NCBI GenBank assembly: GCA_015063885.1
Contig: SVTH01000008.1
Coordinates: 1-64,000 of the forward strand
Origin: Oscillospiraceae bacterium
GTDB taxonomy: Bacteria > Bacillota > Clostridia > Oscillospirales > CAG-382
Direction: 5' to 3'
DNA: 64,000 nucleotides
In this document: positions 1-64,000 of the stretch, one piece after another
Numbering within the stretch: the stretch's first letter is position 1
Layout: the number at the start of each line of letters is the position of its first letter
Position numbers and translations under genes: made by a program
The notes under the pieces: model-generated
The model's input: the letters and a program-made list of their open reading frames with translations, nothing else
What the model was told of the DNA's origin: nothing
Database searches by the model: none

Positions 1-1
1 C

Positions 2-112
2 ATTTACCGTGACATCGGTGAATGGGATTACGACGATGCGGCAGAAGCCGAACAGCAACAACCGCAGATCGTAGCAGTGACCGTAGCACAACCGGAACTG
101 CTCCCCGCATAA
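2..112 (+). CDS. C-terminal tail of an unidentified protein (cut by window start)
   Basis: The frame is open from the first base and ends at TAA 110-112, giving the last 36 residues of a protein. The tail is acidic and glutamine-rich (DYDDAAEAEQQQPQ) and has no recognisable domain. A perfect hairpin follows 26 bases after the stop. It lies next to an attachment-site-like repeat, so it may belong to an integrated element. That is inference from position only. Confidence 0.5.
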   Translation: MYRDIGEWDYDDAAEAEQQQPQIVAVTVAQPELLPA

Positions 113-138
113 ACACCGCACAATGCGGGATAAACGCA

Positions 139-173
139 GTAACGGCGGATGACTAACCGCCATCCGCCGTTAC
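139..173. terminator. Perfect 13-bp hairpin after the leftmost gene
   Basis: GTAACGGCGGATG (139-151) pairs without mismatch to CATCCGCCGTTAC (161-173) around a 9-base loop. No T-run follows on the plus strand, so it is either an unusual terminator or a structural repeat at the edge of an integrated element. Confidence 0.5.
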
Positions 174-217
174 CGCACCTACATACTGTCAGAAAATGTC
201 CCTATGAACACTAACAG

Positions 218-260
218 AAAGCCCTACGGGTTTATTTGGTCTAAGTGACAAGATTTGAAC
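218..260. repeat. Attachment-site-like duplicate of the tRNA-Pro 3' end (copy 1)
   Basis: These 43 bases match 374-416 with one difference (A243 versus G399). The repeat covers the CCA end, the 3' acceptor strand and part of the T-arm of the tRNA-Pro at 393-468, plus half of its terminator stem. Duplication of exactly a tRNA 3' end is what tRNA-targeting integrases leave behind. No integrase is present in the window, so the event is inferred. Confidence 0.75.
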
Positions 261-270
261 GTTGCTCAAA

Positions 271-319
271 CGAAAATCCCGATAGAATTTTCGTTCTGAA
301 GAATCGCAAGCGATTCTTC
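271..319. other. Two small hairpins between the direct repeats
   Basis: CGAAAAT (271-277) pairs with ATTTTCG (287-293), and GAAGAATCG (298-306) pairs with CGATTCTTC (311-319) around a CAAG loop. They fill most of the 113 bases between the two tRNA-end repeats, which hold no open reading frame. They could be integrase-arm or terminator structures. Nothing else is visible in 261-348. Confidence 0.4.
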
Positions 320-348
320 TGTTCCACAATTTGGGTAACCCTGTCGCG

Positions 349-390
349 CAAAAAGAAATAAACCCGCAGGGCTAAAGCCCTACGGGTTTA
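349..390 (-). terminator. Rho-independent terminator of tRNA-Pro
   Basis: Read on the minus strand, a long stem (TAAACCCGTAGGGC against GCCCTGCGGGTTTA, one mismatch) directly follows the tRNA CCA end and is followed by a T-rich run (351-358 on the plus strand is AAAAGAAA). Confidence 0.9.
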
Positions 391-416
391 TTTGGTCTGA
401 GTGACAAGATTTGAAC
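374..416. repeat. Attachment-site-like repeat (copy 2, inside the tRNA gene)
   Basis: This is the copy of the 43-base repeat that forms part of the intact tRNA-Pro gene and its terminator. Its partner is at 218-260, 156 bases to the left. Confidence 0.75.
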
Positions 417-468
417 TTGCGGCCTCTACCACCCCAAGGTAGCGCGCTACCATCTGCGCCACACCCAG
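393..468 (-). tRNA. tRNA-Pro, anticodon GGG
   Basis: The 76-base cloverleaf folds completely. The acceptor stem is CTGGGTG with CACTCAG, the D-stem GCGC/GCGC, the anticodon stem CTACC/GGTAG with loop TTGGGGT (anticodon GGG), and the T-stem GCAAG/CTTGT with loop TTCAAAT. The discriminator is A and CCA is encoded. It has its own consensus promoter and terminator, so it is transcribed alone. Its 3' end is duplicated at 218-260. Confidence 0.95.
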
Positions 469-512
469 ATACCAAACGGGGGATCGTGTTGCCTCGTTCG
501 GACAACGGCGTT

Positions 513-541
513 ATTATAGCACGAAGTTTTGGAAATGTCAA
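513..541 (-). promoter_or_regulatory. Promoter of tRNA-Pro
   Basis: On the minus strand TTGACA (536-541) and TATAAT (513-518) are separated by exactly 17 bases. This is a perfect vegetative sigma-factor promoter about 45 bases upstream of the tRNA. Confidence 0.9.
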
Positions 542-654
542 GGCTTTTTTGCACTTTTTTTATTATTTTTTTGATGCAAAAAGTGAAAGGAGAACGATCC
601 CCGCAGGAGGTGGCGTTTTTACCACGGAAAGGGTGATAAAAGAAGCCCTTCTCC

Positions 655-837
655 TTATAGGTTGTGGTCCAAGTAGTCGGTTGCAAGACCGATGATCACG
701 CCAACGATCAGACCGGTAGCGGAGCAAGCCCAGATGTGCCAGGAGAAGCCGAACAGGGCGGTAGCGCCCGCGGTGAACGCCAGGAACAGTTTCTTTCCCG
801 TGTTCAAAGTGCCGATAAAAGAGGCAAAACAAAACAT
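655..837 (-). pseudogene. Probable fragment of a membrane-bound pyrophosphatase (hppA-like)
   Basis: A 60-residue frame with two hydrophobic stretches ends in GLIVGVIIGLATDY. This resembles the GLVVGVLIGLITEYYT motif and preceding loop in the middle of membrane proton/sodium pyrophosphatases. The parent family is about 700 residues, so this is only an internal piece, with no ribosome site and no catalytic loops. The tdk promoter sits just upstream, suggesting that most of the gene was deleted. The identification is from memory of the family motif. A genuine small membrane protein is the alternative. Confidence 0.45.
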
Positions 838-876
838 TAAAAATTTAAATTTTCTCTTTCTTTTTTTGTGAAAATA

Positions 877-885
877 TGCTATACT
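877..885 (+). promoter_or_regulatory. Extended -10 promoter for the tdk operon
   Basis: TGC followed by TATACT (880-885) forms an extended -10 element 36 bases before the tdk start. The matching -35 region is only T-rich. The assignment rests on the -10 and the position. Confidence 0.55.
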
Positions 886-920
886 GTCTTTAATAATGTA
901 GAAAAGGCTATGGAAAGCAT

Positions 921-1514
921 ATGGCGAAATTATATTTCAAATACGGTGCCATGGGTTCCTCGAAGACGGCTCAGGCGCTGATTACAAAGTTCAATTACGA
1001 AGAGCGGAGCATGAAGGTGTGGTTGATCAAGCCCGCCGTGGATACCCGCGATGGAGAGCAGACGGTGCGTTCACGCATCGGGCTGTTTGCGCCCTGCCAT
1101 GCGATAAAAGCCGAAGAAGATATTTTTTCGCTCTTTGAAAAAGAACATTCTCACGCAGACGTGATCATTGCGGATGAATGCCAATTTTTTACGGAGGCGC
1201 ACATTGATCAGCTGAGAAGGATCGTTGACGAAAAGAACATTCCCGTGATGTGCTTTGGGCTCCGGGCGGATTTTATGTGCCATTTATTTGAAGGCAGCAG
1301 GCGTCTTTTCGAGGTTGCGGATTCCATCGCGGAGATCAAGACCGTTTGTGCTTGCGGTGCCAAGGCCATCGTCAACGCCCGATTGGACGGGAATCTTCGC
1401 GTGGTTACCGACGGCGAGCAGGTGATGCTGGGCGGCAACGAAAGCTATGTTGCGTTGTGCCACAAGTGCTGGAAGAGAAAGATCAAGGCACAAAAGGAGG
1501 AAGTCCATGTTTGA
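921..1514 (+). CDS. tdk: Thymidine kinase (TK1 type)
   Basis: This enzyme phosphorylates thymidine to dTMP with ATP in the cytoplasm, the salvage route for DNA-derived nucleoside. The 197-residue protein has the P-loop GAMGSSKT (9-16), the DECQF segment with catalytic glutamate (85-89), the FGLRADF substrate loop (112-118) and four zinc cysteines (C143, C145, C180, C183). Length is normal for bacterial TK1. It is first in an operon with two DHH phosphoesterases and surE, and its last codons overlap the next start (1507). The grouping is consistent with salvage of short oligonucleotides and nucleosides. Confidence 0.96.
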   Translation: MAKLYFKYGAMGSSKTAQALITKFNYEERSMKVWLIKPAVDTRDGEQTVRSRIGLFAPCHAIKAEEDIFSLFEKEHSHADVIIADECQFFTEAHIDQLRRIVDEKNIPVMCFGLRADFMCHLFEGSRRLFEVADSIAEIKTVCACGAKAIVNARLDGNLRVVTDGEQVMLGGNESYVALCHKCWKRKIKAQKEEVHV

Positions 1515-2442
1515 GCAGATCAAAGCTCTCATTGAGCAATACCCCCGCATCGTGATCCACAGACACAAAAATCCCGACGGAGATGCGTTGGGAAGCCAGC
1601 TGGGACTTTGGAGCATTCTGAAAGAGAACTATCCCGACAAAGAGGTTTACATCGTTGGCGATATGACGCCCCGATATAGCTTTATCGCTTTTCGCGAGAT
1701 GGACGTGATCGAGGATGCGGTGTACGAGGATGCTTTGGCAATCGTTCTGGATACTTCGGCGAAGAGCTTGATCAGTGACGAACGGTATACCTTGGCGAAG
1801 GTCACAGCAAGGATCGACCATCACATTTTCGTGGAACAGATCGCTTCTTGCGAGGTGACGGATACCTCCTTTGAAAGCTGTTGCGGCATGATCGCGGCGT
1901 TGGCTATGGAGTGCTCCTGGGAGGTCTCCCCTGCAGCTGCAAAGGCGCTTTACACAGGCATGATCACGGATTCCGGACGGTTCCGCTACGATTCCACATC
2001 GGCACAGACCTTCCGTTTGGCATCCTTTCTGATGGAGCGTAAGTTCGACACCGGGGATATCTATCGCAATTTGTATGCGGACGATCTGTTTTTTATTCAG
2101 CTGCGGGCGAAGTTTGCCTTGAAGATCAACGCCTTGGAAAACGGTGTTGCATACATTTATACCGATTTTGAGGAAGCAGCCGGGTACGGTGCGGATTCCT
2201 TTACCTTATCCCGGGGGATGGTCAACGTGATGTCGGAGATCCGCGGGATCCACAGCTGGGTGAACTTTACGGAGACGGATGCGGGTGTACTTTGCGAGAT
2301 CCGCTCCAACTGTTATAACATAAACCCCATCGCGGTGAAATACGGCGGTGGGGGACATCAGAAGGCAAGCGGCGCTACCTTGAAGGATCGTGAAGAAGCC
2401 ATGGCTTTGTTACAGGATCTGTGCGCTCTCGGGGAGGATTGA
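1507..2442 (+). CDS. DHH/DHHA1 phosphoesterase, NrnA-type oligoribonuclease/pAp phosphatase (first of pair)
   Basis: The ATG at 1507 follows AAAGGAGG at 1493-1500. The longer in-frame extension upstream lies inside tdk and is rejected. The 311-residue protein has the DHH-family metal motifs: HRH (18-20), NPDGDA (22-27), LDT (81-83) and IDHH (103-106). It ends in a DHHA1 domain with YGGGGH near residue 282. NrnA enzymes degrade 2-5-nt RNA to mononucleotides and dephosphorylate pAp; some members cleave cyclic dinucleotide products such as pApA. It overlaps tdk by 8 bases and is followed after one base by a diverged paralogue. Which substrate it prefers cannot be told. Confidence 0.9.
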   Translation: MFEQIKALIEQYPRIVIHRHKNPDGDALGSQLGLWSILKENYPDKEVYIVGDMTPRYSFIAFREMDVIEDAVYEDALAIVLDTSAKSLISDERYTLAKVTARIDHHIFVEQIASCEVTDTSFESCCGMIAALAMECSWEVSPAAAKALYTGMITDSGRFRYDSTSAQTFRLASFLMERKFDTGDIYRNLYADDLFFIQLRAKFALKINALENGVAYIYTDFEEAAGYGADSFTLSRGMVNVMSEIRGIHSWVNFTETDAGVLCEIRSNCYNINPIAVKYGGGGHQKASGATLKDREEAMALLQDLCALGED

Positions 2443-2443
2443 G

Positions 2444-3424
2444 ATGAATCGACAGGTTATGAGAAACATTTTGGAAAAGATCCGCTCCTATCACAGGGTC
2501 ATCATCTTCAGGCATTTACGTCCCGACGGCGACGCTGTGGGGGCATCCAAGGGCTTGCGGGAGATCCTGAGGAGCAGTTTCCCCGAGAAGGAGATCTATC
2601 TGTTGAACTCCGATTATTCCGACTACGTTGCGTTTCTCGGCGGTGAGGATGAGGAGATCGATGAAAAGCTGTATGAGGATGCCTTGGGTATCGTCGTTGA
2701 TACCGCTACCTCTCAGAGAATCTCCAATCCCAAATTCGGCCTCTGCAAGGAGCTTATCAAGATCGATCATCATATTCCCACGGATGCCTACGGGGCTTTG
2801 GAATTGGTGGAGGAGGAACGGTCCTCCTGCTGTGAGTTGATAGCGTCGTTTTATCAGGCTTGTTCCGACGAGCTTGTGATGACAAAAGAAGCGGCCACCT
2901 ATCTGTATACCGGTATGGTGACGGATTCCGGGAGATTCCGTTTCCGTTCCGTCAGCGGTGACACCCTACGATTGGCGGGGATGCTTTTGGATCAAGGGGT
3001 TGACACGGAACAGCTTTACGCCAATCTTTACATGAAAGAATTTGATACCTTGAAGTTCCAGTCCTACGTGTATCAGACCATGGAGATCTCCGAAAACGGC
3101 GTGGCTTACGTGTACGTGGACCAAAAGACCCGGTTGCGTTTTGGGCTCTCCTTCGAAGAAGCTTGCGCTTGTGTGGGATATATGGATTCTATCAAGGGAA
3201 GTCTCATCTGGTTGGCGTTTATTGAAGGGACAGACGGCGTGATCCGCGTGCGGTTGCGTTCCAGATTCGTAACGATCAACGAATTGGCGGAAAGCTACGG
3301 AGGCGGAGGGCACGCCTGCGCCAGCGGATGCAACGTAAACGACAGAAAACAGATGCGGGAGCTGATCGGGAAGGCAGACGCCCTGCTGAAGGACTATAAA
3401 GAAAACAACGAGGGCTGGTTATGA
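2444..3424 (+). CDS. DHH/DHHA1 phosphoesterase, NrnA-type (second of pair)
   Basis: The ATG at 2444 starts two bases after the TGA of its paralogue, so translation is probably coupled. The 326-residue protein keeps all DHH motifs (H24, RPDGDAVG 26-33, VDT, IDHH 107-110, TDSGRFR) and the C-terminal YGGGGH of DHHA1. It is clearly diverged from the first copy. In place of HRHKNPDGD it has FRHLRPDGD. Two intact copies side by side suggest different substrates (for example nanoRNA versus pAp or cyclic-dinucleotide products) or a heteromer. The stop overlaps the surE start (ATGA). Confidence 0.9.
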   Translation: MNRQVMRNILEKIRSYHRVIIFRHLRPDGDAVGASKGLREILRSSFPEKEIYLLNSDYSDYVAFLGGEDEEIDEKLYEDALGIVVDTATSQRISNPKFGLCKELIKIDHHIPTDAYGALELVEEERSSCCELIASFYQACSDELVMTKEAATYLYTGMVTDSGRFRFRSVSGDTLRLAGMLLDQGVDTEQLYANLYMKEFDTLKFQSYVYQTMEISENGVAYVYVDQKTRLRFGLSFEEACACVGYMDSIKGSLIWLAFIEGTDGVIRVRLRSRFVTINELAESYGGGGHACASGCNVNDRKQMRELIGKADALLKDYKENNEGWL

Positions 3425-4143
3425 AGATCTTACTGACCAACGACGACGGCATCTTCTCCCCCGCCATTCCCAAAATGGCAGAGATCTTTGGAAAATACGG
3501 AGAGGTGACGGTTATTGCGCCTAAAAAAGAGCAAAGCGGGAAAAGCCAGACCATTGAATTCCGTAATCCCATTGAGATCAGGCAGGTGGAATATGCCCCC
3601 GGAAAAATGGGCTACGCTGTGGATTCCACCCCCGCAGACTGCGTCCGTTACGGTATCGTGGGATTGAAGGAGGAATTCGACCTGGTGGTTTCCGGCATGA
3701 ATATCGGATACAATTTGGGAGACGACATTGCCTATTCCGGTACGGCGGGAGCTGTTCTGGAGGGCGCACGCCTTGGCGTTAAGGGAATGGCATTCTCCGC
3801 CGAATACCGCGCCTTGGAGGTTGGGCTCGCTCATTTGCCAAAGACGCTGGAGTGGATCTTTGAACATGCTCTTCCGGAAAAGAATATGCTTTACAACGTG
3901 AACTTTCCGCCGGAGATCAAAGGGATCCGTATCACCAAGCAGGGCGGGATCTACTATCACGACGAGTTTGTCCCCCAAGGGAATGACCTATACCTGCAGG
4001 TGGGTGCGCCCTTGGAGCGGGAATTCAACGACCTTTCGGTGGATATCGACGCGGTATTGAACGGGTATATTTCCATCACGCCTTTGACTGCGGAAAAGAC
4101 GGACTTTCCCGCCTTTGAGCGGCTGAAGCATTTGCAGGCATAA
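3421..4143 (+). CDS. surE: 5'/3'-nucleotidase SurE
   Basis: SurE removes phosphate from nucleoside monophosphates, and in some species from short polyphosphate. The 240-residue protein begins with the family signature LLTNDDG, whose two aspartates (D8, D9) bind metal, and contains the conserved SGMNIGYNLGDD and YSGTAGAV segments. The start overlaps the preceding stop (ATGA), so it is translationally coupled and completes a nucleotide-salvage operon with tdk and two NrnA-type enzymes. A hairpin terminator follows. Confidence 0.95.
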   Translation: MKILLTNDDGIFSPAIPKMAEIFGKYGEVTVIAPKKEQSGKSQTIEFRNPIEIRQVEYAPGKMGYAVDSTPADCVRYGIVGLKEEFDLVVSGMNIGYNLGDDIAYSGTAGAVLEGARLGVKGMAFSAEYRALEVGLAHLPKTLEWIFEHALPEKNMLYNVNFPPEIKGIRITKQGGIYYHDEFVPQGNDLYLQVGAPLEREFNDLSVDIDAVLNGYISITPLTAEKTDFPAFERLKHLQA

Positions 4144-4148
4144 AAAAC

Positions 4149-4175
4149 AGGAGCTTTCCATCACGGAAGGCTCCT
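4149..4175. terminator. Bidirectional terminator between surE and the ribonuclease lipoprotein gene
   Basis: AGGAGCTTTCC (4149-4159) pairs with GGAAGGCTCCT (4165-4175), with one G-T pair. The T-run is strong on the minus strand (AAAAAA at 4142-4147 on the plus) and weak on the plus strand. It separates two convergent genes. Confidence 0.85.
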
Positions 4176-4181
4176 TGTGTT

Positions 4182-5375
4182 TTATAGAAAGAAAAGGCTT
4201 TTGCGGGGATCCAAATAAAAGACGACTTGGGTTTTGGTCAGCAGGGACATCATAACCACGGGTACGTAAGGCGTGGGCGCAAAATCCGTTTTGCTGGAAA
4301 GTGTTCCGCCGCCGGTGATATTGCCGAAGGTCTCTCCCCAACCGCCGAAATAGTTGAGGTACTCCGTAAAATCGTTGTAATGGTTATAGGTGTAGAAAAG
4401 GTATTTTTCGTTGGGATCGATGATCTCGTTTTTATTGGCGTCGTAACGGGTGTAAACGATCCTTGCGGCACCTCGGGTGATGGTCTTACCGTCGTTATAG
4501 AGCTTGACGGGATATGCAGGATCACAATCGGTTCCTGTTGTGCCGATATCCAGCTCGTAATAGTACAGGTTACCCCCGCATCCGCTGATATCGGGAAGCT
4601 CCGGCTCGTAGGGATATTTCTCCGTGTTGCCGCTGAATTTGGTATGATTGAGACGGAGATTTTCTCCCCAAATGCTGTCTTCCGGCTCCGTACGCTTGCT
4701 CTCGGTATAATTGGCCGGGACGTCACCAAAAGCGTAGACGTAGGCGGCAACCTCTTCCAGGGTGATATATCCTCCGCCGCGGTAGACGCGGAAGACCTCC
4801 AGGCCGAAGGCGTTCACCACCACGTAAGTGTTGCTGTCGGCGTAATAGGGCGTATTGTTGCGGATATAGGCACCGTCTTTCATGGGACGGTAGGTGGACA
4901 GCTCAGGAGCCTGGTCGGGAACGGTCTCCGCGCCCGAAAGCTCCCCTTTTGCTGAGCGCCGAAGAGCCTCCTCGTAGCTGTCTGCAGGGTCGCTCTCTCC
5001 ATAGAAGGCGTCTCTTGCGGCCTCGTCCACCCCGGAATGATCTATGGACAGCTCTTCCACCACCTTGATGAGCACGGTGGCGCTGAGATCTCCGTACCGC
5101 ACCGTGACGGCCGAGGAGCCGAGAGAAAGGGCTGTTACCAAACCGTTGGGATCCACAGTGAGACAGCTTCCGCTGGAATCCCAGGACAGGAGCGGTCTTA
5201 CGTCTTCAGGGGCGTTGGTCTGCAATTGGAAGGTGGCACCGACGAGGAGCTCCGTTCTGTCGCAATTGGTGATCTCCAGGGACGTAAGAGGCTGAGGCGA
5301 ATCGCATCCCCAGCTTGAAAGGAGAACGAGCAACGTCAGAAGCAGAATTCCACATCTGCGGAAGATATTGGACAT
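4182..5375 (-). CDS. Secreted lipoprotein with Big2-like domain and barnase-type ribonuclease domain
   Basis: The 397-residue protein starts at the ATG behind GAAGGTG. It has a hydrophobic signal ending near C24 (SSWGC, a weak lipobox), an immunoglobulin-like Big2 domain at about 30-108 and an acidic linker. Residues about 203-341 match barnase. ITLEEVAAYV...VPANY corresponds to the first helices. YYYELDI carries the general base E274, RGAARIVYT the phosphate-binding arginines R301/R305, and YNHYNDF the catalytic H332. Barnase-family enzymes cut single-stranded RNA, often after G. Two loops are longer than in barnase and there is a 55-residue C-terminal extension. No barstar-like inhibitor gene is seen in the window. 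Its own promoter and flanking terminators make it a single-gene unit beside the nuclease/ABC operon. Confidence 0.8.
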   Translation of the reverse strand: MSNIFRRCGILLLTLLVLLSSWGCDSPQPLTSLEITNCDRTELLVGATFQLQTNAPEDVRPLLSWDSSGSCLTVDPNGLVTALSLGSSAVTVRYGDLSATVLIKVVEELSIDHSGVDEAARDAFYGESDPADSYEEALRRSAKGELSGAETVPDQAPELSTYRPMKDGAYIRNNTPYYADSNTYVVVNAFGLEVFRVYRGGGYITLEEVAAYVYAFGDVPANYTESKRTEPEDSIWGENLRLNHTKFSGNTEKYPYEPELPDISGCGGNLYYYELDIGTTGTDCDPAYPVKLYNDGKTITRGAARIVYTRYDANKNEIIDPNEKYLFYTYNHYNDFTEYLNYFGGWGETFGNITGGGTLSSKTDFAPTPYVPVVMMSLLTKTQVVFYLDPRKSLFFL

Positions 5376-5404
5376 CAGAGCACCTTCTTTCTGAATTTTA
5401 GGAT

Positions 5405-5433
5405 ATTTTAACACATCGAAGCAACAGAGTCAA
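5405..5433 (-). promoter_or_regulatory. Promoter of the ribonuclease lipoprotein gene
   Basis: TTGACT (5428-5433) and TAAAAT (5405-5410) on the minus strand are 17 bases apart, 30 bases before the start codon. Confidence 0.85.
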
Positions 5434-5437
5434 GAGA

Positions 5438-5472
5438 AAAATGCCTTCCCCCTTATCGGGAGAAGGCATTTT
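5438..5472 (-). terminator. Terminator of the ABC/nuclease operon
   Basis: AAAATGCCTTC pairs with GAAGGCATTTT and the stem continues CCC/GGG around a short loop, just after the stop of the OB-repeat lipoprotein. The minus strand ends in TTTTT. It separates the operon from the barnase-like gene. Confidence 0.85.
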
Positions 5473-5479
5473 GTACTGT

Positions 5480-7630
5480 TTACTTCGTGAAAGTACAGCC
5501 GCTGGTGAATTCAATGGTGCCGTTGTAGTTGGTAAGAATGCCGGAAACGGTGATGGTATCGCCGACCTGCAAAGCATCGGCGCCATTGCCTTTCAAACGG
5601 TAGCAGACGATGGGTTTATCCTCGCAGCCTTCGATGGTGATGGTTACGGTGATGTTCTTGTACTGCTCGCTGTAGGGAGTGCCGATCTCGGTGATCTTGC
5701 CGGTGAGGGTATAGGTGTGTCCTGCGGAAAGGGTCTCCTGGTTGCCAAGAGCGTAAGCCGCATTCACGATCGCCTCGGGAGACTCGTAGATCTCTACTTC
5801 AACGTCACCAACCTCGAAAGAATCCAAGGAACAACCTGCGTCGAACTCAACAGTACCGTTGTAGTTCTTGATCTTACCGGTAACGGTGATGGTATCGCCG
5901 ATCTTGATGGTATCGGCGCCGTCACCCTTCAAGCGGTAGCACAGGATGGGTTTATCCTCCAGGCCTTCAATGATGATGAACACGGAGACGTTCTTGAAAT
6001 TGGAGTCATAGGGGGTCTGCACGGAGGAGATCACGCCGGTGAGAGTGAACTCAGCGCCATCTGCAAGGAAGGTATCTTTTTCCAAGGCATATGCGGCATT
6101 CACGATCTTCTCGGGAGTATCCAAAACGGGTTCTTCGGGAGTGTCGGGCTCATCGGGCTCGTCGGGAGTGGTGGGAACAAGAGCTTTGATCTCACAGCCT
6201 GCGTTCATCTGCACCTTGCCGTCGTAATTGAGGATGACGCCTTCGACGGTAACGGCATCGCCGGCCTTGATCAAGTCGGCACCTTCGCCCTTCAAGCGGA
6301 AGAGCTGGATGGTCTTATCGGTGCCGTCCACCGTAATGGTGACGGTAACGTTCTTGTACTGCTCGCTGTAAGCGGTATCCACGGAGACCACCACGCCGGA
6401 AAGGGTGTACTTGTGGCCGTCGGAAAGCTTTTCGCTGCTCTTCAAGGCGTAAGCAGCGTCCATGATCTCCTGAGCGGTCTCGTAGATCACAGGCTCATCG
6501 GGCTCCTCTACGGGAGGCTCGGAGGGTTCATCGGGTTCATCCACAGGAGGCTCGGAGGGTTCGTCGGGTTCATCCACGGGAGGCTCGGAAGGATCGTCGG
6601 GCTCCTCCACGGGAGGCTTTTCGGTCAAGGTGTAGGAATCCAGGGTGCAACCGCTGTCAAACTCAACCTTCTCGTTATAATTCTTAATCACACCGGTAAC
6701 GGTAACGGTATCGCCAACGCCGATGAGATCGGCGCCATCGCCCTTCAGGCGGAAGCACTGGATGGGCTTATCGGTCATGCCGTCCACTACGATGGTAACG
6801 GTAACGTTACCATAATCGGAGCTGAAAGCGGAATCTACGGAAGAGATCACGCCGGTCAGGGTATAGCGATGGCCTGCGGAAAGGGTCTCGCCGGACGCCA
6901 GCTCATAGGCGGCCTTGAGGATCTCTGCAGGAGTCTCGTAGATCACTACCTCGAAGTCATCGCCGGGGGTGTAGGAATCCAAAGTACAGCCTGCGTCAAA
7001 CTCGATCTTACCGTTGTAGTTCTTGATCACACCGGTAACGGTGATGGTATCGCCCGCCTTGATGGCATCTGCGCCCTCGCCCTTCAAACGGAAGCACTGG
7101 ATGGGCTTATCGGTCATGTCGCCCACAACGATGGTAACGGTAACGTTGCCGTACTGCTCGCTGTACGCGGTGTCCACGACGGTGATCAGGCCGGTGAGGG
7201 TGTAGGGGTTTCCTGCGGAAAGGGTAGCGCCGCTTTCCAGAGCGTATGCTGCGTTCAGGATCGCTTCGGGCGTATCGTAGATCTCAACGTCGAAGCCTTC
7301 TCCCGCTTCGTAGGAATCAAGGGTACAGCCCGCATCGAACTCCACGGTGCCGTTGTAGTTCTTCAAAATACCGGAAACGGTGATGGTATCGCCCGCCTTG
7401 ATAGCGTCGGCGCCATCGCCCTTCAGACGGTAACACTGGATGGGCTTGTCGGTCATGTCGCCCACAACGATGGTAACGGTAACGTTGCCGTACTGCTCGC
7501 TGTATGCGGAATCGATAGAGATGATCTGACCGGTCAAGGTATAAACGTGAGCGGCGGAGAGGACCATGCCGCTTTCCAGCTCGTAAACGGCATTGACGAT
7601 CTCTTCGGGAGTTTCATAGATCACAACGTC
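5480..7630 (-). repeat. Six tandem ~320-bp coding repeats
   Basis: The six domains of the lipoprotein are repeated at DNA level. Segments near 7120-7170 and 7460-7510 are almost identical, and the others are diverged. Approximate spans are 7290-7630, 6960-7290, 6630-6960, 6180-6490, 5800-6130 and 5480-5800, with linkers at about 6490-6625 and 6130-6180. The pattern indicates internal duplication with recent homogenisation of the first three units. Confidence 0.85.
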
Positions 7631-8512
7631 GTCCACGGAGGGCTTGTTAGTCTCGGCAGTTTCCTTCAGGATCAGGCCTGCGGGGAACTGGGAAACGCCG
7701 CTGTTTTCTGCGTTGATATAAGAAGACTCGGAGATGCAGAAGGTGTTGTAGGAGGAGTAGGTGCCCACTACGTATTCGCCGCCTTCCACGACGGTGCACC
7801 AAGCGTTCTCGGCGGTCTTATAATACCAAACGGAGCCTGCGTCTGCGCTGTAGTTCAGGTACTTGCTTACCTTGCCGTCATCGGAGGTAACGGTAGAAGC
7901 GGTAACGTAGTTCTTGATATCGCCTACCATGGTGTAGAACTTGTAGCCGTCCTCAGCCTTCTCTGCGAAGAAGTCGGGGGCTTCTGCAGGATCGTTGGTA
8001 GACTTGATAAACTTATTGTCCTGGAGCTCGTGAGTAGCGTACAGAGTCTGTGCCAGGTTGGCCTGGACCAGGTAGAACTTGTATGCCACGCCTTCTTCGG
8101 GCTGGGCAACGATGTTGGAGTTATCCACGATGGGAACGATGCGCTCGTAGGTCTTGGTCTGGGTCTCCCCTGCCGCATTCTTAACGGTTGCGGTCAGCTT
8201 GTAGGGGATCTCCTCCTCGGTCTTGGAGGGGACGTCAACCGTCCAGAAGCCGGCCTTGGCGCTTTCCTTAATGGTAATCAGCTCGTTATCGGTTTCCCAG
8301 GTTACGGTAAACTCGGTGGTACCGATCAACAGCTTTCCAACTACGTCGTAGTCGGTGGGAGTGGAGTTGGCGGCATCCTTATACAGGTTGTGCAGATAGG
8401 TGACAGCCTGGGCAAGGGTGGCGCCTTCTTCTGCGGGAGCGTCATCGGAGCATGCCGCAAAGCAGCCCATGCAGAGGATCAGCCCCAAAAGAAGTGCAAG
8501 GATCTTTTTCAT
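5480..8512 (-). CDS. Large lipoprotein with six OB-like repeat domains
   Basis: The 1010-residue precursor has a signal peptide with lipobox FAAC (C21). Next come an Ig-like region (about 25-125), a unique region (about 130-285) and six related domains of about 100 residues each from residue 294 to the end. Each carries the pattern YxTPExIxNAAYxL, YTLTGxI, NVTVTI, KPIxCYRLKG, GDTITVxGxIKNYNG, FDAGCTL. The beta-rich pattern with ITVxGxIxNYNG resembles the OB-fold domains attached to secreted nucleases such as YhcR, so nucleic-acid binding is likely but inferred. A Pro/Glu/Asp-rich linker of tandem EPSEPP units separates repeats 3 and 4, and a shorter one separates 4 and 5. It is last in the operon with a thermonuclease-like lipoprotein and an ABC importer. 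Confidence 0.75.
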   Translation of the reverse strand: MKKILALLLGLILCMGCFAACSDDAPAEEGATLAQAVTYLHNLYKDAANSTPTDYDVVGKLLIGTTEFTVTWETDNELITIKESAKAGFWTVDVPSKTEEEIPYKLTATVKNAAGETQTKTYERIVPIVDNSNIVAQPEEGVAYKFYLVQANLAQTLYATHELQDNKFIKSTNDPAEAPDFFAEKAEDGYKFYTMVGDIKNYVTASTVTSDDGKVSKYLNYSADAGSVWYYKTAENAWCTVVEGGEYVVGTYSSYNTFCISESSYINAENSGVSQFPAGLILKETAETNKPSVDDVVIYETPEEIVNAVYELESGMVLSAAHVYTLTGQIISIDSAYSEQYGNVTVTIVVGDMTDKPIQCYRLKGDGADAIKAGDTITVSGILKNYNGTVEFDAGCTLDSYEAGEGFDVEIYDTPEAILNAAYALESGATLSAGNPYTLTGLITVVDTAYSEQYGNVTVTIVVGDMTDKPIQCFRLKGEGADAIKAGDTITVTGVIKNYNGKIEFDAGCTLDSYTPGDDFEVVIYETPAEILKAAYELASGETLSAGHRYTLTGVISSVDSAFSSDYGNVTVTIVVDGMTDKPIQCFRLKGDGADLIGVGDTVTVTGVIKNYNEKVEFDSGCTLDSYTLTEKPPVEEPDDPSEPPVDEPDEPSEPPVDEPDEPSEPPVEEPDEPVIYETAQEIMDAAYALKSSEKLSDGHKYTLSGVVVSVDTAYSEQYKNVTVTITVDGTDKTIQLFRLKGEGADLIKAGDAVTVEGVILNYDGKVQMNAGCEIKALVPTTPDEPDEPDTPEEPVLDTPEKIVNAAYALEKDTFLADGAEFTLTGVISSVQTPYDSNFKNVSVFIIIEGLEDKPILCYRLKGDGADTIKIGDTITVTGKIKNYNGTVEFDAGCSLDSFEVGDVEVEIYESPEAIVNAAYALGNQETLSAGHTYTLTGKITEIGTPYSEQYKNITVTITIEGCEDKPIVCYRLKGNGADALQVGDTITVSGILTNYNGTIEFTSGCTFTK

Positions 8513-8548
8513 AGCAAAATAGTCTCCTTAATTCTTGTTTCTTGACCG

Positions 8549-9874
8549 TTAGGAAACGGTTACGTCGTTGACGGAGAACAGTTTGACTTGGTATTCTCCG
8601 TTGAAATAATCGATCAGTCCCTTGACGGAAATGGTCTTGCCCCGGAAATAGGACTCGGTGATCAGATTTCCTTCTCCGTCGTACAAAACGATGGTGCGGA
8701 CAGTGAAGGTCCGGTCCCCAACCTTACAGGTCAAGGACATGGCGCCCTTGGAGGCGCTTTCTTCGTTGGAGGTGGTATACACGTCCACCACCTGCAGACC
8801 CTCCATGGAAACGGAGGTATAGATGGCAAGCTCCGCAAAACGGAAGGACTTGACCTCCTCCCCTACCGTAACGGAAACGGATTCCGTCAACAGCTGTGCG
8901 GGAGTGATGGCAACGTATGCGGGTTGGTGTCCATCGCTGATCTTTTGGATATTGGAGGGATCGTCAGGATTCATCAGGGAATACTCCAAGCCGGAGACCT
9001 GGTAGGTATTTCCCGTTTCGTAATACTGAACGGTGCCCACGATGCGGACACGGTTGCCCACGGAAAGGATCTCCAGGCCTGCGCCGTTGAGGCTGTAGCC
9101 GTAATAGACCTGCATGCCGTAGTAGAGATCCGTTTCGGGATCGTATTCCTCGATATAGACGGTATTACTGTTATTTTTAGTAATCACGCCTTCAAAGGCC
9201 ACCTTGGTATTGTCGTAGGAGGTGACGTTGAGGCGGAGCTCCTTCAGAGTCAGCTCCTGGGCTTCGCCGTAGGGGAAGTTGGGATCCTTTGCCCCGGAAT
9301 GGACGTGGAGCTTTTCCGACTTGGCCTGGTTAATGGCCGCCATACAGGTCTCGCCGTAGCGGTTGTTGGCGGAATTGGAGGCAATGGCCAGCCCCTCCTG
9401 GAGGATCTCGATGTTCAGATTCCGATAGGTCTCGGAACCGGCCTCGCGATACCACACCCAAACCAGGTAACGGTCTCCCGTAGAATCGGCGTTCCATTTT
9501 CCGTCGTCGGATTCCACGATGATGGAGGTGGCGTTTTGAAGCTTGAATTTGGTATAATTGGAGGCGGCTTTGCCCCACTCTTCGATCTTACCGGTAGACT
9601 CGGGGGTATTGATGGCAAGGTATCTCGCCTTCAAGACACCGCCGGGCATAACGGAAGCAGGAACGTGGAAATGGGTAGTATCGCCGTCGATATAGGATTT
9701 TACGGTGACCTCCTGCTTCAACGTGGGAGCGCCGTTGTCAAGGGTAACGGATGCGGCGTAGTCCACGTGGTTGTTTTCCGGTGTCTCTTCTGCGGGAGTG
9801 CAGGAAACCAGCACGGAAAGCAGGAGAAGAAGCGCCGTCAGACAGCAGGAAAGCTTCTTAAATCTGTGTTTCAT
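8549..9874 (-). CDS. Thermonuclease-like (SNase) lipoprotein with C-terminal OB-like domains
   Basis: The 441-residue precursor has a lipobox LVSC (C25). Residues about 52-200 form a staphylococcal-nuclease domain: YIDGDT (61-66, metal ligands D63/D65), ARYLAINTPES (R84 and E92 equivalent to R35 and E43 of S. aureus nuclease) and GDRYLVWVW (R135 equivalent to R87). The residue matching the calcium ligand D40 is N89. About 210-441 contain two beta-rich segments like the OB domains found in YhcR-type nucleases. Such enzymes cut DNA and RNA outside the cell. It lies 5 bases after the binding-protein gene and upstream of the OB-repeat lipoprotein in the same operon. Confidence 0.88.
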   Translation of the reverse strand: MKHRFKKLSCCLTALLLLLSVLVSCTPAEETPENNHVDYAASVTLDNGAPTLKQEVTVKSYIDGDTTHFHVPASVMPGGVLKARYLAINTPESTGKIEEWGKAASNYTKFKLQNATSIIVESDDGKWNADSTGDRYLVWVWYREAGSETYRNLNIEILQEGLAIASNSANNRYGETCMAAINQAKSEKLHVHSGAKDPNFPYGEAQELTLKELRLNVTSYDNTKVAFEGVITKNNSNTVYIEEYDPETDLYYGMQVYYGYSLNGAGLEILSVGNRVRIVGTVQYYETGNTYQVSGLEYSLMNPDDPSNIQKISDGHQPAYVAITPAQLLTESVSVTVGEEVKSFRFAELAIYTSVSMEGLQVVDVYTTSNEESASKGAMSLTCKVGDRTFTVRTIVLYDGEGNLITESYFRGKTISVKGLIDYFNGEYQVKLFSVNDVTVS

Positions 9875-9879
9875 CCGGA

Positions 9880-11322
9880 TCAGTTACCTGCCTGATACTT
9901 ACACTCGGCAACTGCGTCCTCGAAGGCCTTCTTGATCTGAGCTTCTGCGTCTGCACCCCAATCGGAGGACAGGCACTTCTGCATCAGCAGACCGACCTGG
10001 TCGCGAGCGGTGGAAGAGCCGTTGAAGGCGGGAGAGGTATAGTAAGCCTTCTCCTGCTCAAGGCAGATCTTGGCGCTGAGAGCGGAGATATAGTCGCCGC
10101 CGTCTGCCAGATCCAGGAAGCTGCCCTTGTAGATCTCATTGTCGCCTACGGACTTGATAACGGGAACGTAGCCGGACGCCATGGAGAATTCAGCCTGGAA
10201 TTCTACGGTGGTGCAAAGGTACTTCACGAACAGCCAGGATGCCATGACCTCCTGAGGATCGTTCTTCTTGAAGATACAGAGAGAGGGACCCTGAGAGATT
10301 ACCTTGGGAGCATCGGCATTCAGCTGAGGAATGGTGGCAATGCCAACCTCGAAGGGATAGGATTCGTTGACCTTATCGGGACGCTGGTGGGTTGCACCTG
10401 CGGAGGAACCGATGGACATGTAGCTGTTACCTGCCTCGGACTCTGCCTTGGTGAACAGCTCGGAGGTATAACCGCCGGAAAGCTCCTGGGTGGTTACGTA
10501 ACCCTTCTGATACCAATCTCTGAAGCGGGCAACGAAGGCACGGTTGGTCTCGTTATCGAAGAGGAAGAGGTCGTCACCGGTGGCGGAGGTATAGGCGGAG
10601 CCGGACTGCTCGCACATGGTGATGAACCAGTTGGACTCGGAGTCGTAGCCCAAGGGGATGGAGTCGGGATCGATCTCCTTGATCTGCTTGCAAACGGCTT
10701 CCAGCTCGTCCCAGGTGGTGGGAACCTTGATGCCGTGCTTATCGAAGAAGGTCTTGTTGTAGTACAGAACCTCGGTGGACTTGGAAAGAGGCATGGTGTA
10801 CATCTTACCGTCGCCAAACTGCTTGCCTTCCTCGTAGTAGCCCTTGATGAAGTCTGCGATCTGCTCGTCGGTGAGACCCAGGATGTCCTTGGAGCCGTCG
10901 GCTCTGGTGATCTCCAGGTCACTGGCAATGAGGGTATCCAGAGTGGTTACTGCCTGCGCCAGGTTGTAAAGAGCAACGTGGTCGGGATAGCAGTATGCGA
11001 TGTTGGGCTGGTTGCCGACGGTGATCTCGGTCTTGATCTGATCCCGAACGTCGTCGTAGCCGCCAACCTGCTCGTGCTGGACGGTGATGTTAGGATAAAG
11101 CTCGTTGAACTTTACGATGTAGCGATCCAGAACGTCGCGCAGGTTTGCACCCATGGTGTGGTAAAAGGTGATGGTGACGGGCTTGGAGGTGTCAAAGCCG
11201 CCCTCGGAGATGACGAAATCAGCGGCAACTCCGCCGTTGGAACCGCATCCTGCGAAAGCAAACACGCCAAGAAGCATGGTCACTGCCAAAAGGAGGGAAA
11301 CGAGGATTCTCTGTGTTTTCAC
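9880..11322 (-). CDS. ABC importer substrate-binding lipoprotein (family 1, CUT1 type)
   Basis: The 480-residue precursor has a lipobox FAGC (C26) and the opening VTITFYHTMG typical of carbohydrate-type binding proteins related to UgpB and MalE. Later family features include STEVLYYNKTFFDKHG, VPTTWDELEAVCKQ and a C-terminal helix-rich lobe. It delivers ligand to the two permeases encoded immediately upstream. Ligand cannot be deduced. The classical family binds sugars, oligosaccharides or glycerol-phosphate compounds, but co-transcription with secreted nucleases raises nucleosides, sugar phosphates or nucleotide products as candidates. Confidence 0.9.
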   Translation of the reverse strand: MKTQRILVSLLLAVTMLLGVFAFAGCGSNGGVAADFVISEGGFDTSKPVTITFYHTMGANLRDVLDRYIVKFNELYPNITVQHEQVGGYDDVRDQIKTEITVGNQPNIAYCYPDHVALYNLAQAVTTLDTLIASDLEITRADGSKDILGLTDEQIADFIKGYYEEGKQFGDGKMYTMPLSKSTEVLYYNKTFFDKHGIKVPTTWDELEAVCKQIKEIDPDSIPLGYDSESNWFITMCEQSGSAYTSATGDDLFLFDNETNRAFVARFRDWYQKGYVTTQELSGGYTSELFTKAESEAGNSYMSIGSSAGATHQRPDKVNESYPFEVGIATIPQLNADAPKVISQGPSLCIFKKNDPQEVMASWLFVKYLCTTVEFQAEFSMASGYVPVIKSVGDNEIYKGSFLDLADGGDYISALSAKICLEQEKAYYTSPAFNGSSTARDQVGLLMQKCLSSDWGADAEAQIKKAFEDAVAECKYQAGN

Positions 11323-11358
11323 GTTTGAAAATTCCTTTCGTATATAAATTTTTCTTTT

Positions 11359-12246
11359 TTAACCCTTGATACCGCTGCGGGAAACGCCCTTCATGATGTA
11401 CTTCCGCAGGAAGATGAACACCAGGAACAAAGGCAGAGAGACGATGGCTACCGCCGCCATCTGCACGGGGATGTTGACGTCTCCGGTGGAATCCGTAAAG
11501 GCGTTACGCAGACCGTTGGTGATCAGCTGGTACTTCTCGTCGTTGGCGACCAAGCGGGGCCACACGTAGGAGTTCCAGGCGCCCATCATTTTCAGGATGG
11601 TGATGGAGATGAGGGTGGGAAGCGCCAGAGGGATCATCACCTTCCACAGATACTTCAAATCACCGGTCCCGTCCACCTTGGCGGCCAGGTACAGCTCGTT
11701 GGGGATCTGCAGGAAGTTCTGCCTCAGCAGATAAATGTAGAACACGCTCACCAGGAAAGGTACGATCAGTACCGTATAAGAATCCATCCAGCCGAAGCTG
11801 TTGACCGTGGAGTAGTTAGTGATGGTGAACAGCTCACCGGGGATCATCATAGTCGCCAACAAAGCGGCGAACAGAGCGTTTTTACCGCGGAATTCCAATC
11901 TCGCAAAAGCAAAGGCGGAAAGAACGGTAATCACCAGAGAAAGCAAGGTGGAGACCAAGCCCACGTACAGGGTGTTCATAAACAGCCTGCCTAAGTTTGC
12001 CTGGTTAAAGGCGTCTACGTAGTTGCTCCAGAGGATCTCCTTGGGGAACAGAGTGGGAACGGACAGACGGTATTCGTCAATGGACTTCACGGAGGAGATC
12101 AGCATCCAATAGAAGGGGAACAGCACGATCAACGCCATGACGATCAGGAACAGGTAGACCCAAAATTTAGCAAAAAACTTTGCAACCGTCTGATGGGAGG
12201 AGACCTTTTGCAGGTCTTTGGCGTGCATGGTTTTGTTTTCTGACAT
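11359..12246 (-). CDS. CUT1 ABC transporter permease (MalG/UgpE-like)
   Basis: This 295-residue protein has six membrane segments and the cytoplasmic EAA loop, seen as LYLAAKVDGTGDLKYLWKV, which docks on the ATPase. It pairs with the permease encoded 12 bases upstream to form the channel. N- and C-terminal extensions are short, as usual in this subfamily. It lies between the first permease and the binding lipoprotein in the operon. Confidence 0.94.
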   Translation of the reverse strand: MSENKTMHAKDLQKVSSHQTVAKFFAKFWVYLFLIVMALIVLFPFYWMLISSVKSIDEYRLSVPTLFPKEILWSNYVDAFNQANLGRLFMNTLYVGLVSTLLSLVITVLSAFAFARLEFRGKNALFAALLATMMIPGELFTITNYSTVNSFGWMDSYTVLIVPFLVSVFYIYLLRQNFLQIPNELYLAAKVDGTGDLKYLWKVMIPLALPTLISITILKMMGAWNSYVWPRLVANDEKYQLITNGLRNAFTDSTGDVNIPVQMAAVAIVSLPLFLVFIFLRKYIMKGVSRSGIKG

Positions 12247-12258
12247 GTCGCATCCTCC

Positions 12259-13200
12259 TTAATAATGGGTCTTCTTTTTGCTGACGTACAGGTTGATCAT
12301 GGTCACCACGAAAATGATGCCGAAGAGGATCAACGCTGCCGCACTCGCTCTTCCCTGCTGGGTGGAAAGAGAATCGTAGATAAAGCCCACCATGGTATTC
12401 AGACGGCCGGCATCCCCTGCGGGGCCCATGTGCTCGCCGAAGATACCGACGATGGAGGAATACTCCTTGAAGCCGCCGATGAAGCCCGTGATGACCACGT
12501 AAGCCAGCATGGGAGACAAGAGAGGAACCGTGATCTTGGTGAAGACTCTTCTGCGGCTGGTGCCGTCAACGCGGGCGGCATCGTAATACTGCTTGTTGAT
12601 GCTCTGCAAGCCGCCCAGAAGGATCAGGATCTTAAAGGGCAGGGCGTTCCACACGATGTACACCACCATAACGGTGATATTGGCGGCGTAGGTGGAGCCT
12701 GCGTTGATCCAGTTCACGGCGGAGCCGCCGAAAAACTCGATGACGTTGTTGATGATGCCCGCCGTAACGACGATCTCGTTCTCTCCTCCGAAGGCGGAGC
12801 CAACCATGTTGAACATGGCGGCAAACACCATGCCGATGGCGATGGAGTTGGTTACGTAGGGCAGGAAGAAAACGGTCTGCAAAAAACGCTGCAAAGGCTT
12901 GATCGCGTTCAGACAGACTGCGATCAAAAGGGCAAGGAACGTAGACAGCGGTACTGTAAGCACCGTCAGCAGCATGGTGTTGCCCAAGCAATCCAAAAAG
13001 GCGTTGTATTCCAGCACCTGCTTAAAATTTCCGATGCCGAAGTTGTATACCTTACCGCCCACAACGGCCATGCTGTTGTAGTTTTCCAAAAACGCCATGC
13101 GGACGGTGTTGATAATGGGCCAAACGGTGAAGATCAGAAGTAGAATGATGGCAGGCGAAAGGTAAAGCCACGCCTTCCATTTATGTTTGCTTTCAACCAT
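12259..13200 (-). CDS. CUT1 ABC transporter permease (MalF/UgpA-like)
   Basis: This 313-residue inner-membrane protein starts with a short cytoplasmic tail followed by WLYLSPAIILLLIF, typical of UgpA/LacF-type permeases. It has about six membrane helices and an EAA loop (YYDAARVDGTSRRRVFTK). Spacing of 13 bases from the ATPase gene and 12 from the next permease indicates one transcript. Confidence 0.94.
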   Translation of the reverse strand: MVESKHKWKAWLYLSPAIILLLIFTVWPIINTVRMAFLENYNSMAVVGGKVYNFGIGNFKQVLEYNAFLDCLGNTMLLTVLTVPLSTFLALLIAVCLNAIKPLQRFLQTVFFLPYVTNSIAIGMVFAAMFNMVGSAFGGENEIVVTAGIINNVIEFFGGSAVNWINAGSTYAANITVMVVYIVWNALPFKILILLGGLQSINKQYYDAARVDGTSRRRVFTKITVPLLSPMLAYVVITGFIGGFKEYSSIVGIFGEHMGPAGDAGRLNTMVGFIYDSLSTQQGRASAAALILFGIIFVVTMINLYVSKKKTHY

Positions 13201-13213
13201 AAAGCCTCACCTC

Positions 13214-14305
13214 TCAAAAGCGGATGCGGGTCTCGTCCTCGGCGGAGAACAGGAAGACCTTATGAGGCTTGAGGGAATAGCGGACGGTCTCCCCTGCGGA
13301 AACCTTGTTATCCGCATCAATGATGGCGCGAATCACGGGAGAAACGGCGTTTTCATGGCGGCAGACGACGCTGACGTCGCGGCCCATGACCTCCACGCTG
13401 TTCAAGCCGCAGACCAGAGGACCGTTTTCATCCAGGATGAAGCCCTCGGGGCGGATGCCCACCGTTACGTCCCTGTCCTCTACGCCGGGAACGTCCAGTA
13501 CGGGAGAATCGCCGATGTACAGCTTCCCGCCCGAAACTTTGCCGGAGAAGACGTTGATGGGAGGCGTGCCGAGGAATTTGGCGACGAACAGGTTGGTAGG
13601 ATCGTCGTAGACCTCCTGGGGCTTGCCGATCTGCTGGACAACGCCCAGCTTCATCACAACGATGAGGTCGGAGATGCTCATAGCCTCTTCCTGGTCGTGG
13701 GTAACGAAGATAGTGGTGATGCCGGTATCCTTCTGAATACGGCGGATCTCCTCGCGGGTCTGAAGACGGAGACGGGCATCCAGGTTGGAAAGAGGCTCGT
13801 CCAAGAGAAGCACCTTGGGCATCTTTACAAGAGCACGGGCGATGGCAACTCTCTGCTGCTGGCCGCCGGAAAGCTCGCTGGGTTTTCTGTCCATCAGGTC
13901 GTCGATCTGCACCAGCTTTGCGGCCTCGTAGGCACGCTCGATCATCTTCTCCTTGGGCAGTCTGTCCTCCCCTTTCAAATTCTGCAAGGGGAACAGGATG
14001 TTCTGCTTTACCGTCATGTGGGGATACAGAGCGTAGTTCTGGAACACGAGACCAACGCCGCGGTTTTCCGCAGACAGCTCGGTCACGTCGTCGTCACCGA
14101 AGAAGATCTTACCGCCGGAGGGCTTCTGCAAGCCGCTGATCATGTACAGCGTAGTACTTTTGCCGCAACCGGAGGGACCCAAAAGCCCCACCAGCTTACC
14201 GTCGGGGATCTCGAAGGTGAAGTCGTTGACGGCAATTACTTCCTGGTTGGATTTCTTGCCGCGCCCGGGGAAAATTTTTGTCAGGTTCTGCAAAAGAATT
14301 TTCAT
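13214..14305 (-). CDS. ABC transporter ATPase (MsmK/UgpC family)
   Basis: The 363-residue protein has Walker [10 protein letters not shown] (43-51), the signature LSGGQQQR, Walker [13 protein letters not shown], and a C-terminal TOBE/MOP-type domain of about 120 residues as in sugar-type importers. It powers the two permeases encoded just downstream. Its start overlaps the stop of the RDD gene (ATGA), so it is translationally coupled. Having its own ATPase argues that this importer does not depend on a shared MsmK elsewhere. Confidence 0.95.
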
Positions 14306-15093
14306 ACCGTTTCGTCGTTCCTTTTATGTGGATTTTCAGTTTCGATTTGATTGACCTGCTCTGCGTGGAGCTTGGTCTTATACGCCAGGAGGTCTTCGGG
14401 GGTATCGAAGATCATTTGGCTTGCCAGATCCACCGTCACGGTGTGGGCAAGCTTATCATGGATAAGGGTACGTCCCTTGGTAAACGCCAGGAGAAACAGC
14501 TGTACCGCAAGCAGGATGCCGATGAGCAACGTGCCTCCGAAGCCAAGGAAGCCCAGGAAGATCATCAAAGCAACGTACACGGGCACCATGGTCTCCAAAG
14601 CGAATTTCCCGAGAACCGTACGGGCAAACATCAACACGGAGGTGACCTTGACGCCCCCCTCCTGCATCACGGCGATGCCAAAGATCTTTTTGCCCAGGGT
14701 CTGGCCGTTTCCGAACAGGAGCGGCACCAGGAATTCCAAGAGAAGAAATGCGATCAGTAAGGAAAAGGTGACCATCAAAAAGGTAAGATTGATCATCATA
14801 CCGTAGGCGTAACGGGCGTCGGCATCCTCATTCAAGGCGAGGAGAGCGTCGTCGTAGACGGCCTTCTCTTCTTCCGATAAGGCGTTGTAGTCCTCCTCCG
14901 TAAGATCGAAGGAGACGCCGAATTCCTTTTCGACGGCTTCGTAACGCCCCGCAAGAGCTTCGGAATGGGTATCGTATCTGAAGAGCACGGACATCAGGAG
15001 GGCGGCACCCACCGCCAGGGTGAACAGCAGGATCAGATCCAGCGTTGCTGCGGAGATCCGCTTCCAAAGATTCGCTTTTTGTAAGTCAAGCAT
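14302..15093 (-). CDS. RDD-family membrane protein
   Basis: The ATG at 15093 is chosen because AAAGGAG lies seven bases upstream. The 263-residue protein begins with LWKRISAATLDLILLF, the form taken by the RDD motif region (aromatic-Arg-x2-Ala-x2-Asp). It has a first membrane helix, an extracytoplasmic loop of about 60 charged residues, and a later pair of helices after the NGQTLGKKIFGI motif shared by RDD proteins. The family is implicated in ion exchange in some bacteria, but the role here is unknown. It is first in the operon leading to the ABC importer and secreted nucleases. Confidence 0.8.
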   Translation of the reverse strand: MLDLQKANLWKRISAATLDLILLFTLAVGAALLMSVLFRYDTHSEALAGRYEAVEKEFGVSFDLTEEDYNALSEEEKAVYDDALLALNEDADARYAYGMMINLTFLMVTFSLLIAFLLLEFLVPLLFGNGQTLGKKIFGIAVMQEGGVKVTSVLMFARTVLGKFALETMVPVYVALMIFLGFLGFGGTLLIGILLAVQLFLLAFTKGRTLIHDKLAHTVTVDLASQMIFDTPEDLLAYKTKLHAEQVNQIETENPHKRNDETV

Positions 15094-15141
15094 ATCTTGC
15101 TCCTTTCTGCAAAGCGGGGTCACGCTATAACTAACCGATTC

Positions 15142-15170
15142 ATTTTAGCACAAAATGTCGAAAGAATCAA
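15142..15170 (-). promoter_or_regulatory. Promoter of the RDD-ABC-nuclease operon
   Basis: TTGATT (15165-15170) and TAAAAT (15142-15147) on the minus strand have a 17-base spacer, about 50 bases before the RDD start. No operator palindrome is obvious. Confidence 0.8.
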
Positions 15171-15216
15171 CAGTTTTTTTAAAGTTCGGGCACAATTTTT
15201 GCCGAAAACTTCTCCC

Positions 15217-15245
15217 TTGACAGGAAGGAGATGGTGTGATATACT
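15217..15245 (+). promoter_or_regulatory. Promoter of the HAD phosphatase gene
   Basis: TTGACA (15217-15222), a 17-base spacer and TATACT (15240-15245) lie just upstream of the ribosome site AAAGGAGG (15252-15259). It diverges from the ABC operon promoter. Confidence 0.88.
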
Positions 15246-15267
15246 GCTTGCAAAGGAGGCGTGTATC

Positions 15268-15960
15268 ATGCACAAGCTGTTGGTTTTCGATCTGGACGGT
15301 ACACTTGCGCCCATTGGCAAAGGCGCTTTGCCCGAGACCGTGGACAAGCTGAAGAAGCTGGAACGGAAGGGGCACCAAATTGCCCTTTGCTCCGGGAAGC
15401 CCACCTATTACCTTTGCGGTATTTTACGCCAATGGGAGCTGAATTCTCCCATTATGATCGGCGAAAACGGCGGGGTATTTCAGTTCGGCGTTGATCTGCC
15501 GCCAAAGAGGTTTGAGATCTTTCCCTATGGAGAGGTTGCAGAGAAGCAGTTGAAAACACTTCGGAAGCGCATCGACGATGCATGGAAGGCTTCCCTGTGG
15601 TACCAACCCAACGAGGTCGCTTTGACGCCGTTTCCTTACAATGAAGCCTGCTTTGAAGGCATTCAGACTATTTTGGATTCCCATCCCGAGGATCTCACCG
15701 AGCTTGCTGTGTACAGACAGATCGATTGCTTTGACATCCTGCCCAAAACCATCAGCAAGGCGGAAGGTGTTGCGTATTTGGCTTCCCTGCTGGGAGTATC
15801 CCCGGTAGACGTTGCCGCAATAGGCGACGGGGTGAACGATCTGCCCATGTTTGAATACGCCGATCTTTCCATTGGCATCGGTAACGGTGTGGCGGGAAAG
15901 GCGGATCTTTCCTTCGATACCATCGGAGAAGCGTTGGATCGTCTTTTGGAAGAGACGTAA
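15268..15960 (+). CDS. HAD-superfamily phosphatase (Cof/SPP-like, type IIB)
   Basis: The ATG at 15268 follows AAAGGAGG. An in-frame extension upstream has no ribosome site and would cover the promoter. The 230-residue protein has the nucleophile motif DLDGT (D8, D10), a serine/threonine-motif region ALCSGKP, and motif IV IGDGVNDLPMF. The cap sits between motifs II and III. The family dephosphorylates sugar phosphates and similar metabolites; the substrate is unknown. Confidence 0.85.
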   Translation: MHKLLVFDLDGTLAPIGKGALPETVDKLKKLERKGHQIALCSGKPTYYLCGILRQWELNSPIMIGENGGVFQFGVDLPPKRFEIFPYGEVAEKQLKTLRKRIDDAWKASLWYQPNEVALTPFPYNEACFEGIQTILDSHPEDLTELAVYRQIDCFDILPKTISKAEGVAYLASLLGVSPVDVAAIGDGVNDLPMFEYADLSIGIGNGVAGKADLSFDTIGEALDRLLEET

Positions 15961-15970
15961 AAGAGAATAA

Positions 15971-16010
15971 GCCATCCTCCCCCGACAAGCGGCGGCGAAG
16001 GATGGCTTTT
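15971..16010 (+). terminator. Terminator after the HAD phosphatase gene
   Basis: GCCATCCT (15971-15978) pairs with AGGATGGC (15999-16006), followed by TTTTTT. The structure also lies just beyond the stop of the convergent gene at 16012. Confidence 0.88.
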
Positions 16011-16011
16011 T

Positions 16012-16494
16012 TCAGTTGGAGAAGCCCTCGCTTTCCAAAAGAGACAAAAGAGAGAGAAGAAGATCCGTAGGCTCGTTATAGGAAAGGGGGAAGGAGAAGG
16101 TAATAAAAGTCTCCTTGGTGCCCAAAAGGTTCTTCTTCAGGTTGTGGATGCTGTCCCCGCGGCGGGCGTAATCCTTGAGGAAATCCTCTGTGCCGAAGGC
16201 CTCGAAGGGATAGGTCTGCAACAGGTCGTAAGCATAGTGATCCAGCTCCCGGGCAGAAAGCTTGGCAGTAACGTTCATCTCCCGTAAGGAAAGCTCGATA
16301 TCGCAAAGACCTTCCACCGTAAGGACGGGGATGGGATAGGATTCCTTTGCCCACCCGTCGGAGGTGCGGTGATAATGGCCGCTATACCAGCCCCAGGACA
16401 GGGCGGGGTATTTCTTGGCCAGCAGGCGCATCAGTTCTGCACGCTTTTCCTCCAGGGGAGCGTAGATCTGTTCAAGGGTTTCGTGGATCTTCAT
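16012..16494 (-). CDS. Conserved-looking protein of unknown function, 160 residues
   Basis: The ATG at 16494 is preceded by AAAGGAG; longer starts lack a ribosome site. The protein is soluble with no signal peptide. It has an amphipathic helical N-terminus (ETLEQIYAPLEEKRAELM), a central beta-rich part with WGWYSGHYHRTSDGW, and a C-terminus rich in leucine and serine. I do not recognise the family. It is divergent from the lipase gene at 16557. Confidence 0.65.
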   Translation of the reverse strand: MKIHETLEQIYAPLEEKRAELMRLLAKKYPALSWGWYSGHYHRTSDGWAKESYPIPVLTVEGLCDIELSLREMNVTAKLSARELDHYAYDLLQTYPFEAFGTEDFLKDYARRGDSIHNLKKNLLGTKETFITFSFPLSYNEPTDLLLSLLSLLESEGFSN

Positions 16495-16556
16495 AGGGCT
16501 CCTTTCCCACATTTTCCTTTCTTTCCGCATACTATGCAAGGAAGGGAGAAGGGAAA

Positions 16557-17264
16557 ATGCTTTACGAATTGTTTTTGAAATGCTTAAAGATCCCATACCG
16601 CAGAACGGGAGTCTCGGCAGATTACGCTCTGCGGCGGGAGAAAGAAACGCTTTACATCTTCTTTGAAAAATCAGCAGGGAAAAACGACTGGTACCGCAAC
16701 CTGGACTTCCCTGCCAAGCCCTACAAACGGATGGGAAAGACGCTTTGGCTTGCCCATCGGGGATTCTTGCGGACCTGGAAGGAGCTGGAGGGGCATCTCG
16801 CGCCTTACGTTATGGATCTCTCCGTGAAGCGGATCATCATCACGGGATATTCCCACGGGGCGGCTATGGCAGTATTTTGCCATGAGTACGTATGGTTCCA
16901 CCGTCCCGATCTGCGGGAAGCCCTGGATGGTTACGGCTTTGGGTGCCCCAGAGTTTTTTGGGGGATCCCCTGCGGCAAAAGCACTCGAAGATGGGAACGG
17001 TTTACGGTGATACGGAATCTCAACGATATCGTTACCCACGTGCCCCCGGCACTCCTCGGCTATTCCCACGTGGGGACCGTGCTGGAGATCGGAGAAAAGG
17101 GCAAGTACACGTCCATACAGGCGCATTACGAGGAAAACATACTGGAGGAGCTGCAAGCTTTTGAGACTCAGGCAAACAGCTCTACGGTCACGGCTTTTGC
17201 AAGAGGATCGTCGGAGGTGAAGAGGAATTCGTTGTTGCCCTCCACCAAAGCGATCTCACGGTAA
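16557..17264 (+). CDS. Class-3 lipase-like alpha/beta hydrolase
   Basis: This 235-residue protein carries the lipase elbow GYSHG (97-101, nucleophile S99), an acid residue in NDIVTHVPP (D157) and a likely catalytic histidine in QAHYEEN (H190), the layout of lipase_3 family enzymes. There is no signal peptide, so it is probably intracellular. Substrate is unknown. The last 97 bases run antisense over the 3' end of the GH3 gene, and the final ~30 residues look unlike the family. An ancestral stop may have been lost. Confidence 0.75.
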   Translation: MLYELFLKCLKIPYRRTGVSADYALRREKETLYIFFEKSAGKNDWYRNLDFPAKPYKRMGKTLWLAHRGFLRTWKELEGHLAPYVMDLSVKRIIITGYSHGAAMAVFCHEYVWFHRPDLREALDGYGFGCPRVFWGIPCGKSTRRWERFTVIRNLNDIVTHVPPALLGYSHVGTVLEIGEKGKYTSIQAHYEENILEELQAFETQANSSTVTAFARGSSEVKRNSLLPSTKAISR

Positions 17265-19813
17265 TCGGACACGGTGCCGCCCTCGGTACCGCCTACGATA
17301 AAGGCGTCCACGTTCTTGGTATTTACGTTCAGAGCAACGTTGGTCTGCACCAATGCAGAAGTATCGGAAGAGAAGGTGACACGCAGAATAACCTTACATG
17401 CTTTCGGGGAGGCGATAACAGCCTTACCGTTCTCAACGGCGGCTGTGTGGATGGGAGATGCGTTCTCGCAAGCCGCCTTCAGATCGCGCTTGCCGTAGCC
17501 CTCCTGCTGTGCCATAAAGGAAAGGCTGTCCAGGGCGAAGTTGATCAGATTGACGGCGCAACGCTGCAGCTCACCCCGGGTAAGGGTGCCATCCGCCAGT
17601 GCCTCGGGAAGGTTGTCCTTGCGGGCGGTGGCGTCGGGCGTGACCATATAGATATCGTTCATGGCGTGAACCATGGCGGCAAGGTTGGTATCACAGGCGG
17701 AACCGTCGGTGTTGCTCACCTTTGCCCACCAGTCGGTCATGACGAAGCCGTCAAAGCCGTAATCGTTTCTCAGTAAGCGAACGGTGAGATCGTAATTGGA
17801 GGCCGCCCATCTGCCGTTGACACGGTTGTAGGAGGTCATCACGGAACGGATGCCGCTTTCCTTGACACAGATCTCAAAGGGCTTGGCGTAGATCTCGCGG
17901 ACGGCACGTTCGCTGAGGATGGAATCCTCTCCGTCGCGGTTATGCTCCTGGCTGTTGGCCAAAAAGTGCTTCACCGCACCGCTGACGCCTGCGTCGTCCA
18001 AGCCGTTGCAAACAGCGGCGGACATTTTACCTGCCAGCAGAGGATCCTCGGAGAAATACTCGAAGTTTCTGCCGCAAAGGGGGTCACGGTGGATATTGGT
18101 GCCGGGACCGAGAAGGATGTCAACGTGGTAAGACGCAAGCTCACAGCCGCAAAGCTCATACATTTCACGAACAAGCTCGGTGTTCCAGGTAGCGGCAAGA
18201 CAGGTGGCAGCGGGATAGCAGACGCACTTGGTATCGCTGACCATACGGATGCCGGAAGGACCGTCGGTACAGCAAAGTGTGGGAAGCCCCATGGCCTTCA
18301 AGGAGGGAGTCACGCCTACGAAGGCGGCGGCAGTACCGGGAGTGACCTTGGGACTGCTCATGCCCTCTGCGCGGACGATGTGGATGAGATCCTCGTCGGA
18401 AAGGCGGGCGACCAGCTCTTCCACGGTGATCTTCCCTTCCGCAACGTCAGCGAGGGTCATGCCGTCCTTTTCCACGTGGGGAAGCTCTGCGGGAATGGGC
18501 TCTTCTCTGAGCACACGAGTGGGAACCGGGTTGTACACGGGCTTGCCCTCTTGGTTCTCCAAGCGGTCGAAGGGGGTAACGGGCGCCATGGCGCTTTCGT
18601 GCTCGGAAAGGATCAGATCTTCCTCAAGATAGAAGGAGCGGACGGATACATCTCCCAAGAGAACGTTATAAACACCCTGCTCCAAAAGCCATTTGTAGGT
18701 ACGGTCGTCATAGGAGGCAAAGGTCTCGTAGGAGAAGGTGAGCATAAGCTCTTCAGTTTCCCCGGGGTTCAAAAGGTTGGTCTTGGCAAAGGCAACCAGC
18801 ACCTTGGAAGGCTTACCAAGCTTGCCGCAAGGCAGGGAAACGTAGCACTGGGCGACCTCCTTGCCGGGAACCTTGCCCGTGTTGGTAACGGAGACCTCCA
18901 GGGCAAAAGCGCCGTCGGCCAGAGAGAAGGAGGTGACTTCCTTTTGGAAGGTGGTATAAGACAAGCCGTAGCCGAAGGGATACAGGATCTTTTCGGGGGC
19001 GAAGGTATCGAAATAACGGTAGCCTACGTAAATATCTTCCTTGTAGACGTTGTGATCGAAGGCGCCGAAATTGTCATGGGCGGGATAGTCCTTGCGGGTA
19101 TAGGCGATGGTATCGGGAAGCTTGCCCGAGGGGTTGACCTCGCCCATCAAGGCCTTGGCCGCCGCCAAACCGCCCATCATGCCGCCCTGCCAGAGAAGCA
19201 GGATGGCGTCCGGGTCGATCTCGTTCAGCTCGGCAAATTCCACAACACCGCAAACGTTCAGCAAGATCACCAGGCGGGAGAAGGACTTTCTCAAAAGACG
19301 AAGATTGGCAAGCTCCGTTTCTGTAAGACAGAACTCTCCTCTTCCCTCTCCCAGATCGCGGCTTTCCCCTGCGGTACGGGTGATGACGCACAGAGCGATC
19401 TCGTTGCGGGAAGCGGCGGAGGTAACGAAGGCTTCCTCCAGCAGAGGCTCCTCCTGGGATGCGGGATGGGACCACTGGCCGTGGCCAACGTAGGGATGCT
19501 CCGCTACGAAAGCATCGTAGAAGGCTTCCGTTGCTTTATCAAGGCTCAAGTCCAGGGAAACCAGGGAGGAAAAGATATCCGTCTTCTCCGTGGGATGTAC
19601 TCTGCCGCCGGAGCCTGTGCCCAAATGGAGGTAATCCTTTTGCATTCTGCCGAAGAAGGCTACGGAGCTGTTTTTTGTAAGAGGCAGAGTATCTTCTCTG
19701 TTTTTCAGAAGGACGATGCCTTCCTCTGCGCCGCGGAGAGATGCGTTGGCAGCGGCGTTATAATCCAATTTCTTTTCGCCCGTCAGGTAGGCGAATGCGT
19801 TTTTCGTATTCAT
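17168..19813 (-). CDS. GH3 glycoside hydrolase with permuted domain order
   Basis: The start at 19813 follows GGGAGA; an ATG 15 bases upstream lacks a ribosome site. The 881-residue enzyme has no signal peptide. The usual C-terminal GH3 domain comes first (EGIVLLKNREDTLPL), then an Fn3-like segment, then the (beta/alpha)8 catalytic domain with CTDGPSGIR, GPGTNIHRDPLCGRNFEYFSEDP, KHFLANSQE and the nucleophile aspartate in VMTDWW (about D694). A further ~100-residue beta-rich tail follows. The same swapped order is known from Ruminococcus albus and Butyrivibrio beta-glucosidases. It probably hydrolyses imported beta-glucosides or short oligosaccharides in the cytoplasm. Confidence 0.92.
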   Translation of the reverse strand: MNTKNAFAYLTGEKKLDYNAAANASLRGAEEGIVLLKNREDTLPLTKNSSVAFFGRMQKDYLHLGTGSGGRVHPTEKTDIFSSLVSLDLSLDKATEAFYDAFVAEHPYVGHGQWSHPASQEEPLLEEAFVTSAASRNEIALCVITRTAGESRDLGEGRGEFCLTETELANLRLLRKSFSRLVILLNVCGVVEFAELNEIDPDAILLLWQGGMMGGLAAAKALMGEVNPSGKLPDTIAYTRKDYPAHDNFGAFDHNVYKEDIYVGYRYFDTFAPEKILYPFGYGLSYTTFQKEVTSFSLADGAFALEVSVTNTGKVPGKEVAQCYVSLPCGKLGKPSKVLVAFAKTNLLNPGETEELMLTFSYETFASYDDRTYKWLLEQGVYNVLLGDVSVRSFYLEEDLILSEHESAMAPVTPFDRLENQEGKPVYNPVPTRVLREEPIPAELPHVEKDGMTLADVAEGKITVEELVARLSDEDLIHIVRAEGMSSPKVTPGTAAAFVGVTPSLKAMGLPTLCCTDGPSGIRMVSDTKCVCYPAATCLAATWNTELVREMYELCGCELASYHVDILLGPGTNIHRDPLCGRNFEYFSEDPLLAGKMSAAVCNGLDDAGVSGAVKHFLANSQEHNRDGEDSILSERAVREIYAKPFEICVKESGIRSVMTSYNRVNGRWAASNYDLTVRLLRNDYGFDGFVMTDWWAKVSNTDGSACDTNLAAMVHAMNDIYMVTPDATARKDNLPEALADGTLTRGELQRCAVNLINFALDSLSFMAQQEGYGKRDLKAACENASPIHTAAVENGKAVIASPKACKVILRVTFSSDTSALVQTNVALNVNTKNVDAFIVGGTEGGTVSDYREIALVEGNNEFLFTSDDPLAKAVTVELFA

Positions 19814-19848
19814 AGAGTAATCTCCCATTGATATTGGAATCTATTGCT

Positions 19849-19877
19849 ATTTTAACAGAAAGAAAGTCGTTCGTCAA
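19849..19877 (-). promoter_or_regulatory. Promoter of the GH3 gene
   Basis: TTGACG (19872-19877) and TAAAAT (19849-19854) on the minus strand are 17 bases apart, 36 bases before the start codon. Confidence 0.82.
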
Positions 19878-19952
19878 TAGAAAAAGAGGAAATCTCCTCC
19901 CGTCCTTTTGAATATAGTAGAGCAAAAGCTATTTTGAAGGGACGATAAGCGT

Positions 19953-20801
19953 ATGAAAAGCAGAGGGGTTTCGCCGTGGAGGTTTGTTCTTTGGGCATTG
20001 GAGGGAATTGCGGTAGGCCTTGGAGGGATCCTGCCGGGGGTGAGCGGAGGAACGTTATGCGCCGCCTTTGGTATGTACCGCCCGATGGTGGAATGTATTT
20101 CGCATCCTGTAAACGGTATGAAAAAGCACGGATGGATGCTGGGGTGGTTTCTTGCAGGCGGCGTCGCGGGCTTTGTGGGATTGGCTGGAATCAGTGCGAG
20201 GCTTCTGGATGCCTTTCCCCTGGAGGTCACCTGGTGCTTTTTGGGGATGCTGGCAGGGACCTTTCCTTCTCTTTGGAGGGATGCGGGGACAGGAGGGAGA
20301 AGCAAGAAGGGGTATCTGTCGTTGATAACGGGCTTCTTTGGGATGGTCTGTATTCTGTGGGCGGTGAAAAGCCTTCCCGGTCTTTTCGTTTCCGCCGACG
20401 GATGGGGCTTTGTGCTTTGCGGAGTGTTTTGGGGGCTCAGCTTTTTGGTGCCGGGGTTAAGTGCTTCTTCCTTGCTTTTGTTTTTGGGGCTTTACGAGCC
20501 CATGCTTGCAGGCATCGGAGGACTTGACCCGAAGGTTCTCCTCCCCTTGGGTGCGGGGCTGGTGTTTACGTTATTGCTGTTGGGGAAGCTCTGCGAGCTT
20601 GGCTTTCAAAAACATCGGGAGGTTCTTTCCCACGGAGTGTTGGGTACGGTTGCCGCAACGGCTGTCATGGCGGTTCCCGGAGGATCCTTGTCCGCACCCT
20701 TGTGGTTCCTTTTGGGAATGGGGCTCTCCTACACGTTGACGTCATGGGGAACGCCTACAGAAAAAGCTCCCGTAGCGGGAGCTTTTAAAAGAGCCGGTTA
20801 A
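19953..20801 (+). CDS. DUF368 membrane protein (PopT-type undecaprenyl-phosphate translocase)
   Basis: The 282-residue protein has about eight membrane helices and two inverted-repeat halves, each with a re-entrant motif: GGILPGVSGGT (24-34) and SFLVPGLSASS in the second half. These mark DUF368. PopT members return undecaprenyl phosphate to the cytoplasmic face for reuse in cell-envelope synthesis. The ribosome site is AAGGGACG. Its C-terminal codons contain a symmetrical terminator hairpin, and the stop overlaps the stop of the convergent gene by 4 bases. Confidence 0.88.
   Translation: MKSRGVSPWRFVLWALEGIAVGLGGILPGVSGGTLCAAFGMYRPMVECISHPVNGMKKHGWMLGWFLAGGVAGFVGLAGISARLLDAFPLEVTWCFLGMLAGTFPSLWRDAGTGGRSKKGYLSLITGFFGMVCILWAVKSLPGLFVSADGWGFVLCGVFWGLSFLVPGLSASSLLLFLGLYEPMLAGIGGLDPKVLLPLGAGLVFTLLLLGKLCELGFQKHREVLSHGVLGTVAATAVMAVPGGSLSAPLWFLLGMGLSYTLTSWGTPTEKAPVAGAFKRAG
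20762..20786. terminator. Symmetrical terminator inside the end of the DUF368 gene
   Basis: AAAAGCTCCC (20762-20771) pairs perfectly with GGGAGCTTTT (20777-20786) around GTAGC. Flanking A and T runs make it functional in both directions. It lies within the last codons of the plus-strand gene and just past the stop of the minus-strand gene. Confidence 0.85.
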
Positions 20802-21682
20802 CGGTCGGAGACGGTATCCGAAAGATGAAGGGCGTCAATAAGGCCCGTGACGTAATGGATCTCCTGGAGGAACTTCTCGATCATCATATCCGGCTGGGTC
20901 TTGGTATCCACCTCAAAGAGATCCTTGCCGGTATGGATGGCAATATGAACTTTGCCGTCTCTCGTGAAGCGCAGGTAGGAAACACCCATCCCCATGGCAT
21001 CCATTTCCAGGATGTATTCCATCATATGGGGCGTCAGGACGTAGAAGGCGTCGTGCTGATCCTCGCAAACGATGAGGAACTTTTCGTTGAAGGCGGCGTT
21101 TTCCGTTTCGATCACGTTGCCGCCGTGGCCGATCTTTTCCAAGAAGCGGATGGAGGCGCCATTCCGCTCACGCAACAGGATCCCGGAGGAGATGGGCTTA
21201 CCGAAATCGCAAACCAACCACAGGCCTTCAAACACGGTCACGTAGGAAGTGCTCTTTCCGTTGGAGCGGCGGTCCACCAGCTTGATATCCGAGAACTCCA
21301 GCTCCATACCCTTATACATGGCGCGGACGTGGTCACTTCCTTCGATACGGTCTACATCAAAGGGAAGCTTCATTTCATCAAGGCGCATAACGTGATCGGG
21401 AAGACGGCGGAAGGGCTCGTATTCCACACGGTCGAACACCATGGAAAGAGCGTTTCGCATCAAGGGCGCACCGAAATTGGCCTTCAGTTTTTTGTGGAGG
21501 CCGGAAAGCAAAAAAGTAGCGATCATGATCAGCGGGAAGGAAAGGAGGCAAAGCAGGATCATCCCGGAGATAACGCCTACGAAAAAGGCGGCAAAGCCCA
21601 CGCCCACGAGGAGCTGATAGATGCGCTTGTTTTTCTGCAAGCGTCTTAATTCTTCGTAAAGAAATGCGTTTTGATCGTTCAT
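20798..21682 (-). CDS. DUF3137 membrane protein, LemA partner
   Basis: The 294-residue protein has two adjacent membrane helices near residues 20-65 (VGFAAFFVGVISGM and LSFPLIMIATFLLS) and a long cytoplasmic or external beta-rich domain. It begins 6 bases after the lemA stop and the pairing of this family with LemA is widespread. The biochemical role is unknown; the pair is usually linked to the cell envelope. Confidence 0.8.
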   Translation of the reverse strand: MNDQNAFLYEELRRLQKNKRIYQLLVGVGFAAFFVGVISGMILLCLLSFPLIMIATFLLSGLHKKLKANFGAPLMRNALSMVFDRVEYEPFRRLPDHVMRLDEMKLPFDVDRIEGSDHVRAMYKGMELEFSDIKLVDRRSNGKSTSYVTVFEGLWLVCDFGKPISSGILLRERNGASIRFLEKIGHGGNVIETENAAFNEKFLIVCEDQHDAFYVLTPHMMEYILEMDAMGMGVSYLRFTRDGKVHIAIHTGKDLFEVDTKTQPDMMIEKFLQEIHYVTGLIDALHLSDTVSDR

Positions 21683-21688
21683 AGTACG

Positions 21689-22222
21689 TTAAAAGGACAT
21701 TTTCACGTCTTCCCGCTTGGAGGGCTCAGCCTCAAAGAACTCCTCGGGCATATAGCCCTTTGCCAGGAGAGAAGCGGGGAATTTTACGATAGACATATTG
21801 AAACGGGAAACGTTGCTGTTGTACACACGTCTTGCCGCCTGGAGATGCTCCTCTGCGTCAAAGATACCCTTCTGCAACTGAGCAAATACCTCGCTGGAGC
21901 GCAGCTCGGGATAAGCCTCTGCGGTGAAGTTGATCTGCTTGGCCATCTCGTCCATTTTCTTGACAGCCTGGTTCATTTCACCCACGGACATACCCTTGCG
22001 AAGATTGATGACTTCCGCAAACATTTCCTTCTCGTGCTTGGCGTAGCCCTTGGCAACGTCCAAAAGCTTGGTCAACAGGTCGTAACGCTTGGTAAGGGCA
22101 ACTTCGATGCCGGAGCGGGCTTCGTCGATCTTGATCTTGGAGACCTTGAAGCCGTTGGTGGTAGAGATCGCCCAGATAGCAACGATGGCTACAATGACGA
22201 TTGCAATAATTCCGAATTCCAT
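21689..22222 (-). CDS. lemA: LemA family membrane protein
   Basis: The 177-residue protein has one N-terminal membrane helix and a long helical domain with the family hallmark RSGIEVALTKRYDLLTKL. LemA proteins place a short N-terminus outside and a coiled helical bundle inside. Their function is uncertain. It is transcribed from a consensus promoter together with the DUF3137 gene. Confidence 0.93.
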   Translation of the reverse strand: MEFGIIAIVIVAIVAIWAISTTNGFKVSKIKIDEARSGIEVALTKRYDLLTKLLDVAKGYAKHEKEMFAEVINLRKGMSVGEMNQAVKKMDEMAKQINFTAEAYPELRSSEVFAQLQKGIFDAEEHLQAARRVYNSNVSRFNMSIVKFPASLLAKGYMPEEFFEAEPSKREDVKMSF

Positions 22223-22253
22223 TCAGAAATCCTCCTTTATGGTTGTTGGCTTT

Positions 22254-22282
22254 ATCATATCACAAAGTTCTTCATTTGTAAA
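22254..22282 (-). promoter_or_regulatory. Promoter of the lemA-DUF3137 operon
   Basis: TTTACA (22277-22282) and TATGAT (22254-22259) on the minus strand are spaced by 17 bases and lie about 32 bases before the lemA start. Confidence 0.8.
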
Positions 22283-22320
22283 GACGGTGTCGAAAATTGT
22301 TTTTTAAAAGTTGTTTTTCA

Positions 22321-22349
22321 TTGACAACAGGGTTCATCCGTGGTATACT
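22321..22349 (+). promoter_or_regulatory. Promoter of the secreted-protein/HAD operon
   Basis: TTGACA (22321-22326), 17 bases, TATACT (22344-22349). The ribosome site GAGGGGG lies at 22371-22377. Confidence 0.9.
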
Positions 22350-22381
22350 GTTACATATCATACGACAAATGAGGGGGATTT

Positions 22382-22948
22382 ATGAAACGATTCTTGGTTT
22401 TTCTGCTTTCCATGCTCTTGGTTTGCGGGATCTGCACTGCCCGGGTCGGCACCTCCTTCGTTTCTGCCGAAGAGGATGAAGGGATCCGCATTCCCAGATC
22501 CTGGGTACGGAGCGGCGTCTTTTTGTTGCGCTATGCGGGCTTTTACAGCGAGTCTGTGCGGTTTTTGTCCTACGCATTTGAGGACGTCTCCCACGTGACC
22601 TACGGGGAGACCAGCGTGTTGGCCCGTAAGCTTTCGGACTCCAAGCAGCTGCGGGAGATCCTGGAGGATGCTTTGGAGCAAGGATTGACCGAGGCGGAGG
22701 GAGTTGCTTCTTTTTACGACGGCAGTGATCTGGAGTATTCCATCGGTGCCGCAGGGTACACCCTTCGTATAGAGGGTAATACGGCTATTTTCGTTTTGAA
22801 GGACGTCTACGACTTTACCGAGGTGCGGGAGGGCGGTTCCATATCCAACATTTTGAACAATCTGGGATATGAATGGCAACAAAACGGCACCATCACGCCC
22901 TATACCTGGATGGTGAAGGTCGTCATTTCTTTGGAGAGCCGGGCATGA
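22382..22948 (+). CDS. Secreted or membrane-tethered protein of unknown function
   Basis: The 188-residue protein starts with a clear signal peptide (KRFLVFLLSMLLVCGIC, probable cleavage after FVSA near residue 29). The mature part is acidic with a helical region (SDSKQLREILEDALEQGL) and a beta-rich end with a WxxNGTITPYTW segment. I do not recognise the family. Its TGA overlaps the ATG of the HAD gene that follows, indicating translational coupling. Confidence 0.75.
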   Translation: MKRFLVFLLSMLLVCGICTARVGTSFVSAEEDEGIRIPRSWVRSGVFLLRYAGFYSESVRFLSYAFEDVSHVTYGETSVLARKLSDSKQLREILEDALEQGLTEAEGVASFYDGSDLEYSIGAAGYTLRIEGNTAIFVLKDVYDFTEVREGGSISNILNNLGYEWQQNGTITPYTWMVKVVISLESRA

Positions 22949-23628
22949 TCAAAACCTTACTTTGGGACGTTGACGGAACGCTGTTGGATTTTCTGGCGGC
23001 GGAAAAATACGGGATGGAAACCTGTCTCGGCGAGATCGGGGTGGAGCTGACGGAGGAGATGCTTACCGTTTATTCCCGCATCAACCGCTCCTGGTGGGAA
23101 AAGCACGAAAAGGGGCTTTGCACCAGAGAAGAGATCTTTATTGGGCGGTTGAAGGACTTCTTCGGGGAATACGGTATCGCATATACCGATTACGATCATT
23201 TTAACCGTCAGTATCAGATCGCATTGGGGGAGGCGGTCTTCCCCGTTGACGATTCTTTGAAGCTACTGAAAGAGCTTGGAAAGACCTGCAAGCAGTACAT
23301 GGTCACCAACGGAAGCAAGCTTGCTCAGGAGCTGAAGCTGGCAAAGAGCGGCATTGATCAGCTTTGCGACGGGGTCTTCATTTCCGAACTGGTGGGGATC
23401 CAAAAGCCGGAAAAGGCCTTCTTTGACCGGGTGCAGGAGGCCACGGGATACGTCAAGGAGGAGACCTTGATCATCGGGGATTCTCTGTCCTCCGACATCA
23501 AGGGCGGCAACAACGCCGGGATCAAGACCTGCTGGTACAATCCCAAGGGAGCTCCCCTTCGCGGAGACGTCACCGTTGACTATGAGATCGGAAATCTCTG
23601 GGAACTGATTGAAATACTTACAAAATAA
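22945..23628 (+). CDS. HAD hydrolase, YjjG-type pyrimidine nucleotidase
   Basis: The ATG at 22945 overlaps the preceding stop (ATGA); a longer frame reads back into that gene. The 227-residue protein has motif I LLWDVDGTLLDF (D8, D10), a helical cap, VTNGSK, GIQKPEKAFFD and motif IV IIGDSLSSDIKGG. These match the YjjG branch, which dephosphorylates non-canonical pyrimidine nucleotides such as dUMP. Exact substrate is inferred from family resemblance. Confidence 0.85.
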   Translation: MIKTLLWDVDGTLLDFLAAEKYGMETCLGEIGVELTEEMLTVYSRINRSWWEKHEKGLCTREEIFIGRLKDFFGEYGIAYTDYDHFNRQYQIALGEAVFPVDDSLKLLKELGKTCKQYMVTNGSKLAQELKLAKSGIDQLCDGVFISELVGIQKPEKAFFDRVQEATGYVKEETLIIGDSLSSDIKGGNNAGIKTCWYNPKGAPLRGDVTVDYEIGNLWELIEILTK

Positions 23629-23632
23629 ATTG

Positions 23633-23661
23633 CGGCTGTCTTCCAAAGCGGAGGACAGCCG
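23633..23661. terminator. Terminator between convergent genes
   Basis: CGGCTGTCTTCC (23633-23644) pairs with GGAGGACAGCCG (23650-23661), 5 bases after the HAD gene stop and just past the stop of the minus-strand gene at 23668. A T-rich stretch follows on the plus strand and a T-rich stretch (AAAATAAAT on the plus) on the minus. Confidence 0.8.
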
Positions 23662-23667
23662 TTTATG

Positions 23668-24417
23668 TTATATTTTTTCGATCTTTACCTTACGGTGTGC
23701 GGATGCGGCCTTTCTGCAAAGCTCGGGCATTTCGGAATCGGAGGCGAAATGCAGGGTCTTGGTCTGCAGAGTGGGAGCGTTGTTATAGCGATAGACTCTG
23801 CCGTCTACGTAATTACGGTTACCGCCGGGCATAGACTCCGAGGGACGCACAATGGTATCGGAGAAGGAAAGGATCCTGCGCTCCATAGGCTGTTTGTTGC
23901 GGACAAGCCTGCGGTTGCGCTTGTAGGTCTCGTCGATACTCTTGTTGACAAGGCTTTTGCGGGCGTCGGACATCCAATACCTGGAGGTGGCGCGGACGAT
24001 GCCTTTGCCGTATTCCAGCATGGTGATCTCATCAAAGGTCCAGGAATAGAGGAAACAGCAATAATAGCCGTCGCAAAGATATATGGCGTTGGTGCTGACC
24101 ACAAAATAAGTAGCGGGGTAATCCCCGTAGATCATACCGCTGTTCAGAATATAGAAAAACAGGATGATATGGATAACGACGTCCACCACCACAAGTGCCG
24201 GAAAGAACTGCTGGAAGATATAATATCTCCGCAAGCCCAGCAAGGCAAGAAAGCTGAAGAGGCAGGTGACCAGAAGGCCGAAAAAGAGTTTCAGGGTGCC
24301 ACCAACCTTTGAGCTGGTGGACAAACGGGACATTCCCAGAACTTTTTCCCCTTTTTCGCCTTTTTCTTCGATGAATTGCTTCAGCTCGGTTTCGATCTTT
24401 GTAAGTTGTTCTTCCAT
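23668..24417 (-). CDS. Membrane protein of unknown function with PH-like domain (second of pair)
   Basis: The start at 24417 has GGAG six bases upstream. An ATG at 24429 overlaps the preceding stop (TAATG) but has no ribosome site. The 249-residue protein has a charged N-terminus, two or three membrane helices (about 35-90) and a soluble domain. That domain contains YFVVSTNAIYLCDG, SWTFDEITMLEYG and a conserved tail of KTKTLHF and KAASAHRKVKI type. The layout parallels the neighbour at 24429-25112, so they are paralogues. The pattern 'Y-V-T-x-x-A-I/V-Y-L-C...SW-T/Y-x-E-I' suggests a bacterial PH-type beta barrel. Function is unknown. Confidence 0.7.
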   Translation of the reverse strand: MEEQLTKIETELKQFIEEKGEKGEKVLGMSRLSTSSKVGGTLKLFFGLLVTCLFSFLALLGLRRYYIFQQFFPALVVVDVVIHIILFFYILNSGMIYGDYPATYFVVSTNAIYLCDGYYCCFLYSWTFDEITMLEYGKGIVRATSRYWMSDARKSLVNKSIDETYKRNRRLVRNKQPMERRILSFSDTIVRPSESMPGGNRNYVDGRVYRYNNAPTLQTKTLHFASDSEMPELCRKAASAHRKVKIEKI

Positions 24418-24428
24418 GTAATACTCCA

Positions 24429-25112
24429 TTATTCCAAGGGATTTCTTTCGGTACCGATCTTGACGCGTTTGTGACGCTTCGTCACCTGTGCAAAAGCATC
24501 ACGGATCTTGGTTTCGGGCTGACAAGTAAAACGAATAAACAAATAGCGCGTACCGTCGGAAAGCTGACTGTAAACGTATGCCTCTTCGGTTGCAGGTCTG
24601 ACAAAATATCTCGTCAAGGAAAAATGTTGAAATTTGATGGGATTCCCTTTCATGTAGGAAAACATATTCTTCCAGTCGTGCTTCGTGATCTTTTCCGTGG
24701 AGAAGCCAACCTCATTTTGCTGATGAGTGGAGGTCACTGTCACAGCGCTTCCGTTGAACTCCACGTGGGAGATCTCGGAATAAGTCCAGGAGAAAACGTC
24801 GGCGGCAAGAGCACCCACGCACAAATAAACGGCACGGTCTGTTATGACCAGATAACGGCGATTCAAAAGCAACATGGGCAAATAAAACCCGGGTACAACA
24901 ATTGCAATAATGGCAACCATGGGCAAATATATAAACATGGGCATTACCCAGTACAGCATAAAGAAAACCAGAGCCAATGTAACAACGAGAATGATTGAGC
25001 CAACATAGTCGGATGCTCTCTTTTGCTTTTTCTCCACTGTAAGGATCTTTTCGTCGGGGGTGCCTGTTTGGAGGATATAATCGGTCAATTGCTCGGTGAT
25101 GGAACGTTTCAT
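24429..25112 (-). CDS. Membrane protein of unknown function with PH-like domain (first of pair)
   Basis: This 227-residue protein starts behind AAGGAGAG. Two helices around residues 35-85 are followed by YLVITDRAVYLCVG, FSWTYSEISHVEFNG and a C-terminal RHKRVKIG, the same layout as the downstream gene. The two share about the same length, topology and motif order but little exact sequence. It is first in a two-gene operon with its own promoter. Confidence 0.72.
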   Translation of the reverse strand: MKRSITEQLTDYILQTGTPDEKILTVEKKQKRASDYVGSIILVVTLALVFFMLYWVMPMFIYLPMVAIIAIVVPGFYLPMLLLNRRYLVITDRAVYLCVGALAADVFSWTYSEISHVEFNGSAVTVTSTHQQNEVGFSTEKITKHDWKNMFSYMKGNPIKFQHFSLTRYFVRPATEEAYVYSQLSDGTRYLFIRFTCQPETKIRDAFAQVTKRHKRVKIGTERNPLE

Positions 25113-25150
25113 CGGTCTCTCCTTGACGATCGTGCGATTATTTCAAACGT

Positions 25151-25179
25151 ATTTTAGCATACATAGACGGATTTGTCAA
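25151..25179 (-). promoter_or_regulatory. Promoter of the paired membrane-protein operon
   Basis: TTGACA (25174-25179) and TAAAAT (25151-25156) on the minus strand are 17 bases apart. Confidence 0.88.
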
Positions 25180-25186
25180 GGGGGGG

Positions 25187-25222
25187 AAAAGAAAACGGCG
25201 AGGGATGGACTCCCCCGCCGTT
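25187..25222 (-). terminator. Terminator of the groES-groEL operon
   Basis: AACGGCG (25194-25200) pairs with CGCCGTT (25216-25222); the inner stem includes GG/CC. On the minus strand the stem is followed by TTTTCTTTT. It lies 15 bases past the groEL stop. Confidence 0.88.
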
Positions 25223-25237
25223 GTTTTGCGGATTCGA

Positions 25238-26881
<1,644 letters not shown>

Positions 26882-26894
26882 TTACCTCCAAAAA

Positions 26895-27191
<297 letters not shown>

Positions 27192-27255
27192 TCATAGGTA
27201 TGAAAAAGATTGATGTCTTGTTTGGCAAAATAAGGAAACTTACTTTGCACGGTAT

Positions 27256-27261
27256 ATTGTA
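27256..27261 (-). promoter_or_regulatory. Probable -10 element of groES-groEL
   Basis: TACAAT on the minus strand lies about 80 bases before the groES start. The hexamer 17 bases upstream is TTTTCT, a weak -35. The CIRCE operator sits upstream of this -10 rather than overlapping the transcription start, so another promoter nearer the operator cannot be excluded. Confidence 0.45.
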
Positions 27262-27312
27262 GCCCACCTTCGTGAACAAGAAAAGGGATAATTGTGAACA
27301 AATTGTAAACTG

Positions 27313-27339
27313 TTAGCACTCTTGGTTGTCGAGTGCTAA
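27313..27339. promoter_or_regulatory. CIRCE operator (HrcA binding site)
   Basis: TTAGCACTC (27313-27321), nine bases, GAGTGCTAA (27331-27339) is an exact consensus CIRCE inverted repeat. HrcA bound here represses groESL and is released on heat or folding stress. No hrcA gene is in the window. Confidence 0.98.
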
Positions 27340-27400
27340 AAACATACTTGGGAGCTTCCTGGGATTTATCGGAAAAATCCTATTTTCGACGGGCTTTTCG

Positions 27401-27429
27401 TTTGGCACTTCCTTTTTCGGTGTGCCAAA
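27401..27429. terminator. Hairpin after the RlmL-like gene
   Basis: TTTGGCAC (27401-27408) pairs with GTGCCAAA (27422-27429) four bases past the methyltransferase stop. No clear T-run follows on the minus strand, so it may be a weak terminator or mRNA-stabilising stem. Confidence 0.5.
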
Positions 27430-27432
27430 AGA

Positions 27433-28551
27433 TCATTTGAAGAACTGGTAGAAGCCGCAACGGATCATACCGTTATACAGCTTACGCACCTTGTTGGCCC
27501 GTCTTCCGAAGAATTGCTCGAATTTTTCGTCGGAGGAGATGATGTAGAGCTGCCAGGAGGGGACTTCCTTTTGGAAGGCCTTCCCCATGGCGGCAGTTAA
27601 GTCCCTGGCCTGCTGAAGATCCAGGAGGCGCTCCCCATAGGGCGGATTGGTGACGATGGTGCCTCTTGCCTCCGATTCCGGAGAACGGAAATTACGCACG
27701 TCCGCAACACGGAAGACAATACGATCCTCCACCCCTGCACGGCGGGCGTTTTCTTTTGCCATAGCGACGCACATGGGATCGATGTCGTATGCGTAGATCT
27801 TGGATGCCCAGGAACGGATCTCACTTGCGGCCTTGGCTCGTTCTTCCTTCCAAATGGTAGAAGAAAGCATTGAAAAGCTTTCGGCGGCAAAGGAACGTCT
27901 CAAGCCCGGGGCGATATTCCCGGTGAGCAGAGCTGCTTCGATGGCGATGGTGCCTGAACCGCAAAGAGGGTCTACCAACAAAACGTTTTCTCTGGGGCGG
28001 GACATCTTCACCATACCTGCGGCCAGGGTCTCACGAAGAGGCGCCGCATTGGAGACAGGACGGTAGCCCCGTTTGTGGAGAGTGGTTCCCGTGGTGTCGA
28101 TCATCAAGTGGACCTCGTCCTTGAGGATGAAGAACTCGATCTGATACAAGGGGCCGCTTTCCGGCAGACGGGCGATGTGATAAACGGAGGCAAGCCTGTC
28201 CACCACCGCTTTCTTGGTGATCTTCTGGCAATCGGGAATGGAATACAAGGCGGAGCGGACGGAGTGTCCTTTCACAGGGAAGGCGCCTTCCTTGCCCACG
28301 TAGTCCTCCCAGGGGATGGCTTTCGTGCCCTGGTAGAGCTCCTCAAAGGTGGTGGCACGGAACCGGGACAGCAGGATCATCACCCGCTCCGCATAGCGCA
28401 AGCGGATGTTACACACGGCGATGGCGGATTCGGGAGCGGAAAAGATCACTCTTCCGTCGATGGTCTCTACCCGCTGATATCCCAGGGCGTCGATCTCTTC
28501 GCCCAAAACTTTTTCCAGCCCGAACAGGCAGGTTGCAACAAGTTGTATCAT
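27433..28551 (-). CDS. THUMP-domain 23S rRNA guanine-N2 methyltransferase (RlmL/YpsC-like)
   Basis: The ATG at 28551 has GAGGAA upstream; the longer frame reads back into the fumarase gene. The 372-residue protein has an N-terminal ferredoxin-like region (ATCLFGLEKVLGEEI), a THUMP domain and a Rossmann methyltransferase. The latter has the SAM-binding DPLCGSGTIAIEAAL and catalytic TNPPYGERL. It methylates a guanine of 23S rRNA. It follows the fumarase gene by 17 bases. Confidence 0.93.
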   Translation of the reverse strand: MIQLVATCLFGLEKVLGEEIDALGYQRVETIDGRVIFSAPESAIAVCNIRLRYAERVMILLSRFRATTFEELYQGTKAIPWEDYVGKEGAFPVKGHSVRSALYSIPDCQKITKKAVVDRLASVYHIARLPESGPLYQIEFFILKDEVHLMIDTTGTTLHKRGYRPVSNAAPLRETLAAGMVKMSRPRENVLLVDPLCGSGTIAIEAALLTGNIAPGLRRSFAAESFSMLSSTIWKEERAKAASEIRSWASKIYAYDIDPMCVAMAKENARRAGVEDRIVFRVADVRNFRSPESEARGTIVTNPPYGERLLDLQQARDLTAAMGKAFQKEVPSWQLYIISSDEKFEQFFGRRANKVRKLYNGMIRCGFYQFFK

Positions 28552-28568
28552 AAACGGTTCCTCGGTTT

Positions 28569-29402
28569 TTAAATGGTGATATCTGCGTGGCGGGTAGCGT
28601 GACAGGAAATGTTCACTGCCACGGGAAGGCCTGCAATATGGGTGGCATAGGTCTCCACGGATGCCCACAGGGCAGTAACGCCCTTGCCCAGGCCTTGAAC
28701 ACCCACGCCGCTTTGGTTGACAGCGGAAAGGATCGCTTCCTCCAGGTCGCCGTGAACGGGATGATGCTCCCCTACGGTGCGGAGAAGGGCTTTCTTGGCA
28801 AGAACGGCGGAGTAATCAAAGGTGCCGCCGATGCCGATACCGATGACCAACGGCGGGCAGGGATTGCCGCCGGAAATTTTCACGGTTTCTGTGATAAAGG
28901 AGATGATCTCCTCACGGGAGGCCGTGGGATTGAACATTCTGATGCGGCTCATATTTTCGCTTCCGAAGCCTTTGGGGAGCGCGAAGAGACGGATCTTGTC
29001 CCCGGGAACCAGCTCGGTGTAGAGCACTGCGGGGGTATTGTCTTCGGAATTGACCCGCAAAAGAGGATCGGAGACCACGGATTTGCGGAGGCATCCTTCT
29101 TGGTATGCCAAGCGAACGCCTTCATTGACGGCTTCCCGAAAGGAGCCGCCTATAAGATGCACGTCCTGGCCGACCTCTGCAAAGACAACTGCCATGCCCG
29201 TGTCCTGGCAGATGGGAACGCCGTTTTTTGCTGCCTCTGCATTATCGCAGATGATCCCCAGCATGGTGGCGGCAGGCTCTTCGCATTCTCCGTCTCTTGC
29301 ACGGCAAAGACGCCCATACACGTCTTCGGGAAGGTGATAGTTGGCTTTTATAAACAGCTCCTTTACCCCTTGGGTAACGGCTGAAACGTCTATGGTTCTC
29401 AT
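28569..29402 (-). CDS. Fumarate hydratase class I, alpha subunit (or tartrate dehydratase alpha)
   Basis: The ATG at 29402 is used; an upstream TTG is too close to AAAGGAC. The 277-residue protein is the iron-sulfur subunit, with the three cluster cysteines in ICQDTG, GGNPCPP and ISCHATRH. It interconverts fumarate and malate when paired with a beta subunit. The beta-subunit gene that normally follows is missing: the next gene is a rRNA methyltransferase. The terminator at 29427-29450 isolates it from the upstream operon. Tartrate dehydratase is a related possibility. Confidence 0.88.
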   Translation of the reverse strand: MRTIDVSAVTQGVKELFIKANYHLPEDVYGRLCRARDGECEEPAATMLGIICDNAEAAKNGVPICQDTGMAVVFAEVGQDVHLIGGSFREAVNEGVRLAYQEGCLRKSVVSDPLLRVNSEDNTPAVLYTELVPGDKIRLFALPKGFGSENMSRIRMFNPTASREEIISFITETVKISGGNPCPPLVIGIGIGGTFDYSAVLAKKALLRTVGEHHPVHGDLEEAILSAVNQSGVGVQGLGKGVTALWASVETYATHIAGLPVAVNISCHATRHADITI

Positions 29403-29426
29403 AGGATCCAAAGTCCTTTCGTTGCT

Positions 29427-29450
29427 TGAAAAAAACGGGACTTGCCCGTT
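29427..29450 (-). terminator. Terminator of the hup-S1 operon
   Basis: AACGGG (29434-29439) pairs with CCCGTT (29445-29450). On the minus strand it is followed by a long T-run. It lies just past the S1-protein stop. Confidence 0.88.
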
Positions 29451-29467
29451 CGTTTCAATATGTTCGT

Positions 29468-29827
29468 TTATTTCCCCCGGGAGCGCACACGGCGAAGCTC
29501 CCCCAGCTTTTCGTCACTGACGGTCTTGAAGCGCTCCAGCATCTCCTCAAACTCCACGGGTCTGCCGGGAGAGGTGAACAGCATGGGCTGGGCACTTTTC
29601 GATTTCTTCAGCGTCAGCGAAATTCTTCCTTTTTCATCCACGGAAAGAATACGGGGTTCCACTTCCTGGCCGACGGTGAGAAAATCCTCCACGTCGGAAA
29701 CGTAAACGTCCGAGACCTGGGAGATGTGGATCAAGCCGTTGGATCCATCCTCCAGTCTGACAAAGGCGCCGAACTTGGTGATGCCGGTGACCTTGCCTTT
29801 GCACGTCCTGCCTGCTTCTGCCTGCAT
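29468..29827 (-). CDS. S1-domain RNA-binding protein (YabR-like)
   Basis: The 119-residue protein is one S1 OB fold (GKVTGITKFGAFVRLEDGSNGLIHISQVS) plus a short charged C-terminal helix. Such proteins occur next to divIC and yabQ across Bacillota. RNA binding is expected and the specific target is unknown. It is last in the hup-rqcP-yabP-yabQ-divIC transcript. Confidence 0.9.
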   Translation of the reverse strand: MQAEAGRTCKGKVTGITKFGAFVRLEDGSNGLIHISQVSDVYVSDVEDFLTVGQEVEPRILSVDEKGRISLTLKKSKSAQPMLFTSPGRPVEFEEMLERFKTVSDEKLGELRRVRSRGK

Positions 29828-29856
29828 GGACTGCCCCCTTGCGGTTCCGTTATAAT

Positions 29857-30138
29857 TTATTCGGCGACATCGTTATAGAACAGGATCTCGTTGGGATAAC
29901 GGTAATCCAGCTTCTCTCTTGCGTAACGCTCGATATACGCCGCATTGGTTTCTTCGGATAAACGGTAGTTGGTCTCCTCAATATCATCCTGCAAATCGGC
30001 AATATCGCTTTCCAACTGAGCACGCTCACGACGGAGGGTATTGAGACTGATCTGCATATTGATCACGGAAATGAACAGGACCACAAGGATCCCGCCCAAG
30101 GCGAACTTAACCGCCAGACCGGTTCTTTGACGTGACAT
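29857..30138 (-). CDS. divIC: Septum formation initiator, DivIC/FtsL family
   Basis: The 93-residue protein has a short cytoplasmic end, one membrane helix (about 9-27) and a leucine-zipper-like coiled coil (LRRERAQLESDIADLQDDI) ending in YARE...YPNEILFY, as in DivIC. It belongs to the divisome complex with FtsL and DivIB. It starts inside the end of yabQ (32-base overlap) behind AAGGAGA. Confidence 0.9.
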   Translation of the reverse strand: MSRQRTGLAVKFALGGILVVLFISVINMQISLNTLRRERAQLESDIADLQDDIEETNYRLSEETNAAYIERYAREKLDYRYPNEILFYNDVAE

Positions 30139-30568
30139 TTTCAGATCTCCTTTTGATCAAACGACGGGTGCCGAAGCCCCTTTGGGCACGGCGGACAATG
30201 ACGACGGTCTGCACTTGGGTGCAAACCACCCTTTTTAAATAACGGATGGGCGGAGAAAGCCTGCGAGCGATGGCTGCGCACACTCTGCGGAACAATCTGC
30301 CCAAGGTATAATACCAAATGACGAACCCCAAAACAACTCCGGGGAAGGCGTAAAAACGCATCCGCCCGAAGGAAAGATTGAAAAACAAAAGCATCATGCC
30401 TGCCGAACAGATCAAGGCAAAGAGGAGATCCTCGATGCAGATCAGCCAGGTCGCCCGGGGGTGCATACGGTGGGAAAGGCGGAAAAACTCATATACAAAC
30501 CCAAAAAACGCACCCAGGATCACAGACCACAACGCCAACAGGGTATGAAGAAGATAATCGACACTCAT
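30107..30568 (-). CDS. yabQ: Spore cortex biosynthesis protein YabQ
   Basis: The 153-residue membrane protein has three to four helices and a basic C-terminus. Family, gene order and size match YabQ, which is needed for spore cortex peptidoglycan. It overlaps yabP by 4 bases and divIC by 32. Its presence marks an endospore former. Confidence 0.85.
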   Translation of the reverse strand: MSVDYLLHTLLALWSVILGAFFGFVYEFFRLSHRMHPRATWLICIEDLLFALICSAGMMLLFFNLSFGRMRFYAFPGVVLGFVIWYYTLGRLFRRVCAAIARRLSPPIRYLKRVVCTQVQTVVIVRRAQRGFGTRRLIKRRSENVTSKNRSGG

Positions 30569-30837
30569 GCACCGAAGAATCTGCCCAAGCCCCTCTTGCG
30601 AGGCTTGAGATCGTCCAGATAAACGATGGCGTCCACGTTCCCCAAGAGGGTGACTTCCCCGTTTTCCAGGGAAAGACTGCTGACGGAAAGCTCCGTCCCG
30701 CTGACGTTCAAAACAGAATCCCCGAGAGACATGCTCACGTTGTTCTCATCGAAGCTGATCACTTCCGTAACGGCTGTGATCTTCAAAACCCGGCGATCCG
30801 TTAAGGTCAAGCCGTGGATGGGTGTCTGTGAATTCAT
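30565..30837 (-). CDS. yabP: Sporulation protein YabP
   Basis: The 90-residue protein contains the family pattern LTDRRVLKITAV and FDENNVSMSLGDSVLNVSG and ends in KRGLGRFFGA. YabP acts in the mother cell with YabQ during cortex formation. The ATG at 30837 has AGGCAGGT upstream; the longer frame reaches back with no ribosome site. Confidence 0.92.
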   Translation of the reverse strand: MNSQTPIHGLTLTDRRVLKITAVTEVISFDENNVSMSLGDSVLNVSGTELSVSSLSLENGEVTLLGNVDAIVYLDDLKPRKRGLGRFFGA

Positions 30838-30898
30838 ATGCGATACCTGCCTCTTGCAATTGATCCTACGGTGAAAGCATATGAAGGCTATGAAATTT

Positions 30899-31141
30899 TT
30901 ATGACAGGATCTCGTACATCTCAGCCGCTTCCGCCTTGGCAACGTGATCGCTGACGGAAAGGACCTTCAGACGGGTGGTACGGTTCCCGAAGGTGATCTC
31001 CAGGATATCCCCCACCTTCACGTCGTAGGACGCCTTGGCACGCCTGCCGTTGGCAAGGACGAGAGATTCGTCACAGGCCTCGTTGGCGACGGTACGGCGC
31101 TTGATGATACGGGAAACTTTCAGGAATTTATCTAATCTCAT
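30899..31141 (-). CDS. rqcP: S4-domain RNA-binding protein RqcP (YabO)
   Basis: The 80-residue protein is a single S4 domain starting MRLDKFLKVSRIIKRRTVANEAC. RqcP works with RqcH in adding alanine tails to nascent chains on stalled 50S subunits, a ribosome quality-control step. It lies between hup and yabP, the usual place. Confidence 0.93.
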   Translation of the reverse strand: MRLDKFLKVSRIIKRRTVANEACDESLVLANGRRAKASYDVKVGDILEITFGNRTTRLKVLSVSDHVAKAEAAEMYEILS

Positions 31142-31159
31142 ACTTCAATTGAAAGACAG

Positions 31160-31187
31160 ATTACCGGGTGATCGCTCACCCGGTAAT
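31160..31187. terminator. Perfect 12-bp hairpin between hup and rqcP
   Basis: ATTACCGGGTGA (31160-31171) pairs exactly with TCACCCGGTAAT (31176-31187). Only a weak T-run follows on the minus strand. It probably attenuates, so that hup is expressed more strongly than the genes beyond it. Confidence 0.65.
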
Positions 31188-31203
31188 ACGTTGCAAAACA
31201 GAA

Positions 31204-31482
31204 TCAGTCTTTAGCAACAGCTTCCTTCAAGCACTTGCCGGGGATGAAGGTGGGAAGCTTGGTCGCCTTGATGGTGATGGCCTGGTTGGTTCTGGGGTTA
31301 CGGCCGCTACGCTCTGCGCGCTCCTTGATCTTAAAGGTGCCGAAGCCTGCAACCTGAACCTTGCCGCCGGTAGCCAGCTCGTCTTCGATTGCGTTGAATA
31401 CAGCGTTTACAGCTGCCTCAGCGTCCTTCTTCTTGAGGCCGGTATTGGATGCTACGATCTCGATCAAAGTGGTTTTCGTCAT
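31204..31482 (-). CDS. hup: HU-type DNA-binding protein
   Basis: The 92-residue protein matches HU throughout: MTKTTLIEIVA, the flexible arm with GRNPRTNQAITIKATKLPTF and the end FIPGKCLKEAV. It bends and compacts DNA. A consensus promoter and strong AAAAGGAG site upstream suit a highly expressed nucleoid protein. Confidence 0.97.
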   Translation of the reverse strand: MTKTTLIEIVASNTGLKKKDAEAAVNAVFNAIEDELATGGKVQVAGFGTFKIKERAERSGRNPRTNQAITIKATKLPTFIPGKCLKEAVAKD

Positions 31483-31522
31483 GATTGATTACTCCTTTTC
31501 AATAATCATAAGTCTTGAGGGT

Positions 31523-31551
31523 ATTATATCACACAAATTTGGGATTTGCAA
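31523..31551 (-). promoter_or_regulatory. Promoter of hup
   Basis: TTGCAA (31546-31551), 17 bases and TATAAT (31523-31528) on the minus strand lie about 40 bases before the start codon, in the gap after mazG. Confidence 0.85.
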
Positions 31552-31594
31552 TAGGATTTTGGAATATTTCCACAAAAATATGGAATTTTTGTCA

Positions 31595-32401
31595 CTATGT
31601 AACATCCATTTTGGCAATCTTCCAATAGGCTAACAGATTCTCTCTGCTGTTTTCGCTGATCTTCATACCTGCGGAAAGGCTTTGGGCTTCCACGGAGGCA
31701 AACCGCTTCAGATACTTTTCGCAAGCCTTGGTCAGCGCCAGCTCGGGATCCACGCCGTGAAGGCGGGCGGCATTGACGGTGGAGAGAAGCAGGTCGCCGA
31801 ACTCCTCTTCGATATGGTCGAAGTCCCCTTCCGCGATGGCTTCCTTCACCTCTGCAAGCTCGTCGTCCACTTTAGCAATAGATTCGGGAGCTTCCCAGTC
31901 GAAACCGAATTTGCGGGATTTCTTTCCCAGCTTGTCGGCACGCATCAAGGCGGGCAAAGTACGGGGAATGGCCTGCAGGGTCTCGGTAGCGGTGGTAAAG
32001 CTGTGGGAGTTGGCTTTGATGGCTTCCCAGTCCTTCAAGGGCTTTCCCTCGCTGTCGAAAACACGGTCACCGAAAACGTGGGGATGGCGGATGATCATTT
32101 TGCGGCAGATCTCGTCGCAAACGTCCGCCAGGTCAAACCAGCCGTCCTCTTCCGCAATACGGGAATGGAACACCACCTGGAACAGAACGTCGCCAAGCTC
32201 CTCCCGCATACCCGCAAGGTCCTTGTTGTCGATGGTCTCCACCGTTTCGTAGACCTCCTCCAGGAAGTTCATGCGGATGCTCTCGTGGGTCTGCTCCTTG
32301 TCCCAGGGACAGCCCTGGGGAGAGCGAAGGATCTCCACCACGGTGCGAAGATCTTCGAAGGTATATCGTTCTTTACTGCAAAGCGTTTCAATCCGATTCA
32401 T
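31595..32401 (-). CDS. mazG: Nucleoside triphosphate pyrophosphohydrolase MazG
   Basis: The start at 32401 has AAGGG upstream and overlaps spoVB by 14 bases. The 268-residue protein has two MazG helical domains. The first has GCPWDKEQTHESI and the metal motif EEVYE...EELGD. It hydrolyses NTPs to NMPs and can lower (p)ppGpp-related stress or clear damaged nucleotides. The order spoVB-mazG-hup-rqcP-yabP-yabQ-divIC is conserved in Bacillota. Confidence 0.95.
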   Translation of the reverse strand: MNRIETLCSKERYTFEDLRTVVEILRSPQGCPWDKEQTHESIRMNFLEEVYETVETIDNKDLAGMREELGDVLFQVVFHSRIAEEDGWFDLADVCDEICRKMIIRHPHVFGDRVFDSEGKPLKDWEAIKANSHSFTTATETLQAIPRTLPALMRADKLGKKSRKFGFDWEAPESIAKVDDELAEVKEAIAEGDFDHIEEEFGDLLLSTVNAARLHGVDPELALTKACEKYLKRFASVEAQSLSAGMKISENSRENLLAYWKIAKMDVT

Positions 32402-34058
32402 GTAACAAGCCCTTTCTGACAAGGAAGGCTGCCAATCTGCCGCCCATGGGGAGCAGGCGCACCTCGTCGGCGGTGATGCCTTTGAACAAAAGCATAGTGA
32501 CCACGTAGATTCCAACGGCAACGATTCCCGTGATCAGCAAAAGAACAAGGGCGTTCAATCTGCCACCGCCATTCAGCACCCCGGATAACAGACGGTATAC
32601 CAGGGTAGCGCCGCCGCAGGTGAGCAGGGCACAGAGAGCGGGACGCGCAAACAGCTTACCGGGAGAAAGACTGGCAGTGGTATGCTTCCCAAGGAAGTAG
32701 AGGTTCAAACAGGCCGCCACAAAATAACAGCTGATGGAGCTGACGGGAGCTCCGTAAATACCAAGGAAGCCGGAAACGCCGAAGTACTCGATCAACGCCA
32801 TACAGACCACGCCTACGCCCACGGAGACCATGGGGAGCCAGATCTTCCCCACCGCTTGCAGTAATGCGTTGGTGGTGGAGACGATGGCCATAAAGATGAT
32901 GCCTATAGCCAGGATCATCAAGGTGCCGGAGGACACGGTGAGAGCGTCGATACGGGTATATTGATCCAAAGCACCCTGATACAGGATGGAAAGGCAGGAG
33001 GGCGCCGTTGCGATCAGAAAGGCCGCACTGGGCAAGCCGATGATGGCGCTGATACGAATGGATTGCACGATGCTGTTGTTGGCGTTCTTCACGTCTTTTA
33101 CAGACAAGGCGGCGGAAACCAAGGGTAACACGCTGATGGCAATGGGATAGATCAGCGTGGAGGGCAACAGATCCGCAATGGCGGTGGAATAAGAGGTGTA
33201 GGCGGTATAAAGATCCTGGGCCACCTCTTCGGTTGCGCCGCCGATCATCAGACATTTCTTGATGAGCACCGTATCAATAAAGGTGGAAAGATACAGCGCA
33301 GAGGAGGTGATGGTGGCGGGCAAGGCGATGATCAGAATCTTTTTGGTCAAGGCACAAGTGCGCTCGGAACGAAGGTCCGTGCCCGCGGGACGCTTCTTCT
33401 TGGTAAAGAAGCGGTAGACGAACAGGAGCACCATCTCCAAAAACATACCCACGGTGATGCCGCTGACGGCACAAGCCGCCTGGACGTGAGGCGTATAGCC
33501 TGCGTTGGCCGCCCACACGGTGGCGCCAAGGCCCAAGCCCATTTTCAAAGCGGCCTCGATCAGCTGGCCGATGGCGGTGGGGTACATATTGTGAAGCCCC
33601 TGGTAATACCCGCGGAAGGCGGAGCAGACGCAGACGAACAGCAAGGTGGGGGCGATAATATACGCCGCCAGAACGCTTTCGTTATGTCCGGTTGCGCCAA
33701 AGAAGGGCTTTGCCAGCAGGATCATTGCCAGAGTAGCCGCAAACCCCAGCAAGGTAAAGACTGTCAGCGCCACGCGGAAGGTGCGCTGAACCTCCTTTTC
33801 CCTGCCCTGCTTGGCGGAGGCGGAGATCATACGGCTGATGGCAACGGGCAATCCGCTGGTGGAGACCATGTACAGCATGGCGTACAGGGAATACGCCGCG
33901 CTGAAGATGCCCATATGCTCCCCGAGGATGTTCGCCAGGGGGATCTTGAACAGCACGCCGATGATCTTCACAACAAAGCTGGAAACGGAGATGATCCCCG
34001 CTTCCACCAAAAAACTTTTATTCTTTTTTTGTCCTTGTGCTTTTTCCAATTCCGACAT
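32388..34058 (-). CDS. spoVB: MOP-superfamily flippase, stage V sporulation protein B-like
   Basis: The 556-residue protein has about 14 membrane helices and starts with SFLVEAGIISVSSFVVKIIGVLFKIPLANILG, broadly like SpoVB and related lipid-linked oligosaccharide flippases. SpoVB is required for spore cortex and probably moves lipid-linked precursors. Position next to mazG supports this subtype over MurJ or teichoic exporters. Confidence 0.88.
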   Translation of the reverse strand: MSELEKAQGQKKNKSFLVEAGIISVSSFVVKIIGVLFKIPLANILGEHMGIFSAAYSLYAMLYMVSTSGLPVAISRMISASAKQGREKEVQRTFRVALTVFTLLGFAATLAMILLAKPFFGATGHNESVLAAYIIAPTLLFVCVCSAFRGYYQGLHNMYPTAIGQLIEAALKMGLGLGATVWAANAGYTPHVQAACAVSGITVGMFLEMVLLFVYRFFTKKKRPAGTDLRSERTCALTKKILIIALPATITSSALYLSTFIDTVLIKKCLMIGGATEEVAQDLYTAYTSYSTAIADLLPSTLIYPIAISVLPLVSAALSVKDVKNANNSIVQSIRISAIIGLPSAAFLIATAPSCLSILYQGALDQYTRIDALTVSSGTLMILAIGIIFMAIVSTTNALLQAVGKIWLPMVSVGVGVVCMALIEYFGVSGFLGIYGAPVSSISCYFVAACLNLYFLGKHTTASLSPGKLFARPALCALLTCGGATLVYRLLSGVLNGGGRLNALVLLLITGIVAVGIYVVTMLLFKGITADEVRLLPMGGRLAAFLVRKGLLHESD

Positions 34059-34064
34059 AAAAAA

Positions 34065-34886
34065 TCAAATAAACTCTCTCAATAAGGAATCCTCAGGCAC
34101 GGCGCTGTCCGGCAACAGAGGGATGGGCTTCAGGATCTCGATAAGCTCCTTTGCCTGGGGTGTATGGGGATGCTCCGGGGGAAGCTTCTCCAGCAATTCG
34201 ATGGCGTCGTCCGCCAAAATACTGCGCTCGTAATCAAAAAAGGTGTTGATCTTTGCATCCGCAAGATACACGAAGGGCTCGATGGTCTCCTTTTCGGAGC
34301 TGCGGACGGTATCCCACTGATCGAAGGTCTGTGCGGCGTCCGCAGCACGGTAGCGGGAATCTCTGACCAGACGACGCAACAAACGGCCGTCAATGCCGTC
34401 TTCCGCTTCGGAATACAAATAGATGCGGTAAAGGGTCTCCTCGGCAGTTCCTTTTGCACAGATGGCAGGGTTCAGGGCGTGGAGACCTTCCACGATGGTG
34501 ATGCCGCCAGGCACAGGCGTCAAGGTACGGTAAGCATCCGTACGGCGCTTACAGGTGAAATCGTAAAACGGGATGGGCGCAGGCTCGCCCAGGGAGAGAA
34601 GATGCATGGTCTCCTGCAGCAGGTCCAGGCGGAGACTGCCCAAGCCCTCGATATCGGGCTTGCCGTTGGGGAGGTAGATCGCATTTTCGGGGTTGCGGTA
34701 GTAATCATCCAGGGAGATGCTGTCCACGTGTCTGCCGCCTTTTTCAATAAGACGGGCAAGCTTTTTCGTGGTGGTGGTCTTCCCTGCGCAGGAACCGCCT
34801 GCAATGAGAACCAATTTTAACTTCTCATTTTTGCAGATCTCGTCGGCACAGTCACGCAGACGCTGTTCGTACAGTTCCTCTTTCAT
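34065..34886 (-). CDS. Uridine kinase-like P-loop kinase
   Basis: The 273-residue protein has Walker A GGSCAGKTTTTKK, SISLDDYYRNPE (the substrate-binding DDYY of uridine kinase) and a lid region RLVRDSRYR. Bacillota often encode this domain fused behind a TGS domain; here it stands alone. It probably phosphorylates uridine or a related nucleoside. It starts 3 bases after the hemZ stop. Confidence 0.82.
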   Translation of the reverse strand: MKEELYEQRLRDCADEICKNEKLKLVLIAGGSCAGKTTTTKKLARLIEKGGRHVDSISLDDYYRNPENAIYLPNGKPDIEGLGSLRLDLLQETMHLLSLGEPAPIPFYDFTCKRRTDAYRTLTPVPGGITIVEGLHALNPAICAKGTAEETLYRIYLYSEAEDGIDGRLLRRLVRDSRYRAADAAQTFDQWDTVRSSEKETIEPFVYLADAKINTFFDYERSILADDAIELLEKLPPEHPHTPQAKELIEILKPIPLLPDSAVPEDSLLREFI

Positions 34887-34889
34887 TGA

Positions 34890-36380
34890 TTATCGATCCT
34901 TTCTTGGATAGTGTGAAAAGAATTCACGGATCTCCGACTCACGGATGCCGTTGTCGGTATCCAGATATTCATAGGGGTATTTGGGGAATGCGATGCGGCA
35001 GATCTCGTCTCTTGCGGGAGAGACCAGCTTGGTGATGGCACCTGCACCGCAGGCGAAGACGGTGGAGTATTCCTCCATCATCAAAACGTTGTAAAGGTTT
35101 TCCGTGCCTTCCTTGGCGTAGCCCACGTTCTCTGCGTTGCCGACGATGTTCTTCTGGCGATAGAGATAATAGGGCTTCCAGCCTGCATCGGAAAGGGTCT
35201 TGCAGGCGTATTCCACGCAATCCCTTGCCAAAACGCCTGCGGGGTCGTAAACTTCCCCGTCGCGGAAGCGCAAGGCGGCGGATTTCTTGACGGAAAGAGT
35301 GTGAACGGTGATGTTCTCAAAGCCCAGCTCCATCACGTCGGAAAGGCTCTTGGCGAAGCTCTCCCGCGTGTCTCCCGGAAGGCCTGCAATAAGGTCTGCA
35401 TTGACGGTATCGAAGCCCATGGCGAGAGCCTTTTCCGCCACGTCAAAGAAATCGGAAACGGTATGCTTTCTGCCGATGGACTTCAGCACCTCGTCGTTGG
35501 TGGTTTGGGGGTTGACGCTGATACGGTCCACGCCGTTTGCTTTCAGGATATGTAGCTTCTCTTCGGTGATGGTGTCCGGTCTGCCAGCCTCGAAGGAGAA
35601 TTCCAGAAGATGCTCCTTGGGGAGGTGCCCGTTCATGCAGGACAGCAGGTCGGCAAGCTGTTCTTCCGTCAGGAAGGAGGGGGTGCCGCCTCCGATATAT
35701 ACGCTCCTCAGCCGCAGACCCAGCTCACGGATGACAGCACAGGTGCTGATCAGATCACGCTTTAACCGTTCCAGGTAGGCGGGGATCAAGGAGAACAGGC
35801 GGGGCGTTGCACAGGAAATAAAGGAGCAATAGTCGCATTTCGTGGGGCAGAACGGGATGGAAAGGTACAATCCGCAGTCAAATTCTCCCACGTCGGAGAG
35901 CATAACGTTTTCGGTCATCGCCGTTTCCACGGCAAGGCGTGCCTTGGAGGGAAGGACATTGTAATCCACGGTAAAGAGTTTTTCCACCGTTTCGGGAGAA
36001 TAACCCCGATCCAGGTAAAATTTTGCACGTTTTACAGGACGAAGCCCCAGGAGATAACCCCAAGGCAGGGGGAATCCCAGCAAAGTCTCTCCTGCTTGGA
36101 GGTAGGCTTTTCCCAATGCAAGGGCGGCGAAATCGCTTTCTGTCATCTCAACTTGGGGGACGTAGCCGTTGGTATCAAAAACACCTTTCGCGGTACGGTC
36201 GCCCAAGGTCAACAGGGTCTCGCAATAGAAGCCGCCTTCCCGCTTTTCCAGCAGGAAAGAGGCTTCTGCAGGGCTTTCGTAACCTTCGTGAAACTTCTCC
36301 CCGGGAAAATACAGGAGGCACAGGGTTTGGAAATAGTAATCGTTGAGATATTCGGTTTTGTTTTGAATGGTGAGTTTCAT
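34890..36380 (-). CDS. hemZ: Radical SAM protein HemZ-like (oxygen-independent coproporphyrinogen oxidase family)
   Basis: The 496-residue protein has an N-terminal domain of about 160 residues. The radical SAM core follows, with the cluster motif CPTKCDYC, and after it a HemN-like C-terminus. The extra N-terminal domain and length point to HemZ. Whether it acts on coproporphyrinogen is not certain, because many HemN-like proteins are heme chaperones and no other heme gene is here. It overlaps dtd by 4 bases. Confidence 0.85.
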   Translation of the reverse strand: MKLTIQNKTEYLNDYYFQTLCLLYFPGEKFHEGYESPAEASFLLEKREGGFYCETLLTLGDRTAKGVFDTNGYVPQVEMTESDFAALALGKAYLQAGETLLGFPLPWGYLLGLRPVKRAKFYLDRGYSPETVEKLFTVDYNVLPSKARLAVETAMTENVMLSDVGEFDCGLYLSIPFCPTKCDYCSFISCATPRLFSLIPAYLERLKRDLISTCAVIRELGLRLRSVYIGGGTPSFLTEEQLADLLSCMNGHLPKEHLLEFSFEAGRPDTITEEKLHILKANGVDRISVNPQTTNDEVLKSIGRKHTVSDFFDVAEKALAMGFDTVNADLIAGLPGDTRESFAKSLSDVMELGFENITVHTLSVKKSAALRFRDGEVYDPAGVLARDCVEYACKTLSDAGWKPYYLYRQKNIVGNAENVGYAKEGTENLYNVLMMEEYSTVFACGAGAITKLVSPARDEICRIAFPKYPYEYLDTDNGIRESEIREFFSHYPRKDR

Positions 36381-36829
36381 TTCTTCAAAAGCTCCGCCGT
36401 GTCGATGATGAGGTTCACAGGGCCGTCAAGATGGGCGAAAATTTGCATATCTGCGCCAAAGATCCCGCGGGAAACGGGGACGGTTTGGGCGACGGCGTCG
36501 CAGAAGGCGTTGTACATAGGCTCTGCCACGGCGGGATGGGCGGCACGGGTGCAATCGGGACGGAACCCTCTTTGGACTCTGCCCAAAAGGGTGAAGTTGG
36601 AAATGATCATGATCTCACCGCCGATATCGGAGGCGGAAAGGGACATCTTCCCTTCCTCGTTCTCAAAGATCCGAAGGCCTGCCAGCTTGGTACTGCCTTT
36701 TTTCAGATCCTCTTCCGTATCTCCCTCCGCAACACCTACGAAGGCCAAAAGGCCTTTCCCGATGCGGGAGACCTCCTTGCCCTCCACCACGCAGGAGGCG
36801 CTGTTAACGCGCTGAACTACGATCTTCAT
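36377..36829 (-). CDS. dtd: D-aminoacyl-tRNA deacylase
   Basis: The 150-residue protein starts MKIVVQRVNSASC and contains the two family motifs, SNFTLLG (usually SQFTLY) and GPVN (usually GPVT). It strips D-amino acids and glycine from mischarged tRNAs. The Q-to-N and T-to-N changes are at motif positions but the cis-proline GP step is intact. It overlaps neither rel nor its RBS; rel ends 2 bases upstream, an order common in Bacillota. Confidence 0.93.
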   Translation of the reverse strand: MKIVVQRVNSASCVVEGKEVSRIGKGLLAFVGVAEGDTEEDLKKGSTKLAGLRIFENEEGKMSLSASDIGGEIMIISNFTLLGRVQRGFRPDCTRAAHPAVAEPMYNAFCDAVAQTVPVSRGIFGADMQIFAHLDGPVNLIIDTAELLKK

Positions 36830-36831
36830 GC

Positions 36832-39033
36832 TTACTGATTTCCTCTTGTGATCTCGTAGACACCCTTGATCTTCCGCAGGGCGCCGATGATGGTATTGGC
36901 ATGGTCCGTATTGCTGCAACGGATGCCGAAATTCAAAACGATGTTGTCGCCGTTTTCCTTGGTGGCAACGGAGGTGATCTCCACCTTCATGTCACGCAGG
37001 AGAATGGAAACGTCAGCGATGATGCTGGGGGTATAGTTGGCGAAAATATTGAGATGGATCTCAAAGCCGCCAAGAGACTTTCTTTCCGCACGGGCGGTCC
37101 AGGAGGCGGTGACCCAACGGTCACGGTCTTCGGCACGCTTCAAGCCGTTCTGGACGTTGATACAATCGTATTTGTGGATGGAAATGCCGTAGCCCTTGGT
37201 GATGAAGCCGATGATGTTGTCGCCCGGCAGGGGGGAACAGCATTTGGCAAACTTCACCGCACAGCCTTCCACGTTATCCACGATCACGCTTTCGGAGGAG
37301 CGCTTGTTCTTACGGTCCTCTCTGGCGGGACGCTCGGAGATATCCGGCTTGACGGGAGCGGGCTCCTGCTCCGGAACAACCAGGCGGTTGAATTCTTCCT
37401 TCAGCTTGGTACCAAGCTTCACCACGTCCATGCCGCCGAAGCCGATGCTGTTATACAGGTCGTTTCCTTCGGCAAAGCCCATACGGGAAGCCAGGTTCTG
37501 CATGATCTTATCACGCTGGGCGTCGGTGTAGCGGACGCCGTAGCGCTTGAACTCACGGTCGATCTCCTGCTTGCCCAGCAGGATGTTCTCCTCCCGCATT
37601 TCCTTTTTGAAGAACATGCGGATCTTGTTCCGCGCCTCGCTGGAGCGGACGTAGGTGAGCCAGTCACGGCTGGGACCTTTGGAGTTGGGGTTGGTGAGAA
37701 CCTCCACGATCTGACCGGTTTGGAGCTCGGTATCAATGGGAACGATGTTGCCGTTGACCTTGGCGCCAACCATCTTATTACCCACCCCGGAGTGGATGGC
37801 GTAAGCGAAGTCCACGGGGGTACTGCGGGCGGGAAGGTTGATCACGTCGCCCTTGGGGGTGAACACGAAGATCTCATCCTCGAACAGGTCGATCTTCAAG
37901 GAGTTGAAGAACTCGTCGGGATCTCCACCGTCGCTTTCGGATTCCACCAAAGAGCGGATCCAGCGAAGCTTTTCGTCCAGGCCCTGGGTGGCCTGTTCAC
38001 CGGATTTGTATTTCCAGTGGGCAGCAAGACCGTATTCCGCCACGGCGTGCATTTCCCAGGTACGGATCTGCACCTCGAAGGGGATTCCTCCCGAGCCGAT
38101 GACGGTGGTATGGAGAGAACGGTACAGGTTCTGCTTGGGGGTGGAGATATAATCCTTGAATCTGCCGGGGACGGAATTGAACTTCTCGTGGATGATACCC
38201 AGCACGGTATAGCAATCCAGCTCGGTATCTACCAGCACGCGGAGAGCGTAAAAGTCGTAGATCTCATCGAAGGATTTGCTTTGGTTATACATCTTTTTGT
38301 AGATGCTGTAGATGCTCTTGACGCGCCCCTCCAGGCGGTAATGAACGCCGTAGGAATCCAGGCTCTGAGCGACCATTTTGGTAGCTTGGGTCAGGAAATC
38401 CTTGCTTTCGCCGTAACGCTTTTCCGTATCCTTTTCGATCTCGGCAAAGCCGATGGGATCTAAGTAGGAAAGAGCAAGGGTCTCCAGCTCCAGCTTGATA
38501 CGCTGCATACCGATACGGTGTGCCAATGGTGCGTAAACGTGCATGGTCTCCAAAGCGATGGAACGCTGTTTTTCGGGAGAACGGACGTCCAGGGTGCGCA
38601 TATTGTGGAGACGGTCGGCAAGCTTGACGAAAATGACGCGAAGATCCTTGGACATGGCAAGGAACATCTTTCGCAAATTGCGGATGCTGGCCTCCTGCTT
38701 GGTCTCGAAGGGGATGTTCAGCTTGGTAACGCCGTCCACGATATCCGCAACGTCGTTGCCGAACTGCTTCCGCACGTCCTCCAGGGTCACGCGGTCGGAG
38801 CAATCCTCCACGGTATCGTGCAGGAAGGCGGCGCAGATGGAATCGGTATCCAGCTGGCAGTCGTACACGATGGTGGCGACGGCAATGGGGTGGATGATGT
38901 AATCTTCCCCGGAAATACGCTTCTGGCCGCGGTGCAATTCCTCGGCCAGATAATACGCGCGTTTTATTTTGTCTATGTCGTAACAACCGCTTGCATCACA
39001 ACGGGCAAGCAGCTCGTTTACATCGTATTCCAT
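36832..39033 (-). CDS. rel: Bifunctional (p)ppGpp synthetase/hydrolase (Rel/SpoT family)
   Basis: The 733-residue enzyme has the HD hydrolase domain (H34, HP 48-49, HD 72-73), the synthetase domain (GRVKSIYSIYKKM, YDFYALRVLV, KDYISTPKQNLYRSLH), TGS (IFVFTPKGDVINLP) and a C-terminal ACT domain. It makes and degrades the starvation alarmone. An intact HD motif argues for both activities. It follows recJ by 12 bases. Confidence 0.97.
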   Translation of the reverse strand: MEYDVNELLARCDASGCYDIDKIKRAYYLAEELHRGQKRISGEDYIIHPIAVATIVYDCQLDTDSICAAFLHDTVEDCSDRVTLEDVRKQFGNDVADIVDGVTKLNIPFETKQEASIRNLRKMFLAMSKDLRVIFVKLADRLHNMRTLDVRSPEKQRSIALETMHVYAPLAHRIGMQRIKLELETLALSYLDPIGFAEIEKDTEKRYGESKDFLTQATKMVAQSLDSYGVHYRLEGRVKSIYSIYKKMYNQSKSFDEIYDFYALRVLVDTELDCYTVLGIIHEKFNSVPGRFKDYISTPKQNLYRSLHTTVIGSGGIPFEVQIRTWEMHAVAEYGLAAHWKYKSGEQATQGLDEKLRWIRSLVESESDGGDPDEFFNSLKIDLFEDEIFVFTPKGDVINLPARSTPVDFAYAIHSGVGNKMVGAKVNGNIVPIDTELQTGQIVEVLTNPNSKGPSRDWLTYVRSSEARNKIRMFFKKEMREENILLGKQEIDREFKRYGVRYTDAQRDKIMQNLASRMGFAEGNDLYNSIGFGGMDVVKLGTKLKEEFNRLVVPEQEPAPVKPDISERPAREDRKNKRSSESVIVDNVEGCAVKFAKCCSPLPGDNIIGFITKGYGISIHKYDCINVQNGLKRAEDRDRWVTASWTARAERKSLGGFEIHLNIFANYTPSIIADVSILLRDMKVEITSVATKENGDNIVLNFGIRCSNTDHANTIIGALRKIKGVYEITRGNQ

Positions 39034-39045
39034 AGAAACGGTCCT

Positions 39046-41142
39046 TTATACTTGGCGGTGGTTCCCCCGGATCATTTGCAGGATAGGAGACTGGTCCAGG
39101 TTGACCTTTTTGCCCACGGGAAGGATGCTGACCTCGGCTACCTTGCCGCCGTCGCTGTAGGTGCGGCTGATCAAGCCTTCGTCGGCAAGGACGTCCAGAA
39201 TGATCTTGAAGCTGCAGTAGGAGATATGGATATTCTCCTGCTCCAAGGCACGGCAGGTGGCGGCGATGGCCATATGCTTGCTGCTTTCCAGAACGTCGCG
39301 CTTTAAGAACTTGTATGCGTCTCTGAAGCCTGCCAGGGTGGGAACGTCGTTACGGGAGACGTCGCTGTGATCGGCAGGATCGATGAGACGGCGGTAGGTC
39401 TGCTCACCCTCGGCGGTGTCTTCGCTTTCGATATCGGAAAGGCGAAGGGCCTTGATGGTGACCTGAGGAGTGCACTGACCCATGTACTCGTTGATGTCGG
39501 CGGTGAAGACCACGTCGCAGATATTGCCCTCGCTGAGCTTGAGGTCGGCGGGTACGGAGAACCAGATGGCGCCCACTTCGCTGCCGCCGAACTTATGATC
39601 GTGGGGACGGAGCTTGAACTTCAGATGCTTGCCGCCGGAAAGGTATACCAGATCCGTGACGGCAACACGCTTCATCATCAGCACAGGCTGGAGATTCTGC
39701 AAGCCGAAGGGCTCCATGGTCTGCATCTCACGGATGCCTTCCAGCGTGATATCGGAGAAATCAACCTTGCACTCGATCTCCAAAGGCAAGGAGGAATCGG
39801 TCTTGACCAGATACTGCTTGGCGTACTCGTTGATCCGCTTGCGGAAGTCGTCGATACGGTCCTTGGAAACGGAAAGTCCTGCGGCAAGCTCGTGGCCGCC
39901 GTACTCGGATAGCAGGTCCGCACAGGAACCCAGGGCATCCATCAGAGAGAAGCCCTTGATGCTTCTGCCGGAGCCCTTTGCCACTTCCCCGTCGTAGGAG
40001 AAGAGGATGCAGGGCAGAGAGAACTTCTCGGCGATCTTGGAAGCGACCACACCGATAACACCCTGGTGCCAGCCCTCGGAGCCTAAAACGAAGAAGCAAT
40101 CGTCCTTACAGGAGCGGCTGATCTGCTCAAGGGCCTGCTCGTAAATCTCCTGCTCCATTGCCTGGCGGAGCTTATTGGTCTCGCAAAGCTCCCCTGCAAT
40201 GCGGTCGGCCACCTGCTCGTCCTTGGTGACCAGCAGTTCCACCGCACGGGATGCGGAAGCGATTCTGCCTGCGGCGTTGATACGGGGCGCCAGCACGTAG
40301 CCCACAGTGGAGGAGGTGACCTTCTTCACCTGTCTGCCGTGCTTGATGATGCCCGCATGGCGCATCAGAGCGAGAATACCGGGAGAACGGACGGATTCCA
40401 GCTTTTTCAGACCCATGGCGGCGATGCGACGGTTTTCGTCGATAATCGGCATGACGTCCGCAATGGTACCGATGGCAACGATATCCGCATAACGGTCGCA
40501 GATACGCTTGGTGTCTCCGTCAACGGCACACAGCACCTTGAACACCACGCCTACGCCTGCAAGGTTCTTGAAGGGGTAGGGGCAATCCTCACGGTGAGGG
40601 TTTACCACGGCCACCGCATCGGGGATGATCTCTCTGCAGTTGTGGTGATCGGTGATGACCATGTCGATCCCCTGCTCTTTTGCGTACAGGGCCTCGTCGA
40701 TGGCGGTAATACCCGTATCCACGGTAATGATCATATCCACCCTGCCGACCATCCGCTTGATAACGGGCAGGCTGAGGCCGTAGCCCTCGGAGATACGGTC
40801 GGGGATGAAATACTCACACTTCACGCCTCTTGCCGTCAGGTAATCGTACAGCATCATGGTGGAGGTAACGCCGTCTACGTCGTAATCGCCGTAGATGCAG
40901 ACACGCTCCTTGTTCTCGATGGCACGACGGATCCTGGCAACGGCGGGCTCCATATCCTTCAGCAGGTAAGGATCATGGAGAGGGATCTCATCTTTGTTTA
41001 AAAACGCTTTGACTTTATCGGCTGAGTCAAGCCCTCTGTTGGAGAGCAATTTTGCGGTCAGGGGGAAGACGCCCAATTCTGCCTGCAAGCGATTGCAGAC
41101 TGCTTCGTCAACTTCCCGAAGGACCCATTTTCTTTCTGTCAT
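39046..41142 (-). CDS. recJ: Single-stranded-DNA-specific exonuclease RecJ
   Basis: The 698-residue protein has DHH-family motifs GDYDVDG (85-91) and TDHHNC, a DHHA1 domain with GGHELAAG, and an OB-fold C-terminal part. RecJ degrades ssDNA 5' to 3' in recombination and mismatch repair. The start is behind AAAGGAGG. It is the third DHH-family enzyme in the window. Confidence 0.96.
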   Translation of the reverse strand: MTERKWVLREVDEAVCNRLQAELGVFPLTAKLLSNRGLDSADKVKAFLNKDEIPLHDPYLLKDMEPAVARIRRAIENKERVCIYGDYDVDGVTSTMMLYDYLTARGVKCEYFIPDRISEGYGLSLPVIKRMVGRVDMIITVDTGITAIDEALYAKEQGIDMVITDHHNCREIIPDAVAVVNPHREDCPYPFKNLAGVGVVFKVLCAVDGDTKRICDRYADIVAIGTIADVMPIIDENRRIAAMGLKKLESVRSPGILALMRHAGIIKHGRQVKKVTSSTVGYVLAPRINAAGRIASASRAVELLVTKDEQVADRIAGELCETNKLRQAMEQEIYEQALEQISRSCKDDCFFVLGSEGWHQGVIGVVASKIAEKFSLPCILFSYDGEVAKGSGRSIKGFSLMDALGSCADLLSEYGGHELAAGLSVSKDRIDDFRKRINEYAKQYLVKTDSSLPLEIECKVDFSDITLEGIREMQTMEPFGLQNLQPVLMMKRVAVTDLVYLSGGKHLKFKLRPHDHKFGGSEVGAIWFSVPADLKLSEGNICDVVFTADINEYMGQCTPQVTIKALRLSDIESEDTAEGEQTYRRLIDPADHSDVSRNDVPTLAGFRDAYKFLKRDVLESSKHMAIAATCRALEQENIHISYCSFKIILDVLADEGLISRTYSDGGKVAEVSILPVGKKVNLDQSPILQMIRGNHRQV

Positions 41143-41170
41143 TTGACTCCGCCTCCTTTCTAATTTATCA

Positions 41171-42442
41171 TCAGAATAAAATGTTTTCGATGACCTGCAG
41201 AGTCACCGCAACGGGAACGTAATAACCGTTCCCCACCACGCAGATGTTATTATCTCCCGTGGAGATCTCCGCGATGCCCAGATATTCGCCGGACACGGGA
41301 TCTTTTTTGAGGGTATTGTAATTGACCATAACGGTCATCAGCTCGCTGTTGTAAGACGTTACGTCCTGGTAGGTGCCCAGGATACGTACCACCAATCCGG
41401 AGGATGCCTCGGCGTATGCAGAGCCGTCCTCGGGCATACCGTAGATGAAAATACGGTCCGCATCAATGTGCACTTCAGCAAACTTTACGGTAGGCAAGGA
41501 AACGGTATAAGTCAGCTCAGCCTCCCCGTATTCCGCCGTGATCGTGGCAGGGACTTCATTCTCGGTCAGAAGCTCCGAAACGGTCAAGGTGCGGGAATAG
41601 ACACTGTCGGAAATACTGCCGTCGCAGGAAACGTAGAGGGCGTCTATCTTGTTCAGATCGTAAACGGGTCCTTCCAGCGTTACGGTAGCAAGACTGGAGT
41701 TGAAGGTCAGCTCGTTGATATCGTAAAGAGAATCCGGGACGGAAAGCTTGACGGGGACCGTTTTCTTTCCGTGCATGGTAATGGTGACGTTCACCGTGCT
41801 GCGGCTTAAAGTAACGTAAGGGTTTGAGATGGCCGCTTTGGTCTCCACGTCACGGAGTAAAACGGTACCGCTGACGTTGAAGGAGCCGGTGACGATATTG
41901 CCCAAGTCGAAATGGGCGTAGGCCTCCGCTTTGTTGATAATGCTTTCGGGACCGTACACGGTGACCACGTATGCATCCTGCTTCACCTGCCCTACGGTGT
42001 AGGAGGAGGTAAAGGTCTTTTCGATATTCACCTTAATGGTACGGGAGGTGAACACGTCCACGTACAGAGTGACGTTGGGAACGGACACGGACTCCACGGT
42101 GGAGCCGTTGGGTGCCACCACGGTCACGGGGAGGGTGGTCAAGCCCGGTCCGGTCACACCGGAAATATCCACGTATGCGGAAAGGTCCCCCGCATCAACA
42201 TCGGAAAGCACCTGGCGGGTGCCCGCCAAGCGAACGTCCACAGAGAGGGAAAAGCTGTCTCCGTCGGCAACTGTATAGCCGTTGGTGTTCACGCCCATGA
42301 TCTCCACCACCACTCCGTTATAGGTGGCGGTATCCATCTCGGTATCGTAACCGATGGCGTACATCCAAAGCACCAACGCACCGAAGAGAGCGACGGCGAA
42401 GGTAAAGATCTTGCGTTTTCTGCCGATCACTTCGTTATTCAT
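41171..42442 (-). CDS. cdaR: YbbR-domain protein CdaR, regulator of CdaA
   Basis: The 423-residue protein has an N-terminal membrane helix (FTFAVALFGALVLWMYAIG) and an extracellular part made of three or four YbbR domains with the TVxVxG-type strands. CdaR binds the diadenylate cyclase CdaA and modulates c-di-AMP production. The start lies inside cdaA (8-base overlap), showing coupling. Confidence 0.9.
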   Translation of the reverse strand: MNNEVIGRKRKIFTFAVALFGALVLWMYAIGYDTEMDTATYNGVVVEIMGVNTNGYTVADGDSFSLSVDVRLAGTRQVLSDVDAGDLSAYVDISGVTGPGLTTLPVTVVAPNGSTVESVSVPNVTLYVDVFTSRTIKVNIEKTFTSSYTVGQVKQDAYVVTVYGPESIINKAEAYAHFDLGNIVTGSFNVSGTVLLRDVETKAAISNPYVTLSRSTVNVTITMHGKKTVPVKLSVPDSLYDINELTFNSSLATVTLEGPVYDLNKIDALYVSCDGSISDSVYSRTLTVSELLTENEVPATITAEYGEAELTYTVSLPTVKFAEVHIDADRIFIYGMPEDGSAYAEASSGLVVRILGTYQDVTSYNSELMTVMVNYNTLKKDPVSGEYLGIAEISTGDNNICVVGNGYYVPVAVTLQVIENILF

Positions 42443-43313
42443 CGTTCTTTTTGCCTCCCTTCCGAAGGATGGTGCCCTTGAAGCGGTTCACCATCTTATC
42501 CGCAATGGCGTCCTCACGGGAGAGACGGAGATTGAGATAATCCTCCAGGGTACTGCGGTCAAAGCCCCGCTTCAATTCCCCTTCCACAGCTACGGAAATG
42601 ATGCCTGTTTCCTCGGAAACGATGAGCACCACGGCGTCGCTGTTTTCACTCATGCCGATCCCTGCACGGTGGCGGGTACCAAGCTCGCGGATAAGATTCT
42701 CATTGGAGGAAAGGGGCAGGAGACACCCTGCGGCGTGAAGGCGTCCGTCGCTGATGATCACGGCGCCGTCGTGCAGAGGGGATTTGTTGAAGAAGATGTT
42801 TTCCAAGAGGTAAGAGGAAACGTCTGCGTTTACCACCGTACCGGTCTTGGCCTGGTCGCCAAGCTTGGTCTCCCGTTCGAAGACGATCAAGGCGCCGGTT
42901 CTGGTCTTGGAAAAATAGTCTGCGGCGATGCACACCTCGTTCACCACGGAACGGAGAGCGGCATCCTGGTTCTTATCCAGCTTGCCTTTGAAGTTGTGGA
43001 AGGTGGTACCGCCCACTTTTTCCAGGAAGCTTCTCAGCTCGGGCTGGAAAACGACGATGAGGGAAAGGATCCCCACGGAGAAGACGTTGGTGAGGATGAA
43101 GTTCAGGGCCTTCATCTTTGCGACCTCGCTGATCAGCAAAAGGACGATCAAAAGGACCACGCCCACCAGCAGCTTGCCGGCGCGGCGCTTGCGCATAAAC
43201 TGGAAGATGTAATAGAAAACAAACGCCACCAAAAGGATGTCCAGGACATCCACGGCACGAATCGATTTCAATTGTTCTCCCACGTAGCGGAAATAATCTA
43301 AGATCGCAGACAC
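42435..43313 (-). CDS. cdaA: Diadenylate cyclase CdaA
   Basis: GTG at 43313 is used because AGGTGGG lies just upstream. The 292-residue protein has three membrane helices (about 22-90) and the DAC domain with PLHDGA (DGA 182-184), GRL (190-192) and RHR (214-216). It joins two ATP into c-di-AMP, the essential messenger for potassium and osmotic control. It is first in the long operon and next to its regulator. Confidence 0.95.
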   Translation of the reverse strand: MSAILDYFRYVGEQLKSIRAVDVLDILLVAFVFYYIFQFMRKRRAGKLLVGVVLLIVLLLISEVAKMKALNFILTNVFSVGILSLIVVFQPELRSFLEKVGGTTFHNFKGKLDKNQDAALRSVVNEVCIAADYFSKTRTGALIVFERETKLGDQAKTGTVVNADVSSYLLENIFFNKSPLHDGAVIISDGRLHAAGCLLPLSSNENLIRELGTRHRAGIGMSENSDAVVLIVSEETGIISVAVEGELKRGFDRSTLEDYLNLRLSREDAIADKMVNRFKGTILRKGGKKNDE

Positions 43314-43350
43314 TTTCTTCCCACCTTGTAACAAAAGTTATCCGTTTCTC

Positions 43351-43379
43351 ATAATATCATATACAAAAAACGTTGTCAA
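43351..43379 (-). promoter_or_regulatory. Promoter of the cdaA operon
   Basis: TTGACA (43374-43379), 17 bases and TATTAT (43351-43356) on the minus strand lie about 38 bases before the GTG start. Confidence 0.88.
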
Positions 43380-43401
43380 GAATTTCAGCCGGATTTTTGT
43401 G

Positions 43402-44004
43402 TTATTTCAAAAAGAAATCACGTTTTTTCATCAAAAGAGTCAGTGCGTTGCCCCGATGGCTGACGGAATTCTTTTCCGTTCCGCTCAGCTCCGCAAAGGT
43501 CTTGCCGAAGGGCGGATAATAGAACAGCGGATCATAGCCAAAGGTACCGCTTCCCTGCTTTTCTTTCAGGATGCGGCCCTCTGCGGTACCGCGGACGGTG
43601 AGATGCTCTCCGTCCTCCCGGAACACGCATACGGCGCTGACAAAACGGGCGGTGCGCCCTTCCTCGGGGACGCCCTCCAGCTCTGCAAGGAGCTTGGCGT
43701 TGTTGGCGGCGTCGTCTCCGTGGATGCCTGCGTATCTGGCAGAATGCACCCCGGGAGCGCCGTTCAGAGCGTCTACCTCCAAACCGCTGTCGTCGGCAAT
43801 GGCCATACAGCCCGTGGCAAGAGAGACGGTGCGGGCCTTGATCAAAGCGTTTTCCTCAAAGGTAGCGCCGTCCTCCACGATGTCGCCGGAAAAGCCGGAC
43901 TCTCTTAAGGGAATGATCTCCAGAGGGATCTCCGCCTCTCTGAAATAGCGGCGGAACTCCTCCAATTTATGGGCGTTGTCAGATGCCAGGATCACTTTTT
44001 TCAT
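43402..44004 (-). CDS. rdgB: dITP/XTP pyrophosphatase (RdgB/HAM1)
   Basis: The ATG at 44004 gives a 200-residue protein starting MKKVILASDNAHKLEEF with SGFSGDIVEDGATFEENALIKA and DDSGLEVDALNGAPGVHSARYAG. It hydrolyses ITP, dITP and XTP to prevent their incorporation. It is last in the trmH-to-rdgB block, four bases after ftsY. No clear hairpin follows. Confidence 0.96.
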   Translation of the reverse strand: MKKVILASDNAHKLEEFRRYFREAEIPLEIIPLRESGFSGDIVEDGATFEENALIKARTVSLATGCMAIADDSGLEVDALNGAPGVHSARYAGIHGDDAANNAKLLAELEGVPEEGRTARFVSAVCVFREDGEHLTVRGTAEGRILKEKQGSGTFGYDPLFYYPPFGKTFAELSGTEKNSVSHRGNALTLLMKKRDFFLK

Positions 44005-44008
44005 AGCT

Positions 44009-44920
44009 TTAACCTTCGAAAAACGCTTCGATGAACTCGGTGCCATTGAAGGTCTGCAAGTCGTCAATGCCTTCGCCCACGCCGATGAACTTCACGGGGA
44101 TGCCCAGCTCACGCTTGATAGCCAGGACGATGCCGCCCTTGGCGGTGCCGTCCAGCTTGGTGAGCACCAAACCGGTAATATCGGCGGCCTTGCGGAATTC
44201 CTTAGCCTGTACCAATGCGTTCTGACCGGTGGAAGCATCCAGCACCAGCAAGGTATCTCTGGTGGCCTCGGGAAGCTCCCGGGAGATGACGCGGTTGATC
44301 TTGGCAAGCTCGTCGATGAGGTTTTTCTTGTTGTGCAGTCTGCCTGCGGTATCTACGATGAGGACGTCCACACCCTGCTTTCTTGCGGCGCCTGCGGCGT
44401 CAAACACAACGGCTGCAGGGTCTGCCCCCTCTTTCTGCTTGATGAGGGGGACGCCGCTTCTGTTCGCCCAAACCTCCAGCTGTTCGATGGCGGCTGCACG
44501 GAAGGTATCTGCGGCGCAAAGCATGACCTTCTTGCCCTGCTGTTTGAGGCAGTTGGCGATCTTGCCGATGGATGTGGTCTTACCCACGCCGTTGACGCCG
44601 ATGACCAAGATCACCGAAACGCCGCTCTCCCCAAGAGTCAGGGGGGCGCCCTCACCTACCAGCTCCCGCAGGATGGCGCGGAATTCTTCTCTGGCAGGCT
44701 CGGTCTCCTTGATCTTCTTTTCCTTCAGACGCTCTCTCAGGGTGTCTGCGATATACTCGGAGGTGTCTACCCCAACGTCCGCCATGATCAGCAGGTCGGT
44801 AAGCTCCTCGAAAAAGTCGTCGTCCACTTTATCACCGGAGGCAAACAACATATCCACCGGTTTCAAAAGGGCGTCCTTGGTCTTCTTCAGACCGGATTTC
44901 AGTTTATCAAAAAATCCCAT
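44009..44920 (-). CDS. ftsY: Signal recognition particle receptor FtsY
   Basis: The 303-residue protein is the NG core without the acidic A domain. It has GVNGVGKTTSIGK (108-120), DTFRAAAIEQL, VDTAGRLHNK and GTAKGGIVLAI. It docks SRP-ribosome complexes at the membrane. Its ATG overlaps the smc stop (TAATG); smc-ftsY order is conserved. Confidence 0.97.
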   Translation of the reverse strand: MGFFDKLKSGLKKTKDALLKPVDMLFASGDKVDDDFFEELTDLLIMADVGVDTSEYIADTLRERLKEKKIKETEPAREEFRAILRELVGEGAPLTLGESGVSVILVIGVNGVGKTTSIGKIANCLKQQGKKVMLCAADTFRAAAIEQLEVWANRSGVPLIKQKEGADPAAVVFDAAGAARKQGVDVLIVDTAGRLHNKKNLIDELAKINRVISRELPEATRDTLLVLDASTGQNALVQAKEFRKAADITGLVLTKLDGTAKGGIVLAIKRELGIPVKFIGVGEGIDDLQTFNGTEFIEAFFEG

Positions 44921-47900
44921 TAGTTGGTATACTCCTTAAAATTCTCTTCCAAGCCGGAAAGGCTGAGGCGGATATAATCCGAGATGCCCTTTTGATGCAT
45001 GGTCACGCCGTACAGGGTGTCTGCACGTTCCATGGTGCCGCGACGGTGGGTAATGACGATGTACTGAGTCTTTTCGCTGTGAGAACGGATGTAATCGGCG
45101 AATTTGTTCAGGTTGATATCGTCAAGGGCGCTTTCGATCTCGTCGAAAATACAGAAGGGTGCGGGGTTGACGCTTTGCAATGCCAGGTACAAGGCGATGG
45201 CGGCAAAGGACTGCTCACCGCCGGAGAGCAAGGAAATGCTCTTTACGCTCTTTCCCGGCGGCTTCAGGATGATGTCGATGCCGCATTCCAGGGGATTCTC
45301 CGGGTCTTGCAATTCGATTCTGGCGCTACCGCCGCCGAAGAGCTCCACGAACACCCGGGCAAAGCTTTCGTTGATCTGCTTGAAGGTGGAGACGAAGCTT
45401 TCCTTCATCTCGGTCTCCAGCTTGGAAATGGTACCGTCCAGACTGCGGCGGGTCTTTTGGAGATCCTCCACCTGGGCGGAAAGGAAGTCGTAGCGTTCCT
45501 TGGTTTGACGGTACTCCTCCACGGCGTTTACGTTGATGACGCCCATGGAGCGGATCTTAGCCTTCAGAGATGCCAAACGGGAAGGAGCCTTTTCCATTTG
45601 CTCCTCGGGGAGGCGGAAGGCCTCCGCATCGGAGTAAGTCAGCTCGTATTCATCCCACAGCTTGGCGGTAACGGTATCGAAATCCTCGTTGAGACGGCGG
45701 AAATTGTTCTCCTCGTTGGTGACGCGGACAAAGGCGTCCTCCCGCTTTTGCTGAGCCTCCTTATGGAGACGGCGGATCTCGGAAAGCTTATTTTCCTGTG
45801 CTTCCCTGCTTCCCACCAGCTCGGCAAGCTTGGCGTCTCCTGCGGCGATACCCTTGCAGGCGGCGGCGATCTTTTCCTCCACCACGGCGATGCGGTTGCC
45901 ACGCTCGGTGATGCTGTTTTGGGCAGATGCCACGGCTACCCGCAAGGTAGCGATGCGGTCCATGATCCCTGTCAGCTGAGCGGTCTGCTGGGTAAGGCTG
46001 GCAGACAGGCTGTCGGTATAGGAGCGTTTGGAGACTACAATGATCCGTGCCTGGGAAAGAGCCTCGTAGGAGGCGGATTCAGCAAGACGGGCATCCTCCA
46101 CCTGTTTTTTGCAGGTGCGGTTCTTTTCCTCTGCGGTAAGCACTGCCTGGTTGCGGACATCAAGTCCCTTCTGAACGGCCTGCAATCTCTCTTCCAGAGA
46201 GCGTCTGCCGTCGGAATCGGCGTTTTTGCCGTTTTCGATGGAGCGGATATGGGAAAGCTCCTCTTCCATACGAACCAAGTAGCCGTTGATCTCGTTTTCC
46301 GCTTCGTCGTAACGGGCCTTCTGCTCTGCGGAGAGCAGTTCAAGTTCGTTGGCGGCGGCTTCGTTTTCTTCCACGGAGCGTTTTCTGCGGGAGGCCTTGC
46401 GGTCAAGCTCCAGCAGAGCCATGTTCAGCTCGCGGATCTCCCCGGAAAGGCGCTCAATATCCATGGCACGGGTGAACACGCCCACCTTTTTGGCGGCGGC
46501 ACCGCCGGTAAAGCTTCCGCCGGGATGGATCACCTGGCCGTCCAGGGTGACGATCTTCACCTTATAGCCGGTAGCAGATGCGATCTTGGTAGCGTTGTCG
46601 ATATGATCGGCGATCACCGTTCTGCCAAGCAGATCGTTGGCGACGCCGCGGAATTTCTCTTCAAAGCGGGCAAGCTGGGAAGCAATGCCCACGTAACCTT
46701 CCATGTTCTTGATCTTGGAAACGTCGCAGAGAGAGCCTTTGACGGTGTCCAAGGGCAGGAAGGTAGCTCGACCGATGTGGTGATCCTTCAGATAACGGAT
46801 ACAGGCCTTGGCATCCTCGGCACTTTCCACCACCACGAACTGAACAGAGGCGGCCAGAGCGGTCTCCAAAGCGACGACATACTCGTTCTCTGCGGAAAGG
46901 ATATTGGAAACGGGACCGTGGAGCACCACGTTAGCCCCGCCGTTTCTGCGGATCTTGCCTGCGGCGCCATCCTTTAAGATGCTGCGCACGCTTTCGGAAT
47001 AGCCCTCGAATAGCTGTTCCATTCTCTGCAGGGACTCACGGCGCTGTTCGGCTGCGGTAAGCTTCAGACGGAGTGAAACGGCTTCCTCCCGAAGTTTGGC
47101 TTCCTCGGCGGAATCGGTACGGATCTGCTCCCGCTTTTCTTTGATGGCGGTAAGGGTTTCCATATACTCCGCTTCCAGAATGTCACGGACGGCTTCCTTC
47201 TCTTTGCAGACGGCCTCCAGGGAGGCGATACGCTCTTTCCCCGCGGAAATACGCTCCTCGCTTTCGGAATCGCTCTTTTTGGCGGCTTCCAATTCTGCGG
47301 ACAGGGCGGCCTCCGCCATATTCAGGTCGGAAAGAGCCTGTCTTGCAAGGGTGAGGGTCTGCTCGGCGTCCTCGGCTTCCTTGGTCAAAGCGGCCACCTT
47401 TTCTCTGGCGGCCTGCCATGCGGTCTCCTTGGCGGCGGAATCCGTCTCGGCTTCCAGTACAGCCTCCTTGGAGGCGGTGATCTCTTGCTCGGTTGCGGTG
47501 ATCTGCTTGGCAATCACGGCGGAGCGCTGTTCCGATTCCGCAATCTCGCAATTGCTGTCGGAAACGATCTGCTCGTAGTGCTGGAGGTCGTTGAGGCAAA
47601 CCGCTTTTTCTCCTTCCGCCTCTGCCTTGATGCGTTCGGAGACGGATTTTTCCTGCTCCGTCAAGGACATAAGGCGGGCAAATTCGTAGCTTTCGTTCAG
47701 CTGGTCGTCCAGCTCTTTTTCCAGCGTTGTCTCGGCAAGCTGAGCCTGCTCCAGGGCGTTTTGGGCATGGGTCAAGCCCTCCTCACCCAGGTTGCGTTTT
47801 TCCCGCAAGTCGTCCAGGCGGTTGAGCCAGAGGGTGATCTCCAAACCCTTCTTTTCTTCGCTGAGAACAAGATACTGCTTGGCGTTTTCCGCTTCCTTTT

Positions 47901-48576
47901 CCAGAGGCTTTACGCGGGAAGCCACCTCCTGGAGGATATCGGTAACGCGCAACAGGTTGTTTTCCGTATCGGCAAGCTTCCGTTCCGCCTCGGTCTTGCG
48001 GTAGCGGAAACGGGAGATGCCTGCGGCTTCCTCAAAAATACTGCGGCGTTCATCGCCCTTTTGAGAAAGCACCTCGGCGATCTTGCCCTGGCTGATGACG
48101 GAATAGCCTTCTCTGCCGATACCGGTATCGTAAAACATCTCGTAGATGTCCTTCAAGCGGGACAGCTTGCGGTTGATGTAGTATTCACTCTCGCCGCTAC
48201 GGTAATATTTACGGGTGATCACCGTTTCGGGAGAATCGGAAAGGCGGGGCTTTTCGTCGGCGGAGACTTCCTCCTCCATGTCCAGGGTCAGCTGGTGGGT
48301 GGAGCGGTACTCCTCCTCGGAATCAATGTACAGAGAAACGGAAGCGCAATTGGAGGCGGGACGAGTGGGCGTACCGTTGAAAATAACGTCGTCCATCTTG
48401 GAGCCGCGCAAGCTCTTCATGCTCATTTCGCCCAATACCCAACGCACGGCGTCGGAGATGTTGGATTTACCGCTTCCGTTAGGACCGATGATGGCGGTAA
48501 CACCTTGCTCGAAGGTGATCTTGGTTTTATCGGGGAACGATTTGAACCCCTGCATTTCCACAGCTTTTAATCGCAT
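44920..48576 (-). CDS. smc: Chromosome segregation ATPase SMC
   Basis: This 1218-residue protein is full length. It has Walker A GPNGSGKS (31-38), two long coiled coils around a glycine-rich hinge (GPVSNILSAENEY to GKVV-type region near 550-690), signature LSGGEQSFAAIAL and Walker B ICIFDEIESALDD-like segment near the end. It is the core of the ScpAB condensin. The ScpA and ScpB genes are not in the window. Confidence 0.97.
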   Translation of the reverse strand: MRLKAVEMQGFKSFPDKTKITFEQGVTAIIGPNGSGKSNISDAVRWVLGEMSMKSLRGSKMDDVIFNGTPTRPASNCASVSLYIDSEEEYRSTHQLTLDMEEEVSADEKPRLSDSPETVITRKYYRSGESEYYINRKLSRLKDIYEMFYDTGIGREGYSVISQGKIAEVLSQKGDERRSIFEEAAGISRFRYRKTEAERKLADTENNLLRVTDILQEVASRVKPLEKEAENAKQYLVLSEEKKGLEITLWLNRLDDLREKRNLGEEGLTHAQNALEQAQLAETTLEKELDDQLNESYEFARLMSLTEQEKSVSERIKAEAEGEKAVCLNDLQHYEQIVSDSNCEIAESEQRSAVIAKQITATEQEITASKEAVLEAETDSAAKETAWQAAREKVAALTKEAEDAEQTLTLARQALSDLNMAEAALSAELEAAKKSDSESEERISAGKERIASLEAVCKEKEAVRDILEAEYMETLTAIKEKREQIRTDSAEEAKLREEAVSLRLKLTAAEQRRESLQRMEQLFEGYSESVRSILKDGAAGKIRRNGGANVVLHGPVSNILSAENEYVVALETALAASVQFVVVESAEDAKACIRYLKDHHIGRATFLPLDTVKGSLCDVSKIKNMEGYVGIASQLARFEEKFRGVANDLLGRTVIADHIDNATKIASATGYKVKIVTLDGQVIHPGGSFTGGAAAKKVGVFTRAMDIERLSGEIRELNMALLELDRKASRRKRSVEENEAAANELELLSAEQKARYDEAENEINGYLVRMEEELSHIRSIENGKNADSDGRRSLEERLQAVQKGLDVRNQAVLTAEEKNRTCKKQVEDARLAESASYEALSQARIIVVSKRSYTDSLSASLTQQTAQLTGIMDRIATLRVAVASAQNSITERGNRIAVVEEKIAAACKGIAAGDAKLAELVGSREAQENKLSEIRRLHKEAQQKREDAFVRVTNEENNFRRLNEDFDTVTAKLWDEYELTYSDAEAFRLPEEQMEKAPSRLASLKAKIRSMGVINVNAVEEYRQTKERYDFLSAQVEDLQKTRRSLDGTISKLETEMKESFVSTFKQINESFARVFVELFGGGSARIELQDPENPLECGIDIILKPPGKSVKSISLLSGGEQSFAAIALYLALQSVNPAPFCIFDEIESALDDINLNKFADYIRSHSEKTQYIVITHRRGTMERADTLYGVTMHQKGISDYIRLSLSGLEENFKEYTN

Positions 48577-48583
48577 GGCAGTG

Positions 48584-49600
48584 TTATCCTTCTATTGAGA
48601 GTTTCACACGGGGGACGGAAAGGGTATCGTCCTCCCGCAGATCTATGGTACGGGGTAACAGGGTATCTTGCAGCTCCTGCAAGATCAAACGGCGATGGCC
48701 TGTCAGCTTGGACAGCTCCCCCTTGGGTAAGTACACCGTGAGGTGTTTTCCCGCGGCGGCCTTTCCCGCCCGGCTGATGATCTCCTTTGCATAGAGATAG
48801 CCGTAGGCAAGCTCCGCAATGGAGCCGTCCTTGGGACCGAAGGGAGCGGCGGTGAGCTCGGGAGAGGATTGCAGCCCGATCTTCAAAACCTTCACGCCCC
48901 GGGAGAGAAAGATCTCCAGGCAGGAAGCGCAACGCTTGGCGGCTTCCGTTACGGTCAAGGGGCGGTAGACTCCCGACAACGTCATTTGGTGCAGCGGGGT
49001 TCCCGCAAACACCACGGTGGGATAGATACGGGCTTCCTTTGCACCCATGTCGCAGATGGCTTTTGCGGTGGCAAGCTCCTTTTCCTCATCGGAGCCCGGC
49101 AAGCCGATCATCATCTGCCCGGTAAAGCGAAAACTGTGCGCAATCAGCAGTTCGGCGGCACGGCGGGAATCCGCCGCGGCATGCCCTCTCCCCGACAGGG
49201 AAAGGACGCCGTCGTCCATGCTTTGCACGCCCAGCTCCACGTCCGTGACACGGTAGGTTTTCAGCAAGCCCAGGATCTCCCCGTCAATAAGGTCGGGGCG
49301 GGTGGAGATGCGGATGCCTACGGCGTCTCCCCTCTCCAGGTAAAGCTGTGCCCGTTCCAGCAGGGCGGTCATACGCTCCTTTGGGATCCCGGTAAAGCTT
49401 CCGCCGAAGAAGGCGATCCGGTTCTCGGTGGCGCTGAGATCGCCTGCGTTTGCCATCATGGCGTCAAAGGCGGCAAGCTCCGCCGTAAGATCCTCCGCCG
49501 TTTCCCGGTGCCCCGTGATCTTTTCCTGGGAGCAAAAGGCACAGCGGTGGGGACATCCCGCAAAAGGGACGAAAAAGGGCAGGTTACGGTGTTTCTTCAT
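48584..49600 (-). CDS. Radical SAM protein, Elp3-like without acetyltransferase domain
   Basis: The 338-residue protein has the cluster motif CPHRCAFC near residue 16, FFGGSFTGIP, ISTRPD and ELGVQSMDDGVL, matching the Elp3-like radical SAM group found beside rnc and smc in Clostridia. The GNAT half of Elp3 is missing. The substrate is unknown; tRNA modification is possible. It overlaps rnc by 17 bases. Confidence 0.85.
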   Translation of the reverse strand: MKKHRNLPFFVPFAGCPHRCAFCSQEKITGHRETAEDLTAELAAFDAMMANAGDLSATENRIAFFGGSFTGIPKERMTALLERAQLYLERGDAVGIRISTRPDLIDGEILGLLKTYRVTDVELGVQSMDDGVLSLSGRGHAAADSRRAAELLIAHSFRFTGQMMIGLPGSDEEKELATAKAICDMGAKEARIYPTVVFAGTPLHQMTLSGVYRPLTVTEAAKRCASCLEIFLSRGVKVLKIGLQSSPELTAAPFGPKDGSIAELAYGYLYAKEIISRAGKAAAGKHLTVYLPKGELSKLTGHRRLILQELQDTLLPRTIDLREDDTLSVPRVKLSIEG

Positions 49601-50303
49601 TCAGCTCGCCCAAAAGGACCAAGGCGTGCTTGGCGGCTTGCTGTTCCGCCTCCCGCTTGGTTCTCCCCTTGCCTGCGCCCAAAAGGTTGGAGTTCAGGTA
49701 GACCTCAAAATGGAAGATACGGTCGTGAGGAGGGCCTTCTTCGCCCTTTTCCACGTAGGAAAGCTTTTCCTCGGGGGTCTGCTGAACGATCCGCTGGAGC
49801 ATGGATTTATAATCCTCGGTGCCTTTTTTGGAAACCGCTTCCAGCATACGGATGAGGCGGGGCAGCAGGAAGGTCTTCACCTGCTCCATGCCGCTGTCCA
49901 AATAGATGGCGGCAAGGAGGGCTTCGAACGCGTCGGCAATGATGCTCTTCCGTTTTTTGCCGCCGCCGGAGATGATCTCACCGTGGCCGAAGGACATGAA
50001 GTCACCAAGGCCGATCTCCGTTGCCAACACGGCAAGAGTAGCTTCGCACACCAAGGCCGCGCGGGTCTTTGTCAGGAAGCCTTCGTCCTCCCCGGGGAAG
50101 GTGGCGAAAAGATATTCCGCAGTGATGACGGAAAGGATGGAATCCCCCAGGAACTCCAGGCGTTCGTTGCTTTCGATCTTGCGGCGTTTGTTTTCGTTGC
50201 AGTAAGAGGAATGAGTCAAGGCCTCCTCCAGGAGAGCCGTGTTACGGAATCGGTACCCGATCCGCTCCTGCAACAGTGATTTTGGATATTCGTTCTGATT
50301 CAA
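49584..50303 (-). CDS. rnc: Ribonuclease III
   Basis: TTG at 50303 follows AAAGGAAG and gives 239 residues; a longer frame runs into topA. The catalytic signature ERLEFLGDSIL is at 48-58, followed by a second acidic site and a C-terminal double-stranded RNA-binding domain (FEVYLNSNLLGAGKGRTKREAEQQAAKHAL). It processes rRNA and other duplex RNA. rnc-smc-ftsY grouping is typical. Confidence 0.95.
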   Translation of the reverse strand: MNQNEYPKSLLQERIGYRFRNTALLEEALTHSSYCNENKRRKIESNERLEFLGDSILSVITAEYLFATFPGEDEGFLTKTRAALVCEATLAVLATEIGLGDFMSFGHGEIISGGGKKRKSIIADAFEALLAAIYLDSGMEQVKTFLLPRLIRMLEAVSKKGTEDYKSMLQRIVQQTPEEKLSYVEKGEEGPPHDRIFHFEVYLNSNLLGAGKGRTKREAEQQAAKHALVLLGELNEETP

Positions 50304-50329
50304 CTGGTACACTTCCTTTCCCGAAGGGG

Positions 50330-52552
50330 TTATTTCCCTTCGGTCCAGCCGCAACCGGATTTACAGTATACGGTGCCCTTTCCTTTCTTTCTCAGAAGGG
50401 CGCTTCCGCACCCGGGGCACTTATCTCCCGTGGGTGCATCCCAGGAGGAGAAGGAGCATTCGGGGTATTTTTCACAGCAATAGTAGGTCTTATGCTTGCG
50501 GGTCTGCTTGATCAGGATACGCTTGCCGCAATCGGGACAGGGGATGCCGCTGTCTCTGTAGAAGGGCATGCTTCCCTTGCAGTCGGGATATTTACGGCAG
50601 GCAAAGAAGGTGCCGTAGGCGCCTTTACGGGCGATCATTTCCCCGCCGCAGATGGGACAGGGATCGTCTGCCACGATCTCGGGCTGGCGGTCTTCTTCGG
50701 TTTCGGCCGTTTCTTCCTTGGTTTCCAAGCGCTTGGTGTTCTTGCATTTGGGATAGTTGGGACAAGCGGCAAATTTGCCGTATCTGCCCTCACGCTGGAT
50801 CATACGGGCACCGCATTTCTCGCAGATCATATCCAGCTCCACCTTCTGAAGAGCGATACGCTCATCGCCGAGGGTCTCGGAGGCGTGCTTCAGCTGTGCC
50901 TCGAAATCCGTATAGAAGCGGCGGAGAACGGCGATATAATCCTCGTCACCGCTTTCGATGCGGTCAAGATCCAACTCCATCTCCGCAGTGAAGTTATAGT
51001 CCACGATGTTGGAGAAGGCGTTCTTCATCAGATCGGTGGTGACAAAGCCCAGATCCGTGGGGATGAGGGTCTTGCCCTCTCTCTTCACGTAGCCGCGGTT
51101 TACGATGGTGGTGATGGTGGCGGTATAGGTGGAAGGACGTCCGATGCCCTTCTCTTCCAGGATACGGATCAGGGAGCCCTCGGTGTATCTGGGAGGGGGC
51201 TGGGTGAACTTCTGCTCGGGAGTAACGGAAAGAGGAGACAGGCGGGAGCCTTCGTTCAGCTCGGGAAGTCTGCCTTCTGCTTCCTCCTCGTCGGCGTCGT
51301 CATACAGCGCCATATAGCCGCGGAAGCGGACGGTGTTGCCGCTGGCACGGAACACGGCGGAGCCGGAAAGAAGATCGGCGGAAACGGTATCGAAGGCGGC
51401 CGCCGCCATCTGGCTTGCCATAAAGCGCTCCCAGATCAGCTTATACAGCTTATACTGATCCGCAGACAGCTTGCCCTTGATGTCGTCGGGAAGCAATGCG
51501 GGATCGGAGGGACGGATAGCTTCGTGGGCGTCCTGGGCGTTCTTGCGCATTTTATACTGGTTGGGGGTTTCGGGATAGTACGCTTCGCCGTAACGGGACA
51601 GGATCACGCTCTTGGCGGTTTCTCTCGCTTCCTCGGAGATACGGAGAGAGTCGGTACGCATATAGGTGATCAGACCGTGAGTGCTCTTTTCCCCCAGATT
51701 CACGCCCTCGTAAAGCTCCTGGGCGATCATCATGGTGCGGGAGGATTGGAAGCCGAGACGGCGGTTTGCCTCCTGCTGTAAGGTGGAGGTAACGAAGGGA
51801 GGCTGGGGCTTACGGTGCTTGACGGATTTCTTGACGGAAAGAACGGTGAAGTCCCCGTTCATGGAAGCCAGCACGGCATCCACGTCGGCCTTGCAGTGCA
51901 GATCTCTCTTGCCGTTTTCGTCACCGTGATAATGAGCGGTAAAGGTCTCGCCTGCGTCGTTTTTCAAAAGAGCGTTGATGTGCCAATACTCCTCGGGAAC
52001 GAATGCACGGATCTCCTCCTCGCGCTCCACGATGATGCGGGTGGCAACAGACTGGACGCGGCCTGCCGAAAGACCGTTTTTGATCTTCTTCCACAGGAAG
52101 GGGCTGATCTGATAGCCTACCAGACGGTCCAGGATACGGCGGGTCTGCTGGGAGTTGACCATGTCCATATCAATGTCTCGGGGAGACTTGATGGCTTCCT
52201 TCACAACGTTTTTTGTGATCTCGTTAAAGGTGATGCGCTTAGTCTTTTCCGGATCCAGCTTCAGAACCGCGGCGAGATGCCAGCTGATGGCTTCTCCTTC
52301 GCGGTCGGGGTCCGCCGCCAGCAGGACGCGGTCTGCAGCCTTCGCTTCCTTGCGAAGCTCGTTGATCAGATCGCCCTTGCCGCGGATGTTGATATATTGA
52401 GGCTCAAAGTCGTTTTCGATATCGATACCCAGTTTACTTTTGGGCAGGTCGCGGACGTGGCCCTTGGAGGCCTTGACCTTATAGCCTTTTCCCAAAAAGC
52501 TTTTGATGGAATTGGCTTTTGTTGGGGACTCCACGATAACCAATGTGTTCAT
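50330..52552 (-). CDS. topA: DNA topoisomerase I
   Basis: The 740-residue protein has the Toprim domain (VESPTKA 7-13 and AADPDREGEA), the active-site tyrosine in GLITYMRTDS, and four C-terminal zinc-ribbon segments (CEKCG, CPICG, CPDCG, CPGCG). It relaxes negative supercoils. RBS AAGGAGAT. It follows dprA by 28 bases, the standard dprA-topA order. Confidence 0.97.
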   Translation of the reverse strand: MNTLVIVESPTKANSIKSFLGKGYKVKASKGHVRDLPKSKLGIDIENDFEPQYINIRGKGDLINELRKEAKAADRVLLAADPDREGEAISWHLAAVLKLDPEKTKRITFNEITKNVVKEAIKSPRDIDMDMVNSQQTRRILDRLVGYQISPFLWKKIKNGLSAGRVQSVATRIIVEREEEIRAFVPEEYWHINALLKNDAGETFTAHYHGDENGKRDLHCKADVDAVLASMNGDFTVLSVKKSVKHRKPQPPFVTSTLQQEANRRLGFQSSRTMMIAQELYEGVNLGEKSTHGLITYMRTDSLRISEEARETAKSVILSRYGEAYYPETPNQYKMRKNAQDAHEAIRPSDPALLPDDIKGKLSADQYKLYKLIWERFMASQMAAAAFDTVSADLLSGSAVFRASGNTVRFRGYMALYDDADEEEAEGRLPELNEGSRLSPLSVTPEQKFTQPPPRYTEGSLIRILEEKGIGRPSTYTATITTIVNRGYVKREGKTLIPTDLGFVTTDLMKNAFSNIVDYNFTAEMELDLDRIESGDEDYIAVLRRFYTDFEAQLKHASETLGDERIALQKVELDMICEKCGARMIQREGRYGKFAACPNYPKCKNTKRLETKEETAETEEDRQPEIVADDPCPICGGEMIARKGAYGTFFACRKYPDCKGSMPFYRDSGIPCPDCGKRILIKQTRKHKTYYCCEKYPECSFSSWDAPTGDKCPGCGSALLRKKGKGTVYCKSGCGWTEGK

Positions 52553-52580
52553 AGTGTTGCTTCTATCTCCTTGGTGTGAA

Positions 52581-53774
52581 TTATATACAAGTGAAACGGT
52601 TGCCGGGCAAAGAATGGATCTTACCGTCTATTTCCAGCTCGGTAAGCTCTGCCAGCAGGTCGCCGATGCTGATTCCCGTAAGAGCGGCAAGCTCGTCGGC
52701 GGTGAGAGATCTGCCCTTTAAGGCGGAGCAGATCTTTTTGGGGATGGGCAGCTCCGGCTCCTTTTTGGGCGGAGGCGGAGGCGGTGTGGGTACGGGCGCT
52801 GCGGCGGGAAGCTCAAAGGGCTCTTCTTCCGCGGGAGCGGCGGATGCGTTGCCGTAGGCGTAGATCTTCTTGGAGGTGAGCAGATACTCCGGATGGATCT
52901 TGGTGGGATAGGACAGAGCCAGCTCGTTTAAAATATCCGATGCGGAGGTGGCGGTATGAGCGCCCTGCTTGATCAGCTCGTTGGTGCCTGCGTGGGCATC
53001 CCCCAAGGCGCCCGGAACGGCAAATACGGGCTTGTTCTGATACACGGCGTGCCGTGCGGTGATCAAGGCGCCGCTGTGCTCACCCGCTTCCACCACCAAG
53101 GTAGCCTTGGAAAGGCCGCTGATGATACGGTTGCGATTGGGGAAGTCTCCTCTGGTACGCTTACAGCCCGGGTACATCTCGCTGATGACCAGGCCGCTTT
53201 TATACAGAGCGTGAAAAGCTTTGTAATTCTCTTTGGGGTAGATCTCGTCGATGGGCGTTCCCAGGACGGCGATGGTATAGCCTCCCGCGCGGAAGGCGCC
53301 TCTGTGGGCACAGGTATCGATGCCCTTGGCCAGTCCGCTGATAACCGTGGCGCCGCAGACGGAAAGACGCATGGCAAAATCCTCGGCAACCTTGGCGCCG
53401 TAGGCTGTCATGGAGCGGGTGCCCACCACGGCGACACCCACCAAGTCGTTCAGATCCCGCAGGTCGCCGATGGCGTATAAAACAGCGGGAGGTGCCTGGA
53501 TCAGGCGGAGAGAATCGGGGTAGCGATCCTCGTAATAGGTGAGAACGTGGATCTGCTTTTCCTTCAGAGCTTTCATCAGCTCGTAGGCTTCGTCCAGGTC
53601 CTTGCGCTTGAGGTTCTTCTCGCAAAGATGTTTTCCGTTCAGGAAAGAAAAATCCTCGCACTCGTAGATCTCCCTGCAGGAGGAGAATCTGGTAAACAGC
53701 TTCAGATAGACAGTATTGGAGATACCGCAGGCCAGCTGTAACCATAATGCGTATAAAAGGTCGGGATTATGCAC
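52581..53774 (-). CDS. dprA: DNA processing protein DprA (Smf)
   Basis: GTG at 53774 follows GGAAGGAG. The 397-residue protein has an N-terminal SAM-like region, then the Rossmann core with VGTRSMTAYG, ISGLAKGIDTCAHRGA, FPNRNRIISGLS and HSGALITARHA. A proline-rich linker (VPTPPPPPPKK) precedes a C-terminal winged helix. DprA protects incoming ssDNA and loads RecA during transformation. The start overlaps the trmH stop by 8 bases. Confidence 0.95.
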   Translation of the reverse strand: MHNPDLLYALWLQLACGISNTVYLKLFTRFSSCREIYECEDFSFLNGKHLCEKNLKRKDLDEAYELMKALKEKQIHVLTYYEDRYPDSLRLIQAPPAVLYAIGDLRDLNDLVGVAVVGTRSMTAYGAKVAEDFAMRLSVCGATVISGLAKGIDTCAHRGAFRAGGYTIAVLGTPIDEIYPKENYKAFHALYKSGLVISEMYPGCKRTRGDFPNRNRIISGLSKATLVVEAGEHSGALITARHAVYQNKPVFAVPGALGDAHAGTNELIKQGAHTATSASDILNELALSYPTKIHPEYLLTSKKIYAYGNASAAPAEEEPFELPAAAPVPTPPPPPPKKEPELPIPKKICSALKGRSLTADELAALTGISIGDLLAELTELEIDGKIHSLPGNRFTCI

Positions 53775-54555
53775 GGCTTCGCACTCCTTCCCACATAATG
53801 ACTGCGGCGGCAATGGAAGCGTTCAGACTTTCCGCAGCGTCGGTCATGGGGATCAGCACCCCGCTTTGGCAGGCGGAAAGCAAAGCTTCCGATACGCCTT
53901 GCCCTTCGTTGCCCACCACGAAGAGGTCTTCCCTTCCCACGGGGAACTGCCCCAAGAGACGGCTTTTTTCACTCAACGCGGCGGCGTAGGTATATCTGCC
54001 CGTGCCCTCAAAGGATCTGACGAAGGAAACGGGGTCCTTGCAAAGGTAGGTGTTGCGAGAGAACAAAGCGCCCATGGTGGCGCGTACGGTCTTGGAGGCG
54101 TACACGTCGGCGCAGTCGGAGGACAACACCACAGACCACCCCAAAGCGGCGGCGGTACGCAGGACGGTTCCTACGTTGCCGTTATCCCGTACGGATTCCA
54201 AGAGAAGCACCTGCCCGGGAACCTGAGAAGCGTCGGTCACCTCCCGTACCCGCTCCAGATAAGGTGACACCGTTAAGATGCCCTGGGGAGCCTGCTCGGT
54301 GGAAAGCTTTTGAAAAACGTGGTCGGGAACGGAGCAAAGAACGTCCTCCGGCAGATCGGACAGCAGGTCTTTGTATTTGGAAAGGGCGCCGTCGGTGGCA
54401 AAAACGATATGAGGGGTATTGCCGAAGCGGAGGTACTCCTCCAACAGGTGAGCCCCTTCGAAAAAGAACAGTTTTTCCTCTTCCCGATGCTTACGGGACG
54501 AAAGCTTTCCGATACGAACCACTAATGGGTTGTTACGGGATTCGATACGCTTCAC
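53767..54555 (-). CDS. TrmH-family (SpoU) RNA 2'-O-ribose methyltransferase
   Basis: GTG at 54555 has AAAGGAGTG upstream. The 262-residue protein has an N-terminal substrate-binding region and a C-terminal knotted SPOUT domain with NVGTVLRTAAALG, VVGNEGQGVS and IPMTDAAESLNASIAAAV, the three SpoU motifs. It modifies a ribose of rRNA or tRNA; target unknown. It begins the operon through rdgB. Confidence 0.93.
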   Translation of the reverse strand: MKRIESRNNPLVVRIGKLSSRKHREEEKLFFFEGAHLLEEYLRFGNTPHIVFATDGALSKYKDLLSDLPEDVLCSVPDHVFQKLSTEQAPQGILTVSPYLERVREVTDASQVPGQVLLLESVRDNGNVGTVLRTAAALGWSVVLSSDCADVYASKTVRATMGALFSRNTYLCKDPVSFVRSFEGTGRYTYAAALSEKSRLLGQFPVGREDLFVVGNEGQGVSEALLSACQSGVLIPMTDAAESLNASIAAAVIMWEGVRSRA

Positions 54556-54608
54556 AGAGCCACTCCTTTCCACGGCAAAACAAAAAATCCATACCATAAT
54601 TATATATA

Positions 54609-54637
54609 ATAATAGTACAGATTTTTTGAATTGTCAA
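54609..54637 (-). promoter_or_regulatory. Promoter of the trmH-dprA-topA operon
   Basis: TTGACA (54632-54637), 17 bases and TATTAT (54609-54614) on the minus strand. The -35 overlaps the TGA stop of prmC. Confidence 0.87.
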
Positions 54638-55482
54638 CCTCTTTTTGCTAAAACGACGCGATCATTTTTTGAATAATCTTTTAAAACTGCTACGCTGTAG
54701 CCCGCATCCTCCAAAATGCGGGAGACGTCCTCCCCTTGATCGTAGCCGATCTCAAAGAGAAGGATGCCGTCCGGCTTTAAGATCAGAGGTGCGTACGCCA
54801 CGATGGCGCGGTAGTACCGCAGGCCATCTTCCCCGCCGTCCAGGGCGTTGTGGGGCTCGTATTGTACCTCGGTAGACAGGAAGTCGATGACGTCCGTGGG
54901 GATGTAGGGCGGATTGGAGATGAGCAGATCGAACTGTCTCCCTGCCTTGATGGAAAGGGCGGCGTAATCCTCCGCATCCAGTACGTCGAAGCGAAGGACC
55001 TCCACGTTGGAGCAAGGATCCAGGTTGCGGATGGTATAGGGCAAAGCCTTTTGGGACAGCTCCAGGGCGTAGCCTCTGCAATCCGGCAGGTTGGCGCCGA
55101 TGGCGCGGGAGATACAGCCGCTTCCGCTGCAAAGATCGGCAAACAGATCCCCGGGCTGTAACAGCTTCAGTGCGGTTTCTACCAAAAGCTCCGTATCGCT
55201 GCGGGGGATAAACACACCGTCCCCCACGAAGATTTCCTGGCCGTAGAAGCAGCAGCTTCCCAAAATGTACTGAATGGGCTTGCCGTAAGAAAGCTCCTTG
55301 ATGGCCTTGCCGCAAAATTCCTCGGACTCCTCGGACATTTCCTCGTCCAGGACGGAGAGCATGGTGCCCATATCCGTTTCCAAAGCGGCGCAAAGCAAAA
55401 GATCTGCGATGGCGTTGGCTTCATCGGGGTTCATTTCCGCTAAGATATCACGGAGTCTCGTTCTGTATTCCCTCACCAGCAT
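54634..55482 (-). CDS. prmC: Peptide chain release factor N5-glutamine methyltransferase PrmC
   Basis: The ATG at 55482 gives 282 residues with N-terminal helical bundle, FIPRSDTELLVE, the SAM-binding DLCSGSGCISRAIG and the catalytic NPPY (190-193). It methylates the GGQ glutamine of release factors. It starts inside the end of the DUF1385 gene, a pairing conserved in Clostridia. Confidence 0.95.
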   Translation of the reverse strand: MLVREYRTRLRDILAEMNPDEANAIADLLLCAALETDMGTMLSVLDEEMSEESEEFCGKAIKELSYGKPIQYILGSCCFYGQEIFVGDGVFIPRSDTELLVETALKLLQPGDLFADLCSGSGCISRAIGANLPDCRGYALELSQKALPYTIRNLDPCSNVEVLRFDVLDAEDYAALSIKAGRQFDLLISNPPYIPTDVIDFLSTEVQYEPHNALDGGEDGLRYYRAIVAYAPLILKPDGILLFEIGYDQGEDVSRILEDAGYSVAVLKDYSKNDRVVLAKRG

Positions 55483-56530
55483 GGGGCTCTTCCTCGGCTT
55501 TCTTGGATTCTTCTTTCTTTTTGAGGTATTCTTCCTCGTAGGGGATCTCAAACTCCGCAAATTCCTCGTGGAGGGCGGATTTGGTGGCAACGATGGCTAC
55601 TTCGATCATATCGTCGTCGGGCTCACGGGTGGTGATGCGCTGCATCCAAAGGCCGGGAGCGGCCAGGATGCGCACCAGGGCGTTATCGTGCTTGCCCGCA
55701 TAGCGGATGAACTCATAGCCCAAGCCCACGCAGACGGGAAGGAGCAACAGCTTCAAAAGCACACGCAGCCAGCCCCACACGTTGGGGATGAAGGCGATGG
55801 AAACGATAATGGACAGGAACACCATCACGAACATAAAGGAGGTACCGCATCTGGGATGGAAGCGGCTCTGCTTGCGGACGTTTTCCACGTTCAGCTCCAG
55901 GCCCGCTTCGTAGCAGAAAATGGTCTTATGCTCGGCGCCGTGATACATGTACACCCGGCGGATCTCCTTCATCAAGGAGGTGAAATACAGGTAGCCCACG
56001 AAGATCAAAACCTTCATAACACCTTCCACCAGGCACTTCAGACGGTTCATCCAAAAATCGCCGTCCAGATCGTCCGGAAAGATCAGATTGGTGACGAAGG
56101 CGGGCAGGGCAATAAACAACCCCATGGCCAGCAGGATGCCCAGCACCATGGCGATGGCGGATACGAAATTCAGAAGGCTTTTGCCGAAATGTTTTTCCAG
56201 CCATTTTTCGAACTTGGAGGGTTCTTCTGCCTGAAGCTCTTCCTCCAGCCCCATCATCTCGGTGGATGCGGTGAGCGTGGAGAAGGAAAGGATAAACATT
56301 TCCACCAGATTCACCACGCCGCGGATCAGAGGAAGATCCAGGATCTTATACTTACTGCGGACGGTGGTGGAGGGCTGGGTACGGACCACGATGGTCTTAT
56401 CGTCGGTACGGCGGACTGCCGTTGCCATTTGCTTGGGAGAGCGCATCATAACGCCTTCCATAACCGCCTGGCCGCCAACTTTTCCCAAGCGGGGATTGGC
56501 GGGGCAGTTTTTTTCTGCATTCTTTTTCAA
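55448..56530 (-). CDS. yqhQ: DUF1385 membrane protein (YqhQ)
   Basis: TTG at 56530 is preferred because GAAGGTG lies six bases upstream; an ATG at 56545 lacks a ribosome site. The 360-residue protein has about four or five membrane helices and the family marks GGQAVMEGVMMRSP and YHGAEHKT. In Clostridia it precedes prmC. Function is unknown. Its end overlaps prmC by 35 bases. Confidence 0.9.
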   Translation of the reverse strand: MKKNAEKNCPANPRLGKVGGQAVMEGVMMRSPKQMATAVRRTDDKTIVVRTQPSTTVRSKYKILDLPLIRGVVNLVEMFILSFSTLTASTEMMGLEEELQAEEPSKFEKWLEKHFGKSLLNFVSAIAMVLGILLAMGLFIALPAFVTNLIFPDDLDGDFWMNRLKCLVEGVMKVLIFVGYLYFTSLMKEIRRVYMYHGAEHKTIFCYEAGLELNVENVRKQSRFHPRCGTSFMFVMVFLSIIVSIAFIPNVWGWLRVLLKLLLLPVCVGLGYEFIRYAGKHDNALVRILAAPGLWMQRITTREPDDDMIEVAIVATKSALHEEFAEFEIPYEEEYLKKKEESKKAEEEPHAGEGIQNETP

Positions 56531-56547
56531 AAATTCACCTTCCATTC

Positions 56548-56576
56548 TTGCTTTTTTTATAAAGATGTATTATACT
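56548..56576 (+). promoter_or_regulatory. Promoter of the RNHCP-membrane protein operon
   Basis: TTGCTT (56548-56553), 17 bases and TATACT (56571-56576). The region also carries TATAAT-like motifs on the minus strand for yqhQ, but no -35 there is convincing. Confidence 0.65.
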
Positions 56577-56666
56577 GATAGCGGACGACAGGGTCGTCTT
56601 TGCCTATTATACTCTCACAAGCACCAAAAAGTAAAGACTATTTGTAAATTTTTGTGAGGATTTTTT

Positions 56667-56984
56667 GTGGAAACCAAGAGATTTACCAAAAACGACAGCG
56701 GTTTTATCTGCGAGCACTGCAAAAAAGAGGTGCCGCCGTTGGTCTATTCCTCCCGCAATCACTGCCCGTTCTGCTTGTGGTCCCTCCACGTGGACCAGCT
56801 CCCGGGGGATCGGGCCTGCACCTGCCGCGGGCAGATGAAGCCTTACGCAGTGGTCTCCCATCCCAAGAAGGGGTTCGTGATCACCCATAAGTGTACGGTG
56901 TGCGGGGAAGAAAAAAACAACCGCTCCCAGCAAGACGACGATATGGATCTTCTGATCCGTCTCACAAATCCTTATAACAGGTGA
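56667..56984 (+). CDS. RNHCP-domain zinc-ribbon protein
   Basis: GTG at 56667 follows GTGAGGA. The 105-residue protein has paired cysteines: FICEHCKKEVP, the eponymous RNHCPFCLWSLHVD and HKCTVCGEEKNN. These probably bind zinc. RNHCP proteins are widespread in Bacillota with no known function. Its stop overlaps the next gene (TGATG). Confidence 0.9.
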   Translation: METKRFTKNDSGFICEHCKKEVPPLVYSSRNHCPFCLWSLHVDQLPGDRACTCRGQMKPYAVVSHPKKGFVITHKCTVCGEEKNNRSQQDDDMDLLIRLTNPYNR

Positions 56985-58045
56985 TGAAATTGAAAAAGAC
57001 GAAAGAACTCTCCCCCATCCTTTCTGCCGCATCCATGCTTCTGCTGGGCTTACTTGCCTGTGCCGCCTCTCTGACCATGCGGGCTTCCGCAGGGATCTGG
57101 AGCACCCTGCCCTTGTATCCCGTTTGCGTGGCGGCGGCTTGCTTCCTGCCCGTCAAGGCGTGGCATCGGTTTCTGTTTTTCGGCGGGATCACGTTGATCC
57201 TGAACCTTGCGGAAAGCACGCCTATGGAAAGCATTCCCTATCTGCTGGTGGCGGCGGGATGCTTTGCTCTGGTATCCGGCGGTATGGCGCTGCTTAAGCA
57301 AAAGAAGCTGAAGAGCGGATTGCTTGGCGGCGGATTGTTGGTGTGCTATCTGGTATTTTCCTTCCTCTACATGGGAAATCCTTTTACGGCTTTCGGCAAG
57401 AGCGCCGCTTTGAACGAATACATCGAGACCCATTACGGCGAAGGAAACCATTTTGAGAACGTGCGGTACGACACCACCTCCGGGTGCTACACCGTCACCG
57501 CTTACAATCAACGCTTCCCCTCCGAGACGGCAGAGATCTTCCTGATGGGAGACCGTGTTGTGGATCATTACAAGGAGCTTGTGGAGGAGCAGACTCTCAG
57601 AGAGCAGGCTTTGGTGCTGACCAAGGTGCTGAGAGAAGCCTTCCCCGGGGATTCCTTCACCGTTACCGGGGTGAAGATCGACGGGTTCCTGCATGACGGG
57701 GAAACGTTCGACGCATACCGGACCAAGGCAGATCCCAAGGACATGCATTTTTACGTGGAGCTTTCCGGGAAGCCCGTTTTCGAAAAGTATTACCACGGGG
57801 TACAGGGCTATGCAAGGACCTTCGCCATGAAGGGAACGGAATTTGCTTCCGTGACTTATCTTTGCGGGACGGGGCTTCACTTCCGCGTGGCCATTCAGCC
57901 CCAGGTCTCCTACGGGTTCTACGTCACCCCCGAAAGGATCGCCATCCATACGGTTGCCCACCCGGAAAATCATTTTTATCTGCGGCAATACGAGGATTGG
58001 AACCTGATCAAGCGGATAGGGGCGCTTACAACCGAAGAAGAATAA
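56981..58045 (+). CDS. Polytopic membrane protein of unknown function
   Basis: The start may be GTG 56981 or ATG 56984; both overlap the RNHCP stop and no separate ribosome site is visible, so reinitiation is likely. The 354-residue protein has about five membrane helices in the first 130 residues, then a 220-residue soluble domain with no recognised fold ([23 protein letters not shown]...). Cellular role is unknown. A terminator follows at 58053. Confidence 0.75.
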
Positions 58046-58052
58046 CCATTCT

Positions 58053-58086
58053 GCGAGCTGTCTTTTGCAAGGCGGCTCGCTTTTTT
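58053..58086 (+). terminator. Terminator after the membrane protein gene
   Basis: GCGAGCTG (58053-58060) pairs with CGGCTCGC (58073-58080) (one G-T pair), followed by TTTTTT. Confidence 0.85.
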
Positions 58087-58209
58087 GAATACTGTGGGAA
58101 AGGGCGGGCAAAAATACCCTTGGAGCAGGGTGTGACAGACGGCATACCCTCCACATATTCTGTTCTCGGGGGAGTGTTCTTCCCCATGGGACAACGAGGA
58201 GTGTTTATC

Positions 58210-58620
58210 TTGAAAGGACAACCGAACAACGGTGAACGGGGTGCCGTTCGCCGAGGTGACATTTTTTACGCCGATCTCAGCCCTGTGGTGGGCTCCGAGC
58301 AGGGCGGGGTGCGCCCCGTTCTGATCGTTCAGAACAACGTGGGGAATCGTTACAGCCCCACGGTGATTGCCGCCGCCATTACCAGCCAGGTGGGAAAAAA
58401 CAAGCTTCCCACCCATATTGCAGTGGGCGGGCAATCCTCCGGTGAAGGAAAAAGCAACGGGCTGGCAAAGGATTCCATCATTCTCTTAGAGCAGATCCGT
58501 ACCATCGACAAGAAGCGGTTGAAGGAGAAGATGGGGCATTTGGACGACGGAACCATGCACAAGGTGGACGAGGCCATTTCCGTCAGCTTCGGATTGGGAA
58601 ACGGCGGTACCACGGCGTAG
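58210..58620 (+). CDS. MazF/EndoA-type endoribonuclease toxin
   Basis: TTG at 58210 is used because GAGGAG lies eight bases upstream; frames opening earlier lack a ribosome site. The 136-residue protein carries [20 protein letters not shown] and RPVLIVQNN, with R35 and T58 matching the catalytic R25 and T48 of B. subtilis EndoA. The enzyme cuts single-stranded mRNA at short motifs. The MazE-like antitoxin usually encoded just upstream is not found; a terminator and 120 bases of noncoding DNA sit there. Confidence 0.9.
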
Positions 58621-58636
58621 CCCTGTAGACAGCAGA

Positions 58637-58670
58637 AGACCCTTTGAGAAGAGACTCAAAGGGTCTTTTT
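58637..58670 (+). terminator. Terminator after the mazF-like gene
   Basis: AGACCCTTTGAG (58637-58648) pairs exactly with CTCAAAGGGTCT (58655-58666), followed by TTTT. It lies between convergent genes. Confidence 0.93.
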
Positions 58671-58672
58671 CG

Positions 58673-60805
58673 TCAACGGTTACGTTTTTTGAAAGCGAGA
58701 AGAATTACGCAAATCGCAAGGACAAGCACGGCGCCCGAGATCACGTACAACCAAGGGAAGCTTCCCTCCTGCGGGGTGGGTTCGGAAGGCTCCGAGGGTT
58801 CCCCGGAGGGCTCTTCGGAGACGGCGGGAGGCTCTTCTCCTACGTGGAGGATCATGGTGTATTCCATAGGCTTGTTTTGCCCGTCGGACACGGTGACGAT
58901 CAGCTCTGCGTCTCCCGTAAAGCCGTCGTCGGGGATGAAGATCACGCTTTGCTTCGTAGCGGAGACCTGGGCTCTGCCGTTCTTGCAGGAGGCCACCTCC
59001 ACGGTGAAATCTCCGGGGAAGGAATCAGCATCCGAGGCGGAAATAGCGATCTCCCAACGGGTATCGGCAGGTCCGTACGTTTCTTCCGGGATCTGACAAA
59101 CGGGAGGCAGGTTTTGGTAGGTGCCCTTGATAAACTGATACGTAACGTCGTAAAGACGGCGCAAACGGCGTTCCGCTCCCCCTCCCCCTGTGGAATGACA
59201 GAAGGTGTACAGGGATCCGGGGCCTGCCCCCTGGTAGAAGGTGTGGAGCGCATCCATATACCCCGTCTCGGCACCTACGTAGAGGTAACGCTCGTAGTTA
59301 TGGGCCGCTTCAAGCATGGTGGCGGAATTGGTGAAGAAGGAGGGCTCGTTGGTCTCCATCTCAACGCCCAAATGGTATTTCTTGGCGGCTTCTGCAAATT
59401 CCCACAGCATCTCCGTATCGAAATAGGGACGGCTGTCGGTGAACGCCACGTTGGGCTGCATCACGGCACCGTCGAAGCCAAGCTCTTCCCAATGGTCGAA
59501 GCCCGTGGAAAGGTAGAAGGGATCGAAGAGGACGGATTTTCCCCCGTCTTCGATGGCTTTTGTGGCAAGGGAGGTAAACTTCGCCTCGTCCTCGGACCAG
59601 GAATAGTTGACCTCCTCCCCGTACCAATAGTAGCCTACCAGCTTCAGGTGGGAAAAGCTTGCATCTTCAAATCGCTCTGTGACGTATTCGTCGTACCATT
59701 TTACGGCGGCGGCACGCTCCTCGGGGGTGCGGGTATAGTCTGCCTTGCCGTCCCCGTCCAGGTCGCCGAAGGGCTTGGAGGGGATTCCTGCGTAGGGCAT
59801 GGTCAGAAGCACGGGGAATTTGCCTTCTATCCCCAGAGATTCGTAGACCTGCTTCACGGCGGTGTTCAGTGCGTCCAGGTCGTAGCCTTTTTCGAACAGG
59901 AAATCGGTGTAGTAGATCCAGTCGCTCATAACGGCAGAAGGATACTTGGAGGTCTTCACCAAGGTGCCTCCCGAGGGGTAAGCAAAGTTGGTGGAGACGC
60001 AGGGCACGAAGGCCACGGCGTCAAACATGGTGTCCTTGATCTCCCCTTCCGCAGAAAGGTACGCCACGTAGGGCAACAGCTCCTCTGCAGTATTCTGTGC
60101 GATGCCTTGGTTGGAGGGGTAATACCCGTTATACATCTTGATGATGTCGGTGATGCCCTCCAAAGAGGAGCAATAGCCGCTCTCGGGAACCGCATCGGGG
60201 GTGATCTTCCGTTCGGAGCCGTTCAACGTCTTACTGCCGTAGATCTCGATCTCGTCGCAGACACCGAAAATGTCACAGCAATACTCCACCCGCACATAGT
60301 TTGCGGCGGTGAGCTCGATGGAAAGCGCAGCGTCATAGCGGCGAGCAGAGGCGTTCAGCGGGAAGGAAGGGGTACAGGTGCCTGCCAAAAACCAATCCTC
60401 GCCGTTATCGGAAAGATACAGCTTCACGTAGCGGGGTGCGTAAAAGGCGGCGCCGGGGTTGTGATAGAAGCCGGCGGAAAGGCCGCTTACCGCCACGGGT
60501 TCGTCGAAAGCAAAGGTGACGTAACGGGAACGGGAGCGGAAGGTGGTGTACCAGGCGGGATCGTTGACGCCGCCCTTGGCACGGGCGCCGTCGGTGAGTT
60601 TTCCTGCAATTCCCAAACCGTCTTCGCTGTCGTAGGTGACCCCGCTTTCGGAGAAATTGGAATAAGAATGGTCGGTGGGAACGCTGTTTTCCACGGTATA
60701 CGCCATCCCCGCCACCAAATTGGAATTCTCTGCCTTTGCACTGCCGGTCAGGGGTAACAGCAGGCAGATGAGAAGCAGGGAGATGACCAAATTCTTTTTG
60801 TACAT
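58673..60805 (-). CDS. Surface-anchored DUF4855 protein with N-terminal discoidin-like domain
   Basis: The ATG at 60805 follows AAAGGAG; the longer frame has no ribosome site. The 710-residue protein has a signal peptide (1-25), a discoidin/F5-8-like beta domain to about 185, and a DUF4855 segment (about 200-570). The latter includes FGDLDGDGKADYTRTPEERAAA, GYYWYGEEVNY and GVEMETNEP. A proline-rich stalk (EEPSGEPSEPSEP) and one membrane helix with a basic tail (KKRNR) close the protein. The middle region looks like a glycosidase-type barrel and may act on cell-surface or plant polysaccharide; no activity is proven. It has its own promoter. Confidence 0.82.
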   Translation of the reverse strand: MYKKNLVISLLLICLLLPLTGSAKAENSNLVAGMAYTVENSVPTDHSYSNFSESGVTYDSEDGLGIAGKLTDGARAKGGVNDPAWYTTFRSRSRYVTFAFDEPVAVSGLSAGFYHNPGAAFYAPRYVKLYLSDNGEDWFLAGTCTPSFPLNASARRYDAALSIELTAANYVRVEYCCDIFGVCDEIEIYGSKTLNGSERKITPDAVPESGYCSSLEGITDIIKMYNGYYPSNQGIAQNTAEELLPYVAYLSAEGEIKDTMFDAVAFVPCVSTNFAYPSGGTLVKTSKYPSAVMSDWIYYTDFLFEKGYDLDALNTAVKQVYESLGIEGKFPVLLTMPYAGIPSKPFGDLDGDGKADYTRTPEERAAAVKWYDEYVTERFEDASFSHLKLVGYYWYGEEVNYSWSEDEAKFTSLATKAIEDGGKSVLFDPFYLSTGFDHWEELGFDGAVMQPNVAFTDSRPYFDTEMLWEFAEAAKKYHLGVEMETNEPSFFTNSATMLEAAHNYERYLYVGAETGYMDALHTFYQGAGPGSLYTFCHSTGGGGAERRLRRLYDVTYQFIKGTYQNLPPVCQIPEETYGPADTRWEIAISASDADSFPGDFTVEVASCKNGRAQVSATKQSVIFIPDDGFTGDAELIVTVSDGQNKPMEYTMILHVGEEPPAVSEEPSGEPSEPSEPTPQEGSFPWLYVISGAVLVLAICVILLAFKKRNR

Positions 60806-60833
60806 AAGGCGGTCTCCTTTACGTGTTTTTTTC

Positions 60834-60862
60834 AGTATAAGACATTTCGGATGAAAATGCAA
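60834..60862 (-). promoter_or_regulatory. Promoter of the DUF4855 gene
   Basis: TTGCAT (60857-60862), 17 bases and TATACT (60834-60839) on the minus strand. Confidence 0.8.
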
Positions 60863-60910
60863 GTACCGACGAAAAATTTTTTCCATATACTGAAACCGGA
60901 GGTGTTGCAT

Positions 60911-61639
60911 ATGTTTGACGGCAGAGCCGTTGCCTTTCGGTTGCCCGGCGGAAATCCCGCTCTCTCGGCGGTGGTTGTAAACGGAGATTCCTTTGCCGCC
61001 GTGGATGGGCGGGAAAAGGCAGTCTATTTATATTCGGCGCAGGGAAAGCTGTTGGAGGGGTTCCCGACGGTACGCGCCTACGAGACCATCGTGAAAATGG
61101 GAAATACAGGGTATCTTGCCCTTCCCCGTTGCGTTTGCAGGCGTTTTTCTTATCGGGTGTACGTATTGAACTGTGCCTTTGAGGAAGTGGGTTGTCTCGA
61201 TCTGCAGGTACTTGAGGAAGGTGACTGCGAAACTCTGATGGATCTCTTTTATACGGAAGAGGGAGAGATCTTAGGCGCTTTTCGGTACGGGCTGAGAAGC
61301 TTTGACAGCGCCGGGAATCAAACAAGCTGCGAAAAAGACAGATCCTTACGATTTCTGTATAACGTGGCAAGAAACGGCGCTCTTACCGCCCTGCACCGTC
61401 GTTTGGAATGGGGCGACGGAGTGACGGTCTCCCGGGAAGGCGAAAGCGTTACGGGGATCCTCTCCTGCCGTTTGGCGCTGAGAGATCTGCTTCCCTGGGG
61501 AGAGGACGGATTTTACGGGCTGTTCGGATACCGGTATCAGTATAATTATCTTCTGCCTGTTTATAAGGACGGCAGGTTGTGTCTCCCCGAGGAAACGGCG
61601 CTTTTGGATTTTCTGCAAAATATTCCGCCCTGTTCTTGA
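60911..61639 (+). CDS. Beta-rich protein of unknown function
   Basis: The ATG at 60911 follows GGAGGTG; an upstream in-frame ATG has none. The 242-residue protein has repeated strand patterns (VVVNGDSFAAVDGREKAVYLYSA, YRVYVLNCAFEEVGCLDL) suggestive of a small beta-propeller but not assignable. There is no signal peptide. A TATACT at 60886-60891 is a possible -10, with no good -35. Confidence 0.7.
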   Translation: MFDGRAVAFRLPGGNPALSAVVVNGDSFAAVDGREKAVYLYSAQGKLLEGFPTVRAYETIVKMGNTGYLALPRCVCRRFSYRVYVLNCAFEEVGCLDLQVLEEGDCETLMDLFYTEEGEILGAFRYGLRSFDSAGNQTSCEKDRSLRFLYNVARNGALTALHRRLEWGDGVTVSREGESVTGILSCRLALRDLLPWGEDGFYGLFGYRYQYNYLLPVYKDGRLCLPEETALLDFLQNIPPCS

Positions 61640-61664
61640 AATGAAGAGAAAGATGTGTTAAAAT
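61636..61664 (+). promoter_or_regulatory. Promoter of the nnrD operon
   Basis: TTGAAA (61636-61641), 17 bases and TAAAAT (61659-61664). The -35 overlaps the stop of the preceding gene. Confidence 0.83.
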
Positions 61665-61685
61665 AGTTTCTAAGAGGTGATAATC

Positions 61686-62495
61686 ATGCACAAGGTCATC
61701 GACGGGGACATTTTGAAGACGCTTTTGCCCCGCAGGGAAGATAGCCACAAGGGCAGTTTCGGCAGGCTTGCCATGCTTTGCGGATGTGACGATATGCCCG
61801 GTGCGGCGTATCTTGCGGCCGTGGGCGCCTTGCGAAGCGGGGTGGGGCTTTTGGAGGTGGCTGCAGAAGGACAGTTGCGTACCGTTCTGCAATGCCGTCT
61901 CGGGGAGCCCGTTTGGAAGGATCTTGACGATCTTCCCTCTCCTTCCGCTACAGCGTTTTTGTGCGGTTGCGGTTTGGGAAGGACCCGTGACGAAGAGTTA
62001 CACACACTTTTACCCAAAATCACAGTTCCGGCCGTTTACGATGCGGATTGCATAAATTTCTTCGCCTTGCATATGGATGTGTTGGACGAACTTGTCTCGC
62101 CTTACGTTCTGACGCCTCATCCCATGGAGTTTTCGCGCTTGACGGGGATCCCTGTGGATGAGATCCAAGGGAACAGAGAAGCGCTTGCGTCGGACTTTGC
62201 CAAAAAGCACCGCTGTGTTTTGGTCTTGAAGGGACACAAAACGGTGGTGGCGACTCCCGAGGGAGAGATACTTGTGAACACCAGCGGGTGCAACGCTCTT
62301 GCCAAGGGCGGGAGCGGGGACGTGCTTGCCGGGGTGATCGCTTCCCTGCTTGCCCAGGGACATTCCTGCAAGGATGCCGCCTGTATCGGGGTCTACGCCC
62401 ACGGTCTTGCGGGTGAGATCTTAGGGAAACAATACGGAATGCGAGGGGTATTGCCCTCCGATCTGCCGCCTGTGATCGGGAGGATCTTGGGATAA
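61686..62495 (+). CDS. nnrD: ADP/ATP-dependent NAD(P)H-hydrate dehydratase
   Basis: The ATG at 61686 has AGAGGTG upstream. The 269-residue protein is the ribokinase-like dehydratase domain with TPHPMEFSRLTG, VLKGHKTVVATPEG and the anion-hole AKGGSGDVLAGVIASL. It restores hydrated NADH/NADPH. The epimerase half, often fused, is absent, so it is the stand-alone form. alr lies two genes downstream. Confidence 0.93.
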   Translation: MHKVIDGDILKTLLPRREDSHKGSFGRLAMLCGCDDMPGAAYLAAVGALRSGVGLLEVAAEGQLRTVLQCRLGEPVWKDLDDLPSPSATAFLCGCGLGRTRDEELHTLLPKITVPAVYDADCINFFALHMDVLDELVSPYVLTPHPMEFSRLTGIPVDEIQGNREALASDFAKKHRCVLVLKGHKTVVATPEGEILVNTSGCNALAKGGSGDVLAGVIASLLAQGHSCKDAACIGVYAHGLAGEILGKQYGMRGVLPSDLPPVIGRILG

Positions 62496-62528
62496 GTTCG
62501 GTATCTTTAGGAAAACGAGTGAAGCCCA

Positions 62529-63044
62529 TTGAAAAAGCTCTGGTTGTTCCCGTTGCTGTGCATTTTGCTTTGCGGATGCGCGGGAAAAGCATGGTCGCCC
62601 GAGGAAGCCTTGCGCTCCGCCGGTGAGATCACCCTATCTACCGAAGACGTGACCACGGTCATCACCTTTACGGAGAAGGGCTGTGTATTCCGCTTTACCG
62701 CTCCCGAAACGTTGAAACGGCTGAGGGTTTGCTACGACGGAAAGGAGTTGACCGCCACCTACGGAACGTTGGAGACCAGGGTTCCCGGTTCCTTTTTGGG
62801 AAAGATCCTTCCTGCATACCATCTGCTGAAGGCGTTCCGTGAGGAGACGGCGGCGCAAGGAGGAGAAAATATCCGTAAGATTACCCTTGACGAACGGGAA
62901 TTTTTGTTGTATTATGATTCCGAGAGTGAGAAGATCACTCGGTTGGAAGTGAAAGGAGCAGACGGCACGTTGTGCTATGACGTGCTTTCCTACATAGAAA
63001 CGAATGACGACACAGAGAGTACGGGTACAGATCCAGACCCGTAA
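62529..63044 (+). CDS. Small lipoprotein of unknown function
   Basis: TTG at 62529 is the likely start, with a weak GAGTGAAG site upstream. The 171-residue protein has a signal ending in the lipobox LCGC (C17). The rest is a beta-rich domain with DVTTVITFTEKGCVFRF and VCYDGKELTATYG, like the small lipoproteins preceding alr in other Clostridia. Its C-terminal tail overlaps alr by 41 bases in another frame. Confidence 0.75.
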   Translation: MKKLWLFPLLCILLCGCAGKAWSPEEALRSAGEITLSTEDVTTVITFTEKGCVFRFTAPETLKRLRVCYDGKELTATYGTLETRVPGSFLGKILPAYHLLKAFREETAAQGGENIRKITLDEREFLLYYDSESEKITRLEVKGADGTLCYDVLSYIETNDDTESTGTDPDP

Positions 63045-64000
63045 GATACAAGAGAATTATCTCCATCTGAAAAGTCTCGTGCCCCGGGAGTGCAACGTGC
63101 TTGCGGTGGTGAAGGCGGATGCTTACGGCCACGGTGCCGTGGAAGTCTGCAAAATGCTTTACCGCACGGGATGCCGCTATTTTGCGGTGGCCTGTATTGA
63201 AGAAGCGTTGCATCTGCGGGAAAACGGGATCGAAGGAAATATTTTGATTTTGGGAAACACGGATCCCTCCTACGCAAAGCAGTTGGAGGAGCAGGAGCTG
63301 ATCCAGACGGTGGATAACGCGGAATACGCTTCCGCATTGGCCGCCCGTGGAAAGGTGCGCGTCCATATCAAGGTGGATACGGGGATGTCCCGCTTGGGGC
63401 TTTACTGCCACCGTGAAGAGGATCTGGAGCCCACGGCAAGGGCCATTGAAGGGATTGCCGCTTTGGAAGGTCTTACGGTGGAAGGGATCTTCACCCACTT
63501 TGCAGACAGCGACGGAGAGACGGAAGATTTCACACGGAAGCAGTTCGGGTTGTTCTCTTCCCTTTTGGATAGGCTGAACGCCATGGGCGTGGACGTGGGG
63601 ATCCGTCATTGCTGTAACAGCGCCGGGATCCTGCGGTTCCCTGAGATGCATCTGGACATGGTGCGTGCGGGGTTGGTGCTTTACGGATTGATGCCCTCTC
63701 CCTACGTGAATGATCCCGCTTTACAGCCTGCCATGAAGCTGATCGCAAGGGTTTCCGCTGTGAATACCCTGAAGCCCGGAGACGCAGTCTCCTACGGCGG
63801 TGTTTTCAAGGCGGAGAAGGAGATGCGTGTTGCGGTGCTCTCCATCGGATACGCCGACGGGTTATCCCGGGCGCTTTCGGGAAATCTCACCGTGGGAATC
63901 AACGGAAGAGAGGTGCCTTTGATCGGACGGATCTGCATGGATCTTTGCATGGCAGATCTGGGAGACACTCCCTGCAAGGCGGGAGATGAGGCCGTGATCT
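63004..64000 (+). CDS. alr: Alanine racemase (3' end cut by window)
   Basis: An open frame from ATG 63004 to the window end gives 332 residues of the usual 370-390. The pyridoxal lysine is K37 (VVKADAYGHG), followed by HIKVDTGMSRLG, GIFTHFADSD, CCNSAG and the catalytic tyrosine SIGYADGLSR. It makes D-alanine for peptidoglycan. The start lies inside the lipoprotein gene and the ribosome site is weak; a nearby later start is possible. Confidence 0.95.
   Translation, partial: MTTQRVRVQIQTRKIQENYLHLKSLVPRECNVLAVVKADAYGHGAVEVCKMLYRTGCRYFAVACIEEALHLRENGIEGNILILGNTDPSYAKQLEEQELIQTVDNAEYASALAARGKVRVHIKVDTGMSRLGLYCHREEDLEPTARAIEGIAALEGLTVEGIFTHFADSDGETEDFTRKQFGLFSSLLDRLNAMGVDVGIRHCCNSAGILRFPEMHLDMVRAGLVLYGLMPSPYVNDPALQPAMKLIARVSAVNTLKPGDAVSYGGVFKAEKEMRVAVLSIGYADGLSRALSGNLTVGINGREVPLIGRICMDLCMADLGDTPCKAGDEAVI

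What the first reader, a model, noticed from the sequence alone, without database searches (positions are those of the whole stretch)
5480..7630. Array of six OB-like domains with near-identical DNA segments
Units 1-3 share long near-identical stretches (for example around 7120-7170 and 7460-7510), whereas units 4-6 are more diverged. This suggests recent expansion or gene conversion. A Pro/Asp/Glu linker of repeated EPSEPP type sits between units 3 and 4. Repeat number may vary between strains, changing reach or avidity of a surface binding protein.
Basis: seen in the sequence. Interest (0 to 1): 0.5.

Follow-up and report, generated by a model that had tools for sequence, protein, structure and literature searches.

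The report
DNA/RNA-scavenging operon with OB-fold array
The repeats are six nucleic-acid-binding-type domains in one surface protein of a bacterium, and that protein is the regular partner of a gene set that looks built to catch, cut, import and finish digesting DNA and RNA from the surroundings; repeat number does differ between related species.

Summary
In detail: gene 5480-8512 (-), 1010 aa, is a lipoprotein with six OB-fold units and a 33-bp-period Pro/Glu/Asp linker between units 3 and 4. "Near-identical" is overstated: units 1-3 are 73-79% identical in DNA; only one 56-nt stretch (units 1/2) is exact. Units 1 and 2 are not recent: against a sister species, 30 sites follow orthology and 2 within-genome likeness. 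Number varies: full orthologs have 6, 4 and 2 units, and the 4-unit gene holds a unit 2/3 mosaic. The larger result is the setting. The array gene follows a staphylococcal-nuclease-type lipoprotein gene and an ABC importer operon, with SurE and two NrnA-like genes beside it. In 63 genomes of the family, the nuclease, SurE, the NrnA pair and the close binding protein occur in the same 9; OB units of this type in 8 of those 9 and 1 of the other 54. Importer, nuclease and array also stand together in Lachnospiraceae, a Sphaerochaetaceae and a Bacilli MAG. I read it as a nucleic-acid utilisation locus in which the array holds polymer at the surface. Import of still-phosphorylated oligonucleotides is inferred, not shown.

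The parts
5480..8512 (-). OB-array lipoprotein gene, 1010 aa
   Evidence: ORF; PF01336 67.5 bits; lipobox ending at Cys21
8450..8512 (-). signal peptide with lipobox
   Evidence: pattern match in 15 of 16 proteins in this slot; the Sphaerochaetaceae one lacks it
8123..8440 (-). Ig-like region (about aa 25-130)
   Evidence: weak PF20578 aBig_2, 17.3 bits, below cut-off 27; boundaries approximate; structure model failed
7619..8122 (-). middle domain (about aa 131-298), fold unknown
   Evidence: conserved in G010 and G146, matched twice in the G033 slot protein; no Pfam hit over cut-off
7316..7618 (-). OB unit 1
6977..7276 (-). OB unit 2
   Evidence: structure model pLDDT 98
6638..6940 (-). OB unit 3
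6495..6618 (-). Pro/Glu/Asp linker, 33-nt period
6185..6484 (-). OB unit 4
   Evidence: no counterpart in G010
5822..6121 (-). OB unit 5
   Evidence: ortholog of G010 unit 3
5486..5785 (-). OB unit 6
   Evidence: ortholog of G010 unit 4
7449..7504 (-). 56-nt stretch of unit 1 identical to 7110-7165 of unit 2
   Evidence: coordinates by arithmetic
4182..5414 (-). lipoprotein with Ig-like and barnase-type ribonuclease-like domain
   Evidence: PF00545 E 8e-4, 20.3 bits, below cut-off 24: tentative
8549..9874 (-). staphylococcal-nuclease-type lipoprotein (TNase)
   Evidence: PF00565 36.1 bits, cut-off 21; Arg84, Glu92, Arg135 invariant in 10 of 10
9880..11322 (-). ABC importer solute-binding lipoprotein
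   Evidence: PF13416/PF01547; lipobox by reading
11359..12246 (-). ABC permease
   Evidence: ORF, conserved neighbour; family by reading, not scanned
12259..13200 (-). ABC permease
   Evidence: ORF, conserved neighbour; family by reading, not scanned
13214..14305 (-). ABC ATPase
   Evidence: PF00005
14302..15123 (-). RDD-family membrane protein, first gene of the run
   Evidence: PF06271
3421..4143 (+). SurE nucleotidase
   Evidence: PF01975 163.4 bits; in the same 9 of 63 genomes as the TNase
2435..3424 (+). NrnA-like DHH/DHHA1 phosphoesterase 2
1507..2442 (+). NrnA-like DHH/DHHA1 phosphoesterase 1
921..1514 (+). thymidine kinase
   Evidence: PF00265; beside the cluster in 3 of 16 loci only
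4149..4175 (.). terminator-like hairpin between the convergent runs
   Evidence: consensus match only

Best explanation
The array is the polymer-capturing lipoprotein of a nucleic-acid utilisation locus. Proposed working: the tethered OB units hold DNA or RNA strands at the cell surface; the SNase-type lipoprotein, in some lineages with a second secreted nuclease, cuts them there; the solute-binding lipoprotein and the two-permease/one-ATPase importer take up short fragments that still carry phosphate; in the cytoplasm the two NrnA-like enzymes cut 2-5-mers to mononucleotides and SurE removes phosphate, feeding salvage. Shown: domain content, gene order, co-inheritance, variable OB number. Inferred: that the OB units bind nucleic acid, what the importer carries, and all activities. 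Units are gained and lost by recombination between repeats, perhaps tuning reach or avidity.
For: Operon-like run on one strand, spacing -4 to 65 nt. In 15 of 16 clusters (window plus 15) the gene after the TNase encodes OB units of this type (one of the 15, L067, was missed by the automatic adjacency filter because its ORFs overlap by 77 nt; another, G016, has a single unit); 5 of those loci were found by searching with the TNase, not the array. In 63 family genomes TNase (E <= 1e-30), SurE (E <= 1e-20), the extra NrnA pair (E <= 2.1e-50) and the close SBP (46% identity or more; others 37% or less) occur in the same 9, scattered over four genera (3 of 24, 3 of 5, 2 of 4, 1 of 1); OB units in 8 of those 9 and 1 of 54 others (Fisher 2e-8, uncorrected for kinship). 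A second secreted nuclease-type protein, of differing family, beside the array in window, G010, L040, L036 and L069. TNase catalytic residues kept 10 of 10. Unit model matches the anticodon-binding OB of LysRS over residues 3-106 (Z 10.0, rmsd 2.9, 96 aligned); Foldseek also lists RPA, SSB, POT1. No secreted 5'-nucleotidase among the locus proteins scanned, and PF02872 was not detected in 6 of 9 carriers, the window's genome included.
Against: Units are acidic (mean net charge -6.5 over 59 units, four of them held twice, range -12 to +2; whole window protein about -100), so binding cannot rest on bulk charge. The same OB type occurs outside the nuclease setting: in F5/8C and dockerin paralogues of the window's genome and G010, in G159, which lacks the TNase, and in L045 with no TNase in the 10.7 kb held. 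G033 has the cluster with no OB unit of this type (its slot protein has DUF5689). L034, L044 and L071 leave no room for a second nuclease between array and SurE, and the window's ribonuclease-like protein has a near-full match only in G010 among 40 genomes. SurE is not found beside the NrnA pair in L041 and L043. PF02872 is not less common in carriers (3 of 9 against 19 of 54, p 1.0), several carriers are incomplete assemblies, and other extracellular phosphatases were not searched. The SBP's best NCBIfam match is the glycerol-3-phosphate binder UgpB (E 7.6e-17, below cut-off) and its relatives of known structure are mostly sugar binders. SurE/NrnA are in a convergent run, not in the same operon.
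Confidence: 0.68

Rival explanations
1. Same locus, but dephosphorylation happens outside and the importer carries nucleosides or nucleobases; SurE and NrnA only serve general turnover. This is the reading given for the transporters of Izemoplasmatales loci.
For: Wasmund et al. 2021 (PMC8289736, section 11 read) call the transporters probable nucleoside or nucleobase transporters and state that membranes are impermeable to nucleotides; 3 of 9 carriers have a PF02872 protein.
Against: SurE and the extra NrnA pair, neither with a signal sequence by reading, are present in 9 of 9 TNase carriers and 0 of 54 others, which general turnover does not explain; PF02872 not detected in 6 of 9 carriers.
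Confidence: 0.3
2. The OB units are general surface adhesion modules that bind glycan, protein or each other; nucleic acid is not their ligand.
For: OB-type paralogues carry dockerin and F5/8 type C domains; units strongly acidic; OB folds bind many ligand types (general knowledge).
Against: Tight association with the TNase operon: 15 of 16 clusters and 8 of 9 carriers against 1 of 54 non-carriers. Best structural neighbours are nucleic-acid-binding OB folds, though a shared fold shows no function.
Confidence: 0.2
3. The array is a spacer or scaffold that positions nuclease and binding protein in the cell wall; unit number sets reach only.
For: Unit number varies 0-7 in this slot and the linker is proline-rich and variable.
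Against: Tyr45, Asn47, Arg66 and Tyr90 (numbering of unit 2) are kept in 90% or more of 35 units from distant taxa, more than a spacer should need.
Confidence: 0.15
4. The 6-against-4 difference is an assembly artefact in one genome.
For: Both are draft assemblies (22 and about 80 contigs); the mosaic unit of G010 could arise by misjoining.
Against: Longest exact match between window units 2 and 3 is 30 nt, short for misjoining; the linker also differs; a third ortholog has 2 units.
Confidence: 0.07

Closest known systems
Mycoplasma SNase-ABC operon (MAG_5040 with MAG_5030/P80 and MAG_5050-5070, M. agalactiae; PMC3585158, abstract and passages)
   Same: SNase-type lipoprotein, solute-binding lipoprotein, ATPase and two permeases together; proposed to import nucleic-acid precursors. 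The window SBP has a weak match to the P68 family of surface lipoproteins (E 8e-8, below cut-off).
   Different: The term OB-fold does not occur in that paper's text; here SurE and a tandem NrnA-like pair are co-inherited.
Putative DNA-degradation loci of Candidatus Izemoplasmatales (PMC8289736, section 11 and passages)
   Same: Several secreted nucleases, 3'-5' nucleases, phosphohydrolases and ABC transporters in one locus.
   Different: [quoted passage not shown] no OB-repeat lipoprotein is mentioned in the parts read; hosts there are from marine sediment.
Hujiaoplasma nucleasis nucleic acid-degradation locus (PMC10470597, passages)
   Same: Extracellular ribonuclease, NrnA and ABC transporters; many of its genes upregulated on DNA and RNA.
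   Different: Passages also name a nucleoid-associated protein and RecR; no SNase, OB array or SurE is named in them.
Mycoplasma bovis tandem NrnA pair Mbov_0328/0327 (PMC7373297, abstract and passages)
   Same: Two NrnA-type enzymes degrading nanoRNA to mononucleotides, needed in cell culture and bypassed by nucleotides.
   Different: The passages seen do not link the pair to a nuclease-ABC operon.
B. subtilis YhcR and ExeM/NucH secreted nucleases (architecture recalled; ExeM_NucH matches below cut-off)
   Same: OB-fold domains joined to secreted nucleases.
   Different: Here the OB domains form a separate array protein without a recognised nuclease domain.

Membership tests
PF01336 OB-fold nucleic acid binding domain | Profile score above cut-off and OB fold | tested here: met
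   67.5 bits against 27; model pLDDT 98 with six strands, LysRS OB Z 10.0, rmsd 2.9, 96 aligned
PF01336 OB-fold nucleic acid binding domain | Binds nucleic acid | not testable with these tools
   needs a binding assay
Staphylococcal nuclease (PF00565) | Profile score and catalytic Arg/Glu/Arg | tested here: met
   36.1 bits against 21; Arg84, Glu92, Arg135 invariant 10 of 10; their equivalence to Arg35/Glu43/Arg87 of the staphylococcal enzyme is recalled; the recalled Asp40 place reads Asn here
Barnase-type ribonuclease (PF00545) | Profile score above cut-off | tested here: not met
   20.3 bits against 24; called ribonuclease-like only
NrnA (NF053633) | Equivalog score above cut-off | tested here: not met
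   246.8 and 232.0 bits against 350; DHH and DHHA1 domains both over Pfam cut-offs: NrnA-like
SurE (PF01975) | Profile score above cut-off | tested here: met
   163.4 bits against 22.1
Mycoplasma SNase-ABC operon | SNase lipoprotein gene next to SBP, ATPase and two permeases | tested here: met
   family of the permeases by reading
Mycoplasma SNase-ABC operon | One polycistronic transcript | not testable with these tools
   needs RNA
Izemoplasmatales DNA-degradation locus | Several secreted nucleases with ABC transporter and 3'-5' nucleases/phosphohydrolases | tested here: met
   SNase-type protein, a ribonuclease-like protein below cut-off, ABC genes, NrnA-like and SurE proteins; in L040, L036 and L069 a second nuclease over cut-off
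Izemoplasmatales DNA-degradation locus | Phosphate ABC transporter and lamin-tail nuclease protein in the locus | tested here: inconclusive
   not among the 9 proteins nor the 10 ORFs (up to 28,668); other ORFs were not scanned; so 'works like', not filed as a member

The most novel reading that the evidence does not exclude
A transferable nucleic-acid utilisation system of gut anaerobes, the counterpart of a polysaccharide utilisation locus: a variable OB-fold array captures polymer, interchangeable secreted nucleases cut it, and a sugar-type ABC importer takes up short oligonucleotides still carrying phosphate, which a dedicated cytoplasmic NrnA-NrnA-SurE set finishes. That would be an importer class for nano-oligonucleotides, against the rule that nucleotides must lose phosphate before uptake.
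Probability: 0.4. Interest if true: 0.77.

Novelty: new variant of a known kind. Interest (0 to 1): 0.56.

Why it matters
Gut contents are rich in DNA and RNA from food, host and microbes (general knowledge), yet loci dedicated to eating them are described, in what I found, for Mollicutes and marine Izemoplasmatales. A patchy, co-inherited module in Clostridia, Lachnospiraceae, a Sphaerochaetaceae and a Bacilli MAG, several of them from animal guts by record title (sheep rectum, horse feces, roe deer cecum), would name the genes to look for, give the OB array a concrete role, and make one question directly testable: whether ABC importers carry phosphorylated oligonucleotides into bacteria.

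Tried and rejected
Recent duplication of units 1/2: rejected on orthology of sites and dS.

Near-identity from gene conversion in the window gene: only weak permutation signals. A conversion-like tract is clear only in G010 unit 2.

Structure of aa 25-298: model failed (mean pLDDT 34.9, alignment of two rows); nothing is concluded from it. The Foldseek search of the unit gave no match at E <= 0.001, so the fold claim rests on VIA-align, Pfam and the strand order; Z around 9-10 is only modestly above the background of 7-8 stated.

Viral contigs: no relative found. Rfam: only a tRNA at 396-468. Promoter scan at chance level (6 found, 6.4 expected); terminator-like sites 15 against 9.7.

PDB search with the ribonuclease-like protein found matches to its Ig-like region only.

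Extracellular dephosphorylation: the PF02872 search neither supports nor excludes it strongly; other phosphatase families not searched.

Breadth: TNase profile 4 of 147 in the order sample and 1 of 398 (own) in the phylum sample at E <= 1e-30, so the module is rare. The genomes of these samples are unnamed, so how many Lachnospiraceae they held is unknown.

Second nuclease: looked for only in the window, G010, L040, L036 and L069; L041, L043, L046, L068 and L070 were not scanned for it.

Rows dropped: OB counts use units over 40 bits; weaker hits in L034, L038, L041, L043, L046, L067, in the TNases of window and L031, and in a further protein of L068, L069 and L070 were left out. L039 duplicates L031 and is counted once. 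L045 and the paralogue loci L005, L032, L033, L035, L037 are not among the 16 clusters because no TNase was found in them. Four of the 16 loci (L038, L042, L067, L068) show no NrnA; each stretch ends at a contig end. Of these, G016, G581 and G570 have the NrnA pair and SurE on another contig, so adjacency there is unproven.

Claims that something is not in print rest: an open-licence library, of which I saw listings, passages and one section; supplementary files were not readable. Masukagami 2013 (MslA, a polynucleotide-binding mycoplasma lipoprotein) was seen only as a title in reference lists. The paper on mhp379 (PMC1855908) is not held.

Full report
What is there. The minus-strand ORF 5480-8512 encodes 1010 aa with a lipobox ending at Cys21, an Ig-like region (weak aBig_2, below cut-off), a middle domain of unknown fold, and six units of about 103 aa starting at aa 299, 412, 525, 677, 797 and 909. 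A linker with four PPV[DE]EPD motifs and a 33-nt DNA period lies between units 3 and 4. The units belong to PF01336 (67.5 bits, cut-off 27). A model of unit 2, built with 34 other units from the window and named loci, has mean pLDDT 98 and aligns over residues 3-106 with the anticodon-binding OB domain of LysRS (Z 10.0, rmsd 2.9 A, 96 aligned); Foldseek also lists RPA, SSB and POT1, but no match at E <= 0.001.

How alike the units are. DNA identity is 79% (1/2), 77% (2/3), 73% (1/3), and 61-70% for the pairs that involve units 4-6; NG86 dS is 0.64-0.88 within units 1-3. The longest exact in-register run is 56 nt between units 1 and 2, at 7449-7504 and 7110-7165 (coordinates by arithmetic).

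Age and exchange. Its units 1, 3 and 4 are the orthologs of window units 1, 5 and 6 (96, 92 and 85% protein identity). Across window units 1/2 and G010 units 1/2, 30 sites show the orthologous pattern and 2 the within-genome pattern, so the duplication is older than the split. G010 unit 2 is a mosaic: nt 187-270 resemble window unit 3 (14 sites against 2), the rest unit 2 (37 against 8), and no permutation of 20,000 reached the observed clustering. G010 lacks unit 4 and has seven linker motifs instead of four. A third ortholog, G146, from another family of the order, keeps the N-terminal region (phmmer E 1.9e-126) and has two units. Number is constant in two other genera: 4, 4, 4 and 3, 3.

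The setting. The array gene is the seventh in a run of eight on one strand, spaced by -4 to 65 nt: RDD protein, ATPase, permease, permease, solute-binding lipoprotein, SNase-type lipoprotein, OB array, ribonuclease-like lipoprotein (permeases and the lipoboxes other than the array's by reading). Convergent to it lie thymidine kinase, two NrnA-like genes and SurE, with a terminator-like hairpin between. The SNase-type protein keeps Arg84, Glu92 and Arg135 in 10 of 10 sequences. The ribonuclease-like domain is below the Pfam cut-off and stays tentative.

Conservation of the set. The protein encoded next to the TNase has OB units of this type in 15 of 16; the exception, G033, has a DUF5689 match and two matches to the window's middle domain there. 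L067 counts among the 15 by its coordinates, although the filter missed it. Unit numbers in that gene: 6 window, 4 G010, 2 G146, 3 G032, 3 G581, 4 G570, 4 G172, 4 G571, 1 G016, 0 G033, 4 Agathobacter, 3, 3 and 4 Lachnospiraceae, 3 Sphaerochaetaceae, 7 Bacilli. The NrnA pair lies nearby in 12 of 16 and SurE in 10 of 16; the four without NrnA, the Sphaerochaetaceae one among them, end at a contig end, and L041 and L043 have the pair without SurE. In the Bacilli locus importer, nuclease, array, NrnA pair and SurE run in one direction. A second secreted nuclease-type protein stands beside the array in five loci, of differing family: ribonuclease-like (window, G010), Endonuclea_NS_2 (L040, L036), Endonuclease_1 (L069). 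L034, L044 and L071 have no room for one between array and SurE, and the other loci were not scanned.

Co-inheritance. Of 63 genomes of the family, 9 have the TNase at E <= 1e-30; the same 9 and no other have SurE at E <= 1e-20, the two extra NrnA-like genes at E <= 2.1e-50 (of the other 54 genomes, 46 have one distant relative, 3 have two and 5 none), and an SBP at 46% identity or more (the others at most 37%). OB units are found in 8 of the 9 and in 1 of the other 54, G159. Fisher tests give 4e-11 for SurE and 2e-8 for OB units; they ignore kinship, but the carriers are scattered, 3 of 24, 3 of 5, 2 of 4 and 1 of 1 in four genera. Wider sampling found the TNase in 4 of 147 genomes of the order (own included) and only in the own genome among 398 of the phylum. 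The TNase of G146, from another family, is closer to the window's (69%) than those of three other same-family loci outside its sister species (G032 60%, G033 61%, G172 57%) and of same-genus G016 (31%), which suggests transfer of the locus, though no tree of it was made.

Reading. The regular partners are surface nucleases, an importer, and enzymes without signal sequence (by reading) that are expected to finish short oligonucleotides and remove phosphate. I infer a nucleic-acid utilisation locus with the OB array as capture module. SurE and NrnA inside the cell, and no PF02872 detected in 6 of 9 carriers, favour import of phosphorylated fragments over nucleosides. This last step is the weakest: 3 carriers do have PF02872, its frequency is no lower than in non-carriers, some carriers are incomplete, and other phosphatases were not searched.

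Against it. The units are acidic (mean -6.5); the type also occurs in dockerin and F5/8C proteins of the window's genome and G010, and in a genome and a contig without the TNase. So the module is not tied to nucleases alone. The binding protein's best curated match is the glycerol-3-phosphate binder UgpB, below cut-off.

Known relatives. Mycoplasmas have an SNase-ABC-lipoprotein operon thought to import nucleic-acid precursors (PMC3585158, abstract and passages) and, in M. bovis, an NrnA pair needed for nucleotide supply in cell culture (PMC7373297, abstract and passages). Izemoplasmatales have DNA-degradation loci, described in 2021 as, to the authors' knowledge, not known in other microorganisms (PMC8289736, passages and section 11), and Hujiaoplasma has a locus with extracellular ribonuclease, NrnA and ABC genes, many of its genes upregulated on DNA and RNA (PMC10470597, passages). 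The locus here works like these and adds the OB array and SurE; whether it also has the phosphate transporter and lamin-tail nuclease of the Izemoplasmatales loci is not settled, so I do not file it as one of them. I rate it a new variant of a known kind.

Noticed in passing
L005:5648-9031 (own genome, contig C16): Paralogue with five OB units, F5/8 type C domains (two stretches) and a dockerin; 1188-nt tandem duplication, 1156 nt at 99% identity: a more recent repeat expansion than the one in the window.
   Followed up: partly
L005:9200-12298: Next to that paralogue, a large secreted protein that by reading looks like a glycerophosphodiester phosphodiesterase with a dockerin; not scanned.
   Followed up: no
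L036:7420-9726: In G033 the array slot holds a lipoprotein without OB units of this type but with a DUF5689 match and two matches to the window protein's middle domain.
   Followed up: partly
L036:9932-12415; L069:13764-15623; L040:12246-13586: The second secreted nuclease beside the array belongs to different families in different lineages, as if exchanged like a cassette.
   Followed up: partly
L040:14232-15977: Agathobacter MAG has a second OB-array gene (three units) in the same cluster, with a C-terminal membrane segment by reading.
   Followed up: no
L071 (G146): Locus from another family of the order is closer to the window's than three same-family loci are (TNase 69% against 57-61%), suggesting transfer of the cluster.
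   Followed up: partly
L068:11825-14221, L069:11269-13692, L070:5464-7740: A large protein after the array with only weak OB-profile hits and no Pfam match over cut-off; unknown function.
   Followed up: partly
window 44920-48576: ORF of 1218 aa on the minus strand, not examined.
   Followed up: no
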